IMG/VR virus record: IMGVR_UViG_3300040807_001226
Span: 1-48,961 of that record
DNA from: a virus
DNA length: 48,961 nucleotides
Direction: 5' to 3' (one strand)
The first letter of the stretch is position 1, and each line of letters opens with the position of its first letter. The notes beneath the pieces are model-generated. The model was given only the letters and a program-made list of their open reading frames with translations. It was not told the DNA's origin and did no database searches. The translations under genes and the position numbers were made by a program. Shown piece by piece: positions 1-48,961 of this stretch.

Positions 1-3000
1 GGTGTACGAATTATGGGTGCTGGCACAGTAGGTGGACAAACAGCAGTTCCAGATGCGTGGTTAGAAAAAGTAGCACGTATGTTTGAACTGTTCTTAGATC
101 CAAATGGCGCAGGCATTAATGAATCATATCAAAGAGCGTTAATTAAAACACTTAGTGGTGATGCAGGAACTTATCACGCAGGCTTACCAACACTACAAAG
201 AGTAGCAAGAGGTGCAGGAGCAGATTACTCTCCAAACTTCCTAACTGACCAAGGCGTTATTGATTGGAACCTAACTAACCTGTTTGACACTCATGTACAA
301 AATGACATGGTGTGGTACCTAAACTCAACAGGTGATGGATATGGCGATGGCGATACAGATGCACAGGAAGTAATTGAACACGTATTCCACACACTACACA
401 TGCACGGGTTACCTGCAGACGATATAAAACTATATCAGTTCTTAGCCGCTGATTGGCAGTCAGGTGATTTGTATGCGGCAATGGAAGAAGCATACGATGC
501 TGGCAAGTGGGATCCATCAGGTTACCAAGCAAATCCAGATGATTGGAAAACAATCGCAGATGCGTTTGAAGTAGCCGCAAAAGAATACTTGTATCTACTA
601 AACTTTGCTATGTTTGAATACACAGAATTATGGGACGGTGGAAGTCTTGCTCCAGAGTGGTCAGACGATATGCGTACCCAAGCAGGCATTCTAGCAAATA
701 ACCCATTAGGTTATGCGTTCCACAACACATACATTGCACCAGTAATTAGTAAACCATCACTTGCTACCATTAGAAGCATATTCCAAGATGGAAACACACC
801 AGCACAAGACAATCCAGCACTAGCAGGAGTATCAGGATATGTTGTTGATGAATTAGTAGGCGGAACTGATGCAGTTGCAGCTATTCCGGCAGTTCCGGGA
901 TCATCCGCTACAAACGTAAATGCTATTACAAATAGCATTACAGGTGATGGTACAACTACTATTATTGAAACAAGCAATTTAGGAATTAACCTAAATGACG
1001 GCGACATCTTTATTGTAAGAAAAATTACAAGTGACGGTAGCATAACACCAGATCTTGCAAGTTACGACACAGCACTTGAAGGTGGAGATTTAGCATATAC
1101 TACAGCAGCAGGAATAAACGCTGAAGAAATTATTACAGACGGTGATTTGTTTGTATCAACATCTCGTGCAAAAACTGAAGAGTTAGTTCCTGGATCAATG
1201 TTTGATACATTAGACATTAAAGTGTATACAAAAGAATCTGGAAATCAAGGGTTAATAATTTGTAATAATATTGAAACAGATATCACTGGAACATTTACTT
1301 ACAATTTTGGTTTACTACCCGGCTCTAAAGATAGCATTTTAGTAAAATATGACGGAAATGTTTTAAGCAAAGATCAATATACTATTGATTGGCCTAATAA
1401 ACAACTATCTTTAGAAGTAGAATCAAATAAGCAATTATCAATAATATTGCAAGAACAAAGTACAAGTACATCAGTAATGTATAGTGATGAAATTACAGTT
1501 GAAGAAACAGAACAATATGATTTTGTTATCGACTATACTTGGGATGATTCATTATCATTAAGCGTTACTGTAAACGGAGAATTACAAAATATAACAGTAT
1601 TTGACTATTCCACAGAAGTTGCAGGTGATAATAGAACTGCATTTAGATTAGAAAACGCTGCTACACAAGGACAGATTATAAATTATACTATATTCTCTAA
1701 TAACGAAACTGTTGATTTTAGCCAAGTTTTAACAGATGAATTTACAGCAAACGGAATTACACAAACTTATGCATTAAGTAGTGCTCCATTTTACTCGTTA
1801 CCAACAGAACACAACATAATTGTTAGAGTTGATCAAAATATTCTAAATAGTGGATACAGTCGTAACTTTACTATACCAGAATCTAATCAAAGAGAATATC
1901 AACTTGAACTATTCCAACAGCCTGCAGGATCGTTATCTGCAGAAGGATTGAAGGTATTTTTAAATGGAGAAGAAATATTTACTCCTGAACAGTGGCGTTT
2001 AGATATTGCAAATAGTTCTGTAATATTAGGTGATGAATATGGCCTACCAGGCGATAATATAGAAATATATAATATTTCTGAAAGTGAATATTCTATAAGT
2101 GGCAATGAAGTAATATTAAAAGATTTACCAGGCGTCAATTCAAAAGTTTATGTTTACCAATTTAGTAATCATAACCTAAAAGATATTGAAAAAATACAAT
2201 ACGATGTTGTTAAAAGAGAAACTTTAATCAATGACGAAGAAACAAACACTTATAATAGACTTACTGCTGGAGAAATCTTACTAAGAAAACCTGCGTTAGA
2301 TGCACAGTATGTTTGGATTACAAAGAATAGCGAGCTTTTAATTCCTAGTGTAGACTATTATGTAACAGATAATAGAACAAAAATTCAACTAGTTGAAGTA
2401 CCTGCTGCAAACGATGTAATAGAAGTTATACATTTTGCTGCTGAAATATCACAAGATGGATTTAGCTATAGACAATTTAAAGACATACTAAATAGAACGC
2501 ACTTTAAGCGTTTAGATGCAAGTACTGCAAAACTAGCTCAGCCATTAAACTATTATGATCTAAGAATAGAAGTTGATAATGGGATAGATCTACCAGTACC
2601 AGACAAAGGTAAAAACATGCCAGGAATTATCTTTATTAACGGAGAACGTATAGAATACTTTGTTAAAGAAGATAATACTTTACGTCAAATTAGAAGAGGA
2701 ACATTAGGTACAGGAGTTCCAACTGTTCATAATTTAGGAACAAAAGTATATAATCAAAACATAGAAAAAACTGTACCATATAAAGATCAAAACCTTGTTG
2801 CAAACATTACAGCAGATGGCATTGTTAATACATTTAATATTGGTTATAATATCGAAAGTATTAATGAAATTGAAGTATTTGCAGAAGGCAAGCGTCTAAG
2901 AAAAAACAGTATATCTGTTTTTGACCCAACAATTGATATTGATAGTCCAAATGGAGATATAACTATTGAAGCCGAGTTTAGTGTAGATGTAGATAATAAT

Positions 3001-3156
3001 AGTATCACATTATTAAACATACCTACTGAAAATTCTCGTATAACTATAATCAAAAAACAAGGTCAATCTTGGACTAAAGAAGAAGAAACATTAGGTGATG
3101 CTCAAAATTCCATTGCAAGATTCTTACGTGCCGGAACATATGAGCATCCTGAATAA
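1..3156 (+). CDS. Large virion structural protein, 5' end outside window
   Basis: The reading frame is open from base 1, so the N-terminus lies outside the window; the ATG at 13 is probably internal. About 1050 residues are visible. The first ~270 (counted from the ATG at 13) are rich in Trp, Tyr and acidic residues and contain an EHVFHT motif. The rest is a series of beta-rich repeats. Near residues 830-920 is a module with FINGERIEYF and LRQIRRGTLGTG, which I recognise from structural proteins of marine T4-like phages. I infer a baseplate or fibre-associated virion protein. It heads a run of virion genes on the same strand. No signal peptide or membrane segment is visible. The exact virion position is unknown. 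Confidence 0.6.
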   Translation, partial: GVRIMGAGTVGGQTAVPDAWLEKVARMFELFLDPNGAGINESYQRALIKTLSGDAGTYHAGLPTLQRVARGAGADYSPNFLTDQGVIDWNLTNLFDTHVQNDMVWYLNSTGDGYGDGDTDAQEVIEHVFHTLHMHGLPADDIKLYQFLAADWQSGDLYAAMEEAYDAGKWDPSGYQANPDDWKTIADAFEVAAKEYLYLLNFAMFEYTELWDGGSLAPEWSDDMRTQAGILANNPLGYAFHNTYIAPVISKPSLATIRSIFQDGNTPAQDNPALAGVSGYVVDELVGGTDAVAAIPAVPGSSATNVNAITNSITGDGTTTIIETSNLGINLNDGDIFIVRKITSDGSITPDLASYDTALEGGDLAYTTAAGINAEEIITDGDLFVSTSRAKTEELVPGSMFDTLDIKVYTKESGNQGLIICNNIETDITGTFTYNFGLLPGSKDSILVKYDGNVLSKDQYTIDWPNKQLSLEVESNKQLSIILQEQSTSTSVMYSDEITVEETEQYDFVIDYTWDDSLSLSVTVNGELQNITVFDYSTEVAGDNRTAFRLENAATQGQIINYTIFSNNETVDFSQVLTDEFTANGITQTYALSSAPFYSLPTEHNIIVRVDQNILNSGYSRNFTIPESNQREYQLELFQQPAGSLSAEGLKVFLNGEEIFTPEQWRLDIANSSVILGDEYGLPGDNIEIYNISESEYSISGNEVILKDLPGVNSKVYVYQFSNHNLKDIEKIQYDVVKRETLINDEETNTYNRLTAGEILLRKPALDAQYVWITKNSELLIPSVDYYVTDNRTKIQLVEVPAANDVIEVIHFAAEISQDGFSYRQFKDILNRTHFKRLDASTAKLAQPLNYYDLRIEVDNGIDLPVPDKGKNMPGIIFINGERIEYFVKEDNTLRQIRRGTLGTGVPTVHNLGTKVYNQNIEKTVPYKDQNLVANITADGIVNTFNIGYNIESINEIEVFAEGKRLRKNSISVFDPTIDIDSPNGDITIEAEFSVDVDNNSITLLNIPTENSRITIIKKQGQSWTKEEETLGDAQNSIARFLRAGTYEHPE

Positions 3157-3159
3157 ATA
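3153..3159 (+). promoter_or_regulatory. Putative T4-type late promoter (ATAAATA)
   Basis: GAATAAATAC overlaps the stop codon of the upstream gene and lies 26 bp before the ATG at 3186. It resembles the T4 late -10 box TATAAATA. Short arms ATCCT (3146-3150) and AGGAT (3166-3170) flank it, so a read-through RNA could form a small hairpin that a late transcript would lack. Confidence 0.45.
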
Positions 3160-3185
3160 CAGTATAGGATAATTTGGATAGTATA

Positions 3186-3776
3186 ATGCAAGATAATCAT
3201 GGAATATTAGTACAAGGTCATATAAAAATATTTGACCCTACTTCACAAGAAGTTTTTATAAACAAAAGAAATGCAATCCATTACGAAAATATGAGCATTG
3301 CACTTGCCGAAAGTCTTGCAAATGCAGGAGAAGGATTTGTGTATGAAATGAGTTTTGGCAATGGCGGAACAAACATTGATCCAACAGGTATTATCACATA
3401 TCTTACTCCAAATTCTACAGGTACAAATGCAAGTCTTTATAATCAAACATATACAAAAATTGTAGATGACAGTAGTGTAAACAACACTGATCCTACACGT
3501 AATAAAATTGAAACAAGACACCTAAGTGGTACTAATTACACAGATATATTAGTAAGTTGTTTACTTGATTATGGAGAGCCAGAAGGACAACAAGCATTTG
3601 ACACTGCTTCTAATACAAATGATGTTTATGTTTTTGATGAATTAGGGTTAAGGAGTTATAGTCCAACAGGAACTGGTAGATTATTAACACATGTTATTTT
3701 CCATCCTGTTCAAAAATCACTCAACCGTTTAATACAAATAGATTATACAGTACGAGTACAAAGTTTGACAGGATAA
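3186..3776 (+). CDS. Conserved T4-like phage structural protein
   Basis: The product is 196 aa, soluble and beta-rich, starting MQDNHGILVQGHIKIFDP. A TTG at 3174 is also in frame, but the ATG at 3186 has GGAT about 6 bp upstream and gives a family-like N-terminus, so I chose it. The Asn/Thr/Gly-rich middle and a C-terminus ending in an amphipathic strand (IQIDYTVRVQSLTG) fit a small virion protein. It lies between the large structural protein and the fibre genes, 6 bp before the first fibre. I know no enzyme motif in it. The precise role (fibre attachment, baseplate or whisker) is not visible. Confidence 0.55.
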   Translation: MQDNHGILVQGHIKIFDPTSQEVFINKRNAIHYENMSIALAESLANAGEGFVYEMSFGNGGTNIDPTGIITYLTPNSTGTNASLYNQTYTKIVDDSSVNNTDPTRNKIETRHLSGTNYTDILVSCLLDYGEPEGQQAFDTASNTNDVYVFDELGLRSYSPTGTGRLLTHVIFHPVQKSLNRLIQIDYTVRVQSLTG

Positions 3777-3782
3777 TAAAAA

Positions 3783-5834
3783 ATGGCATATCAAATTAGT
3801 TATACAGACAGTGTAAACAAAGGAACAATAATAGTTGAAGACGCTACGCTCAATACTGAGACCAGTTTAACTTTTGCAGGACGTGGTGTAACATCCTATG
3901 GCCAAGCAGTAGCAGAAAACTTTTTACACTTATTAGAAAATTTTGCAAATAGTGATGCGCCAGAAAGACCTGTAGAAGGACAATTATGGTACGATACAAG
4001 TGACGGAGTAAATCAATTAAAGGTTTATGATGGAACTACATGGACTGCTAGCGGTGGATTAAAAAAATCTTCTTCGCAACCCGAAGTTAGCAATAGCACT
4101 GCTGGCGATTTATGGGTAAACACAGATAGTCAGCAATTATATCTTTTTACTGGAACAGGATGGGTGTTAGTTGGACCTGAATTTAGTGACGGTTTATTAA
4201 CTGGAGCTGTATCTGAAAATATCACTGGATCGAATGATTCTGTTTACACAGTATTAACAATTAAAATAAAAAATAATCCTGCTATAATTATAGCAGACAC
4301 TGCTTTTACTCCTAAAACTGTTATCCCTGGTTTTAGACAAGGTATCAAAGCAGGTATGAATATTACTAGTATACCACTGGTAGCAGATACCTTAAAATAT
4401 TATGGAGTGTCTGAAAAAGCCGAAGCCTTAGTAATTGGAGACGAAGTAGTACCTGCTATAAACTTTTTAAGAGCAAATGCTAACAGTCAAACTAATTTTC
4501 CTATTTTAATTAAAAACAACGAAGGACTTACAGTTGGAACAGGTAACCAGTTTAAATTAGGGGTAGAAAATGAAGCTGTAGTGATGCAACAAAACATTGT
4601 AGGTTCTAGCATAGATTTTAGGTTAAAAACATCATCTGCACTGCCAACTGTAATGAGATTAGATTCTGAAGGATTTGTAGGAGTTAATACAACTGCACCA
4701 GAAGTAGAATTAGATGTAAAAGGAAATTTAAAAATTTCGCCAAGAGAAGGTAGCCCAGATACAGGTGTTTTAAATGTTGCAAACACAACAAATAGCACAA
4801 GTATTAATAGTGGCGCTATAATTACATCTGGTGGCGCAGGCATTGCACTAGATCTAAATGTTGGTGGAAATGTCGATATTGGAGGTATCTTAGTAAGCGG
4901 TAATGTTACACCTGATGAATCAGGTGTAAGAAACATAGGTACTACTAATAACAAATATAATCAAGTATTTGCAAATAGTTTTATAGGTAATGTTCAAGGT
5001 AATGTTAGTGGTACGGTTACAGGTAGAGCAGGTTCTGCAGACAGATTAGCAAGTGCTACGACTTTTACTGTGACAGGCGATGTTGAAAACAATAGTTTTG
5101 AGTTTGACGGTCAAACAGGCGGCACAACCAAAAGTTTCAATGTACAAATTGCAAATAGTTTTATTGCTAATAAAGATGTTACCTTTGATGCAGGTAACGC
5201 AGACGAATTATTATTAAATGTTAAAACAGGCGAAACGGGAGTTTATAGGATATCAAAAAGAAATTTCCTCAAAACGATTCCGTTAGTACCAGCAGGCGCA
5301 ATTATGCCGTTTGGCGGAGAAGAAGCGCCACAGGGGTGGTTATTTTGTGATGGCAGCGAAGTTCAAAAATCAGACTATACAGAATTGTATAATGCAATAG
5401 GATTTAATTTTAAGGATGCTTCTTTGTTATCAGACGCTGGTGTAAATACTTTTGCACTACCTGATCTTAGAGGTAGATTTGCATTAGGTCTCGATAATAT
5501 GGGAGGACCGAGTGCAAATCGTGTTACTAATATTGCAGCGGATGCAATAGGCGGTAACGCAGGTAGTGAAACTAAAAATATTAATGTAGAAAACCTTCCT
5601 GAACACGAACACGATATGGAAGCACCGACAGGAGCTCAATACTACGGTCTAAGGGTTGGATCTGGTGAACCAACTGACGAAGAAGCAATACCATTTACAA
5701 TTGATCCTGGCACAGGCGGTACTCAAGCGTATCCAGCAAGCGGAGGAGTTAAAACTACTGGCGATCTTGCACAACCTCTAGATACAATGAACCCATATCT
5801 AGCTGTTAACTACATAATTTATACGGGGCAATAA
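3783..5834 (+). CDS. Tail fibre with tail-collar domain
   Basis: This 683-aa protein is the first of three consecutive fibre paralogues. Residues 1 to ~215 are the shared module: MAYQIS start, GYGQ/ENFLHLLENF-like segment, GQLWYDT, LKVYDGTTW and a second DLWV..LYLFTG repeat. The middle is a beta-rich shaft with short repeats such as GNVQGNVSGTV. From about M508 the sequence MPFGGEEAPQGWLFCDG followed by LPDLRGRFALG matches the Phage Tail Collar domain (PF07484) of short tail fibres, and the end NPYLAVNYIIYTG is typical of that family. I infer a trimeric receptor-binding fibre. The next gene starts 3 bp downstream. Confidence 0.82.
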   Translation: MAYQISYTDSVNKGTIIVEDATLNTETSLTFAGRGVTSYGQAVAENFLHLLENFANSDAPERPVEGQLWYDTSDGVNQLKVYDGTTWTASGGLKKSSSQPEVSNSTAGDLWVNTDSQQLYLFTGTGWVLVGPEFSDGLLTGAVSENITGSNDSVYTVLTIKIKNNPAIIIADTAFTPKTVIPGFRQGIKAGMNITSIPLVADTLKYYGVSEKAEALVIGDEVVPAINFLRANANSQTNFPILIKNNEGLTVGTGNQFKLGVENEAVVMQQNIVGSSIDFRLKTSSALPTVMRLDSEGFVGVNTTAPEVELDVKGNLKISPREGSPDTGVLNVANTTNSTSINSGAIITSGGAGIALDLNVGGNVDIGGILVSGNVTPDESGVRNIGTTNNKYNQVFANSFIGNVQGNVSGTVTGRAGSADRLASATTFTVTGDVENNSFEFDGQTGGTTKSFNVQIANSFIANKDVTFDAGNADELLLNVKTGETGVYRISKRNFLKTIPLVPAGAIMPFGGEEAPQGWLFCDGSEVQKSDYTELYNAIGFNFKDASLLSDAGVNTFALPDLRGRFALGLDNMGGPSANRVTNIAADAIGGNAGSETKNINVENLPEHEHDMEAPTGAQYYGLRVGSGEPTDEEAIPFTIDPGTGGTQAYPASGGVKTTGDLAQPLDTMNPYLAVNYIIYTGQ

Positions 5835-5837
5835 TAA

Positions 5838-7739
5838 ATGAGTTATCAATTAAACAAAACAGATGGAACATTACTAACAGAATTAATAGATGGTCAAATA
5901 GATAACTCATCTACTAACCTTGTGTTAGTAGGACGAAATTATACAGGTTACGGCGAATACTTTAACGAAAATTTTATTAAACTTTTAGAGAATTTTTCAA
6001 ATACTGCTGCCCCTAGTAATCCATTAGTTGGTCAATTATGGTATGACACAGCAGATCAAAGATTAAAAATCTATGACGGAACAACATGGAAAGCTAGTGG
6101 TGGACCTTATGTACAAGATACTCGTCCGCAAATGGTTGCAGGCGATTTATGGATTGATAACTTAAAAAATCAACTTTATGCTTTTGACGGAAATGATCTT
6201 CTATTAGTAGGACCTCAGTATGCAGACTCACAAGGATTAAGTGGATTTCAAATAGAAAGCATACTTGATACTCAATCTAGATCAAGAACTCTTGCTAATT
6301 TATATATTGGTGGCGAACTAGTAGCAGTAATGAGTGGACTTACATTTACACCAGTGTATAGCCAAAGAATTTTAGGTTTAGTAACAGATGATAATCCTAA
6401 TGGCATCATATACGAAGGCATAAATGTCATAGATACAACAAACTTTAAGTTTTACGGAACAGCAAGCGGAGCAAATGCTCTTATAACAGGCTCAGGAATA
6501 ACTAGAACAGCTGACCAATTTTTACCTTCTGATGCTAACGGTGTTACAGTAGGTACATTAACAGTACAAAATTCAGGTGGTATAACAATTGGTCTGTCGC
6601 AAAACCATGTTCAAAAAGTTGTAGGCCCACGTTTTTACTTTGAAAATCAACTTCTAGATAATGATATTAGTTTAAGAGTTAGAACTACACCGTCTGGAGC
6701 GGTGATTATCGATGCATTATACATTGATGCATCTGAAGAAAAAATTGGTATTTTTACTAATACGCCTGAATATACGTTTGATATAAACGGAGATTTACGA
6801 GTAACTGGAGATCTTGTTGTTGAAGGCGATACTACAACAGTTGAAACTGCTACATTGTTAGTTGAAGACAAAAATATAGAGCTAGCACATGTTAATGGTG
6901 GTAGTTATGGTGATAATACTGTTGTAGACGGCGGCGGCCTAACACTATTATCTAGTTCTGGAAATAAAACTTTTGTTTGGAAAAATACTGCTAATGCATG
7001 GACTTCAGGTTCTAATATAGATTTAACTACAACAACTTCAACTTATAAAATTGCTGGAGTAGATAAAGTATTAAATGATAGATTAGGTTCGAGTATAATT
7101 TATGCTACTGGTTTAGTAAGAGTAGGAACCCTAGAATATCTAAATGTAGATAGTATAGGAATAGATGGTAATACTATTCAAAGTGCTACTACTTTAAATA
7201 TTGCATCAAATGCAGTAGACGGCGATGGCAGAGGCATATCGATTACAGGTTTTGGAGACATACATGTAACCGATAGTCAAAAAATTACAGGGATAGCAGA
7301 TCCTACAGAAAATCAAGATGCTGCTACAAAGTATTATGTTGACAATGTAGTTGCTACAGAACCTATTGTGTTTTCTATGGATATTACTGGACTAGGATCT
7401 GGTGCTACTTTATATACAAGTTTATCAGACTATTTAGATGATTTGTATCCTGCTGCACCAGAAAATGCAGGCAAACCGGCAAGAATACACGCAACGTCTT
7501 ATGCAGGCGCCACAGTTAGTGGTATTAATGTATCTGTTGCAGACAATAATACAGGGGTTCTACAAAAATCGTATATAGATGTCGACTTAGCTGGCGGCGG
7601 AACCGGCGCAGTTATACAAGACATTGTTGCTAATACAACAGCATCTGGTAGTGCTGTACTAACACCAACTAGACAACTTTTAACCTTCCAATCGGACGGA
7701 TCAGCATGGAATTTTGTAAGTGACACTGCATATCCATAA
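5838..7739 (+). CDS. Tail fibre, second tandem paralogue
   Basis: This 633-aa protein has the same N-terminal module as its neighbours: MSYQL start, GYGEYFNENFIKLLENF, GQLWYDT, LKIYDGTTW and DLWIDN..LYAFDG. A shaft region contains FDINGDLRVTGDLVVEGDTT and YYVD repeats that are common in phage fibres. The C-terminal ~120 residues differ completely from those of the other two fibres and have no collar domain. I infer an alternative receptor-binding or adaptor fibre that shares the attachment module. The gap to the preceding gene is 3 bp, so translation is probably coupled. The receptor is unknown. Confidence 0.75.
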   Translation: MSYQLNKTDGTLLTELIDGQIDNSSTNLVLVGRNYTGYGEYFNENFIKLLENFSNTAAPSNPLVGQLWYDTADQRLKIYDGTTWKASGGPYVQDTRPQMVAGDLWIDNLKNQLYAFDGNDLLLVGPQYADSQGLSGFQIESILDTQSRSRTLANLYIGGELVAVMSGLTFTPVYSQRILGLVTDDNPNGIIYEGINVIDTTNFKFYGTASGANALITGSGITRTADQFLPSDANGVTVGTLTVQNSGGITIGLSQNHVQKVVGPRFYFENQLLDNDISLRVRTTPSGAVIIDALYIDASEEKIGIFTNTPEYTFDINGDLRVTGDLVVEGDTTTVETATLLVEDKNIELAHVNGGSYGDNTVVDGGGLTLLSSSGNKTFVWKNTANAWTSGSNIDLTTTTSTYKIAGVDKVLNDRLGSSIIYATGLVRVGTLEYLNVDSIGIDGNTIQSATTLNIASNAVDGDGRGISITGFGDIHVTDSQKITGIADPTENQDAATKYYVDNVVATEPIVFSMDITGLGSGATLYTSLSDYLDDLYPAAPENAGKPARIHATSYAGATVSGINVSVADNNTGVLQKSYIDVDLAGGGTGAVIQDIVANTTASGSAVLTPTRQLLTFQSDGSAWNFVSDTAYP

Positions 7740-7743
7740 TTGA

Positions 7744-7750
7744 ATAAATA
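7744..7750 (+). promoter_or_regulatory. Putative late promoter with adjoining palindrome
   Basis: AATAAATA lies in the 37-bp gap before the third fibre gene, 26 bp from its ATG. It is followed by a 15-bp dyad (TAAGTAT, central A, ATACTTA; 7749-7763) and then an AGGGG ribosome-binding site. By T4 spacing the start of transcription would fall near the dyad centre (~7756). Confidence 0.5.
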
Positions 7751-7776
7751 AGTATAATACTTAGGGGCTTGACACA

Positions 7777-9252
7777 ATGGCATATCAAATTGATAGATAC
7801 AATAATACACTACTTACTACAGTAGAGGACGGAACAGTAGATCAAACTACTGATCTTAAGTTTATAGGTAAAAACTATGCAGGTTATGGAGAAATCCAGA
7901 ATGAAAACTTCCTGTTTTTGCTAGAAAATTTTAGTGGAGCAAATCAACCAGCAAGACCAATTAGCGGACAAGTTTGGTTTGATAGTGGCAACAGTAAACT
8001 TAAATTTTATGATGGTACACAGTGGAGAACTACTGGTGGTGCTGAAATAGGTGCAGACGAACCTGCAGGACTTGCTGAAGGTGATTTTTGGTGGGATAAT
8101 GCCAATGATCAATTGTATGTTTATAATGGAACAGCATTTATATTAATTGGCCCACAGAATGCAGGCGAAGGCGTAACCCAAATGCAAAGTAGAGAAGTAC
8201 TTGATGACGGTGGCGCAACAAGAAGTATAATTACTGGTACAATTAATGATAACGTTGTAATGATTATTAGTAGTAGTACGTTTACATTAGCAGCAAGTGA
8301 AACAGCCCTTAAAAATCTTGATGCATTTAATGTAATTACTAAAGGTATAACACTTATCAATTCGTCCTCAGGTGTAACATCAGATGCACACAGGTTCCAA
8401 GGCACTGCATCTAACTCAGATAAACTAGAAGGATTTTCTGCAGATCAGTTTGTTAGAACAACAAATCCAAATTTTAATACAGTTGTAACATTCCCAGATG
8501 CAGGTGTACAAATTGGTGATAGCCAGGATTTAAGAATTAAAGTTGAAAACGGCACAGAAGGTGTTATTTCTAACATTACTGGATTAAACAGTAAAATAAA
8601 ATTTAAAGCAACAAATGGCACTGGACAAGAAACACATGTAGCTACATTTACAAGTGCAGGATTTAATCCTGCAACAAACAATACATTTGATTTAGGTAGT
8701 GCATCACTTGTATGGAATGATGTTTATGCTACTAACTTTGTAGGCATAGCATCTAAAGCTGCAACACTTAATGATGGTTCGGGAAATTATAGAACTGCTT
8801 CAGTTGCAACATCAAATAATACTGTTGCAGTAAGAGATGCTACAGGTAACCTAAGTGCAACATTGTTCCAAGGTACTGCTACACAAGCAAGATATGCAGA
8901 CTTAGCAGAAAAATATAGCACAAGCGAAGAACTTGTTCCTGGCACAGTTGTTTGTGTATGCAAACACGATGATCATGAAGTTGAAGCTGCAAATAGAGGG
9001 TGTATAGCAATTGGTGTTGTATCAACAGATCCTGCTGTAATGATGAATAGTGATGCAGAAGGACAATACATTGGTCTAAAAGGACGATTGCCTGTAAGAG
9101 TAATTGGACCAGTTGAAAAAGGCGATGCTGTATATGTTGACGACAATGGTTGTGCAAGTACAGCAATTAATGGAGGTTCAGTTGTTGGCATTGCATTAGA
9201 GAGCAACTTTGACGAGGGTGAAAAACTAGTAGAATGTGTTCTAAAGGTATAA
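7777..9252 (+). CDS. Tail fibre, third paralogue, ADLAEKY C-terminal domain
   Basis: This 491-aa protein has the shared fibre N-terminus (MAYQID start, GYGEIQNENFLFLLENF, GQVWFDS, LKFYDGTQW) and a short shaft containing FDLGSASLVWNDVYATNF. Its C-terminal ~125 residues begin ARYADLAEKYSTSEELVPGT and end LVECVLKV. I recognise this as a conserved terminal domain of many phage tail-fibre and tail-spike proteins, where it is linked to intramolecular chaperone or autoprocessing functions; no cleavage can be shown here. Its own late-promoter motif suggests separate late expression. AGGGG about 9 bp before the ATG supports the start. Confidence 0.75.
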   Translation: MAYQIDRYNNTLLTTVEDGTVDQTTDLKFIGKNYAGYGEIQNENFLFLLENFSGANQPARPISGQVWFDSGNSKLKFYDGTQWRTTGGAEIGADEPAGLAEGDFWWDNANDQLYVYNGTAFILIGPQNAGEGVTQMQSREVLDDGGATRSIITGTINDNVVMIISSSTFTLAASETALKNLDAFNVITKGITLINSSSGVTSDAHRFQGTASNSDKLEGFSADQFVRTTNPNFNTVVTFPDAGVQIGDSQDLRIKVENGTEGVISNITGLNSKIKFKATNGTGQETHVATFTSAGFNPATNNTFDLGSASLVWNDVYATNFVGIASKAATLNDGSGNYRTASVATSNNTVAVRDATGNLSATLFQGTATQARYADLAEKYSTSEELVPGTVVCVCKHDDHEVEAANRGCIAIGVVSTDPAVMMNSDAEGQYIGLKGRLPVRVIGPVEKGDAVYVDDNGCASTAINGGSVVGIALESNFDEGEKLVECVLKV

Positions 9253-9261
9253 GGGATCGTC

Positions 9262-12120
9262 ATGGCAGAAATTACAGCAGCACGAATTAACAATCTGCAA
9301 TCTAGAATAGAGCTAGTATTAGGTAACGGATCGGGTCAAACAGGATATGGTCAAACATTAGAAAGCACTCAAGTGCTACCTGGAGACATTATTGACGCAG
9401 ATCATGTTAATGCTTTATATGCAGATATTATTAAAGCTAGAATACACCAAGTTGGTCCTAGCCACCCTAGTGTTACAAGTGTTGCAGAACTTCTAGAAAA
9501 CCAAAACGTTGTTGCTGACGAAACTTCTTTTATTGTAAACAATAGTGGTTTAGTATCATCTGATCCAGACGGTACTAAGAAAGGAATTTCAGATTTTGAA
9601 GATCTAATGAGTTTAGTAGAAATAGACAAGGTTTCAATTGATCCTAGTCAAGCAGGACTTGTAACAGCAGCTACATCTACTAGAACAAGTACATGGAACG
9701 GATTAATATATCACGAGTTTATTGTAACATTTTTTAGTGCAGATGCTAGAAGACATTTTTTTAATACAGGTGGCCAAATAAGATTGGATCCCTCCAATAC
9801 AAATGCTTCTACACCAAAAGGATTAGATTGGGCAGCATTAACAAATGAAATTGGTATTATATCTTTTGATGCAAACGGAACTAGTGCAAGTTCAGGTTCT
9901 GGCGCAGCTATAGGAAATTTTGACTTAACTACTACTTACCAAACAGTGTATAGTAAAATTGGTTCTGGATCATACAGTGGAATATATGCTGGAAATACAT
10001 TTCAATTAAAAGCTAGAGCAATTAGCGGAACCCAAATTTCTTTTAGAGCAGAATTTAACGATGTTGTAACTGACAACCTTATAGATAATAATGTCGATGG
10101 CACACTAAGAAGTGTAGTAAGTTTATATAGAGCAACAGGTGAAGTAAGCGTACCTGCTCCTGGTGTATTTACAAGTGTAGATTTAACAGGATCTACACCT
10201 GGATCAGGACCTAGGTACATACTTACACCTAGTGTCTCTGCTGTAAATGAAGGATCACCGTTTACAGTTACATTAAGTACATTTAATGTTGCTTCAGGAA
10301 CAAACGTACCATATACAATTTCAGGCGTAACAGCAGACGATTTATTATCAGGTTCACTAACTGGAACATTTGTATTAAATGGAGCAGGAATTGCAGTTGC
10401 TACGTTCTCTGTACTTGCTGACGAAGCTACAGAAGGTATAGAGTTCTTTGACATTGCACTTGATAATAATCAAGCAACCGCAAGGGTTACAGTTAATGAT
10501 ACAAGCACAGAGCCAACTGAAGCTACATATGTCCTAAGTCCTAGTTCTGTGAGTATTAATGAGGGCGGAACTATTAGTTTTACGCTTACAACAACAAATA
10601 TTACCAATGGCACACAAGTACCATTTACAATCAGTGGCATAGAAAGAGAAGATCTAGCAGACGGCACATACGACTGGGACGATTGGTATGACGAATTTAG
10701 ACAAGTATACTGGGATGGTTTTACAAAAGCTGAAGTATTGCTTACAAAAGACATAGTGTTACCTTATTATACATCTAATAACGAATATTCAACATCATTA
10801 GGTACTAGATATGGATTATTTAGAAATCCAGGTGCAGCAGGTATTGCGTATTGGGTAAACGACATATTAAGTTTAGGTCAAGCAGAAGCTACATTTAGAA
10901 ATAACTTTTTCTATGCAGCTAGCCTAAATACAATTCCATTAGAATATTTAGATTATTCTGGAGGGGAATCGGACGCTACTAGGTCATTAACTAATAGTAA
11001 AGACTTTATTGCTGGAACAGACGCAGGTGTTGCTATTGATAGAGGCACACCAGGCGGAAGTATTTCTGCAGAACTAACTGATTACTTTACAGTTTATAGT
11101 AATACAGCAGTTAAAAACTACAATGTTGTAGCTGACTATTTAACAGAAGGTAATCAAACAATGACTGTAGCACTTGATAACGGAAAAGCTACAGCAAGTA
11201 TTACAGTAAATGATACAAGTATAGACGAAACAACGCCAGAAGCACCTATTGCAGTACCTGTTATAAACAGCTTTGCGTGGAACAGATCACCTGCATATTG
11301 GGGAGATCCAGTGTTTACATCATGGGACGTATCTAATGCTGATTCGATAAATGTTTCTATTTCAGGATTAGGCATTGCATCAACTACAGATAGTACAAAT
11401 GCTACAGGTAGTAGTAATGTAATTGTACTAGAAGAAGCAGACGGAACAGGAAACCTTGTTGCTACACTTACTGCTACTAACGACGGCGGCAGCGTTTCTG
11501 CAACAACAGAAATTCCAGTTAGCGCACCACTACCGACAATTTCAGCATTCTATTCAGATCCATTAAGCGAAGTTGAAATAGGCGATCCTCTAAGACTAGT
11601 TTATGCAACTTCAAATGCAATCACAGCTTCAATTACAACTGATTTTGGTGTTAATTATAGCTCACTTGATTTACCAAGTGGAACTACTGGTGCAACTGTT
11701 TTTGACGGCACAAATTACGGCGGCCTAGGAACTAAAACAGCAACATTGTCAATTAGTAATGCGTCAAATGATACGTTAGAGCAAACTATAACATTTAACG
11801 TTGTAAATACTGTAGAGCCTGTAAGTCCGTCTTGGTTAGTAGCCCCTGAATGGGCAGGATTATTTGAAACTGTAGCATTTGGCACTACCGGAAGAGGCTT
11901 CCTGCAAGCAACAGGCGACATTGACTCAGTTGAATATACAGTAACTAAACCAGATGCAACTACAGAAACAGATGTAGTAGATTATACACCTGGTGATAAT
12001 TACTATACACCTAACATTAGTTTCTCACAACAAGGTGCGTATACTATTTCAATGACAGTATCAGGAAGCGGCGGCTCGTTAACAGCCTCTGATACAGTAA
12101 CAGTGTTACCGCCAGCTTAA
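9262..12120 (+). CDS. Large adhesin-like virion protein with Calx-beta-like repeats
   Basis: The 952-aa product starts with a virion module (MAEITAARINNLQSRIELVL, then GYGQTL and a DADHVNALYADIIKARIHQVG-like segment) that recurs in the next gene. From about residue 310 come two Calx-beta-like repeats (INEGG, PFTISG, VTVNDTS patterns). The second repeat is interrupted by a ~127-residue DUF4214-like insert at residues 469-595. The C-terminal ~300 residues are Ig/PKD-like strands. Secreted adhesins carry such domains, but there is no signal peptide, which fits a virion surface protein that binds cell-surface glycan or protein. The start follows AAGGGA by 9 bp. Confidence 0.65.
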   Translation: MAEITAARINNLQSRIELVLGNGSGQTGYGQTLESTQVLPGDIIDADHVNALYADIIKARIHQVGPSHPSVTSVAELLENQNVVADETSFIVNNSGLVSSDPDGTKKGISDFEDLMSLVEIDKVSIDPSQAGLVTAATSTRTSTWNGLIYHEFIVTFFSADARRHFFNTGGQIRLDPSNTNASTPKGLDWAALTNEIGIISFDANGTSASSGSGAAIGNFDLTTTYQTVYSKIGSGSYSGIYAGNTFQLKARAISGTQISFRAEFNDVVTDNLIDNNVDGTLRSVVSLYRATGEVSVPAPGVFTSVDLTGSTPGSGPRYILTPSVSAVNEGSPFTVTLSTFNVASGTNVPYTISGVTADDLLSGSLTGTFVLNGAGIAVATFSVLADEATEGIEFFDIALDNNQATARVTVNDTSTEPTEATYVLSPSSVSINEGGTISFTLTTTNITNGTQVPFTISGIEREDLADGTYDWDDWYDEFRQVYWDGFTKAEVLLTKDIVLPYYTSNNEYSTSLGTRYGLFRNPGAAGIAYWVNDILSLGQAEATFRNNFFYAASLNTIPLEYLDYSGGESDATRSLTNSKDFIAGTDAGVAIDRGTPGGSISAELTDYFTVYSNTAVKNYNVVADYLTEGNQTMTVALDNGKATASITVNDTSIDETTPEAPIAVPVINSFAWNRSPAYWGDPVFTSWDVSNADSINVSISGLGIASTTDSTNATGSSNVIVLEEADGTGNLVATLTATNDGGSVSATTEIPVSAPLPTISAFYSDPLSEVEIGDPLRLVYATSNAITASITTDFGVNYSSLDLPSGTTGATVFDGTNYGGLGTKTATLSISNASNDTLEQTITFNVVNTVEPVSPSWLVAPEWAGLFETVAFGTTGRGFLQATGDIDSVEYTVTKPDATTETDVVDYTPGDNYYTPNISFSQQGAYTISMTVSGSGGSLTASDTVTVLPPA
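10666..11046 (+). repeat. DUF4214-like module, copy 1 (inserted in Calx-beta-like repeat)
   Basis: This segment encodes residues 469-595 of the preceding entry, from TYDWDDWYDE to a DRG motif. It contains GLFRNPGAAGIAYWVND, which resembles the DUF4214 signature. It divides a Calx-beta-like repeat whose intact counterpart lies just upstream. A homologous segment is at 12249-12611. Confidence 0.65.
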
Positions 12121-12141
12121 TGAATGAATACTTAATAGAAA

Positions 12142-12148
12142 ATAAATA
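12142..12148 (+). promoter_or_regulatory. Putative late promoter (ATAAATA)
   Basis: AAATAAATAG lies in the 47-bp gap between two adhesin-like genes, 19 bp before the TTG start at 12168. A strong AAGGAG ribosome-binding site lies between them at 12154-12159. Confidence 0.45.
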
Positions 12149-12167
12149 GTAATAAGGAGAAATAAAA

Positions 12168-13475
12168 TTGCCTGTTACTATTAATGCGTCTAGATTTAAT
12201 GACTTATATTCTCAAGTAGAACAAATTCTTGGACCCGCTACTTCTGCAACTTATGACTGGGATAGCTGGTACGATGAATACAAAACTACATACTGGAGCG
12301 GCGCTGCAAAATCAACTGTTCTTGCTTATAAAGATTTTGTGTTAAATTTATACGAGAGTAATGATGCTTTTAGTACAAGCCTAGGCACTAGATACGGATT
12401 GTTTAGAAAAGCAAAGGCATTGGGTGTAGCATATTGGGTAAATGATTTAACTAATGGCGTTGCTAGTCAAACACTGATAAACAACTTTTTCTATTCTGCA
12501 AGTCTCAGTACATTTGTCCAATCAGACGGCCAAACAGATGCTCAACGATCATTAACTTCTAGTAAAAGTTTTTTATATTCTGGAGTAGGAACTGTAGTAT
12601 CAGATAGAGGCGTTGCTGGGTATGGTTACGGACAAACGCTATTAAGTTCTCCTGTTATTGCTGATACAGATATTATCGAAGATAACGAATATATCGACTT
12701 ATACAAAGACATTGTAAGAATAGATGCGCACCAGAACGGATCGTCTATTACAATAGATCCTTTTGTTGTAGGCGACTATGCCACAAACTTAGCATCAACA
12801 GACAAAGTAGAAGAAGTATACATAGCAGGACTAGAATCTAAAGTGGCATCTTTAGAAACAACTAGATTTAATATTGATATAGGAGCGCAAGCAAATATTG
12901 TACCTTTATATCTTTCAAATGGTACTACTCAATTATCAAGTTCAAGAAGCTTAGTGTGGAGAACAACTGTTAGTCATATTTTTACTGTAGATTTTGGTAG
13001 CGAAACTAGTTTAGATAGTTTTTTTAATGCAGGCGGACAAGTGCGTTGCGCACTATCTATAGCTTATACAGGATCACAGATAAAAACAAAAAATTGGCAA
13101 ACTTTGTTAAGTACGCTTGGTCAAATTGCTATAAGCATCGATAAAGTAACAGATAGTACAGGATTAACAACGACAAAAGGTTACGAAGATTTAAGTACTT
13201 CGTATACAAGAATTTATACTAGTGGTAGTGCTGTGTCATATAGTAATAATAGAGTTGTAATAGATGCTCTTAAAGTTAATTCACAAAAAATTCAAATCAA
13301 ATTATCATGCCAAGATGCGCATAGTGAAGTAATTGACGAATACGTTCAAGGCACACTTTCTAGTTCTATGTTCTTAGCTGTTCCTAGCGGAAGCATCTTA
13401 ATAAATGGTGAAACAATTGATACTGTTGTCTATGACGAATCTAGCATCATTGGTGCAACAACTTCTAATTTCTAA
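12168..13475 (+). CDS. Virion protein with virion N-module split by DUF4214-like insert
   Basis: The product is 435 aa and starts with TTG, preceded by AAGGAG with 8 bp spacing; the N-terminus MPVTINASRFNDLYSQVEQI is homologous to the start of the upstream gene. Residues 28-148 are a DUF4214-like module (TYDWDSWYDE ... LGVAYWVND ... DRG). It falls inside the virion module, separating its first ~27 residues from the GYGQTL...DLYKDIVRIDAHQNG half. The C-terminal ~240 residues are beta-rich and match the second part of the upstream protein's N-terminal region in style, without the Calx-beta repeats. I infer a tail or fibre-associated virion protein. Confidence 0.6.
   Translation: MPVTINASRFNDLYSQVEQILGPATSATYDWDSWYDEYKTTYWSGAAKSTVLAYKDFVLNLYESNDAFSTSLGTRYGLFRKAKALGVAYWVNDLTNGVASQTLINNFFYSASLSTFVQSDGQTDAQRSLTSSKSFLYSGVGTVVSDRGVAGYGYGQTLLSSPVIADTDIIEDNEYIDLYKDIVRIDAHQNGSSITIDPFVVGDYATNLASTDKVEEVYIAGLESKVASLETTRFNIDIGAQANIVPLYLSNGTTQLSSSRSLVWRTTVSHIFTVDFGSETSLDSFFNAGGQVRCALSIAYTGSQIKTKNWQTLLSTLGQIAISIDKVTDSTGLTTTKGYEDLSTSYTRIYTSGSAVSYSNNRVVIDALKVNSQKIQIKLSCQDAHSEVIDEYVQGTLSSSMFLAVPSGSILINGETIDTVVYDESSIIGATTSNF
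12249..12611 (+). repeat. DUF4214-like module, copy 2 (inserted in virion N-module)
   Basis: This segment encodes residues 28-148 of its host protein and is homologous to 10666-11046 at protein level. Shared signatures are TYDW.(D/S)WYDE, TSLGTRYGLFR, AYWVND, NNFFY.ASL and a closing DRG. The DNA has diverged, so this is not a recent duplication. Confidence 0.65.
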
Positions 13476-13487
13476 GCCAGACTTTCC

Positions 13488-13516
13488 TTGACAAACTAAA
13501 AAAAGTGTTATATACT
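13488..13516 (+). promoter_or_regulatory. Near-consensus sigma70 promoter of the accessory operon
   Basis: TTGACA (13488-13493) and TATACT (13511-13516) are separated by exactly 17 bp in the 70-bp gap after the last + strand virion gene. Transcription should start near 13523, and AGGAG lies just upstream of the ATG at 13546. Unlike the ATAAATA sites this would be read by unmodified host RNA polymerase, so early expression is likely. Confidence 0.75.
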
Positions 13517-13545
13517 ATAAGTTAAAGTATAGTAGGAGTATCTCT

Positions 13546-13899
13546 ATGGACGAAAGACTTAAAAAAGCTCTTGATTTTAGCAACTACATGGTTACTTTTA
13601 ATAATCAAAAAAGATTATTAAAAGAAACGTACAATCAAGATCTTTTATATTATCATAATGGCGCTCAATTCACAGTAACTAGAGAATTAATTAATTTTTG
13701 TTACACTCTGTTATCAACAGATAATACTGAAGTTGTTTTAGTTGATGATAACGGAATACCTGTTCAAATTACAGATTTAGATGACTTCCATTCTAATATT
13801 ATAGATGTTTACTTTACAGCATCTAATGAATATTATAACAAATTTATGAATTTAAAAAAGCAAAGATCGGTACCTAATTTAGTTGACGCAAATGAGTAA
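13546..13899 (+). CDS. Conserved hypothetical protein, first gene of accessory operon
   Basis: This 117-aa acidic and Tyr/Asn-rich soluble protein starts MDERLKKALDFSNYM, with AGGAG about 8 bp upstream. It has no membrane segment, signal peptide or catalytic motif that I recognise. It resembles in style small hypothetical proteins of marine T4-like phages, with alternating helix and strand stretches (FTVTRELINFCYTLL, TEVVLVDDNGIPV). It is first after the sigma70 promoter and overlaps the next gene by 8 bp, so it should be made early with the glycosyltransferase-like proteins that follow. Its function is unknown. Confidence 0.6.
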   Translation: MDERLKKALDFSNYMVTFNNQKRLLKETYNQDLLYYHNGAQFTVTRELINFCYTLLSTDNTEVVLVDDNGIPVQITDLDDFHSNIIDVYFTASNEYYNKFMNLKKQRSVPNLVDANE

Positions 13900-14740
13900 A
13901 GGTGTATTAGTAATTGCTAGAAACAACAATAACATTGACTATGTAAAACAAGCAGTGTTTCTAGCCAAACGAGTAAAAAAATATCTAAATCTACCTACAT
14001 CAATTATTACAGACAATGTTGCGTATTTAGAAAAAGCGTTTGATAAGAATATTTTTGATAAAATTATAAAAGTTGATTACGAACACAAATCAAACTCAAG
14101 AAACTTTTATGATGGCGGACTTGCATCAAAAACTGACACTTTTAAAAATTCGTCAAGATCGTCTGCATATGATTTATCGCCTTATGACGAAACTCTTTTA
14201 TTAGATAGTGATTTTGTAATCAATAATGATTTGTTTTTAAATTGTTTTGATAGCGATCAAGACTTACTATTGTATAAAAAATCTTACGAACTAAGCGGAA
14301 CAAGAAATCAAAAAGAGTTTGAGTTTATAAGCGATAGTGGATGTGAGTTTTACTGGGCAACCTGTGTATTTTTTAGAAAAACAGACGACAATAAATTGTT
14401 TTTTGATTTAATAAAACATATACAAGAAGAATGGAATCATTATAGAAGAGTATATCAAATACAATCAAACTTATTTAGAAACGACTTTGCTTTTAGTATT
14501 GCATTGCATATTTTAAATGGTTTTAACAAAGGTAGCTTTTGTGGAGAGATGCCTGGTAAATTGCTTTACATTACAGATCAAGACATATTGTGGAATATGA
14601 ACGACGAAAATATGCTGTTTTTAGTTGCTAAAAAAGATTATTTAGGCGAATATTATGCAATTAATACCAAAGATATGAATATGCATGTAATGAATAAGTT
14701 TAGTTTATCTAGAATAATAGATGAGGTAGATTATGAGTAA
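13892..14740 (+). CDS. GT-A-like glycosyltransferase
   Basis: The 282-aa product starts MSKGVLVIAR, a beta-strand opening also used by the next gene. I chose the ATG at 13892, inside the ATGAGTAA overlap with the previous stop, rather than an upstream TTG at 13883. Motif TLLLDSDFVI (D105-S-D107) fits the DXD metal/nucleotide-sugar motif of GT-A folds such as family GT8. The later region has FRNDFAFSIALHIL, typical of the acceptor-side half of such phage proteins. Length fits a single GT-A domain. It forms a tandem pair with the downstream paralogue. Donor and acceptor are unknown. Confidence 0.6.
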   Translation: MSKGVLVIARNNNNIDYVKQAVFLAKRVKKYLNLPTSIITDNVAYLEKAFDKNIFDKIIKVDYEHKSNSRNFYDGGLASKTDTFKNSSRSSAYDLSPYDETLLLDSDFVINNDLFLNCFDSDQDLLLYKKSYELSGTRNQKEFEFISDSGCEFYWATCVFFRKTDDNKLFFDLIKHIQEEWNHYRRVYQIQSNLFRNDFAFSIALHILNGFNKGSFCGEMPGKLLYITDQDILWNMNDENMLFLVAKKDYLGEYYAINTKDMNMHVMNKFSLSRIIDEVDYE

Positions 14741-15572
14741 AGGATTTTTAGTACTTGCACAAAATTCAAAGTCTGGCAATTATGTAATGCAAGCATGTTT
14801 GTTAGCAATGAGTTTACGAGCTAATAATAATTATAAAATTAGTTTAGTTACTGACAATGATGTTCCTGAGCAATATGTAGATCTTTTTGATAAAGTTATT
14901 CCTATACCATTCGGCGACGATGCAGAAGATAAAGAATGGAAGATAGAAAATAGGTGGAAATTATTCCACGCAACTCCTTATGACGAAACAATAGTTTTAG
15001 ACACTGATATGCTAGTGTTAGAAAACATAGACAATTGGTGGAAATTTTTAAACAATTACAATGTATATTATACTAGTAATGTTTATGATTATAGAGGTAA
15101 TATTGCTGATACATCTTATTATAGAAAAGCGTTTATAGAAAATAATCTTCCAAATCTTTTTTCTGGATTTCATTATTTTAAGAAAAACGATTTTGCAATG
15201 AACTTTTATAAAGAATTAGAAACAGTAGTAAAAGATTATGGTAAATTTTATTCAACTGTTGTAAAAAAATCTACACCTAGTTTTCCTAGTATGGATGTAT
15301 GTGCTGCTATTGCTGCTGTTAATTTAGATTGTGTAGATCAAATAACTAATCCATTTGTAAAAAATCCTACATTTGTACATATGAAGCCATATTGTCAAGG
15401 TTGGGATAATGTTACAAAAAGCTGGTTAGATAAGGTTGGTTGCTATATAAATCCTAACTGCCAAATAAAAATAGGAAACTATTTTCAAACAGGTATATTA
15501 CACTATACTGAAAATGAATTTATAGAAAAAACGCCTGTATTAGAACGTTACAAGGTATTACTAAATGTCTAA
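14733..15572 (+). CDS. GT-A-like glycosyltransferase, tandem paralogue
   Basis: The 279-aa product starts MSKGFLVLAQNS and has a VLDTDMLVL motif (D90-T-D92), the expected DXD site following strand beta-4 of a GT-A/GT8-like fold. A later FPSMDVCAAIAAV segment and HMKP motif fit the catalytic half. It overlaps the previous gene by 8 bp with the same ATGAGTAA junction, which suggests tandem duplication. It also overlaps the next gene by 8 bp. No membrane segment is visible, so it would act in the cytoplasm or at the inner face of the membrane. The sugar is unknown. Confidence 0.62.
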   Translation: MSKGFLVLAQNSKSGNYVMQACLLAMSLRANNNYKISLVTDNDVPEQYVDLFDKVIPIPFGDDAEDKEWKIENRWKLFHATPYDETIVLDTDMLVLENIDNWWKFLNNYNVYYTSNVYDYRGNIADTSYYRKAFIENNLPNLFSGFHYFKKNDFAMNFYKELETVVKDYGKFYSTVVKKSTPSFPSMDVCAAIAAVNLDCVDQITNPFVKNPTFVHMKPYCQGWDNVTKSWLDKVGCYINPNCQIKIGNYFQTGILHYTENEFIEKTPVLERYKVLLNV

Positions 15573-16905
15573 TCTAAAAGAATTACTAAAAAGTATAAAA
15601 GTACAACAAGCTGAACAAAACGAAAGCTATGTTTCTTACGATAAAAAAGACCATAAAATTTATAAAATTACAAATCGTCGTCCACTAGAAACAGAATATG
15701 AGGTAGTTGCAGTTTCAACAGACACAGTAAAACCTATTTTAGAAGGTTCTAAAAGTGTTTCTGACTTTACTGTTGTATATGATTTTGCTTCAAAGCAAGT
15801 AGTTGTAAAAGAATTAAATTATGAAGATCATTATAATTCTGCAGGATCTTTTATACACGAATTTACTAGAACTAGTGTATCTAAAGATAGTCACACAAAC
15901 TTTGATAAAATTTATGATGGCGCAATTATCGATATATGGATTAAACAAGATTCGTACCAAAAAAATCAACTTGTATACTATCAAGGAAATATTTACAAAT
16001 TATTAGAAACTAATAAAGAAAATGAAGATTTTAATTTTAATTGTGCTTCATTATTTGTAGAAGATGTAAAACTTACAACAGCGTCTACAACAGATCATAC
16101 AGTATCCTTAGAAGTTAATAAACCTATTTTTGAAGGAGTACATGTAGACGTTTGGTATAAAGAATTAGAGCATGTAACTGGACAACATGTATTCTATAAA
16201 GGAATAATTTATAAATTTATTAAAGACCAAAAAAGTAACACTAACTTTAAAAAAGAAAATTGCAAAGTTATTCTTGAAGATGTAATTTTATACAACGACG
16301 AAAATAAAATACTAAAATTTCAAGATGTTACTAAAATAGGCGAAAAGTTTTTAGACTATAATAAACTGTATATGCGAGATTTACACGAGATTGCACATAA
16401 CAGAGAGTTTGGAGAAATTTTCTTTTATTCAGGAAATAATTTAATTGAAGTTAAAGACGATGAAATTAGTGTAATCAATTTAACAAGCAGTGACATTTAT
16501 TCAGTTGATAAAGATTTTCTAAATATAGAAAATGTAGAAAATTTAAAGAATGGTTCAAAAGTTTTAATAGGTAAAGAATTATACAAGTATAGTATAGACA
16601 AAACATTTGATTTAGTAATTAGACAAAATAATAAATTAAAACGCTGGGAATTTATGTTAAATCCGTATACTAAAAAGTTCTTAAAATTATCTGGTTATTC
16701 TACCGATGACGTAGTATATTTTAGTGTAACAGAAAAATATGATCCAAACATATTATATAAATCTATTACTATAAATGTACAAGAATTAATTAATAATAAA
16801 GAATGTTATGTTCCATTTGATAACAATTGGAATCCTACAGATTGCGAGACAAGTGTTTACACAACAAAATATTTTGAAAATTATGGACATGAGGTAATTG
16901 ACTAA
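15565..16905 (+). CDS. Protein with two CBM5/12-like repeats
   Basis: This 446-aa soluble protein has an internal repeat. Residues ~127-175 (IWIKQDSYQKNQLVYYQGNI start) and ~197-247 (VWYKELEHVTGQHVFYKGI) share the pattern W-x-x-(8-10)-G/N-Q-x-V-x-Y-x-G-x-I-Y-K-x. This resembles carbohydrate-binding modules of the chitin-binding CBM5/12 type. The flanking regions are beta-rich and unrecognised. It could bind glycan on the virion or the host envelope, or hold substrate for the adjacent glycosyltransferases. AAGG about 9 bp before the ATG supports the start. It overlaps the preceding gene by 8 bp. Confidence 0.5.
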   Translation: MSNLKELLKSIKVQQAEQNESYVSYDKKDHKIYKITNRRPLETEYEVVAVSTDTVKPILEGSKSVSDFTVVYDFASKQVVVKELNYEDHYNSAGSFIHEFTRTSVSKDSHTNFDKIYDGAIIDIWIKQDSYQKNQLVYYQGNIYKLLETNKENEDFNFNCASLFVEDVKLTTASTTDHTVSLEVNKPIFEGVHVDVWYKELEHVTGQHVFYKGIIYKFIKDQKSNTNFKKENCKVILEDVILYNDENKILKFQDVTKIGEKFLDYNKLYMRDLHEIAHNREFGEIFFYSGNNLIEVKDDEISVINLTSSDIYSVDKDFLNIENVENLKNGSKVLIGKELYKYSIDKTFDLVIRQNNKLKRWEFMLNPYTKKFLKLSGYSTDDVVYFSVTEKYDPNILYKSITINVQELINNKECYVPFDNNWNPTDCETSVYTTKYFENYGHEVID

Positions 16906-17823
16906 ATGAGTAAGTTTAAGCCGATAGATTATGATATAATATATCTTTCATATGACGAACCAAACGCAGAAAAAAACTATGCAGATCTTTGTAGCAAGGT
17001 TCCTTGGGCAAAACGTGTTCACGGTGTAAAAGGGTCAGATGAAGCACACAAAGCCTGTGCAAGATTAAGCGAGACAGATCGTTTTATTACAATTGACGGC
17101 GACAACATAATAGACGAAAATTTTTTAAATCAAGAAATTGATTTTGATGAACACGAAGATTTAACAAGTTGTGTAATTAGCTGGGCAGGAAAAAATGTAG
17201 TTAATGGATTAATGTACGGTAACGGAGGGATCAAGTGCTGGCCCAAAGACTTTGTACTACGTATGCGCACTCATGAAAATGCAGATCCAAAAAATGCACA
17301 TGCGCAAGTAGATTTTTGCTGGGATGTTAGATACATTCAACAAAATAGTTGTTTTTCGGATGTATATAACAATGCTACTCCGCACCAAGCATGGAGAGCA
17401 GGATTTAGAGAAGGAGTCAAGATGGCTCTCGATCGTGGTGTAAAAGTAACTGTAGAAGAGTTCCACAAAAATCATTGGAAAAATTTACATCGTCTTTACG
17501 TTTGGTTGATGGTAGGTGCTGACGTAGAAAATGGTCTATGGGCTATATACGGTGCTCGTGAAGGATTATGGCGGACTATGTGTACAGATTGGGATTATGT
17601 AAATGTTCGTGATTTTGATTATTTAAATGAACACTGGGATGAGTTAATAGAAACTGTAACAGAAGAAAATTTAGAAAATGAAATAGAACTTTTAGGAGAT
17701 ATACTTATTGAAAAATTAGAAATTCCTATATCTACTATTCCATTAAATGGGTCTCAAAGTAAATTTTTTAAAGCAGTCTATACTAATCCAAATAGATTAG
17801 ATCAAATTATTGATATAGAATAA
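16906..17823 (+). CDS. GT-A-like glycosyltransferase family protein
   Basis: The 305-aa product starts with YDIIYLSYDEPNAEKNY and has VPWAKRVHGVKGSDEAHKAC, then a DGD motif (D64-G65-D66, FITIDGDNIID), as in nucleotide-diphospho-sugar transferases. YGNGGIKCWP and a TPHQAWRAGFREGVKM segment are conserved in its paralogue at 26888-27562. I recognise this family from marine T4-like phages, where it is usually annotated as a glycosyltransferase. GAGG upstream supports the ATG. It ends 10 bp before a radical-SAM gene. This copy is longer than the paralogue by a C-terminal ~80 residues of unknown role. Confidence 0.62.
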   Translation: MSKFKPIDYDIIYLSYDEPNAEKNYADLCSKVPWAKRVHGVKGSDEAHKACARLSETDRFITIDGDNIIDENFLNQEIDFDEHEDLTSCVISWAGKNVVNGLMYGNGGIKCWPKDFVLRMRTHENADPKNAHAQVDFCWDVRYIQQNSCFSDVYNNATPHQAWRAGFREGVKMALDRGVKVTVEEFHKNHWKNLHRLYVWLMVGADVENGLWAIYGAREGLWRTMCTDWDYVNVRDFDYLNEHWDELIETVTEENLENEIELLGDILIEKLEIPISTIPLNGSQSKFFKAVYTNPNRLDQIIDIE

Positions 17824-17833
17824 AGGAGCACTC

Positions 17834-19237
17834 TTGTCAAAAAGCTCGTATAACTCTAACGCAGAAATTGCAAGAGAAAAGCTTAATAATATAAGTTGTT
17901 CAATGTGTCTTGCTAAGTGGACACAAGTAACAATGCATCTACATAATGGACATACGCATAGCTGTCATCATCCTGCTCCACATTTTGTTCCTTTAGATGA
18001 GCTAAAAAGAAATCCTCACGCATTGCATAATTCAATTTACAAAATTAAACAACGCAAAAAAATGTTAGCAGGTGAACAGCCGGAAGAGTGCAATTACTGT
18101 TGGAATATTGAAAACTTAAACCAAGGTCATCTAAGTGATAGACATTACAAGAGCGGCGAAGATTGGAATGAAGGCCAATTAGAAAAAATACAACTTAATC
18201 CTTTAGATGAAAAGTTTTTGCCTACATATGTAGAAGTTAGTTTTAATAATACTTGCAATTTTGCTTGCATGTATTGTAGCCCCCAAATCTCTAGTAAATG
18301 GATGGAAGACGTTAAACAGTGTGGAGGTTACGATATAGGAGACTACGAAGTACATAATTTAGATTACATGAAATCTAAAAATCTTATACCTATACTTGCA
18401 AGGGAAGAGAATCCTTACATTGATGCATTTTGGAAAATTTGGCCTGAGCTTTATACAAACTTAAAAGTATTTCGTATTACAGGTGGCGAACCGCTGTTAA
18501 GTAAACATACTTGGCGTATATTAGAATACATACAAGAAAATCCTAATCCTAATCTTGTCTTAGGCATTAATACTAATCTTGGAGTACAAGATGTGTTTAT
18601 AGATAGACTTATAGAAATTGCAAATGATCTAATACTTAATAATAAAATTAAAAATTTTGATTTATATACAAGTGTTGAAAGTTTTGGTGAACAAGCAGAA
18701 TACATACGTGACGGAATGGAGTTTGATAGATTTTTAGTTAATCTGAATAGAGTTACAACAGAAATACCTATGTTAGATTGGAAAGCTAAAACAATCATTA
18801 TGGCAACATACAATCTATTAAGTATTCCAAATTTTAGAAAATTGTTAGAATGGCTTTTAGAATGGAGAAAGATAAATGGTTCTAATACTTGGAAAAAACT
18901 TTGGTTAGATATTAGTTATCTAACTTATCCTGATTGGCAAACAGTTGCACTTGCAGGTGAAAATGAATTACGTATTATGGAAGAAGATTTAACATTTATG
19001 TTATCTAATAAGGAACAATTAATTGGGCACTACGGCTTCCAAGATACAGAAATTGAAAAAATGCGACGAGCAATTGATTTTGTTAAATCTAATTTAGATA
19101 AAGATAAGTCGAGAGAAATGAAACAGTTTTATAAATTTTTTAGTGCATATGATTTTAGAAGACAAAAAGATTTTTTAAGTACATTCCCTAATTTTACAAA
19201 ATTCTATTATCAGTGCAAGGAGTTAGCAGATGGATAA
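17834..19237 (+). CDS. Twitch-type radical-SAM enzyme, copy A
   Basis: The 467-aa product starts with TTG, supported by AAGGAG 5 bp upstream. The 4Fe-4S/SAM motif CNFACMYC (C141, C145, C148; CX3CX2C) and TGGEPLL (G217-P220) define a radical-SAM TIM barrel. The N-terminal ~110 residues carry extra Cys/His motifs (SCSMCLAKW, HSCHHPAP, CNYCW) that may bind a second cluster, as in twitch/SPASM members. It is cytoplasmic. It overlaps the next gene by 8 bp; the pair is repeated at 21766-24452. Radical-SAM chemistry on a sugar or peptide is likely, but the substrate cannot be read from sequence. Confidence 0.8.
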   Translation: MSKSSYNSNAEIAREKLNNISCSMCLAKWTQVTMHLHNGHTHSCHHPAPHFVPLDELKRNPHALHNSIYKIKQRKKMLAGEQPEECNYCWNIENLNQGHLSDRHYKSGEDWNEGQLEKIQLNPLDEKFLPTYVEVSFNNTCNFACMYCSPQISSKWMEDVKQCGGYDIGDYEVHNLDYMKSKNLIPILAREENPYIDAFWKIWPELYTNLKVFRITGGEPLLSKHTWRILEYIQENPNPNLVLGINTNLGVQDVFIDRLIEIANDLILNNKIKNFDLYTSVESFGEQAEYIRDGMEFDRFLVNLNRVTTEIPMLDWKAKTIIMATYNLLSIPNFRKLLEWLLEWRKINGSNTWKKLWLDISYLTYPDWQTVALAGENELRIMEEDLTFMLSNKEQLIGHYGFQDTEIEKMRRAIDFVKSNLDKDKSREMKQFYKFFSAYDFRRQKDFLSTFPNFTKFYYQCKELADG

Positions 19238-20495
19238 AGTTTTAGTTTGGGCAAGACAAGATTTAACAGAAGCTAAATGGAAAAGAACTGATTTTAATGA
19301 ACCATTATATTGGTTTCATAGTGGACTTAAAAAAGAACATCTTGAAGGATTTCATGCACATGTTGATCCTTACATTTCATTAGGAGCAACAAGATTTCCT
19401 GCAACAAGTGTGTATCAACCAGTAACTAGTTTAAAGCAAGTTAAAAATAAAAAATATTATTATCCTGTGCCATTTCAGCCTCATCCAAATTTAGCAAAAA
19501 CTTGGAAAGAAATTGCATATATTGAACCTGAGCATTTAAAAAAAATTAAAAAAGGAATGTGTAAAATTTTAATTCTTAATGTAATGGAAGGTTGGAGTTT
19601 CAATACACATTTTAAAAATATAATCGATGTCTTTATTGAAAAATATAATTTAAATTATCATAATTTTGTTATTTGTAGTGGAAATATGTTAACACCTGAC
19701 TTTAATACTAAATCAGTTTATTATAATTGGTGGGAACAACATATGCGTAATGACAGAGCACTTTTTGACTATGCATCTATGTATCGAGTATTACAACCGT
19801 ATGAACGTAATAGAAAACATAAATTTATTTGTTTAAATAGGCGCCCCCACGCCCATAGATTATTGTTGTCAGAATTTTTATATACAAATAACTATCATAA
19901 TGATGGTATATTAACTTGTTGTAAAGAAACTGATAATGGCAATACTATTTATTACGAAACATCTTTAAAGAGTTGTCAAGAGTATTATCCAAATATATGG
20001 AAAAATTTTAACGTAGATTTTTTAGATAAATTGCCTTTAGTATATAAAGATGGAATAAATGCGGCAGATGATAATCCTACTGTAGATACCAAACCTGACA
20101 AATTTTACAATAGTTGGTTACATATTGTTACTGAAACATATGCTCACAACGGACAAAGTTTTTTTAGTGAAAAAATATTTAAACCTATAATTTATTGGCA
20201 ACCTTTTATTTTACTCGGTGCTTATAATGATTTAAAAAATTTTAGAAGTTTAGGATATAAAACTTTTGATGGGATAATAGATGAAAGTTACGATGATGTT
20301 TTTGATAATGCAGAACGATTACAAACTGTATTTAAAGAAATAAGTAGGATTATTTCTATGGATAATACTGAATTAAAAAAGTTATATAGTGATTGTCATG
20401 AAATTTTAACACATAATTTTTATCATTGGATGTATAGACAAAATAATATACATGCTGATCTTAGGAAAGATCTGTTGGAGGCACTATATGGCTAG
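19230..20495 (+). CDS. Glycosyltransferase-like protein, copy A of radical-SAM partner
   Basis: The 421-aa product starts 8 bp after AAGGAG. The C-terminal half has FFSEKIFKPI, QPFILLGA, FRSLGYKTF and IIDESYDD, which resembles the donor-site region of GT10/GT-B-like transferases (EKI..A...PI..G). The centre has CLNRRPHAHRLLLSEFL, an Arg/His motif also present in the paralogue at 23196-24452. There is no membrane segment. In both copies the gene directly follows a twitch radical-SAM gene, so the two proteins probably act in one pathway. Glycosyltransferase assignment is inference from remote motifs. Confidence 0.48.
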   Translation: MDKVLVWARQDLTEAKWKRTDFNEPLYWFHSGLKKEHLEGFHAHVDPYISLGATRFPATSVYQPVTSLKQVKNKKYYYPVPFQPHPNLAKTWKEIAYIEPEHLKKIKKGMCKILILNVMEGWSFNTHFKNIIDVFIEKYNLNYHNFVICSGNMLTPDFNTKSVYYNWWEQHMRNDRALFDYASMYRVLQPYERNRKHKFICLNRRPHAHRLLLSEFLYTNNYHNDGILTCCKETDNGNTIYYETSLKSCQEYYPNIWKNFNVDFLDKLPLVYKDGINAADDNPTVDTKPDKFYNSWLHIVTETYAHNGQSFFSEKIFKPIIYWQPFILLGAYNDLKNFRSLGYKTFDGIIDESYDDVFDNAERLQTVFKEISRIISMDNTELKKLYSDCHEILTHNFYHWMYRQNNIHADLRKDLLEALYG

Positions 20496-21126
20496 GTTAT
20501 TTGCCTTTGGGTGTAGTTATACATATGGTCATGGACTTGTAGATTGTATAGTAGGAAAGAACGAAGCAGGTCCTGAACCGAGTAAATTAGTATATGTTAA
20601 TTTGATTGCTGATTATTTGAATATAAAAGAAGTAAAAAATTGCGCTTATCCTGGAAAAAGTAATAAATGGATTTTAAGTGCATTAGAAACATATTTAGAT
20701 TTAATAAAACCTGATGACACAGTTATATTACAATGGAGTTTTATGGAACGAGATTGTATATTAGGCAATGAATTTAGAAAAAATTATATCAAATCTACGG
20801 ATCTTGGGCCTTGGAAAAAAGACTATGTATCAACTACGTATTATAAAATGTTTTATAGTTCATACAACAATGAAAAAACCACTAGCTGGTACATAAATTA
20901 TGCAGACTTCTTACTCAAACATAACAATATAACTAAAGTGTTACATACTGCACCTCCAGGTGGCGAAGATATTAAAAAAAATATTATATGCAAGGAAAAT
21001 TATTGGAATACGTGTTTAGCTGATCATACTATTGATTATGCACAAGATAAAAATCATCCAGGTCCAAAAACACACCAATTATTTGCAAAATTAATGTTAG
21101 AAAAATTTCCATGGTTGAAAGAGTAA
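20488..21126 (+). CDS. SGNH/GDSL-family hydrolase, copy 1
   Basis: The 212-aa product starts MARLFAFGCSYTYGHG. I chose the ATG at 20488, which follows GGAGG by 6 bp, over an in-frame ATG at 20452 that lies within the previous gene. Ser10 sits in a GCSYT block I motif. Block III-like GKSNKWI, block II-like VILQWS and a C-terminal D187-x-x-H190 in DKNHPGPKTH complete an SGNH set. Such enzymes add or remove acyl esters, often on glycans. The protein lacks a signal peptide, so it would work in the cytoplasm, perhaps on an acylated sugar precursor. A paralogue follows 7 bp downstream. Confidence 0.68.
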   Translation: MARLFAFGCSYTYGHGLVDCIVGKNEAGPEPSKLVYVNLIADYLNIKEVKNCAYPGKSNKWILSALETYLDLIKPDDTVILQWSFMERDCILGNEFRKNYIKSTDLGPWKKDYVSTTYYKMFYSSYNNEKTTSWYINYADFLLKHNNITKVLHTAPPGGEDIKKNIICKENYWNTCLADHTIDYAQDKNHPGPKTHQLFAKLMLEKFPWLKE

Positions 21127-21133
21127 CAATTAA

Positions 21134-21781
21134 ATGAATAGAATAATTACTTTTGGTTGTAGTTTTACATACGGTCATGGACTTAGAGATTGTATTAATG
21201 AAAATTTAGGTCCAGGAAAATATCCTAGTATGTTTTCTTGGCCTAACTTAATTGCAAAAAAGTTAAACAAAGAAATTGTAAATATGGCTCACTGTGGTGC
21301 AAGTAACAAACAAATTGCACACTTAGTAGATAATTTTCAATTTCATGAAACAGATATTTGTTTGATACAATGGACATTGATAAACAGATATACTATTTTT
21401 TTCCAAGACAACACTATACAACAAATAACCCCTAACTCAAAAACACAAAAGGCAAAAAATTATTACAAAATGATGATGAATTTATATAACGTATATGATA
21501 AATCTATCGATATTAGATTATTATTAAACGGAATAAATTACAAATTAAAAAATAAAAACATTAAAACTATTAATTTTTCTCCTATAACAGTTAGAGATAA
21601 ATTTGATAACGATCAAAAATTATTTGAAAATTTAGTTAAATTTGATTTTTCTGTAGATAAAAACAATATAGGATTTTTACCATATGTAGACGTTGGATTA
21701 GATAATTGGCACCCGGGTCCTAAAGCACATAAACAATTTGCAGAATATATACTAGAGGAATATCCTTGGCTAAAAGACTAG
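21134..21781 (+). CDS. SGNH/GDSL-family hydrolase, copy 2
   Basis: The 215-aa product starts MNRIITFGCSFTYGHG, with Ser10 in block I, GASNKQI, ICLIQWT and a C-terminal D190-x-x-H193 in DNWHPGPKAH. It is closely similar in layout to the preceding gene and to a third copy on the opposite strand at 43016-43585. No good ribosome-binding site is visible, so it may rely on read-through translation from the gene 7 bp upstream. It overlaps the next gene by 16 bp. It is probably an esterase or acyl-transfer enzyme of glycan decoration; substrate unknown. Confidence 0.68.
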   Translation: MNRIITFGCSFTYGHGLRDCINENLGPGKYPSMFSWPNLIAKKLNKEIVNMAHCGASNKQIAHLVDNFQFHETDICLIQWTLINRYTIFFQDNTIQQITPNSKTQKAKNYYKMMMNLYNVYDKSIDIRLLLNGINYKLKNKNIKTINFSPITVRDKFDNDQKLFENLVKFDFSVDKNNIGFLPYVDVGLDNWHPGPKAHKQFAEYILEEYPWLKD

Positions 21782-23211
21782 AAGAAACAGATCCGCAAGC
21801 AGCAGCGTTAGAAGTGATTCCTTTACTTAATGAGATATCACCTAGTATGTGTATGGCTAAATGGTTGTGGTCTAGTATCCATTTAACAACAGGATTAACT
21901 AATAGTTGTTTTTTGCCTCCATTGCATAAAATAGATGCAGACGAAGTTGAAGAAAATTTTAAAGCACTGCACAATACAGCACAAAAGAAAAAAGAACGTG
22001 CTGCAATGTTATGCGGTGATAAGCCAGAAGGTTGTTCAACATGCTGGAAGGTTGAAGCAATGCAAGGTGATCATCTCAGTGATAGATTTTATCGTTCATC
22101 AGAACCTTGGGCACAAGATGGCTGGGATGATGTAATTGCTAAAGGAGCCGACGGAGATATCGAACCACGATATTTAGAAGTAAATTTTAATCATGCTTGT
22201 AATCTAGCATGCTCATACTGCTCTCCGCATCTAAGTTCTAAATGGGCAGAAGATATAGAACAAAACGGCCCATACCCTACACTAGTACCGCACAACAGTA
22301 TTGACTACTTTAAGCAAACAGGACAATATCCAATTCCTGTTAGAGAATACAATCCTTATGTAGAAGCATTTTGGAAATGGTGGCCTGAATTATATCCTAA
22401 ACTAAAACACTTTCGTATGACAGGCGGCGAACCGTTACTTGACAAGAATACATTTCGTGTGTTAGATTATGTAGTAGACAACGGACGTCCTGATCTTGAT
22501 ATGAGTATCACCTCAAATGCAAGTGTGCCTGAGAAAAATTGGAATCGTTTTGTAGATACAGTAAGTTTTATTACAGAATACAATAAACTAAATTCATTCA
22601 GATTGTACGTAAGTGTAGATGGATGGGGAGAACAAGCAGAGTACATGCGTGATGGTTTAGACTTTGATCGTTTATGGAACAACGTAAACAACTATCTATC
22701 AAAGACACACAACGGTCTAGTAACGTTTATTGTTACGTTTAATATGTTGAGCTTGCCTAGCATTAAACGCTTGCTAGAGGGCATATATGCGCTACAAAAG
22801 GCCCATAATGTGCGTAAAGTACGCAGAGACGAAACTACAGGCAAATTAACATACTACGGCAATCATCGTGTGTTTGTAGATACTCCTGCACTACATCATC
22901 CTGCATGGCAAAGTTTAAAACTTGCTCCGCAAGAATATTGGCATTATGCAGAAGAAGCATTAGAGTTTATGAAAGCTCATCCTGATGGACAACGAGAAAC
23001 ACGTTGGACAGGGTTTAAACCACACCAAATTGCTAGATTTGAACGCTCAATAGAATTTATGAAAGAAGGATTTGCTGCAGAACAAGAACGTACAGCAGCA
23101 CAGCAAAACTTTGTTAGATTTTTTACAGAATACGACAAACGCCGCAACATAAGTTTTGAAAAAGCATTTCCTGAATTTAACGGATTAAAAGAAAAATGGA
23201 ACAAAGATTAA
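21766..23211 (+). CDS. Twitch-type radical-SAM enzyme, copy B
   Basis: The 481-aa product starts with TTG, 5 bp after AGAGGAA. It is a paralogue of 17834-19237 along its length: SMCMAKWLW, CSTCWKVEAMQGDHLSDR, CNLACSYC (C145, C149, C152), TGGEPLL (G220-P223), DGWGEQAEYMRDG. It carries a short insertion near residue 345 (KVRRDETTGKLTYYGNHR) absent from copy A. The same N-terminal Cys motifs suggest an auxiliary cluster. It overlaps both neighbours by 16 bp and is again followed by the same glycosyltransferase-like family. The two copies may act on different positions or substrates. Confidence 0.8.
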   Translation: MAKRLEETDPQAAALEVIPLLNEISPSMCMAKWLWSSIHLTTGLTNSCFLPPLHKIDADEVEENFKALHNTAQKKKERAAMLCGDKPEGCSTCWKVEAMQGDHLSDRFYRSSEPWAQDGWDDVIAKGADGDIEPRYLEVNFNHACNLACSYCSPHLSSKWAEDIEQNGPYPTLVPHNSIDYFKQTGQYPIPVREYNPYVEAFWKWWPELYPKLKHFRMTGGEPLLDKNTFRVLDYVVDNGRPDLDMSITSNASVPEKNWNRFVDTVSFITEYNKLNSFRLYVSVDGWGEQAEYMRDGLDFDRLWNNVNNYLSKTHNGLVTFIVTFNMLSLPSIKRLLEGIYALQKAHNVRKVRRDETTGKLTYYGNHRVFVDTPALHHPAWQSLKLAPQEYWHYAEEALEFMKAHPDGQRETRWTGFKPHQIARFERSIEFMKEGFAAEQERTAAQQNFVRFFTEYDKRRNISFEKAFPEFNGLKEKWNKD

Positions 23212-24452
23212 CTAGTCCTAATGATACAGGTCTTTATAGTAATATATCCCTTGGAAATATTTGGTTTCCAAATCTAAAAACTCAACTACAACAAGGTTGG
23301 GCCGAAGTTTGGAAAGATTTACAACAAACATATTTTAAAAATGTAGGAAATCCTTATGCTGTATATTTCAGTGTTGACAGAATCAAATGGTTAGAATCTA
23401 GCAATGCTATAATATCTGATAGAAACAGAGAAATATGTAATAAAAAAGGATTAAAGTTTTATCTGTGGGAACCGTTGTCAACATACGACACAAGAGTAGA
23501 CAAAGATGGCATCTACACTAGTTGGAGCAACACAGATGCAGAACATATTAGAGCTAGAGAACTAGACAGTATTCAGCAGTATGTACAAAACAATGGGCTA
23601 ACAAAAGTAGAAGTATACAGTCCTAGTTACAACAGCAAAAAATATTTTCAAACACACTATCCAGAACTTGAAATTGACTGTACGCCTGTAGGATGGATAT
23701 ATCCTGCTACAATAAATGTTGATGAACAAGAAGGCGTACACGATGGTAATTTAATTACTAAAAAGTTTTGGTGTGGCAATTGGCGTTATGCCAGTCATAG
23801 ACATTGTGTAGCAAGCTACCTAACAGAAACCGCAGACAGTTATAATCTTAGTTGGTTATACAACAGTAACGAAAAGGTATTGCTAGATAATGCTTACTCA
23901 GAAAACTTACCGTGTGTTGATGTATTACGCAATGGAGCAAACAAACTAGCTGAACTTGCACCCTTGAGTATGGACATTCCTGTAAAAGAAAAATTAAACA
24001 TAGATGATTACATTGATATTCATATAGACACAAATCCTAAAGATTCGTATGCAGAATGTTTTTGTGCTATTGTCAATGAAACACGTTACGCAGAACCAAC
24101 AGGTCTCTTGACAGAAAAGATAATGAATGCTATGCTTAACTATAAGCCTGTAATAATGCTAGGACCTCCAGGTAATTTAGAATACATGAGAGCCTGGGGA
24201 TTTATGACATTTAGCGATTGGTTTGACGAAAGTTATGATACAGAACAGGATCATAGTAAACGTATGAAAAAAGTATTTGAACTAATTGACTGGATTAATT
24301 CAAAAAGTATAGACGACTTAAAAGATATGTATGCAGACATGGCATATGTTTTAATTCATAACAAAACATGGATAGAAGAACTACAAGAACGTCTACTAGA
24401 AGCACCTATTACTAAAAACAAAATATACAAGAGAATACGATATGCTAATTAA
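23196..24452 (+). CDS. Glycosyltransferase-like protein, copy B of radical-SAM partner
   Basis: This 418-aa protein is homologous to 19230-20495, best in the C-terminal half: GLLTEKIMNAML, KPVIMLG, MRAWGFMTF, DESYD and a closing MAYVLIHN. The central W-R-(4-6)-HR segment (NWRYASHRHCVASYL) parallels copy A. The N-terminal half has diverged. There is no signal peptide or membrane span. The start overlaps the radical-SAM gene by 16 bp without a clear ribosome-binding site, which suggests translational coupling. A glycosyltransferase role is inferred from remote GT10/GT-B-like motifs. Confidence 0.45.
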   Translation: MEQRLTSPNDTGLYSNISLGNIWFPNLKTQLQQGWAEVWKDLQQTYFKNVGNPYAVYFSVDRIKWLESSNAIISDRNREICNKKGLKFYLWEPLSTYDTRVDKDGIYTSWSNTDAEHIRARELDSIQQYVQNNGLTKVEVYSPSYNSKKYFQTHYPELEIDCTPVGWIYPATINVDEQEGVHDGNLITKKFWCGNWRYASHRHCVASYLTETADSYNLSWLYNSNEKVLLDNAYSENLPCVDVLRNGANKLAELAPLSMDIPVKEKLNIDDYIDIHIDTNPKDSYAECFCAIVNETRYAEPTGLLTEKIMNAMLNYKPVIMLGPPGNLEYMRAWGFMTFSDWFDESYDTEQDHSKRMKKVFELIDWINSKSIDDLKDMYADMAYVLIHNKTWIEELQERLLEAPITKNKIYKRIRYAN

Positions 24453-25044
24453 AAATGAAAAGCCTCTTAAAATTATTGGATACGAACAAAGCATACTCAC
24501 ACAGGACAGTATGTTCTATGGTAAGAACTTTGTTAATGAAGATTGCAGTATCATGAGTCCTCAAGAGTTTAAGCAATTGCAAAACAAAGATGACTTTCAG
24601 TACTTTATAGGATTTGCATTAGATTTACAAGAACGTGCGCAAACAGTAGATTTGCTAGACGAATACGACTGCGATTGTGTAACATATATTCATGACACTG
24701 CTGTTATACATGAAGGCGCAGTTATTGGAAAAGGGTCATGTGTTGCTAACTTTAGTACAGTTATGCAAGGTGCTGTAGTGGGCAAACACTGCTTTATTGA
24801 AACATATTGTTTGATTAGTCACGATGTTACTGTGGGTGACAATTGTATGTTCCACAGTGGTTCAATGATTGCTGGTAAAACAAACATAGGCAAGAATTGT
24901 ATGTTTAATTTTAAAAGTGGTGCAATAAACAAAATAGATGTATGTGATAATGTTACCCTAGGTGCATTTTCTAACCTAACTAAAAGTGTTGATACCGCAG
25001 GAATATATGTAGGATCCCCTGCTAGATTGTTAAAGGCAATGTAA
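24442..25044 (+). CDS. NeuD/PglD/WbpD-like hexapeptide acyltransferase
   Basis: The 200-aa product has an N-terminal ~75-residue region and then left-handed beta-helix hexapeptide repeats (residues ~85-195): VIHEGAVIGKGSCVANFS, VVGKHCFIET, ISHDVTVGDNCMFHSG, NIGKNCMFNF, VGSPARLL. His at ISHDV matches the catalytic His region of sugar N- or O-acyltransferases. These enzymes acetylate amino groups on nucleotide sugars or sialic acids using acetyl-CoA. The next genes encode a DegT-type aminotransferase and a nucleotide-sugar dehydrogenase, so acetylation of a freshly installed amino group is a natural reading. The stop and the next start overlap by one base. Confidence 0.78.
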   Translation: MLIKNEKPLKIIGYEQSILTQDSMFYGKNFVNEDCSIMSPQEFKQLQNKDDFQYFIGFALDLQERAQTVDLLDEYDCDCVTYIHDTAVIHEGAVIGKGSCVANFSTVMQGAVVGKHCFIETYCLISHDVTVGDNCMFHSGSMIAGKTNIGKNCMFNFKSGAINKIDVCDNVTLGAFSNLTKSVDTAGIYVGSPARLLKAM

Positions 25045-25640
25045 TGAGTTTTGATGTTGTAGAACAATTTGAACATGAAGTAGCAAACTTTTTTGGCGCA
25101 CCTTATGCTGTAGCAACAGACAGTTGTACACATGCTATAGAATTATGTTTGCGTTATAAGAATATAAAACATACAGCTTGTCCAAAAAACACATACCTAA
25201 GTGTTCCAATGACACTAGAAAAATTAAATATTGGTTGGCATTTTATAGGCGAAGAATGGTATGAATACTATCAATTTCCAAACACTCGTATAATTGATGC
25301 AGCAGTTTTATGGAGAGAGAAAAGTTACATATCAGGCACTTTTATGTGTTTAAGTTTTCAATTTAAAAAACATCTAGGTCTAGGTAGAGGCGGAATAATT
25401 TTATGTGACAGTGCGTTAGATCGTGCAGAGCTAATAAAAATGAGTTATGACGGTAGACACAGAAATACACCTTGGGCAGAACAACAAGTATACCAAATGG
25501 GTTATCACTATTATATGACGCCTGAAACGGCTCAACTAGGCATAGATAGAATTAAAAACGCAATAGTATCAAAACCTAAAAAATGGTCATACAAAGATTA
25601 TCCTGATCTGTCTACAATGCCTGTGTTTAGCAATAAATAA
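25044..25640 (+). CDS. Compact DegT/DnrJ/EryC1-like aminotransferase
   Basis: The 198-aa product is half the usual ~370-400 aa of sugar aminotransferases. Visible parts are the opening helix FEHEVANFFGAPYAVATDSC, a IIDAA segment with Asp85 (PLP pyridine N contact), and SFQFKKHLGLGRGG with Lys109 at the Schiff-base position. The C-terminal small domain and part of the substrate loop are missing. The reading frame is intact, ends just before a promoter and shows no frameshift debris, so I infer a naturally compact protein. It may still transaminate a keto-sugar, or may have lost activity. Start and stop are coupled to the acyltransferase gene (TAATG). Confidence 0.65.
   Translation: MSFDVVEQFEHEVANFFGAPYAVATDSCTHAIELCLRYKNIKHTACPKNTYLSVPMTLEKLNIGWHFIGEEWYEYYQFPNTRIIDAAVLWREKSYISGTFMCLSFQFKKHLGLGRGGIILCDSALDRAELIKMSYDGRHRNTPWAEQQVYQMGYHYYMTPETAQLGIDRIKNAIVSKPKKWSYKDYPDLSTMPVFSNK
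25633..25639 (+). promoter_or_regulatory. Putative late promoter inside accessory operon
   Basis: CAATAAATAA spans the stop codon of the aminotransferase gene, 26 bp before the ATG at 25666. It is followed directly by an 18-bp palindrome and AGGAG. It is the only such motif seen in a gene gap between 13546 and 37000, and would give the dehydrogenase and following genes extra late expression. Confidence 0.45.
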
Positions 25641-25654
25641 TATACGTATATTAT
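25637..25654. repeat. 18-bp perfect palindrome before dehydrogenase gene
   Basis: ATAATATACGTATATTAT is its own reverse complement, centred at 25645/25646, where a T4-type late transcript from the ATAAATA box would be expected to start. AGGAG follows at 25655-25659. It could be an operator, or form a hairpin only in read-through RNA. Low sequence complexity leaves room for chance. Confidence 0.5.
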
Positions 25655-25665
25655 AGGAGTAAGAA

Positions 25666-26895
25666 ATGAATATCGGTTTTATCGGTGTAGGTAAACTTGG
25701 CATGCCATGTGCAGAAGCTATTGTACAAAAAGGCCATAATGTGTCTGGATACGATATTGCACCTAGAACAAGTGACTTTGTAACAGTAGTTGACACAATT
25801 GAAGATGTTGTAAAAGATCGAGATATTGTGTTTGTTGCTGTTCCAACGCCGCACGATACAGATTATGATGGCAGAGCTCCTACAGCACATTTAGAACCTA
25901 AAGACTTTGGATATGGCATTGTTCAACATGTTATAGAAGAAGCAAACAAGCATATGAACAAAGATCAGTTGCTTGTTCTTATTAGTACAGTGTTACCTGG
26001 TACAACACGCAGAGAGTTTGTACAGCTAGTTACTAACACACGTTTTGTATACAATCCTTATTTAATTGCTATGGGCAGTGTAGCATGGGATATGGTAAAT
26101 CCAGAAATGGTAATGATTGGCACAGAAGATGGAAGCAAAACAGGCGATGCAAAACAGCTTGTAGACTTTTATAAAACCGTAATGGAAAACGATCCTCGCT
26201 ATGTAATTGGTACATGGGACGAGTGTGAATGTATTAAAGTATTCTACAATACATTTATTAGTGCTAAAATTGGACTAGTGAATATGATACAAGACGTTGC
26301 AGAACGTCAAGGAAACATTAATGTTGATGTTGTAACAGATGCACTAGCACAAAGTACTATGCGTATTATGGGCCCGCAGTATATGAAAGCAGGAATGGGA
26401 GATGGTGGCGCATGCCATCCACGTGATAACATTGCACTACGCTACATGGCACAAGAACTAGGACTAGGTTACGACTTGTTTGACAGTATAATGCATGCTA
26501 GAGAAATACAAGCAGAAAATCTTGCACTTAAACTAGTAGAACAAGCAAACGAACATAACTTGCCTATTTACATTCACGGTAAAGCATATAAGCCAGGTGT
26601 AGAATACTGTGATGGTAGTTATAGTTTACTAGTCGGACACTACTGTGAAGCACATGGCTTTGCTCCTACGTATATTGATCCATTAACTGGAGACAATAAC
26701 GAACCAAACGGGCCTTGTGTAATGTTATTAGCTCATAGTGCTAGTACAACTTACAAGTATATGAAAGAGGAAGGCGATGACACTGACACACTTTATTGTG
26801 TTGTACCTGCAGGCAGTGTAGTTGTAGATCCTTGGCGCAGTTTTGTATCTAACGTAAGCAAAGTTATCTATTACGGCAACACAAGAAATGTATGA
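25666..26895 (+). CDS. UDP-glucose/GDP-mannose dehydrogenase family protein
   Basis: The 409-aa product has an NAD-binding Rossmann motif GVGKLG (G7-G9-G12) at the start, VPTPHD, STVLPGTT, and a GDGGACHPRD block with Cys250 at the catalytic thiol position (compare GFGGSCFPKD of UDP-sugar 6-dehydrogenases). A C-terminal GKAYKPGVEYCDGS segment fits the third domain. Such enzymes oxidise C6 of UDP-sugars to the uronic acid in two NAD-dependent steps. Length is normal. With the two genes upstream it resembles the WbpA/WbpE/WbpD set. The start has AGGAG 6 bp upstream and its own late-promoter motif. Confidence 0.8.
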   Translation: MNIGFIGVGKLGMPCAEAIVQKGHNVSGYDIAPRTSDFVTVVDTIEDVVKDRDIVFVAVPTPHDTDYDGRAPTAHLEPKDFGYGIVQHVIEEANKHMNKDQLLVLISTVLPGTTRREFVQLVTNTRFVYNPYLIAMGSVAWDMVNPEMVMIGTEDGSKTGDAKQLVDFYKTVMENDPRYVIGTWDECECIKVFYNTFISAKIGLVNMIQDVAERQGNINVDVVTDALAQSTMRIMGPQYMKAGMGDGGACHPRDNIALRYMAQELGLGYDLFDSIMHAREIQAENLALKLVEQANEHNLPIYIHGKAYKPGVEYCDGSYSLLVGHYCEAHGFAPTYIDPLTGDNNEPNGPCVMLLAHSASTTYKYMKEEGDDTDTLYCVVPAGSVVVDPWRSFVSNVSKVIYYGNTRNV

Positions 26896-27562
26896 CATTG
26901 TTTTTATATCATATCAAGAACCAAACGCAGATGAAAATTTTAAAAAATTAAAACAACAGTTTCCTATGGCAAAACGTGTACACGGTGTTAAAGGTATACA
27001 TCAGGCACATATTGACGCAGCTAAAAAATGTTTTACTAAAATGTTTTGGGTAGTTGATGCAGATGCGTTGATTGTAGATGACTTTAATTTTGACTACGAA
27101 GTAGACGAATACGATCTAGAAACTGTTCACGTATGGCGCAGTAAAAATCCTATTAATGACTTAGTATATGGATATGGTGGAATAAAATTACTTCCTCGTA
27201 GATTAACTATTAATATGGATACTAGTAAGCCTGATATGACTACTAGCATCAGTTCAAAATTTAAAGCAGTTCACAAAGTTGCAAACGTAACAGCATTTAA
27301 TACTGACCCATTTAATACCTGGAAAAGTGCATTTCGTGAATGTGCTAAACTTAGTAGTAAAATAATTGATAGGCAGAAAAATGACGAAACAGAAAAAAGA
27401 CTTGAAACGTGGTGTACAGTTGGAGAAGACAGACCTTACGGTTCCTATGCTCTTGCCGGTGCTAGGGCTGGCCGTGAGTTTGGCCTTTCTAATCGCGATG
27501 ATCTTAAGTTAATAAATGATTTTGATTGGCTAAAGGAGTGTTTTAATGAGCAATACAGTTAA
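26888..27562 (+). CDS. GT-A-like glycosyltransferase, paralogue of 16906-17823
   Basis: The 224-aa product starts YDIVFISYQEPNADENF, then MAKRVHGVKGIHQAH, a DXD motif (D57-A-D59 in WVVDADALIV), YGYGGIKLLP and FNTWKSAFRECAKL. The order of motifs is identical to the 305-aa paralogue, but the C-terminal ~80 residues are absent. It overlaps the dehydrogenase gene by 8 bp and the methyltransferase gene by 17 bp. The two copies bracket the block of radical-SAM, SGNH and nucleotide-sugar genes. It probably transfers a sugar; donor and acceptor unknown. Confidence 0.62.
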   Translation: MYDIVFISYQEPNADENFKKLKQQFPMAKRVHGVKGIHQAHIDAAKKCFTKMFWVVDADALIVDDFNFDYEVDEYDLETVHVWRSKNPINDLVYGYGGIKLLPRRLTINMDTSKPDMTTSISSKFKAVHKVANVTAFNTDPFNTWKSAFRECAKLSSKIIDRQKNDETEKRLETWCTVGEDRPYGSYALAGARAGREFGLSNRDDLKLINDFDWLKECFNEQYS

Positions 27563-28229
27563 TCTTTTAAATGGATTAGAGTATCTTTATCCTAATAATA
27601 ATACTATTAGTCAAATGAAAAGAACATTAAATAAATTTCCTAAATGCGAATCTGCGTTGGTCGATGCTTATAGTTTAGGACAATTAAAAAGCAAAGAATG
27701 GCTAGTAGAAAATCTTCCAGATAATTTAGGGACAGTTTTTATATGCGCAGGTTGGTACGGCACATTAGCTAGTATGATGTTTGAACGTGCTAGAGATAAG
27801 TTTGATAAAATTCGTAGTTTTGATATAGATGAAATGTGTGCTCCTATAGCAGATACTATAAATCGACCTTGGGTAATAGACGGTTGGCAATTTAAAGCAT
27901 CGACAGCTAATATAAACGAATTAGATTATCCAACTGAATATGTTACCTTTCGTTCTAATGGAACTTCGCAAAATCTTGTAGACATGCCCAATACTATAAT
28001 TAACACTAGCTGTGAGCACATAAAAGATTTTAATTTATGGTATGAAAAAATACCTGTAGGCACATGTGTTTTATTACAAACTAATAATTATTTTGATTTG
28101 CCTGAACATATTAATTGTTGTATAGACTTAGATGATTTTGCACGAATGACACCGATGGAAAACGTGTTCTATCAAGGAGAACTTAACTTATCTAAATATA
28201 AAAGATTTATGAGGATAGGTATAAAATGA
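27546..28229 (+). CDS. Class I SAM-dependent methyltransferase-like protein
   Basis: This 227-aa protein has a Rossmann-like opening (VFICAGWYGTLASMMFE, with the G-x-G-x-x region replaced by AGWYG), followed by RSFDIDEMC, the acidic strand-2 end expected to bind the SAM ribose, and later PNTIINTSCEHI and PVGTCVLLQTNNYF. I recognise this family from marine T4-like phages, where it is annotated as methyltransferase. AAGGAG lies 7 bp before the ATG. It ends with an ATGA overlap to a radical-SAM gene. Substrate unknown; a sugar or the tailoring product of the neighbours is possible. Confidence 0.62.
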   Translation: MSNTVNLLNGLEYLYPNNNTISQMKRTLNKFPKCESALVDAYSLGQLKSKEWLVENLPDNLGTVFICAGWYGTLASMMFERARDKFDKIRSFDIDEMCAPIADTINRPWVIDGWQFKASTANINELDYPTEYVTFRSNGTSQNLVDMPNTIINTSCEHIKDFNLWYEKIPVGTCVLLQTNNYFDLPEHINCCIDLDDFARMTPMENVFYQGELNLSKYKRFMRIGIK

Positions 28230-29212
28230 CAGTGTTAGTTTTAACAAATAAACGTGTGTTAAAAAAAACTAACTTGCGTGATATAAAAAAAAGAAATATA
28301 AAGTTTAAAAATTGGTTTTGTCCAATTGCAAAAAATGCTGTGTCATTCAGTGTAGATGGAAATGCTATGTCGGGTGTCTGTGGTAATTTAAGGATATCTA
28401 CAGACACATCTCCTTGGTGGACAAAATTTGATGAAATAAAAAATTTATTACATAATGCAAGTAATAATTGTAGGATTTCGATTTGTTCTTGCGGAAGCGA
28501 TTTGTTAGCATATAAATCCATTGATCAAGAAACATATGATTTATTTGTCGAGAAAGCTAATAGCGTTCGAGATTATAGTACTTTACCTAGTTTAACAAAA
28601 AAAGATGAAGTAATTGCACTAGGAGGAGCCAACAAAAATTTAGATTTTACTTTGACATTAGACTATACAAAAAGATGTAACTATGATTGTATATACTGTA
28701 GTCCGTTTGTTCATAATAATTATGGTAACTTTTTAAGTTTAGAAAAAATAAAAAAATTATTTGAGTGTTTGGAATTTAAATCTATGTCAAATTACAAACT
28801 TAATCTAATAATAACTGGTGGCGAACCTACACTTAGTAAAGAATTGATAGAATTAGTTGATTTATGTTATGAATACAGGTTTAGTCATATCACTATCAAT
28901 AGTAACGGAACTGCTCCGTCTGCACTATATGAAAAATTATTAGAAAAAAACGTATTTTTTATTATAACATTACATGAAGAATTTGCAAACAAAAAACTTA
29001 TTGAAAAAGTTTACACAATTTATAAAGAGAACTACTCTATGGTACAAGTAGATATGTTAGGAGATGACAAAAATAATAGAATTTTTTGGAATTTAGTAAA
29101 AAGTGTTTTTGGATTAGATTTTGATTCGATTAAAAAACAACATATTTATTACAATAAACGCATTGTAAACTCAATAGAAAAAATCAAACTACTCAAGGCT
29201 AGACAATTATGA
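28226..29212 (+). CDS. Radical-SAM protein with N-terminal SPASM-like Cys domain
   Basis: The 328-aa product has two parts. Residues ~25-100 hold a Cys-containing domain (NWFCPIAKN, GNAMSGVCGN, CRISICSCGS) that resembles a SPASM auxiliary-cluster domain, placed N-terminally rather than C-terminally. Residues ~140-300 are the radical-SAM core with CNYDCIYC (C151, C155, C158) and TGGEPTLS (G198-P201). It is the first of three related proteins in this stretch (with 30354-31298 and the split pair at 31292-32246). ATGA couples it to the upstream gene, and it overlaps the next radical-SAM gene by 4 bp. Confidence 0.75.
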   Translation: MTVLVLTNKRVLKKTNLRDIKKRNIKFKNWFCPIAKNAVSFSVDGNAMSGVCGNLRISTDTSPWWTKFDEIKNLLHNASNNCRISICSCGSDLLAYKSIDQETYDLFVEKANSVRDYSTLPSLTKKDEVIALGGANKNLDFTLTLDYTKRCNYDCIYCSPFVHNNYGNFLSLEKIKKLFECLEFKSMSNYKLNLIITGGEPTLSKELIELVDLCYEYRFSHITINSNGTAPSALYEKLLEKNVFFIITLHEEFANKKLIEKVYTIYKENYSMVQVDMLGDDKNNRIFWNLVKSVFGLDFDSIKKQHIYYNKRIVNSIEKIKLLKARQL

Positions 29213-30354
29213 AACAAAATTATTGCGGATATGTAGAAAAAGGCGCAAGAATAAAAATATACGATATAAACAACGAAACTTATGCATATATAAAACCTTG
29301 CTGTCATATTACACACGAACTTGAACCTTCTGAGTTTAGCAAACCTGTAAAAGTAGAATCTATTAAAGACATTATGAATCTAGCACCGTTACAATATTAT
29401 AGAGATTACTTTGCTAATAATGATGACTTACATCCTGCGTGTATAGGTTGTAAAAACTATGAAACAAAAGGTATTAAAAGTCCTAGAGATAAGATCAATA
29501 GTATTAACTATTCAGAGTACGATATTAATAAATTAGATGTAGTGTTAGGTAACAGTTGTAATCTTGCATGTCCGTTTTGTACTAGTTATGCAAGTAGTTT
29601 AATTGATAAACTTTCTAATAAATTAGATGACGACAATAGGCCAAAGTCTTGGATACCTTTAACTAATTCTTTTAGTGCAGGTTCAACTAGAACAGCAGAT
29701 GTTATTGCTGAAATACTACAACATTACAAAGTTCATACTCTTAAACTAATTGGCGGAGAACCCTTTTTAAAAGAAAATTGGGATAAGATTGCAGATGTTA
29801 TTGATAAAGATTATTGTAGAGATTTACACTTAGAAGTTACTACAAACGGAACTATTCTTAATGAAGAAATATTTTCTCGTCTAAGTAAAACTAAAAGCGC
29901 ACATTTACGCATTAGTGTAGACAGTATCGATTCTAACTATGAGTTTATACGCTGGCCACACAAATGGAGTAAGATGCACAAAAATTTAGAATACTTGCGA
30001 AATAATAAATTTGATAATATTCATATCAGCGTGTCGAACTTAGTTAACATATTTAATTTTGAGTTTTTGCCAGAAATTGAAGAATACTTTTGGGAAGTAA
30101 AAGATGTAGTAGGTTACAGTTGCGAAATCAAACCTAGTACACATTTAATGAATTATCAAAACTTACCAAAGCATATAATAGAAGATGTGCGTTCTCGGAT
30201 TAAATCGTCAGGACTAAAGAAAACACTAGTACCTGGAAACAATAATTATACAACCGAACAATTAAAGAAAGAATTTACTGTATTACTAGCACAGCGTAAT
30301 ATGAAAGCTGAAGATGTAATTGGTCCACTAACTAGGCAACACTTTGGATTATAA
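29209..30354 (+). CDS. Twitch/SPASM-like radical-SAM protein
   Basis: The 381-aa product has CNLACPFC (C117, C121, C124) and GGEPFLK (G182-P185). The N-terminal ~100 residues contain YIKPCCHI and HPACIGCKNYE, which may hold an auxiliary cluster as in the larger twitch proteins upstream. It differs from its neighbours in barrel details (LRISVDSIDSNYEFIRWP). It is coupled by ATGA to the previous gene and by a one-base TAATG overlap to the next. Several radical-SAM genes in direct series suggest successive steps on one product or a family of similar products. Substrate unknown. Confidence 0.75.
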   Translation: MKQNYCGYVEKGARIKIYDINNETYAYIKPCCHITHELEPSEFSKPVKVESIKDIMNLAPLQYYRDYFANNDDLHPACIGCKNYETKGIKSPRDKINSINYSEYDINKLDVVLGNSCNLACPFCTSYASSLIDKLSNKLDDDNRPKSWIPLTNSFSAGSTRTADVIAEILQHYKVHTLKLIGGEPFLKENWDKIADVIDKDYCRDLHLEVTTNGTILNEEIFSRLSKTKSAHLRISVDSIDSNYEFIRWPHKWSKMHKNLEYLRNNKFDNIHISVSNLVNIFNFEFLPEIEEYFWEVKDVVGYSCEIKPSTHLMNYQNLPKHIIEDVRSRIKSSGLKKTLVPGNNNYTTEQLKKEFTVLLAQRNMKAEDVIGPLTRQHFGL

Positions 30355-31298
30355 TGTTATTAGTAAAAACAATTAACGACGATATACAATCGACTACATT
30401 AGCAGATGCTAAAACAACTTTTAATAGTTTTAAAGGTTGGAAATGTTCTGCAGGATTTGATTTTCTATGGATAAACAGTGCAGGCGATGTATACGGTAAT
30501 GTTTGCCGTCATAGCGGAAAATACGGAAATGTGTTTACTGATATAGTTTTGCCAACAGAACCTATGCTATGTCCTGCAGAAAAGTGTTATTGTGCAAGTG
30601 ATATTAACATATCCAAAGCAAAAAATACTTTAGTAGATTTTAAAGTAATAAACAATGCACCGTTATACGATAATGCAGATATAATTGCTATAGGTTCAAA
30701 CGAACGATATTTTTCAATAAATTGGAATATTGGAAAACGTTGTAATTACGATTGTAGTTATTGCCCTAGTAGTGTACATGATAACAACAGTCCACACATG
30801 CAGTTTACTGATTTTAAAAATGCTTTTGATAGCATTTATAAACAAGTAAATCTAGACAATATAAAAATAACATTTACAGGCGGCGAACCTACAATTAATC
30901 CTGCTTATAAAAACATAGTCGATTATTGTTTATCTCATAACAATGTTAGTGTATTTACAAATACTAACGGAACAACAAATAAAAAGCAATTATTAGATTA
31001 TACTAATGCTGGTGGAATATATTTAAGCATACACTCTGAATATACACAATTAGATAAGTTATACGCAAAAATAGAATATGTTGCAAGTAATAAGATAGAC
31101 ACTGCACACTTAGTAATAAAGGTAATGCTGCCATTAGACTTTGATGAAACATATATAAATTTTGTAAACAAATGTAAAAAACTTGATAAAGAATGTGTAT
31201 TTGTTAATGTAGAACCTTTGGTAGATAAGTCAAATAGCAATAAAATTTATCCGTATACAGATAAACAATTAAAGTATATTAGGACACTAGAATGGTAG
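30354..31298 (+). CDS. Radical-SAM protein with N-terminal SPASM-like Cys domain, paralogue
   Basis: The 314-aa product has the same two-part layout as 28226-29212. The N-terminal domain (~residues 24-85) reads FKGWKCSAGFDFLWINSAGD, then VCRHSGKYGNV and CPAEKCYCASD. The radical-SAM core has CNYDCSYC (C130, C134, C137) followed by PSSVHDNNSPH, and TGGEPTIN (G176-P179). The core is closely related to that of the next gene, which lacks the N-terminal domain. The start overlaps the previous stop by one base. It is cytoplasmic. The target is unknown. Confidence 0.77.
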   Translation: MLLVKTINDDIQSTTLADAKTTFNSFKGWKCSAGFDFLWINSAGDVYGNVCRHSGKYGNVFTDIVLPTEPMLCPAEKCYCASDINISKAKNTLVDFKVINNAPLYDNADIIAIGSNERYFSINWNIGKRCNYDCSYCPSSVHDNNSPHMQFTDFKNAFDSIYKQVNLDNIKITFTGGEPTINPAYKNIVDYCLSHNNVSVFTNTNGTTNKKQLLDYTNAGGIYLSIHSEYTQLDKLYAKIEYVASNKIDTAHLVIKVMLPLDFDETYINFVNKCKKLDKECVFVNVEPLVDKSNSNKIYPYTDKQLKYIRTLEW

Positions 31299-31969
31299 AT
31301 TATAAAGATATAATTGCAATGGAGTCTACAAGAGATAAAGACTACTATTATGTACATTGGAATATTGGAAAACGTTGCAATTATGATTGCATTTATTGTC
31401 CTGACAAACTTCACGACCTTACTAGTCCTCATAGAGATTTAGACAGTTTAAAATCTATTGCTGACAAAATAGAACTTAATAGTCCTAGAGAACGTGTGCG
31501 CATTTGGTTCACAGGAGGAGAGCCCACAGTTAATCCTGCTTTTATGGATTTGTGTAAGCATCTTAAAACTAAAAATGGATGGTTCGTGGGACTTAATACT
31601 AACGGTAGCAGAACTGCTGATTACTTTAAAGAACTTATAAATCAAATAGACATTATTCAATTTAGCAGCCATTTTGAGTACTTAAAGTTTGATGAATTTA
31701 CTCACAAGTTAGTAGAAACGCATAAAGAAGCAAATAAGTTTCCGTACAAGCATGTAAGTTTAAATCTTATGATGGAACCAGAATTTTGGGACACCGCAGT
31801 TAAACTAGTAAAATTTTGTGAAGAGCATGGTATTATATACTATATGAAACGTATACGTAAAAAATGGGACGGTGAAAGATACGATCCTGTATATACAGAA
31901 GAACAGTTACGTTTTTTAAACGATAGTACATTTAGGTACGCACAATTGGAGAATGTAGATGAGGCCTGA
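31292..31969 (+). CDS. Minimal radical-SAM core protein
   Basis: The 225-aa product begins almost directly with the radical-SAM core: GKRCNYDCIYC (C29, C33, C36), LHDLTSPHRD and TGGEPTVNPAF (G75-P78). It matches residues ~100-314 of the preceding protein but lacks the N-terminal Cys domain, which is encoded instead by the next gene. It is short for a stand-alone radical-SAM enzyme, so partnership with that small protein is likely. It overlaps the previous gene by 7 bp and the next by 11 bp. Confidence 0.75.
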   Translation: MVDYKDIIAMESTRDKDYYYVHWNIGKRCNYDCIYCPDKLHDLTSPHRDLDSLKSIADKIELNSPRERVRIWFTGGEPTVNPAFMDLCKHLKTKNGWFVGLNTNGSRTADYFKELINQIDIIQFSSHFEYLKFDEFTHKLVETHKEANKFPYKHVSLNLMMEPEFWDTAVKLVKFCEEHGIIYYMKRIRKKWDGERYDPVYTEEQLRFLNDSTFRYAQLENVDEA

Positions 31970-32246
31970 TTTAAAAGTTTATACACAAACAGAAAGTGCA
32001 GAGGTATGGGCTAATGACTTAGTTAAAGCAGATGCTGTTAATTTTGAAGGTTGGGATTGCGGCATAGGACTAGAAAGTTTAGAAATTACAGCAGACGGAA
32101 CATTGTATAGAGGTACTTGCAAAGTTGGAGGTCCAATCGGACACGTTGATGACGAAGTATGGAACTTGCCAAAAGAGTTTATTACTTGTACAGTATCTAA
32201 ATGTACTTGCGTAGCTGATTTAAAAAGTACACGAAAAAAGAAATGA
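31959..32246 (+). CDS. Stand-alone SPASM-like Cys-rich domain protein
   Basis: This 95-aa protein contains NFEGWDCGIGLESLEITADG, then GTCKVGGPIGHV and CTVSKCTC, with five Cys in the order of the N-terminal domain of 30354-31298 (F-x-G-W-x-C, dG..Y, C..., C-x-C). The pattern is that of a SPASM auxiliary Fe-S domain. GGAG about 8 bp before the ATG and an 11-bp overlap with the radical-SAM gene upstream indicate co-translation. I infer that it supplies the auxiliary cluster in trans. It could also be a separate small Fe-S protein. Confidence 0.62.
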   Translation: MRPDLKVYTQTESAEVWANDLVKADAVNFEGWDCGIGLESLEITADGTLYRGTCKVGGPIGHVDDEVWNLPKEFITCTVSKCTCVADLKSTRKKK

Positions 32247-33067
32247 AACTTTTAAAATTAACATTTGAAAGACATACTATTAGTATAAGACTAAATGACA
32301 ACGATTTTATTAATCGTTGGTTAACTGACCTTCAACAATATATAGATAATAAAAATTATAGTTACCAAATTACACTAAACGGATTTGTAGGCAAAGATAG
32401 TTTTAAACAACTAAGACTTATAATACAAGAAATTAACAAAGCATACTCTCAATCTATTCCTTATTTGTATACAGAAAAGTTTGAGTTTACAATACAAGAA
32501 TTAAGTGACTTGCATTACATTTACGAACAACTGGCTGTAAATCCTCTATATAAATCTATAATAGGACTATTAGACAAGTTTAATGACTGTATACATCATG
32601 CAGAAGAAGCAGCAATTAAAAATCAAACAGCAGCACCACGAGTGCGTTTTAGAGTCGTAGATTCAAAAACTAGAGTTCCTAATTTTCCAAAAGTTCCGTT
32701 TAAAAAAGAAGATTACAAACTGTATGATCCGTATATTGAACCTTATGTAGTTTACTTAAATTATAATGCACTCGGCGAAGATTTTCTAAAAACATTTAAA
32801 AGTGGAAGGCCTGCTAGTACAGCAGTGCCCCTATCTAAATATAGTCCAAGTTTCTTTTTTGTGCTACAGTCAGATTATGTTGAAAAACAACATAGAGAAA
32901 TAACTAATTGTATACAATGGATGCAAAACAGCAATATAGACGTTACAGATCCTGTAAATTCACTAGGACATATTCCATTAGGTCGATTACACAAAGTTTA
33001 CCCAGAGGATTTTCTAAAAGTAATTCTACAACGAGAATTAACTAAAGTTGAAATAGAGGAATTATGA
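32243..33067 (+). CDS. Unknown partner of QueC-like ATPase, copy 1
   Basis: I do not recognise this 274-aa soluble protein. It is related to 34808-35701: LSDLHYIYEQL, DKFNDCIHHAEEA, then YIEPYVVYLNYNALGEDF, SKYSPSFFFVL and SLGHIPLGRL match LNHLHHYFEKL, ERYNVIIHRAENF, GEVYINYCEVGKP, KWYSPDFTAYF and AIGNIPVAMI. Conserved His (LH, IH) and aromatic residues stand out; there are no Cys motifs. In both copies a QueC-like gene follows with an ATGA overlap, so the two proteins probably form a complex or act in series. Helical N-terminal half, beta-rich C-terminal half. Confidence 0.6.
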   Translation: MKLLKLTFERHTISIRLNDNDFINRWLTDLQQYIDNKNYSYQITLNGFVGKDSFKQLRLIIQEINKAYSQSIPYLYTEKFEFTIQELSDLHYIYEQLAVNPLYKSIIGLLDKFNDCIHHAEEAAIKNQTAAPRVRFRVVDSKTRVPNFPKVPFKKEDYKLYDPYIEPYVVYLNYNALGEDFLKTFKSGRPASTAVPLSKYSPSFFFVLQSDYVEKQHREITNCIQWMQNSNIDVTDPVNSLGHIPLGRLHKVYPEDFLKVILQRELTKVEIEEL

Positions 33068-33714
33068 TGGCAGACATAGTTGAAACACATAATTTATGTG
33101 GTGTAGAATTTAACATATACAAAGGACCTAATGCTATTAGTGTTAGCGGCGGCGCTGATAGTGCCATACTATTATACTTCTTACTAAAGCACTCAAAAGA
33201 CCGTGTACACATTTTCACACTTGCAGACGGTACAAAACAAATCACAGGCGCAAAAGCAGCAGTAAATGTAGTTTATAGATGTGCGCAATTAACAGGTAAT
33301 TATAATTTTGAACATCATATAGACTATTCTCCCGATTATATAGATACATATGTTGAACGTTTGCCGTTTGAATATCTAGATAAAAAAGAGTTTAATGTGT
33401 TGTACGCCGGTATTACAAATGTTCCTCCGATAGAAGAACGTAAAACTTTTTATGGTGACTTTTATGAAGATACTAGAAATCCAGATATTGAAAAGGAAGT
33501 ATTTAGATATGGATTTAGCTACATTCCGTGGACAAACTATGATAAAAAGAAAATAGCAGAAATATATAAAGAATATGATTTGTTGGAAACACTATTTCCA
33601 GTTACACGAAGCTGTGAATGGAATGAACATGTAGTAGGCGAGGATCCCGGAATGGAACACTGCGGAAACTGTTGGTGGTGTCATGAAAGAAAATGGGCTT
33701 TTGGAAGATTATGA
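33064..33714 (+). CDS. QueC-like PP-loop ATP pyrophosphatase, copy 1
   Basis: The 216-aa product has the PP-loop SGGADS (S28-S33), which binds ATP for adenylation, and a C-terminal zinc site of C184, C200, C203 and C206 in CGNCWWCHERKWAFG, the layout of QueC (7-cyano-7-deazaguanine synthase). QueC turns carboxy-deazaguanine into preQ0. No QueD, QueE, QueF or TGT homologue was recognised here, and the middle of the protein is unlike classic QueC, so a different adenylate-forming reaction is possible. ATGA overlaps bind it to the unknown gene before and the radical-SAM gene after. Confidence 0.68.
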   Translation: MMADIVETHNLCGVEFNIYKGPNAISVSGGADSAILLYFLLKHSKDRVHIFTLADGTKQITGAKAAVNVVYRCAQLTGNYNFEHHIDYSPDYIDTYVERLPFEYLDKKEFNVLYAGITNVPPIEERKTFYGDFYEDTRNPDIEKEVFRYGFSYIPWTNYDKKKIAEIYKEYDLLETLFPVTRSCEWNEHVVGEDPGMEHCGNCWWCHERKWAFGRL

Positions 33715-34811
33715 TAATTGGAATATACAAAGATTTACCTGAATATTTACATATTGAGCCTACTAAACGTTGTAATGCAGCATGCCCGCAATGCCCTCGC
33801 ACTATAGGAGCATCTTTACAAACTTATCCTAACATACCAGAAACAGAGATTACACCCAACAATCTTAAAAAAATGTTGTCTGACGATTTTTTTAATAATA
33901 TAAAAAAAGTTTTAATAAATGGTAATTATGGAGATATTGTAATGCATAGATCTCCTAAAGAATTTATACAAACTTTTTTAGACAAACATTTGCATATACA
34001 AATTAATACAAATGGCGGCGCATTGTCAACTGGTTTTTGGAGTTGGTTAGGCAAACAACCAAATGTTATCGTAGAGTTTGCACTAGATGGACTAGAAGAT
34101 ACTCATCATTTGTACAGAAGAAACACACGCTTTGACATTGTAATAAAAAATGCAAAAGCTTACATAAAAGCAGGCGGCTATGCCCGTTGGATAATGAATG
34201 TGTTTGGTAATAACGAACATCAGGTAGATGCTTGTAAACAAATGAGTAAAGATTTGGGCTTTGCAGAATTTTATTCAAACGACAGTGTTAGATTTTACAA
34301 AGAATATGATGCACTAGTTGATAAAAACTTTGACGAAGTTGCTATACTATATCCTACAGAATTTGTAAAAAATAATAAAAATTTAGATAAAGAAGATAGA
34401 TCTAAGCAGTGGTATGAAAAAATATATAAATTTGTAAATCAAGAATTTGATGTTTTACAAGATGATAGATCAAAATCTTATATTAATGGTCCTGAAATTG
34501 TAGATTGCAAAGTTACACAAGGATTAGAGAGCATTTATATAAGTGGCGATAGTAGATTATGGCCGTGCTGCTGGATGGAAATTGATTACAATGAAAAGAC
34601 TTTAAATAATAATTATTCTTCTTTTGTAGATTTATTTTTTAAGACACTTAATAAAGAAAAAGATTTTAATTTGCTATCTAAACACACTGCAACAGATGTA
34701 GTTAATGCAGGACTTTTGACTACTATAGAAAACTCCTGGTCGTCTAAATGTATTGACATATGCAAACGTACTTGCGCAAGTAAAGAACTTAGAGAAGACT
34801 ATACACGATGA
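33711..34811 (+). CDS. Radical-SAM/SPASM enzyme between the two QueC-like cassettes
   Basis: This is a 366-aa product from the ATG at 33711, in an ATGA overlap with the previous stop; an ATG at 33693 is in frame but inside the upstream gene. Motif CNAACPQC (C21, C25, C28) starts the barrel. NGNYGDIVM replaces the usual GGEP. FALDGLEDTHHLYRRNT is barrel-like, and a C-terminal SPASM region has CKVTQGLESIYISGD, LWPCCWM and CIDICKRTC. It is a full-length SPASM-type enzyme, unlike the N-terminal-domain variants upstream. The position suggests that it modifies the substrate of both flanking cassettes. Confidence 0.77.
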   Translation: MIIGIYKDLPEYLHIEPTKRCNAACPQCPRTIGASLQTYPNIPETEITPNNLKKMLSDDFFNNIKKVLINGNYGDIVMHRSPKEFIQTFLDKHLHIQINTNGGALSTGFWSWLGKQPNVIVEFALDGLEDTHHLYRRNTRFDIVIKNAKAYIKAGGYARWIMNVFGNNEHQVDACKQMSKDLGFAEFYSNDSVRFYKEYDALVDKNFDEVAILYPTEFVKNNKNLDKEDRSKQWYEKIYKFVNQEFDVLQDDRSKSYINGPEIVDCKVTQGLESIYISGDSRLWPCCWMEIDYNEKTLNNNYSSFVDLFFKTLNKEKDFNLLSKHTATDVVNAGLLTTIENSWSSKCIDICKRTCASKELREDYTR

Positions 34812-35701
34812 GATTTCAAATAGTATTTTTAAATAGTGACCTAGATGAGTATGCATTAAATTATAAAGTATACAATACACCCATTGCGGTTAAATGGTAT
34901 AATGCACTATGCGAACAAGTATTAGAAAAAGATAAAACAGCTAAAGAACCTGATAGACTTTATAATTTTCCAAATGATGTATGGAACGAAGAAAAAATAG
35001 TAAGTGAACTAAACAAGTGTATTGATATTATTAATACAGAAAAAACAGTTATTAAACATGATGCATTTGTAGGCATGCCTCAAGAACAGCTAAATCATTT
35101 ACATCATTATTTTGAAAAACTTAGAGGAGAATCTGGTAATCCTGCAGAGTACTATGTAAATGCTAACGATAAACAGAAATTAGCACTAGAGAGGTATAAT
35201 GTTATTATACATAGGGCAGAGAATTTTTACGGCGGGCATAGAATATCTACAGGATATTTTCCTAGAATAGTTGTAACATTTAATAAACGGAAAAAGAAAC
35301 TTTTAGATGACAATGATTTTAAACATTTTACGTTGCATCGTAAATTTGGAGAAGTTTATATTAATTATTGTGAAGTAGGAAAACCGTTATACGATGTGTA
35401 CAAAGACGAAGATGATATTGTAGGAGAAGATAATATACGTCCGTTAAAATGGTATAGTCCAGACTTTACAGCATACTTCCATGATAGACCTGTCGAAAGT
35501 GTAGAAAAGTTTTTACAAGGTATGGATGCATGGTGGGATCAAAACAATAATTATTTAACTGCACTAGGTTTTACAAAAGGAGATCCTAAAAACGCAATAG
35601 GAAATATACCTGTAGCAATGATAGAAACAAATAAAACAGCAGAAGAAATAGTAATAAAATTATGCGAGTATAACACAATAGATAGGGTAGAACTAATATG
35701 A
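34808..35701 (+). CDS. Unknown partner of QueC-like ATPase, copy 2
   Basis: This 297-aa protein is homologous to 32243-33067 (segments listed there) and is unrecognised otherwise. Its N-terminal ~90 residues are longer and start MRFQIVFLNSDLDEYALNY. It is rich in His, Tyr and Asn, with no signal peptide and no membrane span. Divergence from copy 1 is large, yet the gene order unknown-QueC is kept and each junction is an ATGA. That argues for a functional pair rather than chance adjacency. It may be a substrate carrier, an acceptor or a regulatory subunit; the sequence does not decide. Confidence 0.58.
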   Translation: MRFQIVFLNSDLDEYALNYKVYNTPIAVKWYNALCEQVLEKDKTAKEPDRLYNFPNDVWNEEKIVSELNKCIDIINTEKTVIKHDAFVGMPQEQLNHLHHYFEKLRGESGNPAEYYVNANDKQKLALERYNVIIHRAENFYGGHRISTGYFPRIVVTFNKRKKKLLDDNDFKHFTLHRKFGEVYINYCEVGKPLYDVYKDEDDIVGEDNIRPLKWYSPDFTAYFHDRPVESVEKFLQGMDAWWDQNNNYLTALGFTKGDPKNAIGNIPVAMIETNKTAEEIVIKLCEYNTIDRVELI

Positions 35702-36435
35702 ATGGATTATTTTATTTTAACGACAACTGGAAGCGGATAGGTGTAAAATTATCTGGTGGCGCAGATAGTACAATAATGTATTATGCAATATGTAATTACT
35801 ATAAAGATAGAGATGATGTAGAAATATATCCAATGACTCTAGATACAAAATTCAAACCTTGGTACAGCAAAGGTGCTAAACGTATTATAAAAAAAGTAAC
35901 AGAGCTGACAGGTAAAGCACCTGCAAAGCATATAGTAAAATACTCAAAAAAACATCGCAATAGACAAACAGTTCAATATTATATTACAGAACAACGTGAA
36001 TTAATAAGAGAAAGCCAAACACTTTATAATTTTGATGCAATTTATAATGGATTAACTAGTAATCCTCTTGAAGAAAATATACTAAATGCTGTAAAAGAAT
36101 ATTACGCAGATAATGCAGAAACATATGAAATTGCAAAGAGTCACATTGTAAAAAGAGATTTTGATAGAGATATAGGAAAAAACAAGTATGGACAAAATAT
36201 AATAGACGCAAAACATTTTATTAATATAAGACCGTTTGTACACGGTGACAAAAAACTTATATATGATGCATATAAATATTATGACAGATTAGACGATCTA
36301 TACCCGTTGTCTTACAGTTGCGAAACTAGATGGCAAGAACACAAAACTAAAACTCTGTCTGAACATGCATGGGAACATTGTGGATATTGTTTTTTTTGTG
36401 CTGAACGTATATATGCATTTGGAAAATTAAAATGA
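35698..36435 (+). CDS. QueC-like PP-loop ATP pyrophosphatase, copy 2
   Basis: The 245-aa product has the PP-loop LSGGADST (S19-S24) and zinc ligands C208, C228, C231 and C234 in CGYCFFCAERIYAFG. It is the paralogue of 33064-33714 with an insertion of about 30 residues in the middle (KEYYADNAETYEIAKSHIV). The conserved ATP and zinc sites argue for activity. It acts in the cytoplasm. ATGA overlaps link it to its unknown partner upstream and a 2OG-oxygenase-like gene downstream. Annotation as queuosine QueC would go too far without the rest of that pathway. Confidence 0.67.
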   Translation: MNGLFYFNDNWKRIGVKLSGGADSTIMYYAICNYYKDRDDVEIYPMTLDTKFKPWYSKGAKRIIKKVTELTGKAPAKHIVKYSKKHRNRQTVQYYITEQRELIRESQTLYNFDAIYNGLTSNPLEENILNAVKEYYADNAETYEIAKSHIVKRDFDRDIGKNKYGQNIIDAKHFINIRPFVHGDKKLIYDAYKYYDRLDDLYPLSYSCETRWQEHKTKTLSEHAWEHCGYCFFCAERIYAFGKLK

Positions 36436-37001
36436 ATTTTAAAGCATTAGAGCTTCCTTATTACGATGTAAAAAGTGTATTAGATAATATGCTTAAAGAT
36501 AAAATTGTGCATTGGACAGATTTAAATCAAATTTGTATCAACACTGTAGCAGGCGAAGAAGATAATTTTTTATATGGCGCAGGAAGTTTGTTTTATGATT
36601 GGTCTAACGGTAAAGAAGTTTATGACGAAAAAGGTCACATGCGCCATGTACCAGCAGAAAGAGAAACACCGTTAAAAGAAGCAGATTTTACAGTTTTGTG
36701 TACTGTGTTTAAAAATACTGTGTTTGAAGATCTTTATAATGTACTAAAAGAAAATTATAATGTAGGCAGAGTGCGGCTAATGAAAAGTCCTCCTAAAACT
36801 TGTTTAAGTTGGCATGTAGATGACACTAAACGCATACACTATCCTATAGTTACGCAAGAAGGCTGTTTTATGTTAATAGAAGATGAAGTAAAACATTTGC
36901 CTCAGCACACTTGGTGGTTAACTAATACATTAGTAAAGCACACAGCACTAAACGCAAGTTTAGAAGATCGTGTACACCTTGTAGCCACATTGCTCGATTA
37001 A
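36432..37001 (+). CDS. Aspartyl/asparaginyl beta-hydroxylase-like 2OG oxygenase
   Basis: The 189-aa product has a cupin-like core with RVRLMKSPPKTCLSWHVDD (H128, D130), RIHYPI, and a second metal His at VKHTALN (H170) followed by R180 for 2-oxoglutarate (RVHLVATL). This is the layout of Asp/Asn hydroxylase-type Fe(II)/2OG oxygenases. The N-terminal ~85 residues are unrecognised. It is the last gene of an unbroken coupled array; the next gene starts after a 32-bp gap with a late-promoter motif. The hydroxylated target is unknown. Confidence 0.65.
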   Translation: MNFKALELPYYDVKSVLDNMLKDKIVHWTDLNQICINTVAGEEDNFLYGAGSLFYDWSNGKEVYDEKGHMRHVPAERETPLKEADFTVLCTVFKNTVFEDLYNVLKENYNVGRVRLMKSPPKTCLSWHVDDTKRIHYPIVTQEGCFMLIEDEVKHLPQHTWWLTNTLVKHTALNASLEDRVHLVATLLD

Positions 37002-37014
37002 AAAATACCTTATC

Positions 37015-37022
37015 TATAAATA
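37015..37022 (+). promoter_or_regulatory. Putative late promoter (exact TATAAATA)
   Basis: This is a perfect match to the T4 late box in the 32-bp gap before the ATG at 37034. The predicted transcript would start near 37028, leaving a very short leader with no ribosome-binding site, so either the start codon lies further in or read-through translation is used. Confidence 0.45.
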
Positions 37023-37033
37023 TTTCTATAATT

Positions 37034-37474
37034 ATGACTTTTGAGACCTTTAAAACCCAATTTCTAGAATGGGTACAAGACAAAATAGAACCCACTAGAG
37101 GAAATGGATATCCTATATGTCCATTTGCACGTAAAGCACGATTGCAAGACCGTATACAGTTTATAAATGCTCCTAGAGGTATATACGGAGAGTTTTTAGA
37201 ATTTGATGAAGAAAACTACGATATAGGTATTGCATGGTTAGGAGAGTTTACTTCTGGAATAGAAGATGAGTTAGAGGATTTAAGAAAACTGAACCCACAT
37301 TTACTATACTTTTTAAGTACACCACAAAGTGGTCATTTTGTTAAAAATTTTACAAACTGTGTTCTAATACAAAAAAAAGACGATATCGAAATAAAAAGAC
37401 AAGTACTTTTAGATACAACGTATTATGATGACTGGCCTAAAGATTATTATAAAGAAATTATGAACAATGAGTAA
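37034..37474 (+). CDS. Conserved hypothetical protein with CPFARKAR motif
   Basis: This 146-aa protein starts MTFETFKTQFLEWVQ. It has NGYPICPFARKARLQD near the N-terminus, a motif I associate with a small conserved family in phages and bacteria of unknown function, and a Phe/Asp-rich middle. It has no membrane span. No ribosome-binding site is seen at the ATG. It overlaps the next 2OG-oxygenase-like gene by 8 bp. The two Cys positions are too few for a clear cluster site. Function unknown. Confidence 0.6.
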   Translation: MTFETFKTQFLEWVQDKIEPTRGNGYPICPFARKARLQDRIQFINAPRGIYGEFLEFDEENYDIGIAWLGEFTSGIEDELEDLRKLNPHLLYFLSTPQSGHFVKNFTNCVLIQKKDDIEIKRQVLLDTTYYDDWPKDYYKEIMNNE

Positions 37475-38096
37475 TGTACAGCAACTTTTTAGTATACCTG
37501 TTTATAAAAAGAATTTACAAGGTATAGATGTGTCAAGTTTTAGATCACGGGTACTTGAACTATTAAACATTGATAGTTACGGCGATCATATAAGTGTTGT
37601 AGGTATGAACGATGCTAGTACTATAAACACATATGGTATAGAACGTCACATGCAAAATTGGGAAGAAACTAATCAGCTAGTTAACGCTATTAATCCTTGT
37701 ATTGCAGAGTATTGGAAAGAGCTAAATTATCATCCTAATATTAAACCTTATATACAAGAAATGTGGGCTACCATTAGTAGAAAAGATGGTTATGTTCCTA
37801 GTCATTTTCATGGACCAACACCTATTACAGCAGTTTACTATCTTGATAAAACAGAAGGTTCGGGAGACTTAATTATACAGCATCCTTTAGAAGCACTATT
37901 AGGATCACAACCTATTAATTTTCCTTTTGATGAATTTGAACAAAGAATGAAAATACAGCAAGGAGACTTGATAATGTTTCCTGGCTATATACGACACAAA
38001 ACAGAGCGCAATGTATCAGACGATATTAGAATAAGCATAGGAATGAATGTAGCCTCTCGCGGAGAATATGTTGCATCACAGTGGAACCAGGTATGA
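37467..38096 (+). CDS. Fe(II)/2OG oxygenase of the 2OG-FeII_Oxy_5 type
   Basis: The 209-aa product opens with LFSIPVYKKNL, common in this family. PSHFHGPTPITAVYYL (H113, H115), DLIMFPGYIRHKTERN (H177) and IRISIGMN (R188) give the metal and 2-oxoglutarate ligands. I recognise the family (PF13759 type) from marine phages, where members are frequent but their targets are mostly unknown. It is soluble. It overlaps the upstream gene by 8 bp and is coupled to the amidinotransferase gene by ATGA. Confidence 0.75.
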   Translation: MSNVQQLFSIPVYKKNLQGIDVSSFRSRVLELLNIDSYGDHISVVGMNDASTINTYGIERHMQNWEETNQLVNAINPCIAEYWKELNYHPNIKPYIQEMWATISRKDGYVPSHFHGPTPITAVYYLDKTEGSGDLIIQHPLEALLGSQPINFPFDEFEQRMKIQQGDLIMFPGYIRHKTERNVSDDIRISIGMNVASRGEYVASQWNQV

Positions 38097-39115
38097 TTTG
38101 GACAGAATGGGATAAACTAAAAGAAGTTATAGTAGGATCTACATACGATTTAGATTCGTTAAATCAATTTAACGATAACGAATTTGTAGATGGCATGGGC
38201 AAAATATTAGAAGAGACTGAACAAGACTTTTCTAAACTTGCAGGAATATTTGAACAACATGGTGTGAAAGTACATAGACCTAGGAAACTTCCTTTACTAA
38301 AAGAAAATACAAGAACATGGAATTCTAAGTTTCCTTATCCTGCTATATGTCCTAGAGATTTTCATGTAGTATACGGAAATACTATTCTCGGAACTATTGG
38401 CGGAGATTGTAATAGGTATACTGAAAGTGATTACTTTCTAGATATAATGCTTGAAAAATTTAAAGAAGGGCGTAACTATATAAGTATGCCTAAACCGTTA
38501 CTACAAAGCGACTACAAAGAGTATGAACAACTAGAAGGCCAGATTCTATGGCATGCAGCAAACATTATTAAATGCGGCGACACGCTGTTACACACACAAC
38601 CTTATGCGCCTGGACAGCACGGCAGGGGAACACAAGCAGGACTAGACTGGATTAAGCGCAATATTGGTTACGATGTTAAATGGGCAGAAATACCAAGAAC
38701 AGGACATGCAGATGGTAAGATTGCTCTTATTAAGCCAGGATTATTGTTTTGCTGGGATCCTAGTGCAATACCAGAAGAATTAAAAAGTTGGGATTACATT
38801 AAACTAGAGCGTAAGCCACTACCTGATTATTTTAATGATATTAAAATTCAACACTTTTATAAAGATAAAGTTACAAATTGGTTAGATCATTGGATTGGTT
38901 ATGTTGATGAAACTGTGTTTGATATTAACGTAGTAAGTATAGATGCTAACACTGTGATAACTAACGGCTACGATTCTGAAGTAGAACGTAAACTTAAAAA
39001 ACACGGTGTCGATATGATCCCATTTGATTTTAGACATAAGTACTTTTGGGATAGCGGTTTACATTGTGTAACACTAGACCTTACTAGAGAAGGCGAAAGA
39101 GAGTCTTATGTATAA
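38093..39115 (+). CDS. Glycine/scyllo-inosamine amidinotransferase-like enzyme
   Basis: This is a 340-aa product from the ATG at 38093 (ATGA overlap); a GTG at 38081 is in frame but less likely. EWDKLKEVIVG, PRD at 87-89, GHADGK (H205, D207) and DSGLHCVTLDL with Cys325 match the pentein-fold amidinotransferases, which move the amidino group of arginine through a Cys thiouronium intermediate. Length is near the family's 350-380. The acceptor amine is unknown. Guanidino groups occur on some sugars and amino acids, which fits nearby aminotransferases. It overlaps the next gene by 8 bp. Confidence 0.78.
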   Translation: MIWTEWDKLKEVIVGSTYDLDSLNQFNDNEFVDGMGKILEETEQDFSKLAGIFEQHGVKVHRPRKLPLLKENTRTWNSKFPYPAICPRDFHVVYGNTILGTIGGDCNRYTESDYFLDIMLEKFKEGRNYISMPKPLLQSDYKEYEQLEGQILWHAANIIKCGDTLLHTQPYAPGQHGRGTQAGLDWIKRNIGYDVKWAEIPRTGHADGKIALIKPGLLFCWDPSAIPEELKSWDYIKLERKPLPDYFNDIKIQHFYKDKVTNWLDHWIGYVDETVFDINVVSIDANTVITNGYDSEVERKLKKHGVDMIPFDFRHKYFWDSGLHCVTLDLTREGERESYV

Positions 39116-39827
39116 CATTGTAATGAATACACCTGAAGCACTCGTCGTAGATGATTTCTTACCTCAAGATGTTTGGGATAAAATTTGGAATCAAGTACAA
39201 GTAGACAAATGGAGTCAAACAGGGGCTGACGATAAATTTTGGCACTATACTGATGGCGCAAATTACAAGAACAATAAACGTTGGTTAACCAAAGGTCCTT
39301 TTAATGATAACAGTGATTTATGGTTTAAACACTTTACAAAATTTCTTGATACATGTCCTGAAGCACAACCTTTCGCTAAAGATTATATAGAAATTGCAAT
39401 GCGGTGTCATGCATATCCTGTAGGTAGTAAAAATCCATGGCATAATGATTTAGGATTTACTACCTACACATATTATTTGCATAGGCATTGGCAAATAAAT
39501 TGGGATAGCACACTTTTAATATTGCCATTAGGTAGTATAGATTATCAACAAGTTTTACCTTTAGAAGATGGTACTGTTCATCATGATTGTTATACAGATA
39601 CTAATAGTCCTATGGAAATGTTTCAACAAGGAAAAAAATATCAGCCTATAATTGATTACGGTCTAGGTACATTTGTTTCTCCTAAACCTAATAGATTAAT
39701 TTTAATCAATAAAAAAGTTGTACACGGTATTACAGCAGTAGATAAAGATGCAGGCGAAAATATTCGTGTTACTCTTACAGGAATGATAATGGAGAGTGAT
39801 TGGAGAGAAACAAATGATCTATTTTAA
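39108..39827 (+). CDS. Prolyl-4-hydroxylase-like Fe(II)/2OG oxygenase
   Basis: The 239-aa product has ALVVDDFLPQDVWDKIW at the N-terminus, typical of P4H-like oxygenases. Metal ligands are H112 and D114 (NPWHNDLG) and H206 (KKVVHGITAV), with R220 (NIRVTLTG) for 2-oxoglutarate. It is soluble, with no signal peptide. The overlap with the amidinotransferase gene (8 bp) suggests linked use, for example hydroxylation of the guanidino product, but the substrate is unknown. The next gene begins 14 bp before its end. Confidence 0.72.
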   Translation: MYNIVMNTPEALVVDDFLPQDVWDKIWNQVQVDKWSQTGADDKFWHYTDGANYKNNKRWLTKGPFNDNSDLWFKHFTKFLDTCPEAQPFAKDYIEIAMRCHAYPVGSKNPWHNDLGFTTYTYYLHRHWQINWDSTLLILPLGSIDYQQVLPLEDGTVHHDCYTDTNSPMEMFQQGKKYQPIIDYGLGTFVSPKPNRLILINKKVVHGITAVDKDAGENIRVTLTGMIMESDWRETNDLF

Positions 39828-40374
39828 AGAATTTCCTGAATTACAATGTACTTTAGAATTTGGACAAAAATATTTGTTAGATAATCTGCCTGATCCTTTT
39901 CATTCAAATGAACCACAAGTTGATAATATACTTGCTGCTAACAAAGGTTGGTTTAATATTGGCCCTTATGGTATACAGATGCATTATTGCGATAAAGATG
40001 ATTCAAGATGGGAATATTTTAAACCTATTACAGATAAACTAGCAATAGAACCTAAATATGCTGCTTTTATAAAAAGCGATGCAGGTATAGGACCAATACA
40101 TGTTGATATTGCTGAACGTGTAGGAGCACTCAATTTTCCTGTTTATGGAGAATGGGAAAAGAGTTATGTTAAATTTTGGGATAGCGAAGAAGGCAATTAT
40201 GAAGTGTGCGAACGTTGGTATCCTAGTACAACTTGCGGCGGTCTTTTTAGGGCAACAGCGTGGCATCAAGTTATAAATGAAAATCCTGGGTCTAGGATTG
40301 TAATGAGCTTTCATTGGGATGAAAGTTATAGCTTTGAATATCTATGTGATAATTTATTAAGGAAGGATTTATAA
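39814..40374 (+). CDS. Asp/Asn-hydroxylase-like 2OG oxygenase
   Basis: The 186-aa product starts at the ATG at 39814, 6 bp after GGAGAG; an in-frame GTG at 39796 lies deeper in the previous gene. GPIHVDIAERVGALNFP gives H96 and D98, TAWHQVINENPGSRIVMSF gives H151 and R161, the usual Fe(II)/2OG ligand set of the cupin-like hydroxylases. A W-rich segment between (WEKSYVKFWD) is family-like. It is coupled by TAATG to the PLP-enzyme gene. Substrate unknown. Confidence 0.6.
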   Translation: MIYFKEFPELQCTLEFGQKYLLDNLPDPFHSNEPQVDNILAANKGWFNIGPYGIQMHYCDKDDSRWEYFKPITDKLAIEPKYAAFIKSDAGIGPIHVDIAERVGALNFPVYGEWEKSYVKFWDSEEGNYEVCERWYPSTTCGGLFRATAWHQVINENPGSRIVMSFHWDESYSFEYLCDNLLRKDL

Positions 40375-41213
40375 TGAGAATCAAATCGATTACAGATGTA
40401 ATAGTACCGTTTAGACCGCCTGAAATTCATAATGATATTATGAATTTTCCTATGCAAAAGTATTTTTATTTTGATCAAGATTGGGACGTAAGTAAACGTT
40501 TTGAAGCTATAGATGACTTCTACAACACGTTTGAATCCTGGGTTGGCATCAAACTACCAAACTTTGGAAAGTACGCTGTAAACGGTAGTACAGAAGCTAT
40601 AACACAGTGTTTAATAGCTTTATCGCATACAAATAAGAAACTTGCAATGGTTGAAAACGAATATCGTTGGTATCCTTTTATTGCAAGCAAGCATGGTATT
40701 GACATTGTATGGGTTAAAGATATTAATGATTTAACTGACGATTGCGTATTTGTAACTAGTTTGCCTTTTTGTAGAGATGGCAAAATACACGAGTTACAAC
40801 ATCAATTATTAGAAAAGTGTCATCAGGAAGAAATTGAATGCTGGCTAGATTGTGCATACTATGGTGCTAGTAAGCCTGTTGAATTTAAAATACCTAAAAG
40901 CGTAACTAATATATTTTTTAGTTTTTCTAAAAACTTTGGATTAGCTCTTAATCGTCTAGGTTTATGGTATGCCAAAGATTATATTATTGACAAAGGACTT
41001 TTAAATGATGTTGCATATTTGCCTGTTGGAAACATGGCATTAGCAGCAATGCTTATGAAAAAGTATCCTAACGATTATTTGTGGAATAATTATAGAGATG
41101 TACAATTACAATGTACAAATAATCCTACAGATTTAATTTTTATGAGTGCAAATGGAGAGTGTCTTAGTGGTAAGATGACTGAGGTTGTAAAGGAAAAATA
41201 TCAAGATTTGTAA
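40374..41213 (+). CDS. Compact fold-type I PLP aminotransferase-like enzyme
   Basis: The 279-aa product has NGSTEAITQCLIAL (phosphate-binding helix), CWLDCAYYG with Asp159, and FFSFSKNFGL with Lys186 followed by NRLG (R194). These are the PLP contacts of class I/II aminotransferases. The C-terminal small domain is mostly absent, as length is ~100 aa below normal. It is the last + strand gene of the accessory array and its 3' end overlaps the opposing acetyltransferase-like gene by 50 bp. It might act on the same amino or guanidino compound as the amidinotransferase. Confidence 0.62.
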   Translation: MRIKSITDVIVPFRPPEIHNDIMNFPMQKYFYFDQDWDVSKRFEAIDDFYNTFESWVGIKLPNFGKYAVNGSTEAITQCLIALSHTNKKLAMVENEYRWYPFIASKHGIDIVWVKDINDLTDDCVFVTSLPFCRDGKIHELQHQLLEKCHQEEIECWLDCAYYGASKPVEFKIPKSVTNIFFSFSKNFGLALNRLGLWYAKDYIIDKGLLNDVAYLPVGNMALAAMLMKKYPNDYLWNNYRDVQLQCTNNPTDLIFMSANGECLSGKMTEVVKEKYQDL

Positions 41214-41724
41214 ATTTAGTCCATGCTATGTTTTGCCAACACGGACTATTTTTACTTGTATCATTACAAACTAAAAATCTATCAGTTTCGTAATGCCAAG
41301 GTTCGTCTAAAAAATTAGTTGCATCCTTTGCAAATCTTTTACAAAATCTATAAGTATTAAATTCTCTGCTTATAAATGCAAAATCAAATTTATCTCTAGC
41401 AAATTCTATTTGACTTTTTAGCATAGTGAGAGTTGTTTCTGGTATACCAACTGCTGTTCCTTTTTCTCGCCATGTTGGAGTAACCATCAATCTATTTAAA
41501 ACTCTACAACCATTATTAAACATATTGCGTGTAATAACAGTACTAGCTTCGAAAGGTTGATCATACTTATAAATTATACTTACAAATAAATGATCGTCTT
41601 TATAAAAATTTTCTTTAGTATAATTTGAATTTAATTTATCCTTGTACATTCTTTCCAGTATGTATTCTACATCTGGTTTTATTTTGTAATACTCGTTTAT
41701 TGGATAATTTTTGTATGTGTACAT
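41164..41724 (-). CDS. Possible GNAT-type N-acetyltransferase
   Basis: This 186-aa protein has a stretch RVLNRLMVTPTWREKGTAVG followed by a long helix (TLTMLKSQIEFARDK) and FAFISREFNT. This is reminiscent of GNAT motif A (R/Q-x-x-G-x-G/A), although the glycine pattern is imperfect. FLDEPWHYETDRFLVC near the end resembles phage proteins annotated as acyltransferases. It is the last gene of the - strand operon, coupled by TAATG to the 2OG-oxygenase gene, and it overlaps the convergent PLP-enzyme gene by 50 bp. Acetyltransferase assignment is tentative. Confidence 0.4.
   Translation of the reverse strand: MYTYKNYPINEYYKIKPDVEYILERMYKDKLNSNYTKENFYKDDHLFVSIIYKYDQPFEASTVITRNMFNNGCRVLNRLMVTPTWREKGTAVGIPETTLTMLKSQIEFARDKFDFAFISREFNTYRFCKRFAKDATNFLDEPWHYETDRFLVCNDTSKNSPCWQNIAWTKFTNLDIFPLQPQSSYH
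41217..41253 (+). terminator. Weak intrinsic terminator candidate for + strand operon
   Basis: Starting 4 bp after the last + strand stop, TAGTCC (41217-41222) pairs with GGACTA (41243-41248), an inner TGTT/AACA stem adds pairs, and TTTTT follows at 41249. The stem has an asymmetric bulge of 6 bases against 1. It lies inside the opposing gene at 41164-41724. Confidence 0.4.
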
Positions 41725-42488
41725 TATAGGTATTGAGTGCTTGTAGAAGGGTACATATTGTAATTTTTAGCTGATTGCATCAAGTCGTTCCTAAATTTTT
41801 TATTATGCAAACCTTGTATTCTAAGATTGTATCTAGTTTCCGTGCCTTTGTTAGTAGTACCGTGCGACTTACTTTGATTACAGAATATCACAGATCCTTG
41901 CTGATATGGTAATTCAACACCATCGTGCCATGCCGTAACACCTTTGGGAAAATTTAGTTCTACTAAAAAACTGTTAAGCATGTTATATGTATTCTGTGTA
42001 TTTAAAAAATCAAAGTCTTCGTGAGGTACATCTGTATGCACAGGAACATCGCCATTTGGACCTAGTTTAGCAATTTTAATATAACTAAACTGCATATACT
42101 GTCCTATTTCTTGCTTAATCCATTCTACAGTGTTTGGCATTAATTCTGCTAGTTGTGTCCATTTATGATTACGTAAGTTTCTAAAACTTTCCATATATGT
42201 TTTAAGGTCTTGATTAGGTAAAATGCCCTGTGTTAAAATATCTTTGTAATCACCTGTACTACTAAACAATGTTACAGCTTCCCAACTTCTTTGATCATCA
42301 AAGTGCTCACCTATACCAACAGCACCTTTTTCCTGCATTTCTTTATATTGTTCAGGATCACGTTCTTCTAAAAACATATTTTCAACAGAATGTATTTCCT
42401 GCATGATTTGATCAACAGGACATTTAGCAAACATTGGTGTTATATCTACCCAACTGGTATTGCTTACATAATCAAGGTAGTTTGACAT
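41724..42488 (-). CDS. Asp/Asn-hydroxylase-like Fe(II)/2OG oxygenase
   Basis: The 254-aa product has GDVPVHTDVPHEDFDFL (H151, D153), NSFLVELNFP, a second metal His at QSKSHGTTNKG (H209) and Arg at TRYNLRIQG (R219/R223) for 2-oxoglutarate. The N-terminal ~130 residues are helical and acidic. AAAGGA lies 6 bp before the ATG. It overlaps the di-iron protein gene by 17 bp. It is the fifth 2OG-oxygenase-like gene in the window and the only one on this strand. Target unknown. Confidence 0.65.
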   Translation of the reverse strand: MSNYLDYVSNTSWVDITPMFAKCPVDQIMQEIHSVENMFLEERDPEQYKEMQEKGAVGIGEHFDDQRSWEAVTLFSSTGDYKDILTQGILPNQDLKTYMESFRNLRNHKWTQLAELMPNTVEWIKQEIGQYMQFSYIKIAKLGPNGDVPVHTDVPHEDFDFLNTQNTYNMLNSFLVELNFPKGVTAWHDGVELPYQQGSVIFCNQSKSHGTTNKGTETRYNLRIQGLHNKKFRNDLMQSAKNYNMYPSTSTQYL

Positions 42489-43029
42489 GTACTTTTTCCT
42501 TTAGTTTACCGGTGAAAAGATCTTCCCAAAACTCTTGCCCAAACATACCTTTACGTCCGTATGTTTCGTTAAATGCTGTAAATATAGCTTTGTCAATATC
42601 TCGAATACGTTCGTGTGACGGAGTAATTTCTTCATTATGAAACCCAACATGTTTCATTTCGTCGTCAATAATACCTTGTGTAATTTTTTTATAAAGATCG
42701 TTGTTGCCATTACGCATGTAATAGCGGTACAAGAACAATGCACGTTTTTCTACAATCCAACTTAGCGCACTAAATTCTTCATCATTTTTAGGATAAAAAT
42801 TTCCTAGTTCTCCATAAATTGCATGTTCTATGCTTTTAGTTGTATCTTTATAATAGTTTACGTTTTGTTTGCGTAAAGCACCTTCGCACATTAACGTATG
42901 CTTTCGCTCGTCCTCAATTTGCTCTAACCATTCTTCATTGTCTGAGTCTGCATAATGTTCGGTCATATATTCAAATAACCACTTTTCGCTAACGTATGCA
43001 AAGTTCATATAGTAATCATCTGGTGTCAT
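42472..43029 (-). CDS. Ferritin-like di-iron protein
   Basis: This 185-aa all-helical acidic protein has two EXXH motifs 83 residues apart: E41-R-K-H44 (IEDERKHTLMC) and E124-M-K-H127 (IIDDEMKHVGFH). Further Glu residues lie in helices that could complete a carboxylate-bridged di-iron site (E15, E94). This is the pattern of ferritin-like oxygenases or oxidases. AAGGAG 6 bp before the ATG supports the start. Its operon neighbours are desaturases and a 2OG oxygenase, so an oxygen-dependent step is likely; hydroxylation and N-oxygenation are both possible. Confidence 0.65.
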   Translation of the reverse strand: MTPDDYYMNFAYVSEKWLFEYMTEHYADSDNEEWLEQIEDERKHTLMCEGALRKQNVNYYKDTTKSIEHAIYGELGNFYPKNDEEFSALSWIVEKRALFLYRYYMRNGNNDLYKKITQGIIDDEMKHVGFHNEEITPSHERIRDIDKAIFTAFNETYGRKGMFGQEFWEDLFTGKLKEKVHVKLP

Positions 43030-43585
43030 TTTTTATCTCCTTTGCTATTAGTTCTGCAAACAATTGATGTGCTGTTGCTCCTGCATGAACACCGTCACTT
43101 CCTTTTTCATTGTTTTCTCTTATATTATCAAAGTCAATGTCGAGTATATAAGAATTATTAAAATCTAAATTATTATGCAAATCTATTTGTGATAATACAT
43201 TATATATCTTTAACTCTTTTAGATATAAATTTATATGTGACATTCGTAAGTTTATATCTAAATTAGCATCGTAATGACTAAAAAGGTGTTCGTAATATGC
43301 AGTAGACACTGCGTCATTAATCCATGGACCTATTTTTTTAGATTGAGTTTCATCTAACACACACCATCTTTCAGGATATGTCCATTGTATAACTATAGTG
43401 TCTTCTGGCATAAAATTAAAATTTATAATATTATGCCATATTTTTTTATTACTAGCACCTTCTTCTCCTAAATTTACACATTCTAAATTTAATAGTTTTG
43501 CTAGTCTACTAGGCCACGATAAAGACCTATCCGGCAAGCATTGTCCGTAAGTATGACTACATCCAAATGTAATTAGTCTATTCAT
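43016..43585 (-). CDS. SGNH/GDSL-family hydrolase, copy 3
   Basis: The 189-aa product starts MNRLITFGCSHTYGQC with Ser10 in block I, then GASNKKI, TIVIQWT and a C-terminal D164-x-x-H167 in SDGVHAGATAH. It is homologous to the two copies at 20488-21781. It lies on the other strand between a desaturase and a di-iron protein, so the family serves both operons. It overlaps the desaturase gene by an ATGA and the next gene by 14 bp. There is no signal peptide. Confidence 0.68.
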   Translation of the reverse strand: MNRLITFGCSHTYGQCLPDRSLSWPSRLAKLLNLECVNLGEEGASNKKIWHNIINFNFMPEDTIVIQWTYPERWCVLDETQSKKIGPWINDAVSTAYYEHLFSHYDANLDINLRMSHINLYLKELKIYNVLSQIDLHNNLDFNNSYILDIDFDNIRENNEKGSDGVHAGATAHQLFAELIAKEIKNDTR

Positions 43586-44328
43586 TTTATAAATATTCTT
43601 TCAATTAACCAAGCACTAGGATCTAATTCCCACCATTTATGACCATGTCTATAATCAGAAGATTTATAATGGTGATAGTTATGCCATCCTTCACCTAAAC
43701 TTAGTAAACACGCTAACGGGCTATTAACACTGTCGTCGGTTGACTCTACTACTCTATAACCTGCCCAACTATAGTGAGGTATTACTCCAATTGCAGCAGC
43801 ACCGTGGAAACTTAATACAGCAGGAAATACAAATCCCCAAACTAGTAACATAGGGTCTATTAGTATTAGTATAATATATATACCTGCAATAATTTTAAAA
43901 TAGTTGTTGTGTATGATTTTAATGTCTTTGTCTCTTAACATATCGCTTACTAATCTAGGACTAATATTTGCTTCAGGGTATAAACTACTCCAGCTACGTA
44001 AGGCTCCTATTGCTTTTGGATTTTGAATGTCTGTTTCTGTATCGCTTGTTTTATGATGATGTCTGTGCAGTGCTGCCCAACTAATTGGACTTCCGAAGCA
44101 TGCAAGTATACTTATATACTTTAAAAACTTGTCACGTAAAGGACCAGTTTCAAAACTTCTGTGAGACAAATATCTATGCATAGATATATTTGCTGCAAAA
44201 AGTCCTACAAACAAATACATTAATAATCCTAACCATAATAGTGACCAGTTATTAGTATAGTAAATGCCAATAGCTAAAACTATATGATTTAACAATGTTA
44301 ATAATTGTACTTTTGTTCCGTAATTCAT
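43582..44328 (-). CDS. Membrane fatty-acid desaturase, copy 2
   Basis: The 248-aa product has hydrophobic segments at ~9-48, ~69-86, ~143-185 and three His boxes: HRYLSH (H51-H56), HRHHH (H88-H92) and HNYHH (H216-H220). This is the di-iron site of acyl-CoA/acyl-lipid delta-9-type desaturases. Length is close to compact bacterial and phage forms. It sits in the host inner membrane and would introduce a double bond into acyl chains, using host electron donors since none is encoded nearby. It is coupled by ATGA to its paralogue upstream. Confidence 0.85.
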   Translation of the reverse strand: MNYGTKVQLLTLLNHIVLAIGIYYTNNWSLLWLGLLMYLFVGLFAANISMHRYLSHRSFETGPLRDKFLKYISILACFGSPISWAALHRHHHKTSDTETDIQNPKAIGALRSWSSLYPEANISPRLVSDMLRDKDIKIIHNNYFKIIAGIYIILILIDPMLLVWGFVFPAVLSFHGAAAIGVIPHYSWAGYRVVESTDDSVNSPLACLLSLGEGWHNYHHYKSSDYRHGHKWWELDPSAWLIERIFIK

Positions 44329-45071
44329 TTTTTTATAGCTCTAATTATCCAAGCAGGTGGATCAAGTTCCCACCAACGTTCTTGATTGTTCCATGCTTTA
44401 CTGTTATGGTGATGGTTGTTGTGCCAACCTTCACCTAGTGTAATTAAGCTTGCAATCCAGCTGTTACGACTTTCATCATCTATATTATGTGTTTTGTATC
44501 CGTGCATATGAGCTATTACTATTATTGAGCTAGTGCTATGTAGTACTAATACAGCAGGTATTGCATACACATATACTATAAATAATGGATCTATTAATGC
44601 AAGCATCAAAACATATATAACATTTATGTGCAAATAATATTTGTGAGTAAGTCTATAAAATTTTATTTTTCTTAAATCTCTTGACAGCTTAGGACTAATA
44701 TGCGGAACACGCCATAACCCAAACCAAGCTCTAAACCAACCTAGATGATAAGGACTATGGACATCCGTTTCTTTTTCAGCATGACCGTGATGATGTCTAT
44801 GCAATACACTCCATGCTAGCGGACTCCCAATAGCAGTTATACATCCTATTAGTGCAAGCATATACTCAATTGGTTTATAAGTCTCAAAACTTCTATGTGA
44901 TATTAATCTATGGTATCCTATATTAATACCAAAAACTCCTATAAACCAGTATACTAATACACTCGTTCCTAAAAATGCCCATGCTGAATTTACTACACTA
45001 TAATATACACCGTATAGTGCAAGTAAGTGAGTTAAAATTTGAAGAGATCTTACAACAGTATTATGATTCAT
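44325..45071 (-). CDS. Membrane fatty-acid desaturase, copy 1
   Basis: The 248-aa product has His boxes HRLISH (H54-H59), HRHHH (H91-H95) and HNNHH (H217-H221) and the same membrane layout as the downstream paralogue. I place the start at the ATG at 45071, 5 bp after GGAG, and not at an in-frame GTG at 45104, because a late-promoter motif lies between them. It is the first gene of a six-gene - strand operon. The ribosome-binding site is one arm of a hairpin described separately. Two desaturases could act on different positions or chain lengths. Confidence 0.83.
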   Translation of the reverse strand: MNHNTVVRSLQILTHLLALYGVYYSVVNSAWAFLGTSVLVYWFIGVFGINIGYHRLISHRSFETYKPIEYMLALIGCITAIGSPLAWSVLHRHHHGHAEKETDVHSPYHLGWFRAWFGLWRVPHISPKLSRDLRKIKFYRLTHKYYLHINVIYVLMLALIDPLFIVYVYAIPAVLVLHSTSSIIVIAHMHGYKTHNIDDESRNSWIASLITLGEGWHNNHHHNSKAWNNQERWWELDPPAWIIRAIKK

Positions 45072-45072
45072 A

Positions 45073-45115
45073 AATGCTCCGATGTGTATATTATTTATTA
45101 ACACAAAGGAGCATT
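45073..45115 (-). promoter_or_regulatory. Late promoter nested in RBS-hiding hairpin
   Basis: Arms AATGCTCC (45073-45080) and GGAGCATT (45108-45115) are perfect inverted repeats. An inner stem TGTGT (45083-45087) with ACACA (45101-45105) is separated by a 2x2 mismatch, with a 13-base loop. On the - strand the loop contains ATAAATA (45099-45093) and the 3' arm contains the GGAG ribosome-binding site of the desaturase gene. RNA read through from upstream would hide the site; RNA started at the loop promoter would lack the 5' arm. Confidence 0.65.
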
Positions 45116-45130
45116 ATTAATTATTATGGT

Positions 45131-46690
45131 TTAAATGTAACTTAGTTGTAACCAACCAGGTGTAGCATTTGATGGTCCACCGCCCGCTAGTCCTGTGTCG
45201 TCAACATATGCAAAGAAGCCTTGATTATCTTGTAAGAACACAATCATACCTGCTGCTGGTGATGTTATTGCAGCATCTCGTGCTGTTGCATCTGCAAAAG
45301 AACCAGGTGCTATTGAATTCGAAGCTTTAATATCTCCATTAACATCGAGTTTAGTACTAGGATCATCTTTACCTACACCAAAATTACCTTCCCAAGTAAT
45401 AGTAAAGTTGTTGTCTGAAGTAGGATTACCAGCACCGTCAATAGTACCCATGCTAATTTTTGTTTTTAGATATGGATCTGTACCGTTTTGCTGTGCTGTT
45501 GACGTAATGTAAGATCCAGTACTTTGAAAGTCGCCTGCGTTTTTGTCTACAGTATCAAAATATATTGTACCAATGTCTGTTTGTAATGCATCTGCAACCT
45601 GTGCTTGTCTAAATATTCTTATACCTACGTCTTCGGTTTCTGAAGAAATAAATTCAATGTCTTTTACATCACCCGAAAATGGATCAGTTAAACTAGCTGT
45701 AATTATAGAAGCATTAATGTCATCAGCTGTTAGTAACGGTGTATTAACATTACCTGTTAGGCCATCAACTACTGTTAAACTGTCATCTGTAAATACACTA
45801 CCAATTAATTGGCCTGTTAGTGTTGCTGTATCATGGTTAAGAATGATGTTTAACTCTGGACCTACAACAGTACCTCTTAAAGGCCCATCTACGCTACCAA
45901 TGAATACTGGCGAAGCCCCACCTTGAATAATTGTTTGTCCGTTTTCGCCTCTTTTTAATTCACCTGTAAAGTTATCTAAAACTGTATGTGTATTAGTAGG
46001 ATCTCTAACATCTACAAGAGCAGCTTTACTAAATTCGTCGATGATTAAATTACCTAGACCGTCGTATAATGTACCGTAAACATCACCTTCTAGTGTACCT
46101 CTTAGTGTATTTGTTACTGGATCAACTAGAATTGTACTATCGTTGCCTACTAAAGTAAGCCTATGAGATTGAGATTTGCTTAGAATATAATCAGCATAAT
46201 CTTTAATATCTACATTTTTCCATGTGTTACCGTCGTGTGTTAAAACGTCTCCGTATTTAGGAGTTCTACTGTACGTAACACCATTAATTTCGTTTAGCGT
46301 AATTGCACTAATTGCATCATCTACAAGATCCGTAGATGCTAAATTTTTCCAATTGTTACCGTCATAGAAAAGTACATCTCCGTATACAGATCCTGTTAAT
46401 AATACATCTAATATATCATCAAGTTCTAACGCAGATTGAGAATTAATCCATTCTCCTGTTGTTTGGTCATACCGTATAACATCACCATCTTGTAATGCAA
46501 CAAAGTCTGTATCTAGTAAGCCTGCTAGTGTATTGGAAACTTCCCCAGAAGTAGCAATAAGAACCCCGCCTTGTGTGTTTCCATCGCCTACATATAGGGA
46601 CTTTGTATCCGTAACATAAACTAACTCACCTTCTAAAGGGGTTATTAACTGACGTTCTGCGTCTGTTCCTCTTCTTAGACGTAATGCCAT
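45131..46690 (-). CDS. Virion fibre-type protein (LRRGT/LYVGDG N-terminus)
   Basis: The 519-aa product starts MALRLRRGTDAERQLITPLE, followed by GELVYVTDTKSLYVGDG, an N-terminal module shared by many phage tail and tropism proteins. Residues ~70-200 have repeated GDVLFYDGNNWKN-like units, then a beta-rich shaft. Near the end are TKLDVNGDIKASNS and a compact tip with AAGMIVFLQDNQGFFAYVDD. I infer a fibre or decorating virion protein. CAGGAG lies 7 bp before the ATG, with a late-promoter motif upstream. It is transcribed toward the desaturase operon, so read-through could reach it. Confidence 0.72.
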   Translation of the reverse strand: MALRLRRGTDAERQLITPLEGELVYVTDTKSLYVGDGNTQGGVLIATSGEVSNTLAGLLDTDFVALQDGDVIRYDQTTGEWINSQSALELDDILDVLLTGSVYGDVLFYDGNNWKNLASTDLVDDAISAITLNEINGVTYSRTPKYGDVLTHDGNTWKNVDIKDYADYILSKSQSHRLTLVGNDSTILVDPVTNTLRGTLEGDVYGTLYDGLGNLIIDEFSKAALVDVRDPTNTHTVLDNFTGELKRGENGQTIIQGGASPVFIGSVDGPLRGTVVGPELNIILNHDTATLTGQLIGSVFTDDSLTVVDGLTGNVNTPLLTADDINASIITASLTDPFSGDVKDIEFISSETEDVGIRIFRQAQVADALQTDIGTIYFDTVDKNAGDFQSTGSYITSTAQQNGTDPYLKTKISMGTIDGAGNPTSDNNFTITWEGNFGVGKDDPSTKLDVNGDIKASNSIAPGSFADATARDAAITSPAAGMIVFLQDNQGFFAYVDDTGLAGGGPSNATPGWLQLSYI

Positions 46691-46719
46691 TATTTTACTC
46701 CTGATCCGTTTATTATATA

Positions 46720-46726
46720 TATTTAT
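46720..46726 (-). promoter_or_regulatory. Putative late promoter (ATAAATA)
   Basis: On the - strand GATAAATAT lies 29 bp before the ATG of the fibre-type gene. AT-only arms (46710-46715 and 46728-46733) flank it as an inverted repeat, but these do not cover the CAGGAG site at 46703-46698. The 56-bp gap holds nothing else recognisable. Confidence 0.45.
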
Positions 46727-46746
46727 CTAATAAGTAGATATTACCT

Positions 46747-47055
46747 TTACTTTCTTTTCTTCATAAAAGTCTTAGTTCTACTTTTAATATCAGATATCAT
46801 AGTAGGAGCGTCAATTTGAAAGTCAATTTTTTTAATGTCTTCGTTATGCTGATCAAAAAACTCTTCTAGTATTTCTTCTAAAGATGTTTCAGAATCTTCT
46901 AGAAGTTCCTGTCTGACATCTATTTCCCATATTTCACCATCGTGAAAGTAAACACTAACAAATTTAAGATATTCTATTGGAACAGCTTTTATCTCGATGT
47001 CTTTTAAAATTTCAGGCCATTGATCTACAATATGTTCAGGAAGTTTATCCGACAC
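46747..47055 (-). CDS. Conserved small phage protein
   Basis: This 102-aa acidic protein contains DIEIKAVPIEYLKFVSVYFHDGEIWEID-like sequence (residues ~19-46), which I associate with a conserved hypothetical protein of T4-like marine phages, and a basic C-terminus (RTKTFMKKRK). The acidic middle (LLEDSETSLEEILEEFF) is likely helical. It overlaps the upstream gene by 11 bp. Conserved neighbours suggest a virion or assembly role; no enzyme motif is visible. Confidence 0.6.
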   Translation of the reverse strand: MSDKLPEHIVDQWPEILKDIEIKAVPIEYLKFVSVYFHDGEIWEIDVRQELLEDSETSLEEILEEFFDQHNEDIKKIDFQIDAPTMISDIKSRTKTFMKKRK

Positions 47056-47635
47056 CTTCTTTAGCCTTTGTTTTGGCTTTCTTTTTAGTAGGCACTAGCT
47101 CTTCTGCCTGTTCACGAAGTCTTTTTGCTTCTTTAAATAACGAATCTGCTTGTGATCTATATTGAGCTGCTAAATCTTCATCTGATAATACATTGTCTAT
47201 GCTGGTTGGTTCTGTGCTAGTTGTGCTTTGTTGCTGTTTAGCTGCTGGAGAATTGTCTTGTACAGCCAAATCTGCAACAGTAACTCCTTTTTGTTCAGCA
47301 ATAACTTCGTTTAGTTCTGATAATTTAATTACTGTGTTAGAGTTAGGAGTCATTTCAACATCAGCAGTTGCAACTTTAACCATTTTGCCAGTAGTATGCA
47401 ATGCAGCTAACATAATTTTACCATCTGGCATTCTAGAACGTGCCATAGCACTTGCAAGATGCTCTTCTGATTGACCTGCATCAGATTCAACTAGTTTCAT
47501 TAGTGCATCGTGTTCTTCGGCCATTAGATTTTCTGTAGTAACAACAATGCAGTTATCTGGTTCATTAGGTACTACTCTATAAGCTACTACTATTTTTCTT
47601 TTATTCTTAGCCATGCGGCCAACGTGTTTTAACAT
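47045..47635 (-). CDS. Conserved T4-like phage protein with Lys-rich tail
   Basis: This 196-aa protein starts MLKHVGRMAKNKRKIVVAYR. The body has MAEEHDALMKLVES, GQSEEHLASAMARSRMPDGK, VEMTPNSNTVIKLSELNEVI, a pattern I recognise from conserved proteins of marine T4-like phages. The C-terminal third is low-complexity (Gln/Ser/Thr), then a helix and a Lys/Ala-rich tail (KKKAKTKAKEG). GGGAGGAAA directly before the ATG supports the start. It is probably a structural or assembly protein; the exact role is unknown. Confidence 0.65.
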   Translation of the reverse strand: MLKHVGRMAKNKRKIVVAYRVVPNEPDNCIVVTTENLMAEEHDALMKLVESDAGQSEEHLASAMARSRMPDGKIMLAALHTTGKMVKVATADVEMTPNSNTVIKLSELNEVIAEQKGVTVADLAVQDNSPAAKQQQSTTSTEPTSIDNVLSDEDLAAQYRSQADSLFKEAKRLREQAEELVPTKKKAKTKAKEGVG

Positions 47636-47646
47636 AATTTCCTCCC

Positions 47647-47880
47647 TTAGGATGTTTGAGTCTGTTGCGTTACGGCAACTGCTCCTAAAAATTGTTCTAA
47701 TTTATTATAAGTTTGACCAACTGTAACCATTTCGTTTGGCTTAAATGCTCCACGTTGGCTAGCTACGTCAATAATACTTTTCAAAGCTTGTAGATCGTTT
47801 ACTGTCAAATCAGGTGAATTACTTTCAGTTGCTGGCGTTTCTTGAGTTGCAGTTTCTTCTACTTTAGTTTCTTCGCTCAT
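47647..47880 (-). CDS. Conserved small phage protein (DLTVNDLQ family)
   Basis: This 77-aa protein has a Thr/Glu/Ser-rich start, then DLTVNDLQALKSIIDVASQR, GAFKPNEMVTVGQTYNKL and EQFLGAV. I recognise this helical core from a small protein found next to the preceding family in marine T4-like phages. AGGAG lies 8 bp before the ATG. The gap to the next gene downstream is 11 bp. It may be a virion or chaperone component; there is no direct evidence. Confidence 0.65.
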   Translation of the reverse strand: MSEETKVEETATQETPATESNSPDLTVNDLQALKSIIDVASQRGAFKPNEMVTVGQTYNKLEQFLGAVAVTQQTQTS

Positions 47881-47918
47881 ATTTTATTCTCCTATACAAT
47901 TATATATGCGCATTTTAT

Positions 47919-48197
47919 TTAGTTGTACTTTAAATGTGGACAGGCTAACATGAAATAACTAAGTTCTTTTGAATCTTCAAAAGAAACAGTCAATAATATT
48001 TTTTTAGTATTACCTGATACTTTAACATTTTTTCCAACATAAAAACGTTTTTTAAGATTTTTTTCAATCCATTTGATCAAAGAATCTTCTAAGTTATATC
48101 TTAGTGTAATGTCCACACATTCGAAATGCGGCGGCGAAAATCGAAGCTGTCTCGCCTCGAGTATTTCTAATGGTTTTAATGTTTTTTCTTTAATCAT
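47919..48197 (-). CDS. Conserved hypothetical protein
   Basis: This 92-aa basic protein starts MIKEKTLKPLEILEARQLRF, with two predicted strands (FECVDITLRYNL, KILLTVSFEDS) around a helix (LIKWIEKNLKKRF). No family is recognised. Its ATG overlaps the stop of the VWA-domain gene (ATGA), so the two are co-translated. The 38-bp gap that follows carries only the ribosome-binding site of the next gene. Confidence 0.55.
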   Translation of the reverse strand: MIKEKTLKPLEILEARQLRFSPPHFECVDITLRYNLEDSLIKWIEKNLKKRFYVGKNVKVSGNTKKILLTVSFEDSKELSYFMLACPHLKYN

Positions 48198-48961
48198 GCT
48201 GCTTTATCGTAATGCACGGTAGTACCAAACGGTGCCTGTAAATTTTGATCGTGGTTAGAGTGAATTAAAAAGATTGATTCGCAATAGTCAGGATCGCCCC
48301 AGCTACCCCAAGCATATCCGTCTGTGAACATAATGAACTTTTTAGGAACAATGTCGTTTTCTTTCATATATTCCCAATTACACATAAAATCAGTGCCACC
48401 ACCGCCTTTAATTTCGTAATCCATTAAGTCTTCTCCACAGTCTGCACTGTAACTTTGTTCATTGTATACAGCAGTGTCAAAGCACCAGATTTTAATATTA
48501 TAATCTTTAAATTCTTCCATGATGCCTTTTACTTCGCCTAAGAAATCAGATGCTTGCGAATTGCCAATTGAACCACTCATATCAAGAGCCAAACAAATGT
48601 CAATTGTTTCGTCAAAGTTTTGACCTGGAAGTACAGCACCTACGTGCCAACCTTTACGTGAAGGACGAGAAAAAGTAAAGTCATGCTTAATAATGCTTTG
48701 GATTTGCTGACGAAGCAGTTGGCGCCAGTTCATCTTAGGCTCAGTAAGCTCTTTGATCATACGCTGAACACCTGCAGGAACGTTACCTGCACCAGCACTT
48801 TGCGCTGCCGAAATCATATTTTCTTTAATTTCGTCACGTATTTTACGTAAGTCTTCTTTAGAATACTTTGGTTTTTTCTTGCTTACACCGTTGCCATTTA
48901 CATCTTTTTCTTCGCCAGCATCGCCGTCGGCTGCACCATCGCCTTCTTCTGGATCAAGGTG
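48194..48961 (-). CDS. VWA-domain protein (CobT/DUF2201-like), 5' end outside window
   Basis: The frame is open to the right edge, 48 codons before the first visible ATG at 48817, so the N-terminus is missing. An acidic linker (EEGDGAADGDAGEEKD) precedes a GAGNVPAGVQRMIKEL...NWRQLLRQQI region and a VWA domain with an intact MIDAS: DMSGS, a Thr in GGGGTDF and FTDGY. This fits DUF2201/CobT-like proteins, which in marine T4-like phages often accompany a CobS/MoxR-type AAA+ ATPase; such a gene may lie beyond the edge. A role in virion maturation or metal chelation is not shown. Confidence 0.75.
   Translation of the reverse strand, partial: HLDPEEGDGAADGDAGEEKDVNGNGVSKKKPKYSKEDLRKIRDEIKENMISAAQSAGAGNVPAGVQRMIKELTEPKMNWRQLLRQQIQSIIKHDFTFSRPSRKGWHVGAVLPGQNFDETIDICLALDMSGSIGNSQASDFLGEVKGIMEEFKDYNIKIWCFDTAVYNEQSYSADCGEDLMDYEIKGGGGTDFMCNWEYMKENDIVPKKFIMFTDGYAWGSWGDPDYCESIFLIHSNHDQNLQAPFGTTVHYDKAA

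Follow-up and report, generated by a model that had tools for sequence, protein, structure and literature searches.

QueC-like paralogues and an unnamed protein family in a radical-SAM-rich island of a marine phage

Enzymes of the QueC family have so far been assigned to queuosine synthesis, to metabolism of the LarE, GMPS and WbpG type and to two defence systems (PMC13329287). In both QueC and Cap9, the latter from type IV CBASS, 7-carboxy-7-deazaguanine (CDG) is bound by residues of the YPDC type (PMC13329287, PMC13279940). QatC, from the qatABCD system, is a QueC-family protein found beside QatB, a partner of unknown function (PMC13279940). Large accessory gene clusters are known from the T4-like cyanophages P-SSM2, S-SM2 and S-SSM7, and comprise LPS and metabolic gene islands (PMC3037559).

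The stretch described here (32243-36435, + strand) belongs to a window of 48,961 nucleotides of marine phage DNA, IMG/VR record IMGVR_UViG_3300040807_001226. It comprises two paralogous genes of an unnamed, phage-only protein family, each followed by a gene for a QueC-like PP-loop protein, with a radical-SAM gene in between. The genes are unkA (32243-33067, 274 aa, a divergent copy), queA (33064-33714, 216 aa, subclade A), the radical-SAM gene (33711-34811), unkB (34808-35701, 297 aa, a typical member of its family) and queB (35698-36435, 245 aa, subclade B). This order, together with the SGGADS loop and the four cysteines of each QueC-like protein, had been described in the initial annotation and was confirmed by ORFs, BLASTP and alignment. 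The radical-SAM ORF opens at 33693; its true start is probably the ATG at 33711, as backed by homologues, which would give another ATGA overlap. Its product contains CNAACPQC, a CxxxCxxC motif, and extra C-terminal cysteines, scores 31.8 bits with the Pfam Radical_SAM profile (cut-off 29.5) and belongs to a family that recurs in 89 of some 160 related loci. The ATGA overlaps are indeed present but not specific, since overlaps were identified at 27 of the 32 junctions of the island, 8 of them of exactly 4 bp. A particular coupling of the unk and QueC-like genes by ATGA was thus ruled out.

The two QueC-like proteins share 32% identity (E=9e-25). SGGADS lies at residues 28-33 in queA and 19-24 in queB, followed in queA by a TxNP-like TNVPP (118-122) and Cys184/200/203/206, and accompanied in queB by an LTSNP motif and a four-Cys site. 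SC..CGxCxxC is kept in both, and SGG.DS is invariant in the family alignment (A6). The Pfam QueC cut-off of 22 bits is passed by queA (25.9 bits) and not by queB (10.3 bits), which matches PHROG 1550 'QueC-like' (2.4e-7). Canonical QueC (PF06508 cluster 1) shares with them the PP-loop SGGxDS, the C-terminal four-Cys zinc site and a length of about 220 aa. In contrast to it, queA and queB lack YxQxHxxE, VPxRN and YPDC, and have no link to queD or queE. In the alignment with E. coli QueC these three motifs are lost across the whole family (YPDC in 0/73 clusters), which has its own TxNP motif (53/73 clusters) and comprises at least 485 loci in IMG/VR. In the tree, E. coli QueC forms an extremely long branch outside this family.

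The AF2 model of queA (pLDDT 90.3, pTM 0.90) has as its closest solved fold the compact QueC fold of Cap9 (9NTO, E 4.8e-6). LarE, MnmA, GMP synthase and the nitrile synthetase ArtA were further PP-loop fold matches. Unlike the Cap9 system, the region contains no CD-NTase, no TGT-like partner and no YxDC, and the unk protein has no N-terminal glycine motif such as the MGGS of the CD-NTase partner. QatC also lacks the CDG-binding Tyr/Asp; however, it has about 400 aa and is extended at both termini, whereas queA and queB (216-245 aa) have neither extension. The score with the NCBIfam QatC model NF041925 was 12.3 bits against a cut-off of 280, and no qatA or qatD neighbours were identified in the PADLOC scan, which covered one relative besides the six central genes. 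QueC and viperin-like scores in that scan were sub-threshold only, and a defence assignment was rejected. WbpG-type N-acetyl sugar amidotransferases and ArtA resemble queA and queB in their ATP-pyrophosphatase chemistry and act in sugar and natural-product pathways, but they are larger, the cysteine pattern of WbpG is different (CxxC(x)6CxC) and neither NCBIfam nor Pfam gave a match to these families.

Uncultured phages contain at least 111 relatives of the unk proteins. The two copies are homologous (22% identity, E=8e-7 by BLASTP, backed by a profile built from relatives). Neither copy has a match in Pfam, NCBIfam or PADLOC, or a significant one in PHROG, where the best was phrog_9459 with unkB (E=0.018). 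Eleven residues are invariant in 81/81 sequences, among them H99, E103, N131, H135 and E138 of unkB; unkA retains the HxxxE (H91/E95), N114, H118, E121, NY173-174, P196 and Y200. The invariant HxxxE and NxxxHxxE sit on two helices and, judged by sequence conservation, form a putative metal site; the family may be a metal-dependent enzyme. The AF2 model of unkB (pLDDT 87.3, pTM 0.79) had no known fold in the PDB by Foldseek (best E 0.16), its structural matches being uncharacterised viral models only, and a sequence-profile search of the PDB gave nothing credible (the mGluR7 matches, E 0.06, are chance). The N-terminus is ordered, with pLDDT of about 96 for residues 1-10 and a beta strand at 2-8, in contrast to the disordered, MGTS-bearing tail of QatB. 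Gly2 was identified in 0/81 sequences, and no start of the type MG[GTSA][SGT] (MGGS/MGTS-like) in 1,276 neighbouring ORFs of the loci. The unk protein thus looks like an enzyme rather than a substrate of the Cap9/QatC type. A role as RiPP-like or QatB-like substrate was rejected because of the structured N-terminus and the conserved core.

Neighbourhoods were analysed for the best 80 of at least 111 unk-family loci and the best 80 of at least 485 QueC-like loci. Among 58 non-redundant unk loci the direct neighbour of the unk gene was a radical-SAM gene in 44 and a QueC-like gene in 5, and a radical-SAM gene was present somewhere in the locus in 50. A QueC-like gene was never found beside the unk gene in a locus without radical SAM. 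The initial annotation had taken the unk/QueC-like pair as a functional unit and proposed to check whether the family always adjoins a QueC-like gene. Such a unit is not supported, because the QueC-like gene adjoins in just 5/58 loci; mostly the family occurs without it, the outcome that the initial annotation had named as refuting its reading. For QueC-like genes, radical SAM is adjacent in 27/66 and within the locus in 39/66, and a second QueC-like gene lies within about 6 kb in 23/66. Nor is the doubled cassette a recent duplication, which was ruled out by trees and pairwise scores. The queA and queB types are ancient paralogues in the tree, and in 13 of the 14 nearby QueC-like pairs the partners are non-sister paralogues, each of them closer to genes from other phages than to its partner. 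Two different QueC-like proteins per island is a recurrent pattern.

The island adjoins tail-fibre genes, with tail-fibre matches in its upstream flank. Upstream of unkA it comprises, all on the + strand, a twitch-type radical-SAM gene at 17834-19237 (NF033640, 307.9 bits, cut-off 170), a second one at 21766-23211 whose relatives often adjoin the unk gene in other phages, and two recurrent genes without Pfam match: a glycosyltransferase-like gene assigned by eye (26888-27562, family in 27 loci) and a methyltransferase-like gene, Rossmann-type by eye (27546-28229, family in 70 loci). Then come two radical-SAM genes with N-terminal Cys-rich domains (28226-29212 and 30354-31298; PF04055, 50 and 46 bits), between them one of twitch type (29209-30354; PF04055 70 bits, NF033640 164.7 bits, under the cut-off of 170). 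A further one (31292-32246, PF04055 56.5 bits) has its C-terminal Cys-rich part in a separate overlapping ORF (31959-32246) and an undivided homologue of 299 aa (L009:7154-8053). After queB lies a 2OG oxygenase of the Asp/Arg-hydroxylase type (36432-37001, + strand; PF05118 34.2 bits). Companion genes include 2OG oxygenases, a DegT aminotransferase, a UDP-sugar dehydrogenase and a hexapeptide transferase. Not every locus has UDP-sugar or amidinotransferase genes as neighbours. As in the cyanophages cited above, a T4-like marine phage carries a large cluster of accessory biosynthetic genes, whereas radical-SAM and 2OG enzymes dominate here and the QueC-like and unk families are added. Many uncultured aquatic phages have clusters of this type, which do not resemble ordinary queuosine synthesis and probably build or decorate some chemical group. 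No relative of the QueC-like or unk family was identified among 50,697 phage records, and none in cultured phages; literature searches gave nothing relevant on comparable radical-SAM islands of phages.

Beside the observed gene content, homology, motif losses, neighbourhoods and tree positions stands an explanation which, as a whole, we regard as somewhat probable: the five genes would be accessory modules of a large island for biosynthesis or tailoring that is rich in radical-SAM enzymes and inserted beside tail-fibre genes. The proteins queA and queB would both belong to a divergent QueC family spread across phages, as ancient and non-redundant members. With ATP bound at the SGGADS loop they most likely convert the carboxylate of a substrate other than CDG into an acyl-adenylate, and this into an amide or nitrile, or ligate it to an amine. 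The unk protein would most likely be an enzyme, possibly metal-dependent, and a partner of the neighbouring radical-SAM proteins instead of a substrate of the QueC-like one. The virion or host surface would be modified by the product of the island, a decorated glycan, small molecule or peptide. More tentatively, the islands may represent an undescribed, widespread phage system that modifies these surfaces through a QueC-type reaction on a non-deazaguanine substrate. It would combine sets of SPASM/twitch radical-SAM enzymes with 2OG hydroxylases, two non-redundant ATP enzymes derived from QueC and a new phage-only enzyme family, probably metal-dependent. The island is a concrete place to seek new chemistry of PP-loop and radical-SAM enzymes: a large phage-borne QueC branch without CDG-binding residues recurs in such islands as two paralogues, accompanied by an unnamed family with an invariant His/Glu/Asn/Tyr core.

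SPASM/twitch radical-SAM enzymes act more often on peptides, which is one reason to consider it rather unlikely that a UDP-glucose-dehydrogenase-like enzyme supplies a uronic acid which the QueC-like protein amidates, so that a surface polysaccharide encoded by the phage receives an unusual sugar. Moreover, the dehydrogenase is missing from most loci with QueC-like or unk genes and the WbpG family match is absent. Consistent with a glycan are the UDPG_MGDP_dh, DegT aminotransferase and hexapeptide transferase genes in one run of overlapping genes, the fusion of the unk protein to a CTP_transf_like domain in L119/L120, and GmhA-like and NodU-like genes (by eye) on a Bdellovibrionales contig. 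The LPS clusters of large T4-like cyanophages (PMC3037559) and WbpG, a sugar amidotransferase of the QueC superfamily (PMC13329287), are precedents.

Ordinary deazaguanine supply is improbable; here the phage's own FolE, QueD and QueE would make CDG and queA and/or queB would be a fast-evolving QueC giving preQ0 for tRNA or DNA. That no other queuosine gene accompanies the stretch, as the initial annotation put it, is a window effect, because FolE (133 bits), QueD and QueE (181 bits) are present in a 98%-identical relative of 126 kb; the claim holds there for canonical QueC and TGT, both absent. The retained ATP loop and Zn site and a QueC-like gene adjoining a true QueE in L031, the single exception, also fit this supply. 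However, the three substrate motifs are lost, and two different QueC-like proteins per island are left unexplained. Among 26 large phage records, QueE was identified in 8/17 that have a QueC-like gene and in 4/9 that do not; for QueD the figures are 7/17 and 5/9, so the genes are not coupled. In relative G001, QueD/QueE lie about 17-87 kb from the QueC-like genes, G012 (176 kb) and G013 (187 kb) contain QueD and QueE with no QueC of any kind, and a Bdellovibrionales MAG holds a canonical QueC in addition to its QueC-likes. With the motifs lost, a TxNP of its own and no QueD/QueE association, a non-queuosine reaction of the family, as initially proposed, is likely. FolE, QueD and QueE thus occur in phages without any canonical QueC, which makes the purpose of phage CDG genes testable.

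Conjugation of the type IV CBASS or Qat kind, in which each QueC-like protein would charge its neighbouring unk protein with a nucleobase or some other acid, is suggested by the adjacent pairs in the window, by the Cap9 fold, by the QatB-QatC precedent and by the Tyr/Asp loss shared with QatC, but is very improbable given the rare adjacency elsewhere, the ordered N-terminus without Gly2 or glycine-motif start, the catalytic look of the invariant residues, the missing QatC-type extensions and the absence of CD-NTase, TGT, QatA and QatD among the PADLOC-scanned proteins.

The QueC-like family is not exclusive to radical-SAM islands, because some members, such as those at L213, L224 and L215, lie in structural or replication regions of phages where radical SAM is absent. 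On the Bdellovibrionales contig three QueC-like genes lie amid at least a dozen radical-SAM genes. A 2OG oxygenase also comes after QueC-like genes in L013 and L018.

The five genes unkA (32243-33067), queA (33064-33714), a radical-SAM gene (33711-34811), unkB (34808-35701) and queB (35698-36435) are all present in the order described in the initial annotation, unkA/unkB and queA/queB being genuine paralogue pairs and both QueC-like proteins (queA, queB) retaining the SGGADS loop and the four-cysteine site. The gene overlaps reported there are also present, but they are not cassette-specific, being found at 27 of the 32 junctions of an island that spans 13.5-41 kb of the window (IMG/VR virus record, 48,961 bases, 33% GC). 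Tail-fibre-type proteins flank the island on the upstream side and a repeat-rich fibre-like protein, assigned by eye, was also identified at 45131-46690. At 31292-32246 a radical-SAM protein is divided over two overlapping ORFs (225 and 95 aa), with its C-terminal Cys-rich domain encoded separately; its counterpart in a related locus (L009:7154-8053) is an undivided protein of 299 aa, and the split is either a frameshift or a true division. An amidinotransferase/deiminase-like protein at 38081-39115 (PHROG 25854, function unknown) recurs in related islands, and two neighbouring fatty-acid-desaturase-like proteins on the minus strand at 43582-45104 were assigned from histidine boxes by eye.

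In a comparison of about 160 loci, at least three families of radical-SAM enzymes recur, as do 2OG oxygenases and two further proteins, one methyltransferase-like and one glycosyltransferase-like; QueC-like, unkA/unkB-type (unnamed family) and PLP-type genes are variably present. A Bdellovibrionales contig contains the radical-SAM families of the island and three QueC-likes, and its genome additionally holds canonical QueC, QueD and a QueE-like gene. Given these recurrent families and their bacterial counterpart, the five genes are read as components of a tailoring island, in which the QueC-like enzymes would most likely use ATP to convert a carboxylate into an amide or nitrile or to join it to an amine. 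The leading candidates for the product would be a modified peptide and a surface glycan. In the Bdellovibrionales MAG contig (L078/L079) the three QueC-likes and at least 12 radical-SAM genes lie beside GmhA-like and NodU-like genes (assigned by eye, as were the methyltransferase- and glycosyltransferase-like proteins), and the 40 kb read contains no member of the unnamed family. Flavin-dependent halogenase-like proteins, also assigned by eye, lie within or close to islands of this type (L067:9456-10640 and L015:3150-4652).

The QueC-likes have at least 485 viral relatives (scan with a 23-member profile). Unlike canonical QueC of E. coli, the aligned family lacks the needed YxQxHxxE, VPxRN and YPDC motifs (YPDC in 0 of 73 non-redundant members) and has its own [GA]xTxNP motif and C[FW]xC.ER tail. 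The Tyr and Asp of the YPDC-type motif bind deazaguanine in Cap9 and QueC, and threonines stand in their place in QatC (PMC13279940). The closest solved structure to the AlphaFold2 model of queA (pLDDT 90.3, pTM 0.90) is Cap9 (E 4.8e-6), followed by MnmA, TtuA, LarE and GMP synthase and, lower down, the nitrile synthetase ArtA. QueC-like genes of this family have another setting in L224, L213 and L209, beside a terminase-like gene in the structural region and without radical SAM.

The window is part of a larger genome, and a close relative (G001, a contig of 126 kb, unkA 98% identical) encodes GTP cyclohydrolase I, QueE and QueD, contrary to the earlier impression of no other queuosine gene. 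The phage is therefore probably able to make 7-carboxy-7-deazaguanine (CDG); what matters is whether either queA or queB takes this as its substrate. Canonical QueC was not found in G001 with the PHROG 1550 profile, the best scores being the 14-20 bits of queA, queB and a TilS-like gene (E. coli QueC, 223 bits), and the search for TGT/DpdA gave none. Among 26 large phage records, a non-random and partly incomplete sample picked for holding a QueC-like or unnamed-family gene, there is no sign of the QueC-like as the missing deazaguanine-pathway step: QueE was identified in 8 of 17 records with a QueC-like versus 4 of 9 without, QueD in 7 of 17 versus 5 of 9, and canonical QueC in none of the 26. 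The main exception is L031, where a QueC-like adjoins QueE. Two phages (L087 in G012, 176 kb; L092 in G013, 187 kb) present QueD and QueE, with no QueC of any type found, and may end at CDG or depend on the host.

The doubling is real and recurrent for the QueC-likes, but cassette duplication is rejected, since queA and queB sit in separate old clades of the tree, members of 13 of 14 non-redundant local pairs are closer to other phages' genes than to one another, and L162 and L170 contain an A-type and a B-type QueC-like with a radical SAM between them and no unnamed gene nearby. What has been kept is two ancient and probably non-redundant enzymes. Beyond its own lineage, the nearest relatives of queA are in loci without the unnamed family; those of queB include L085 and L088, where an unnamed gene is adjacent.

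The unnamed family has at least 111 relatives in uncultured phage contigs (profile scans), none in 50,697 phage records, and no curated match (best PHROG 9459, E=0.018, not significant). It is not the fixed partner of a QueC-like: in 58 non-redundant loci (ORFs called mechanically, best 80 loci per scan) a QueC-like directly adjoins it in 5 and is present in 23, versus 44 and 50 for radical SAM, whose adjacency is a lower bound because neighbours were labelled by similarity to window proteins. Loci with both an unnamed gene and a QueC-like always hold radical SAM, a frequent freshwater order being QueC-like, twitch radical SAM, unnamed gene, radical SAM. Eleven residues are invariant in 81 of 81 aligned members, the divergent unkA included (W30, H99, E103, N131, H135, E138, N186, Y187, G191, P212 and Y216), and their conservation points to H99/E103/H135/E138 as a putative metal site. 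Conjugation to this protein in the Cap9/QatB mode is opposed by the constant absence of glycine at position 2 and by an N-terminus modelled as a confident strand, which argue for an enzyme instead. AlphaFold2 gave a good model for unkB (pLDDT 87.3), with no fold match among solved structures and matches to ten viral models, all uncharacterised. In L119 (6545-7855, 436-aa ORF) and L120 the family is fused to an N-terminal cytidylyltransferase-like domain (CTP_transf_like, PF01467).
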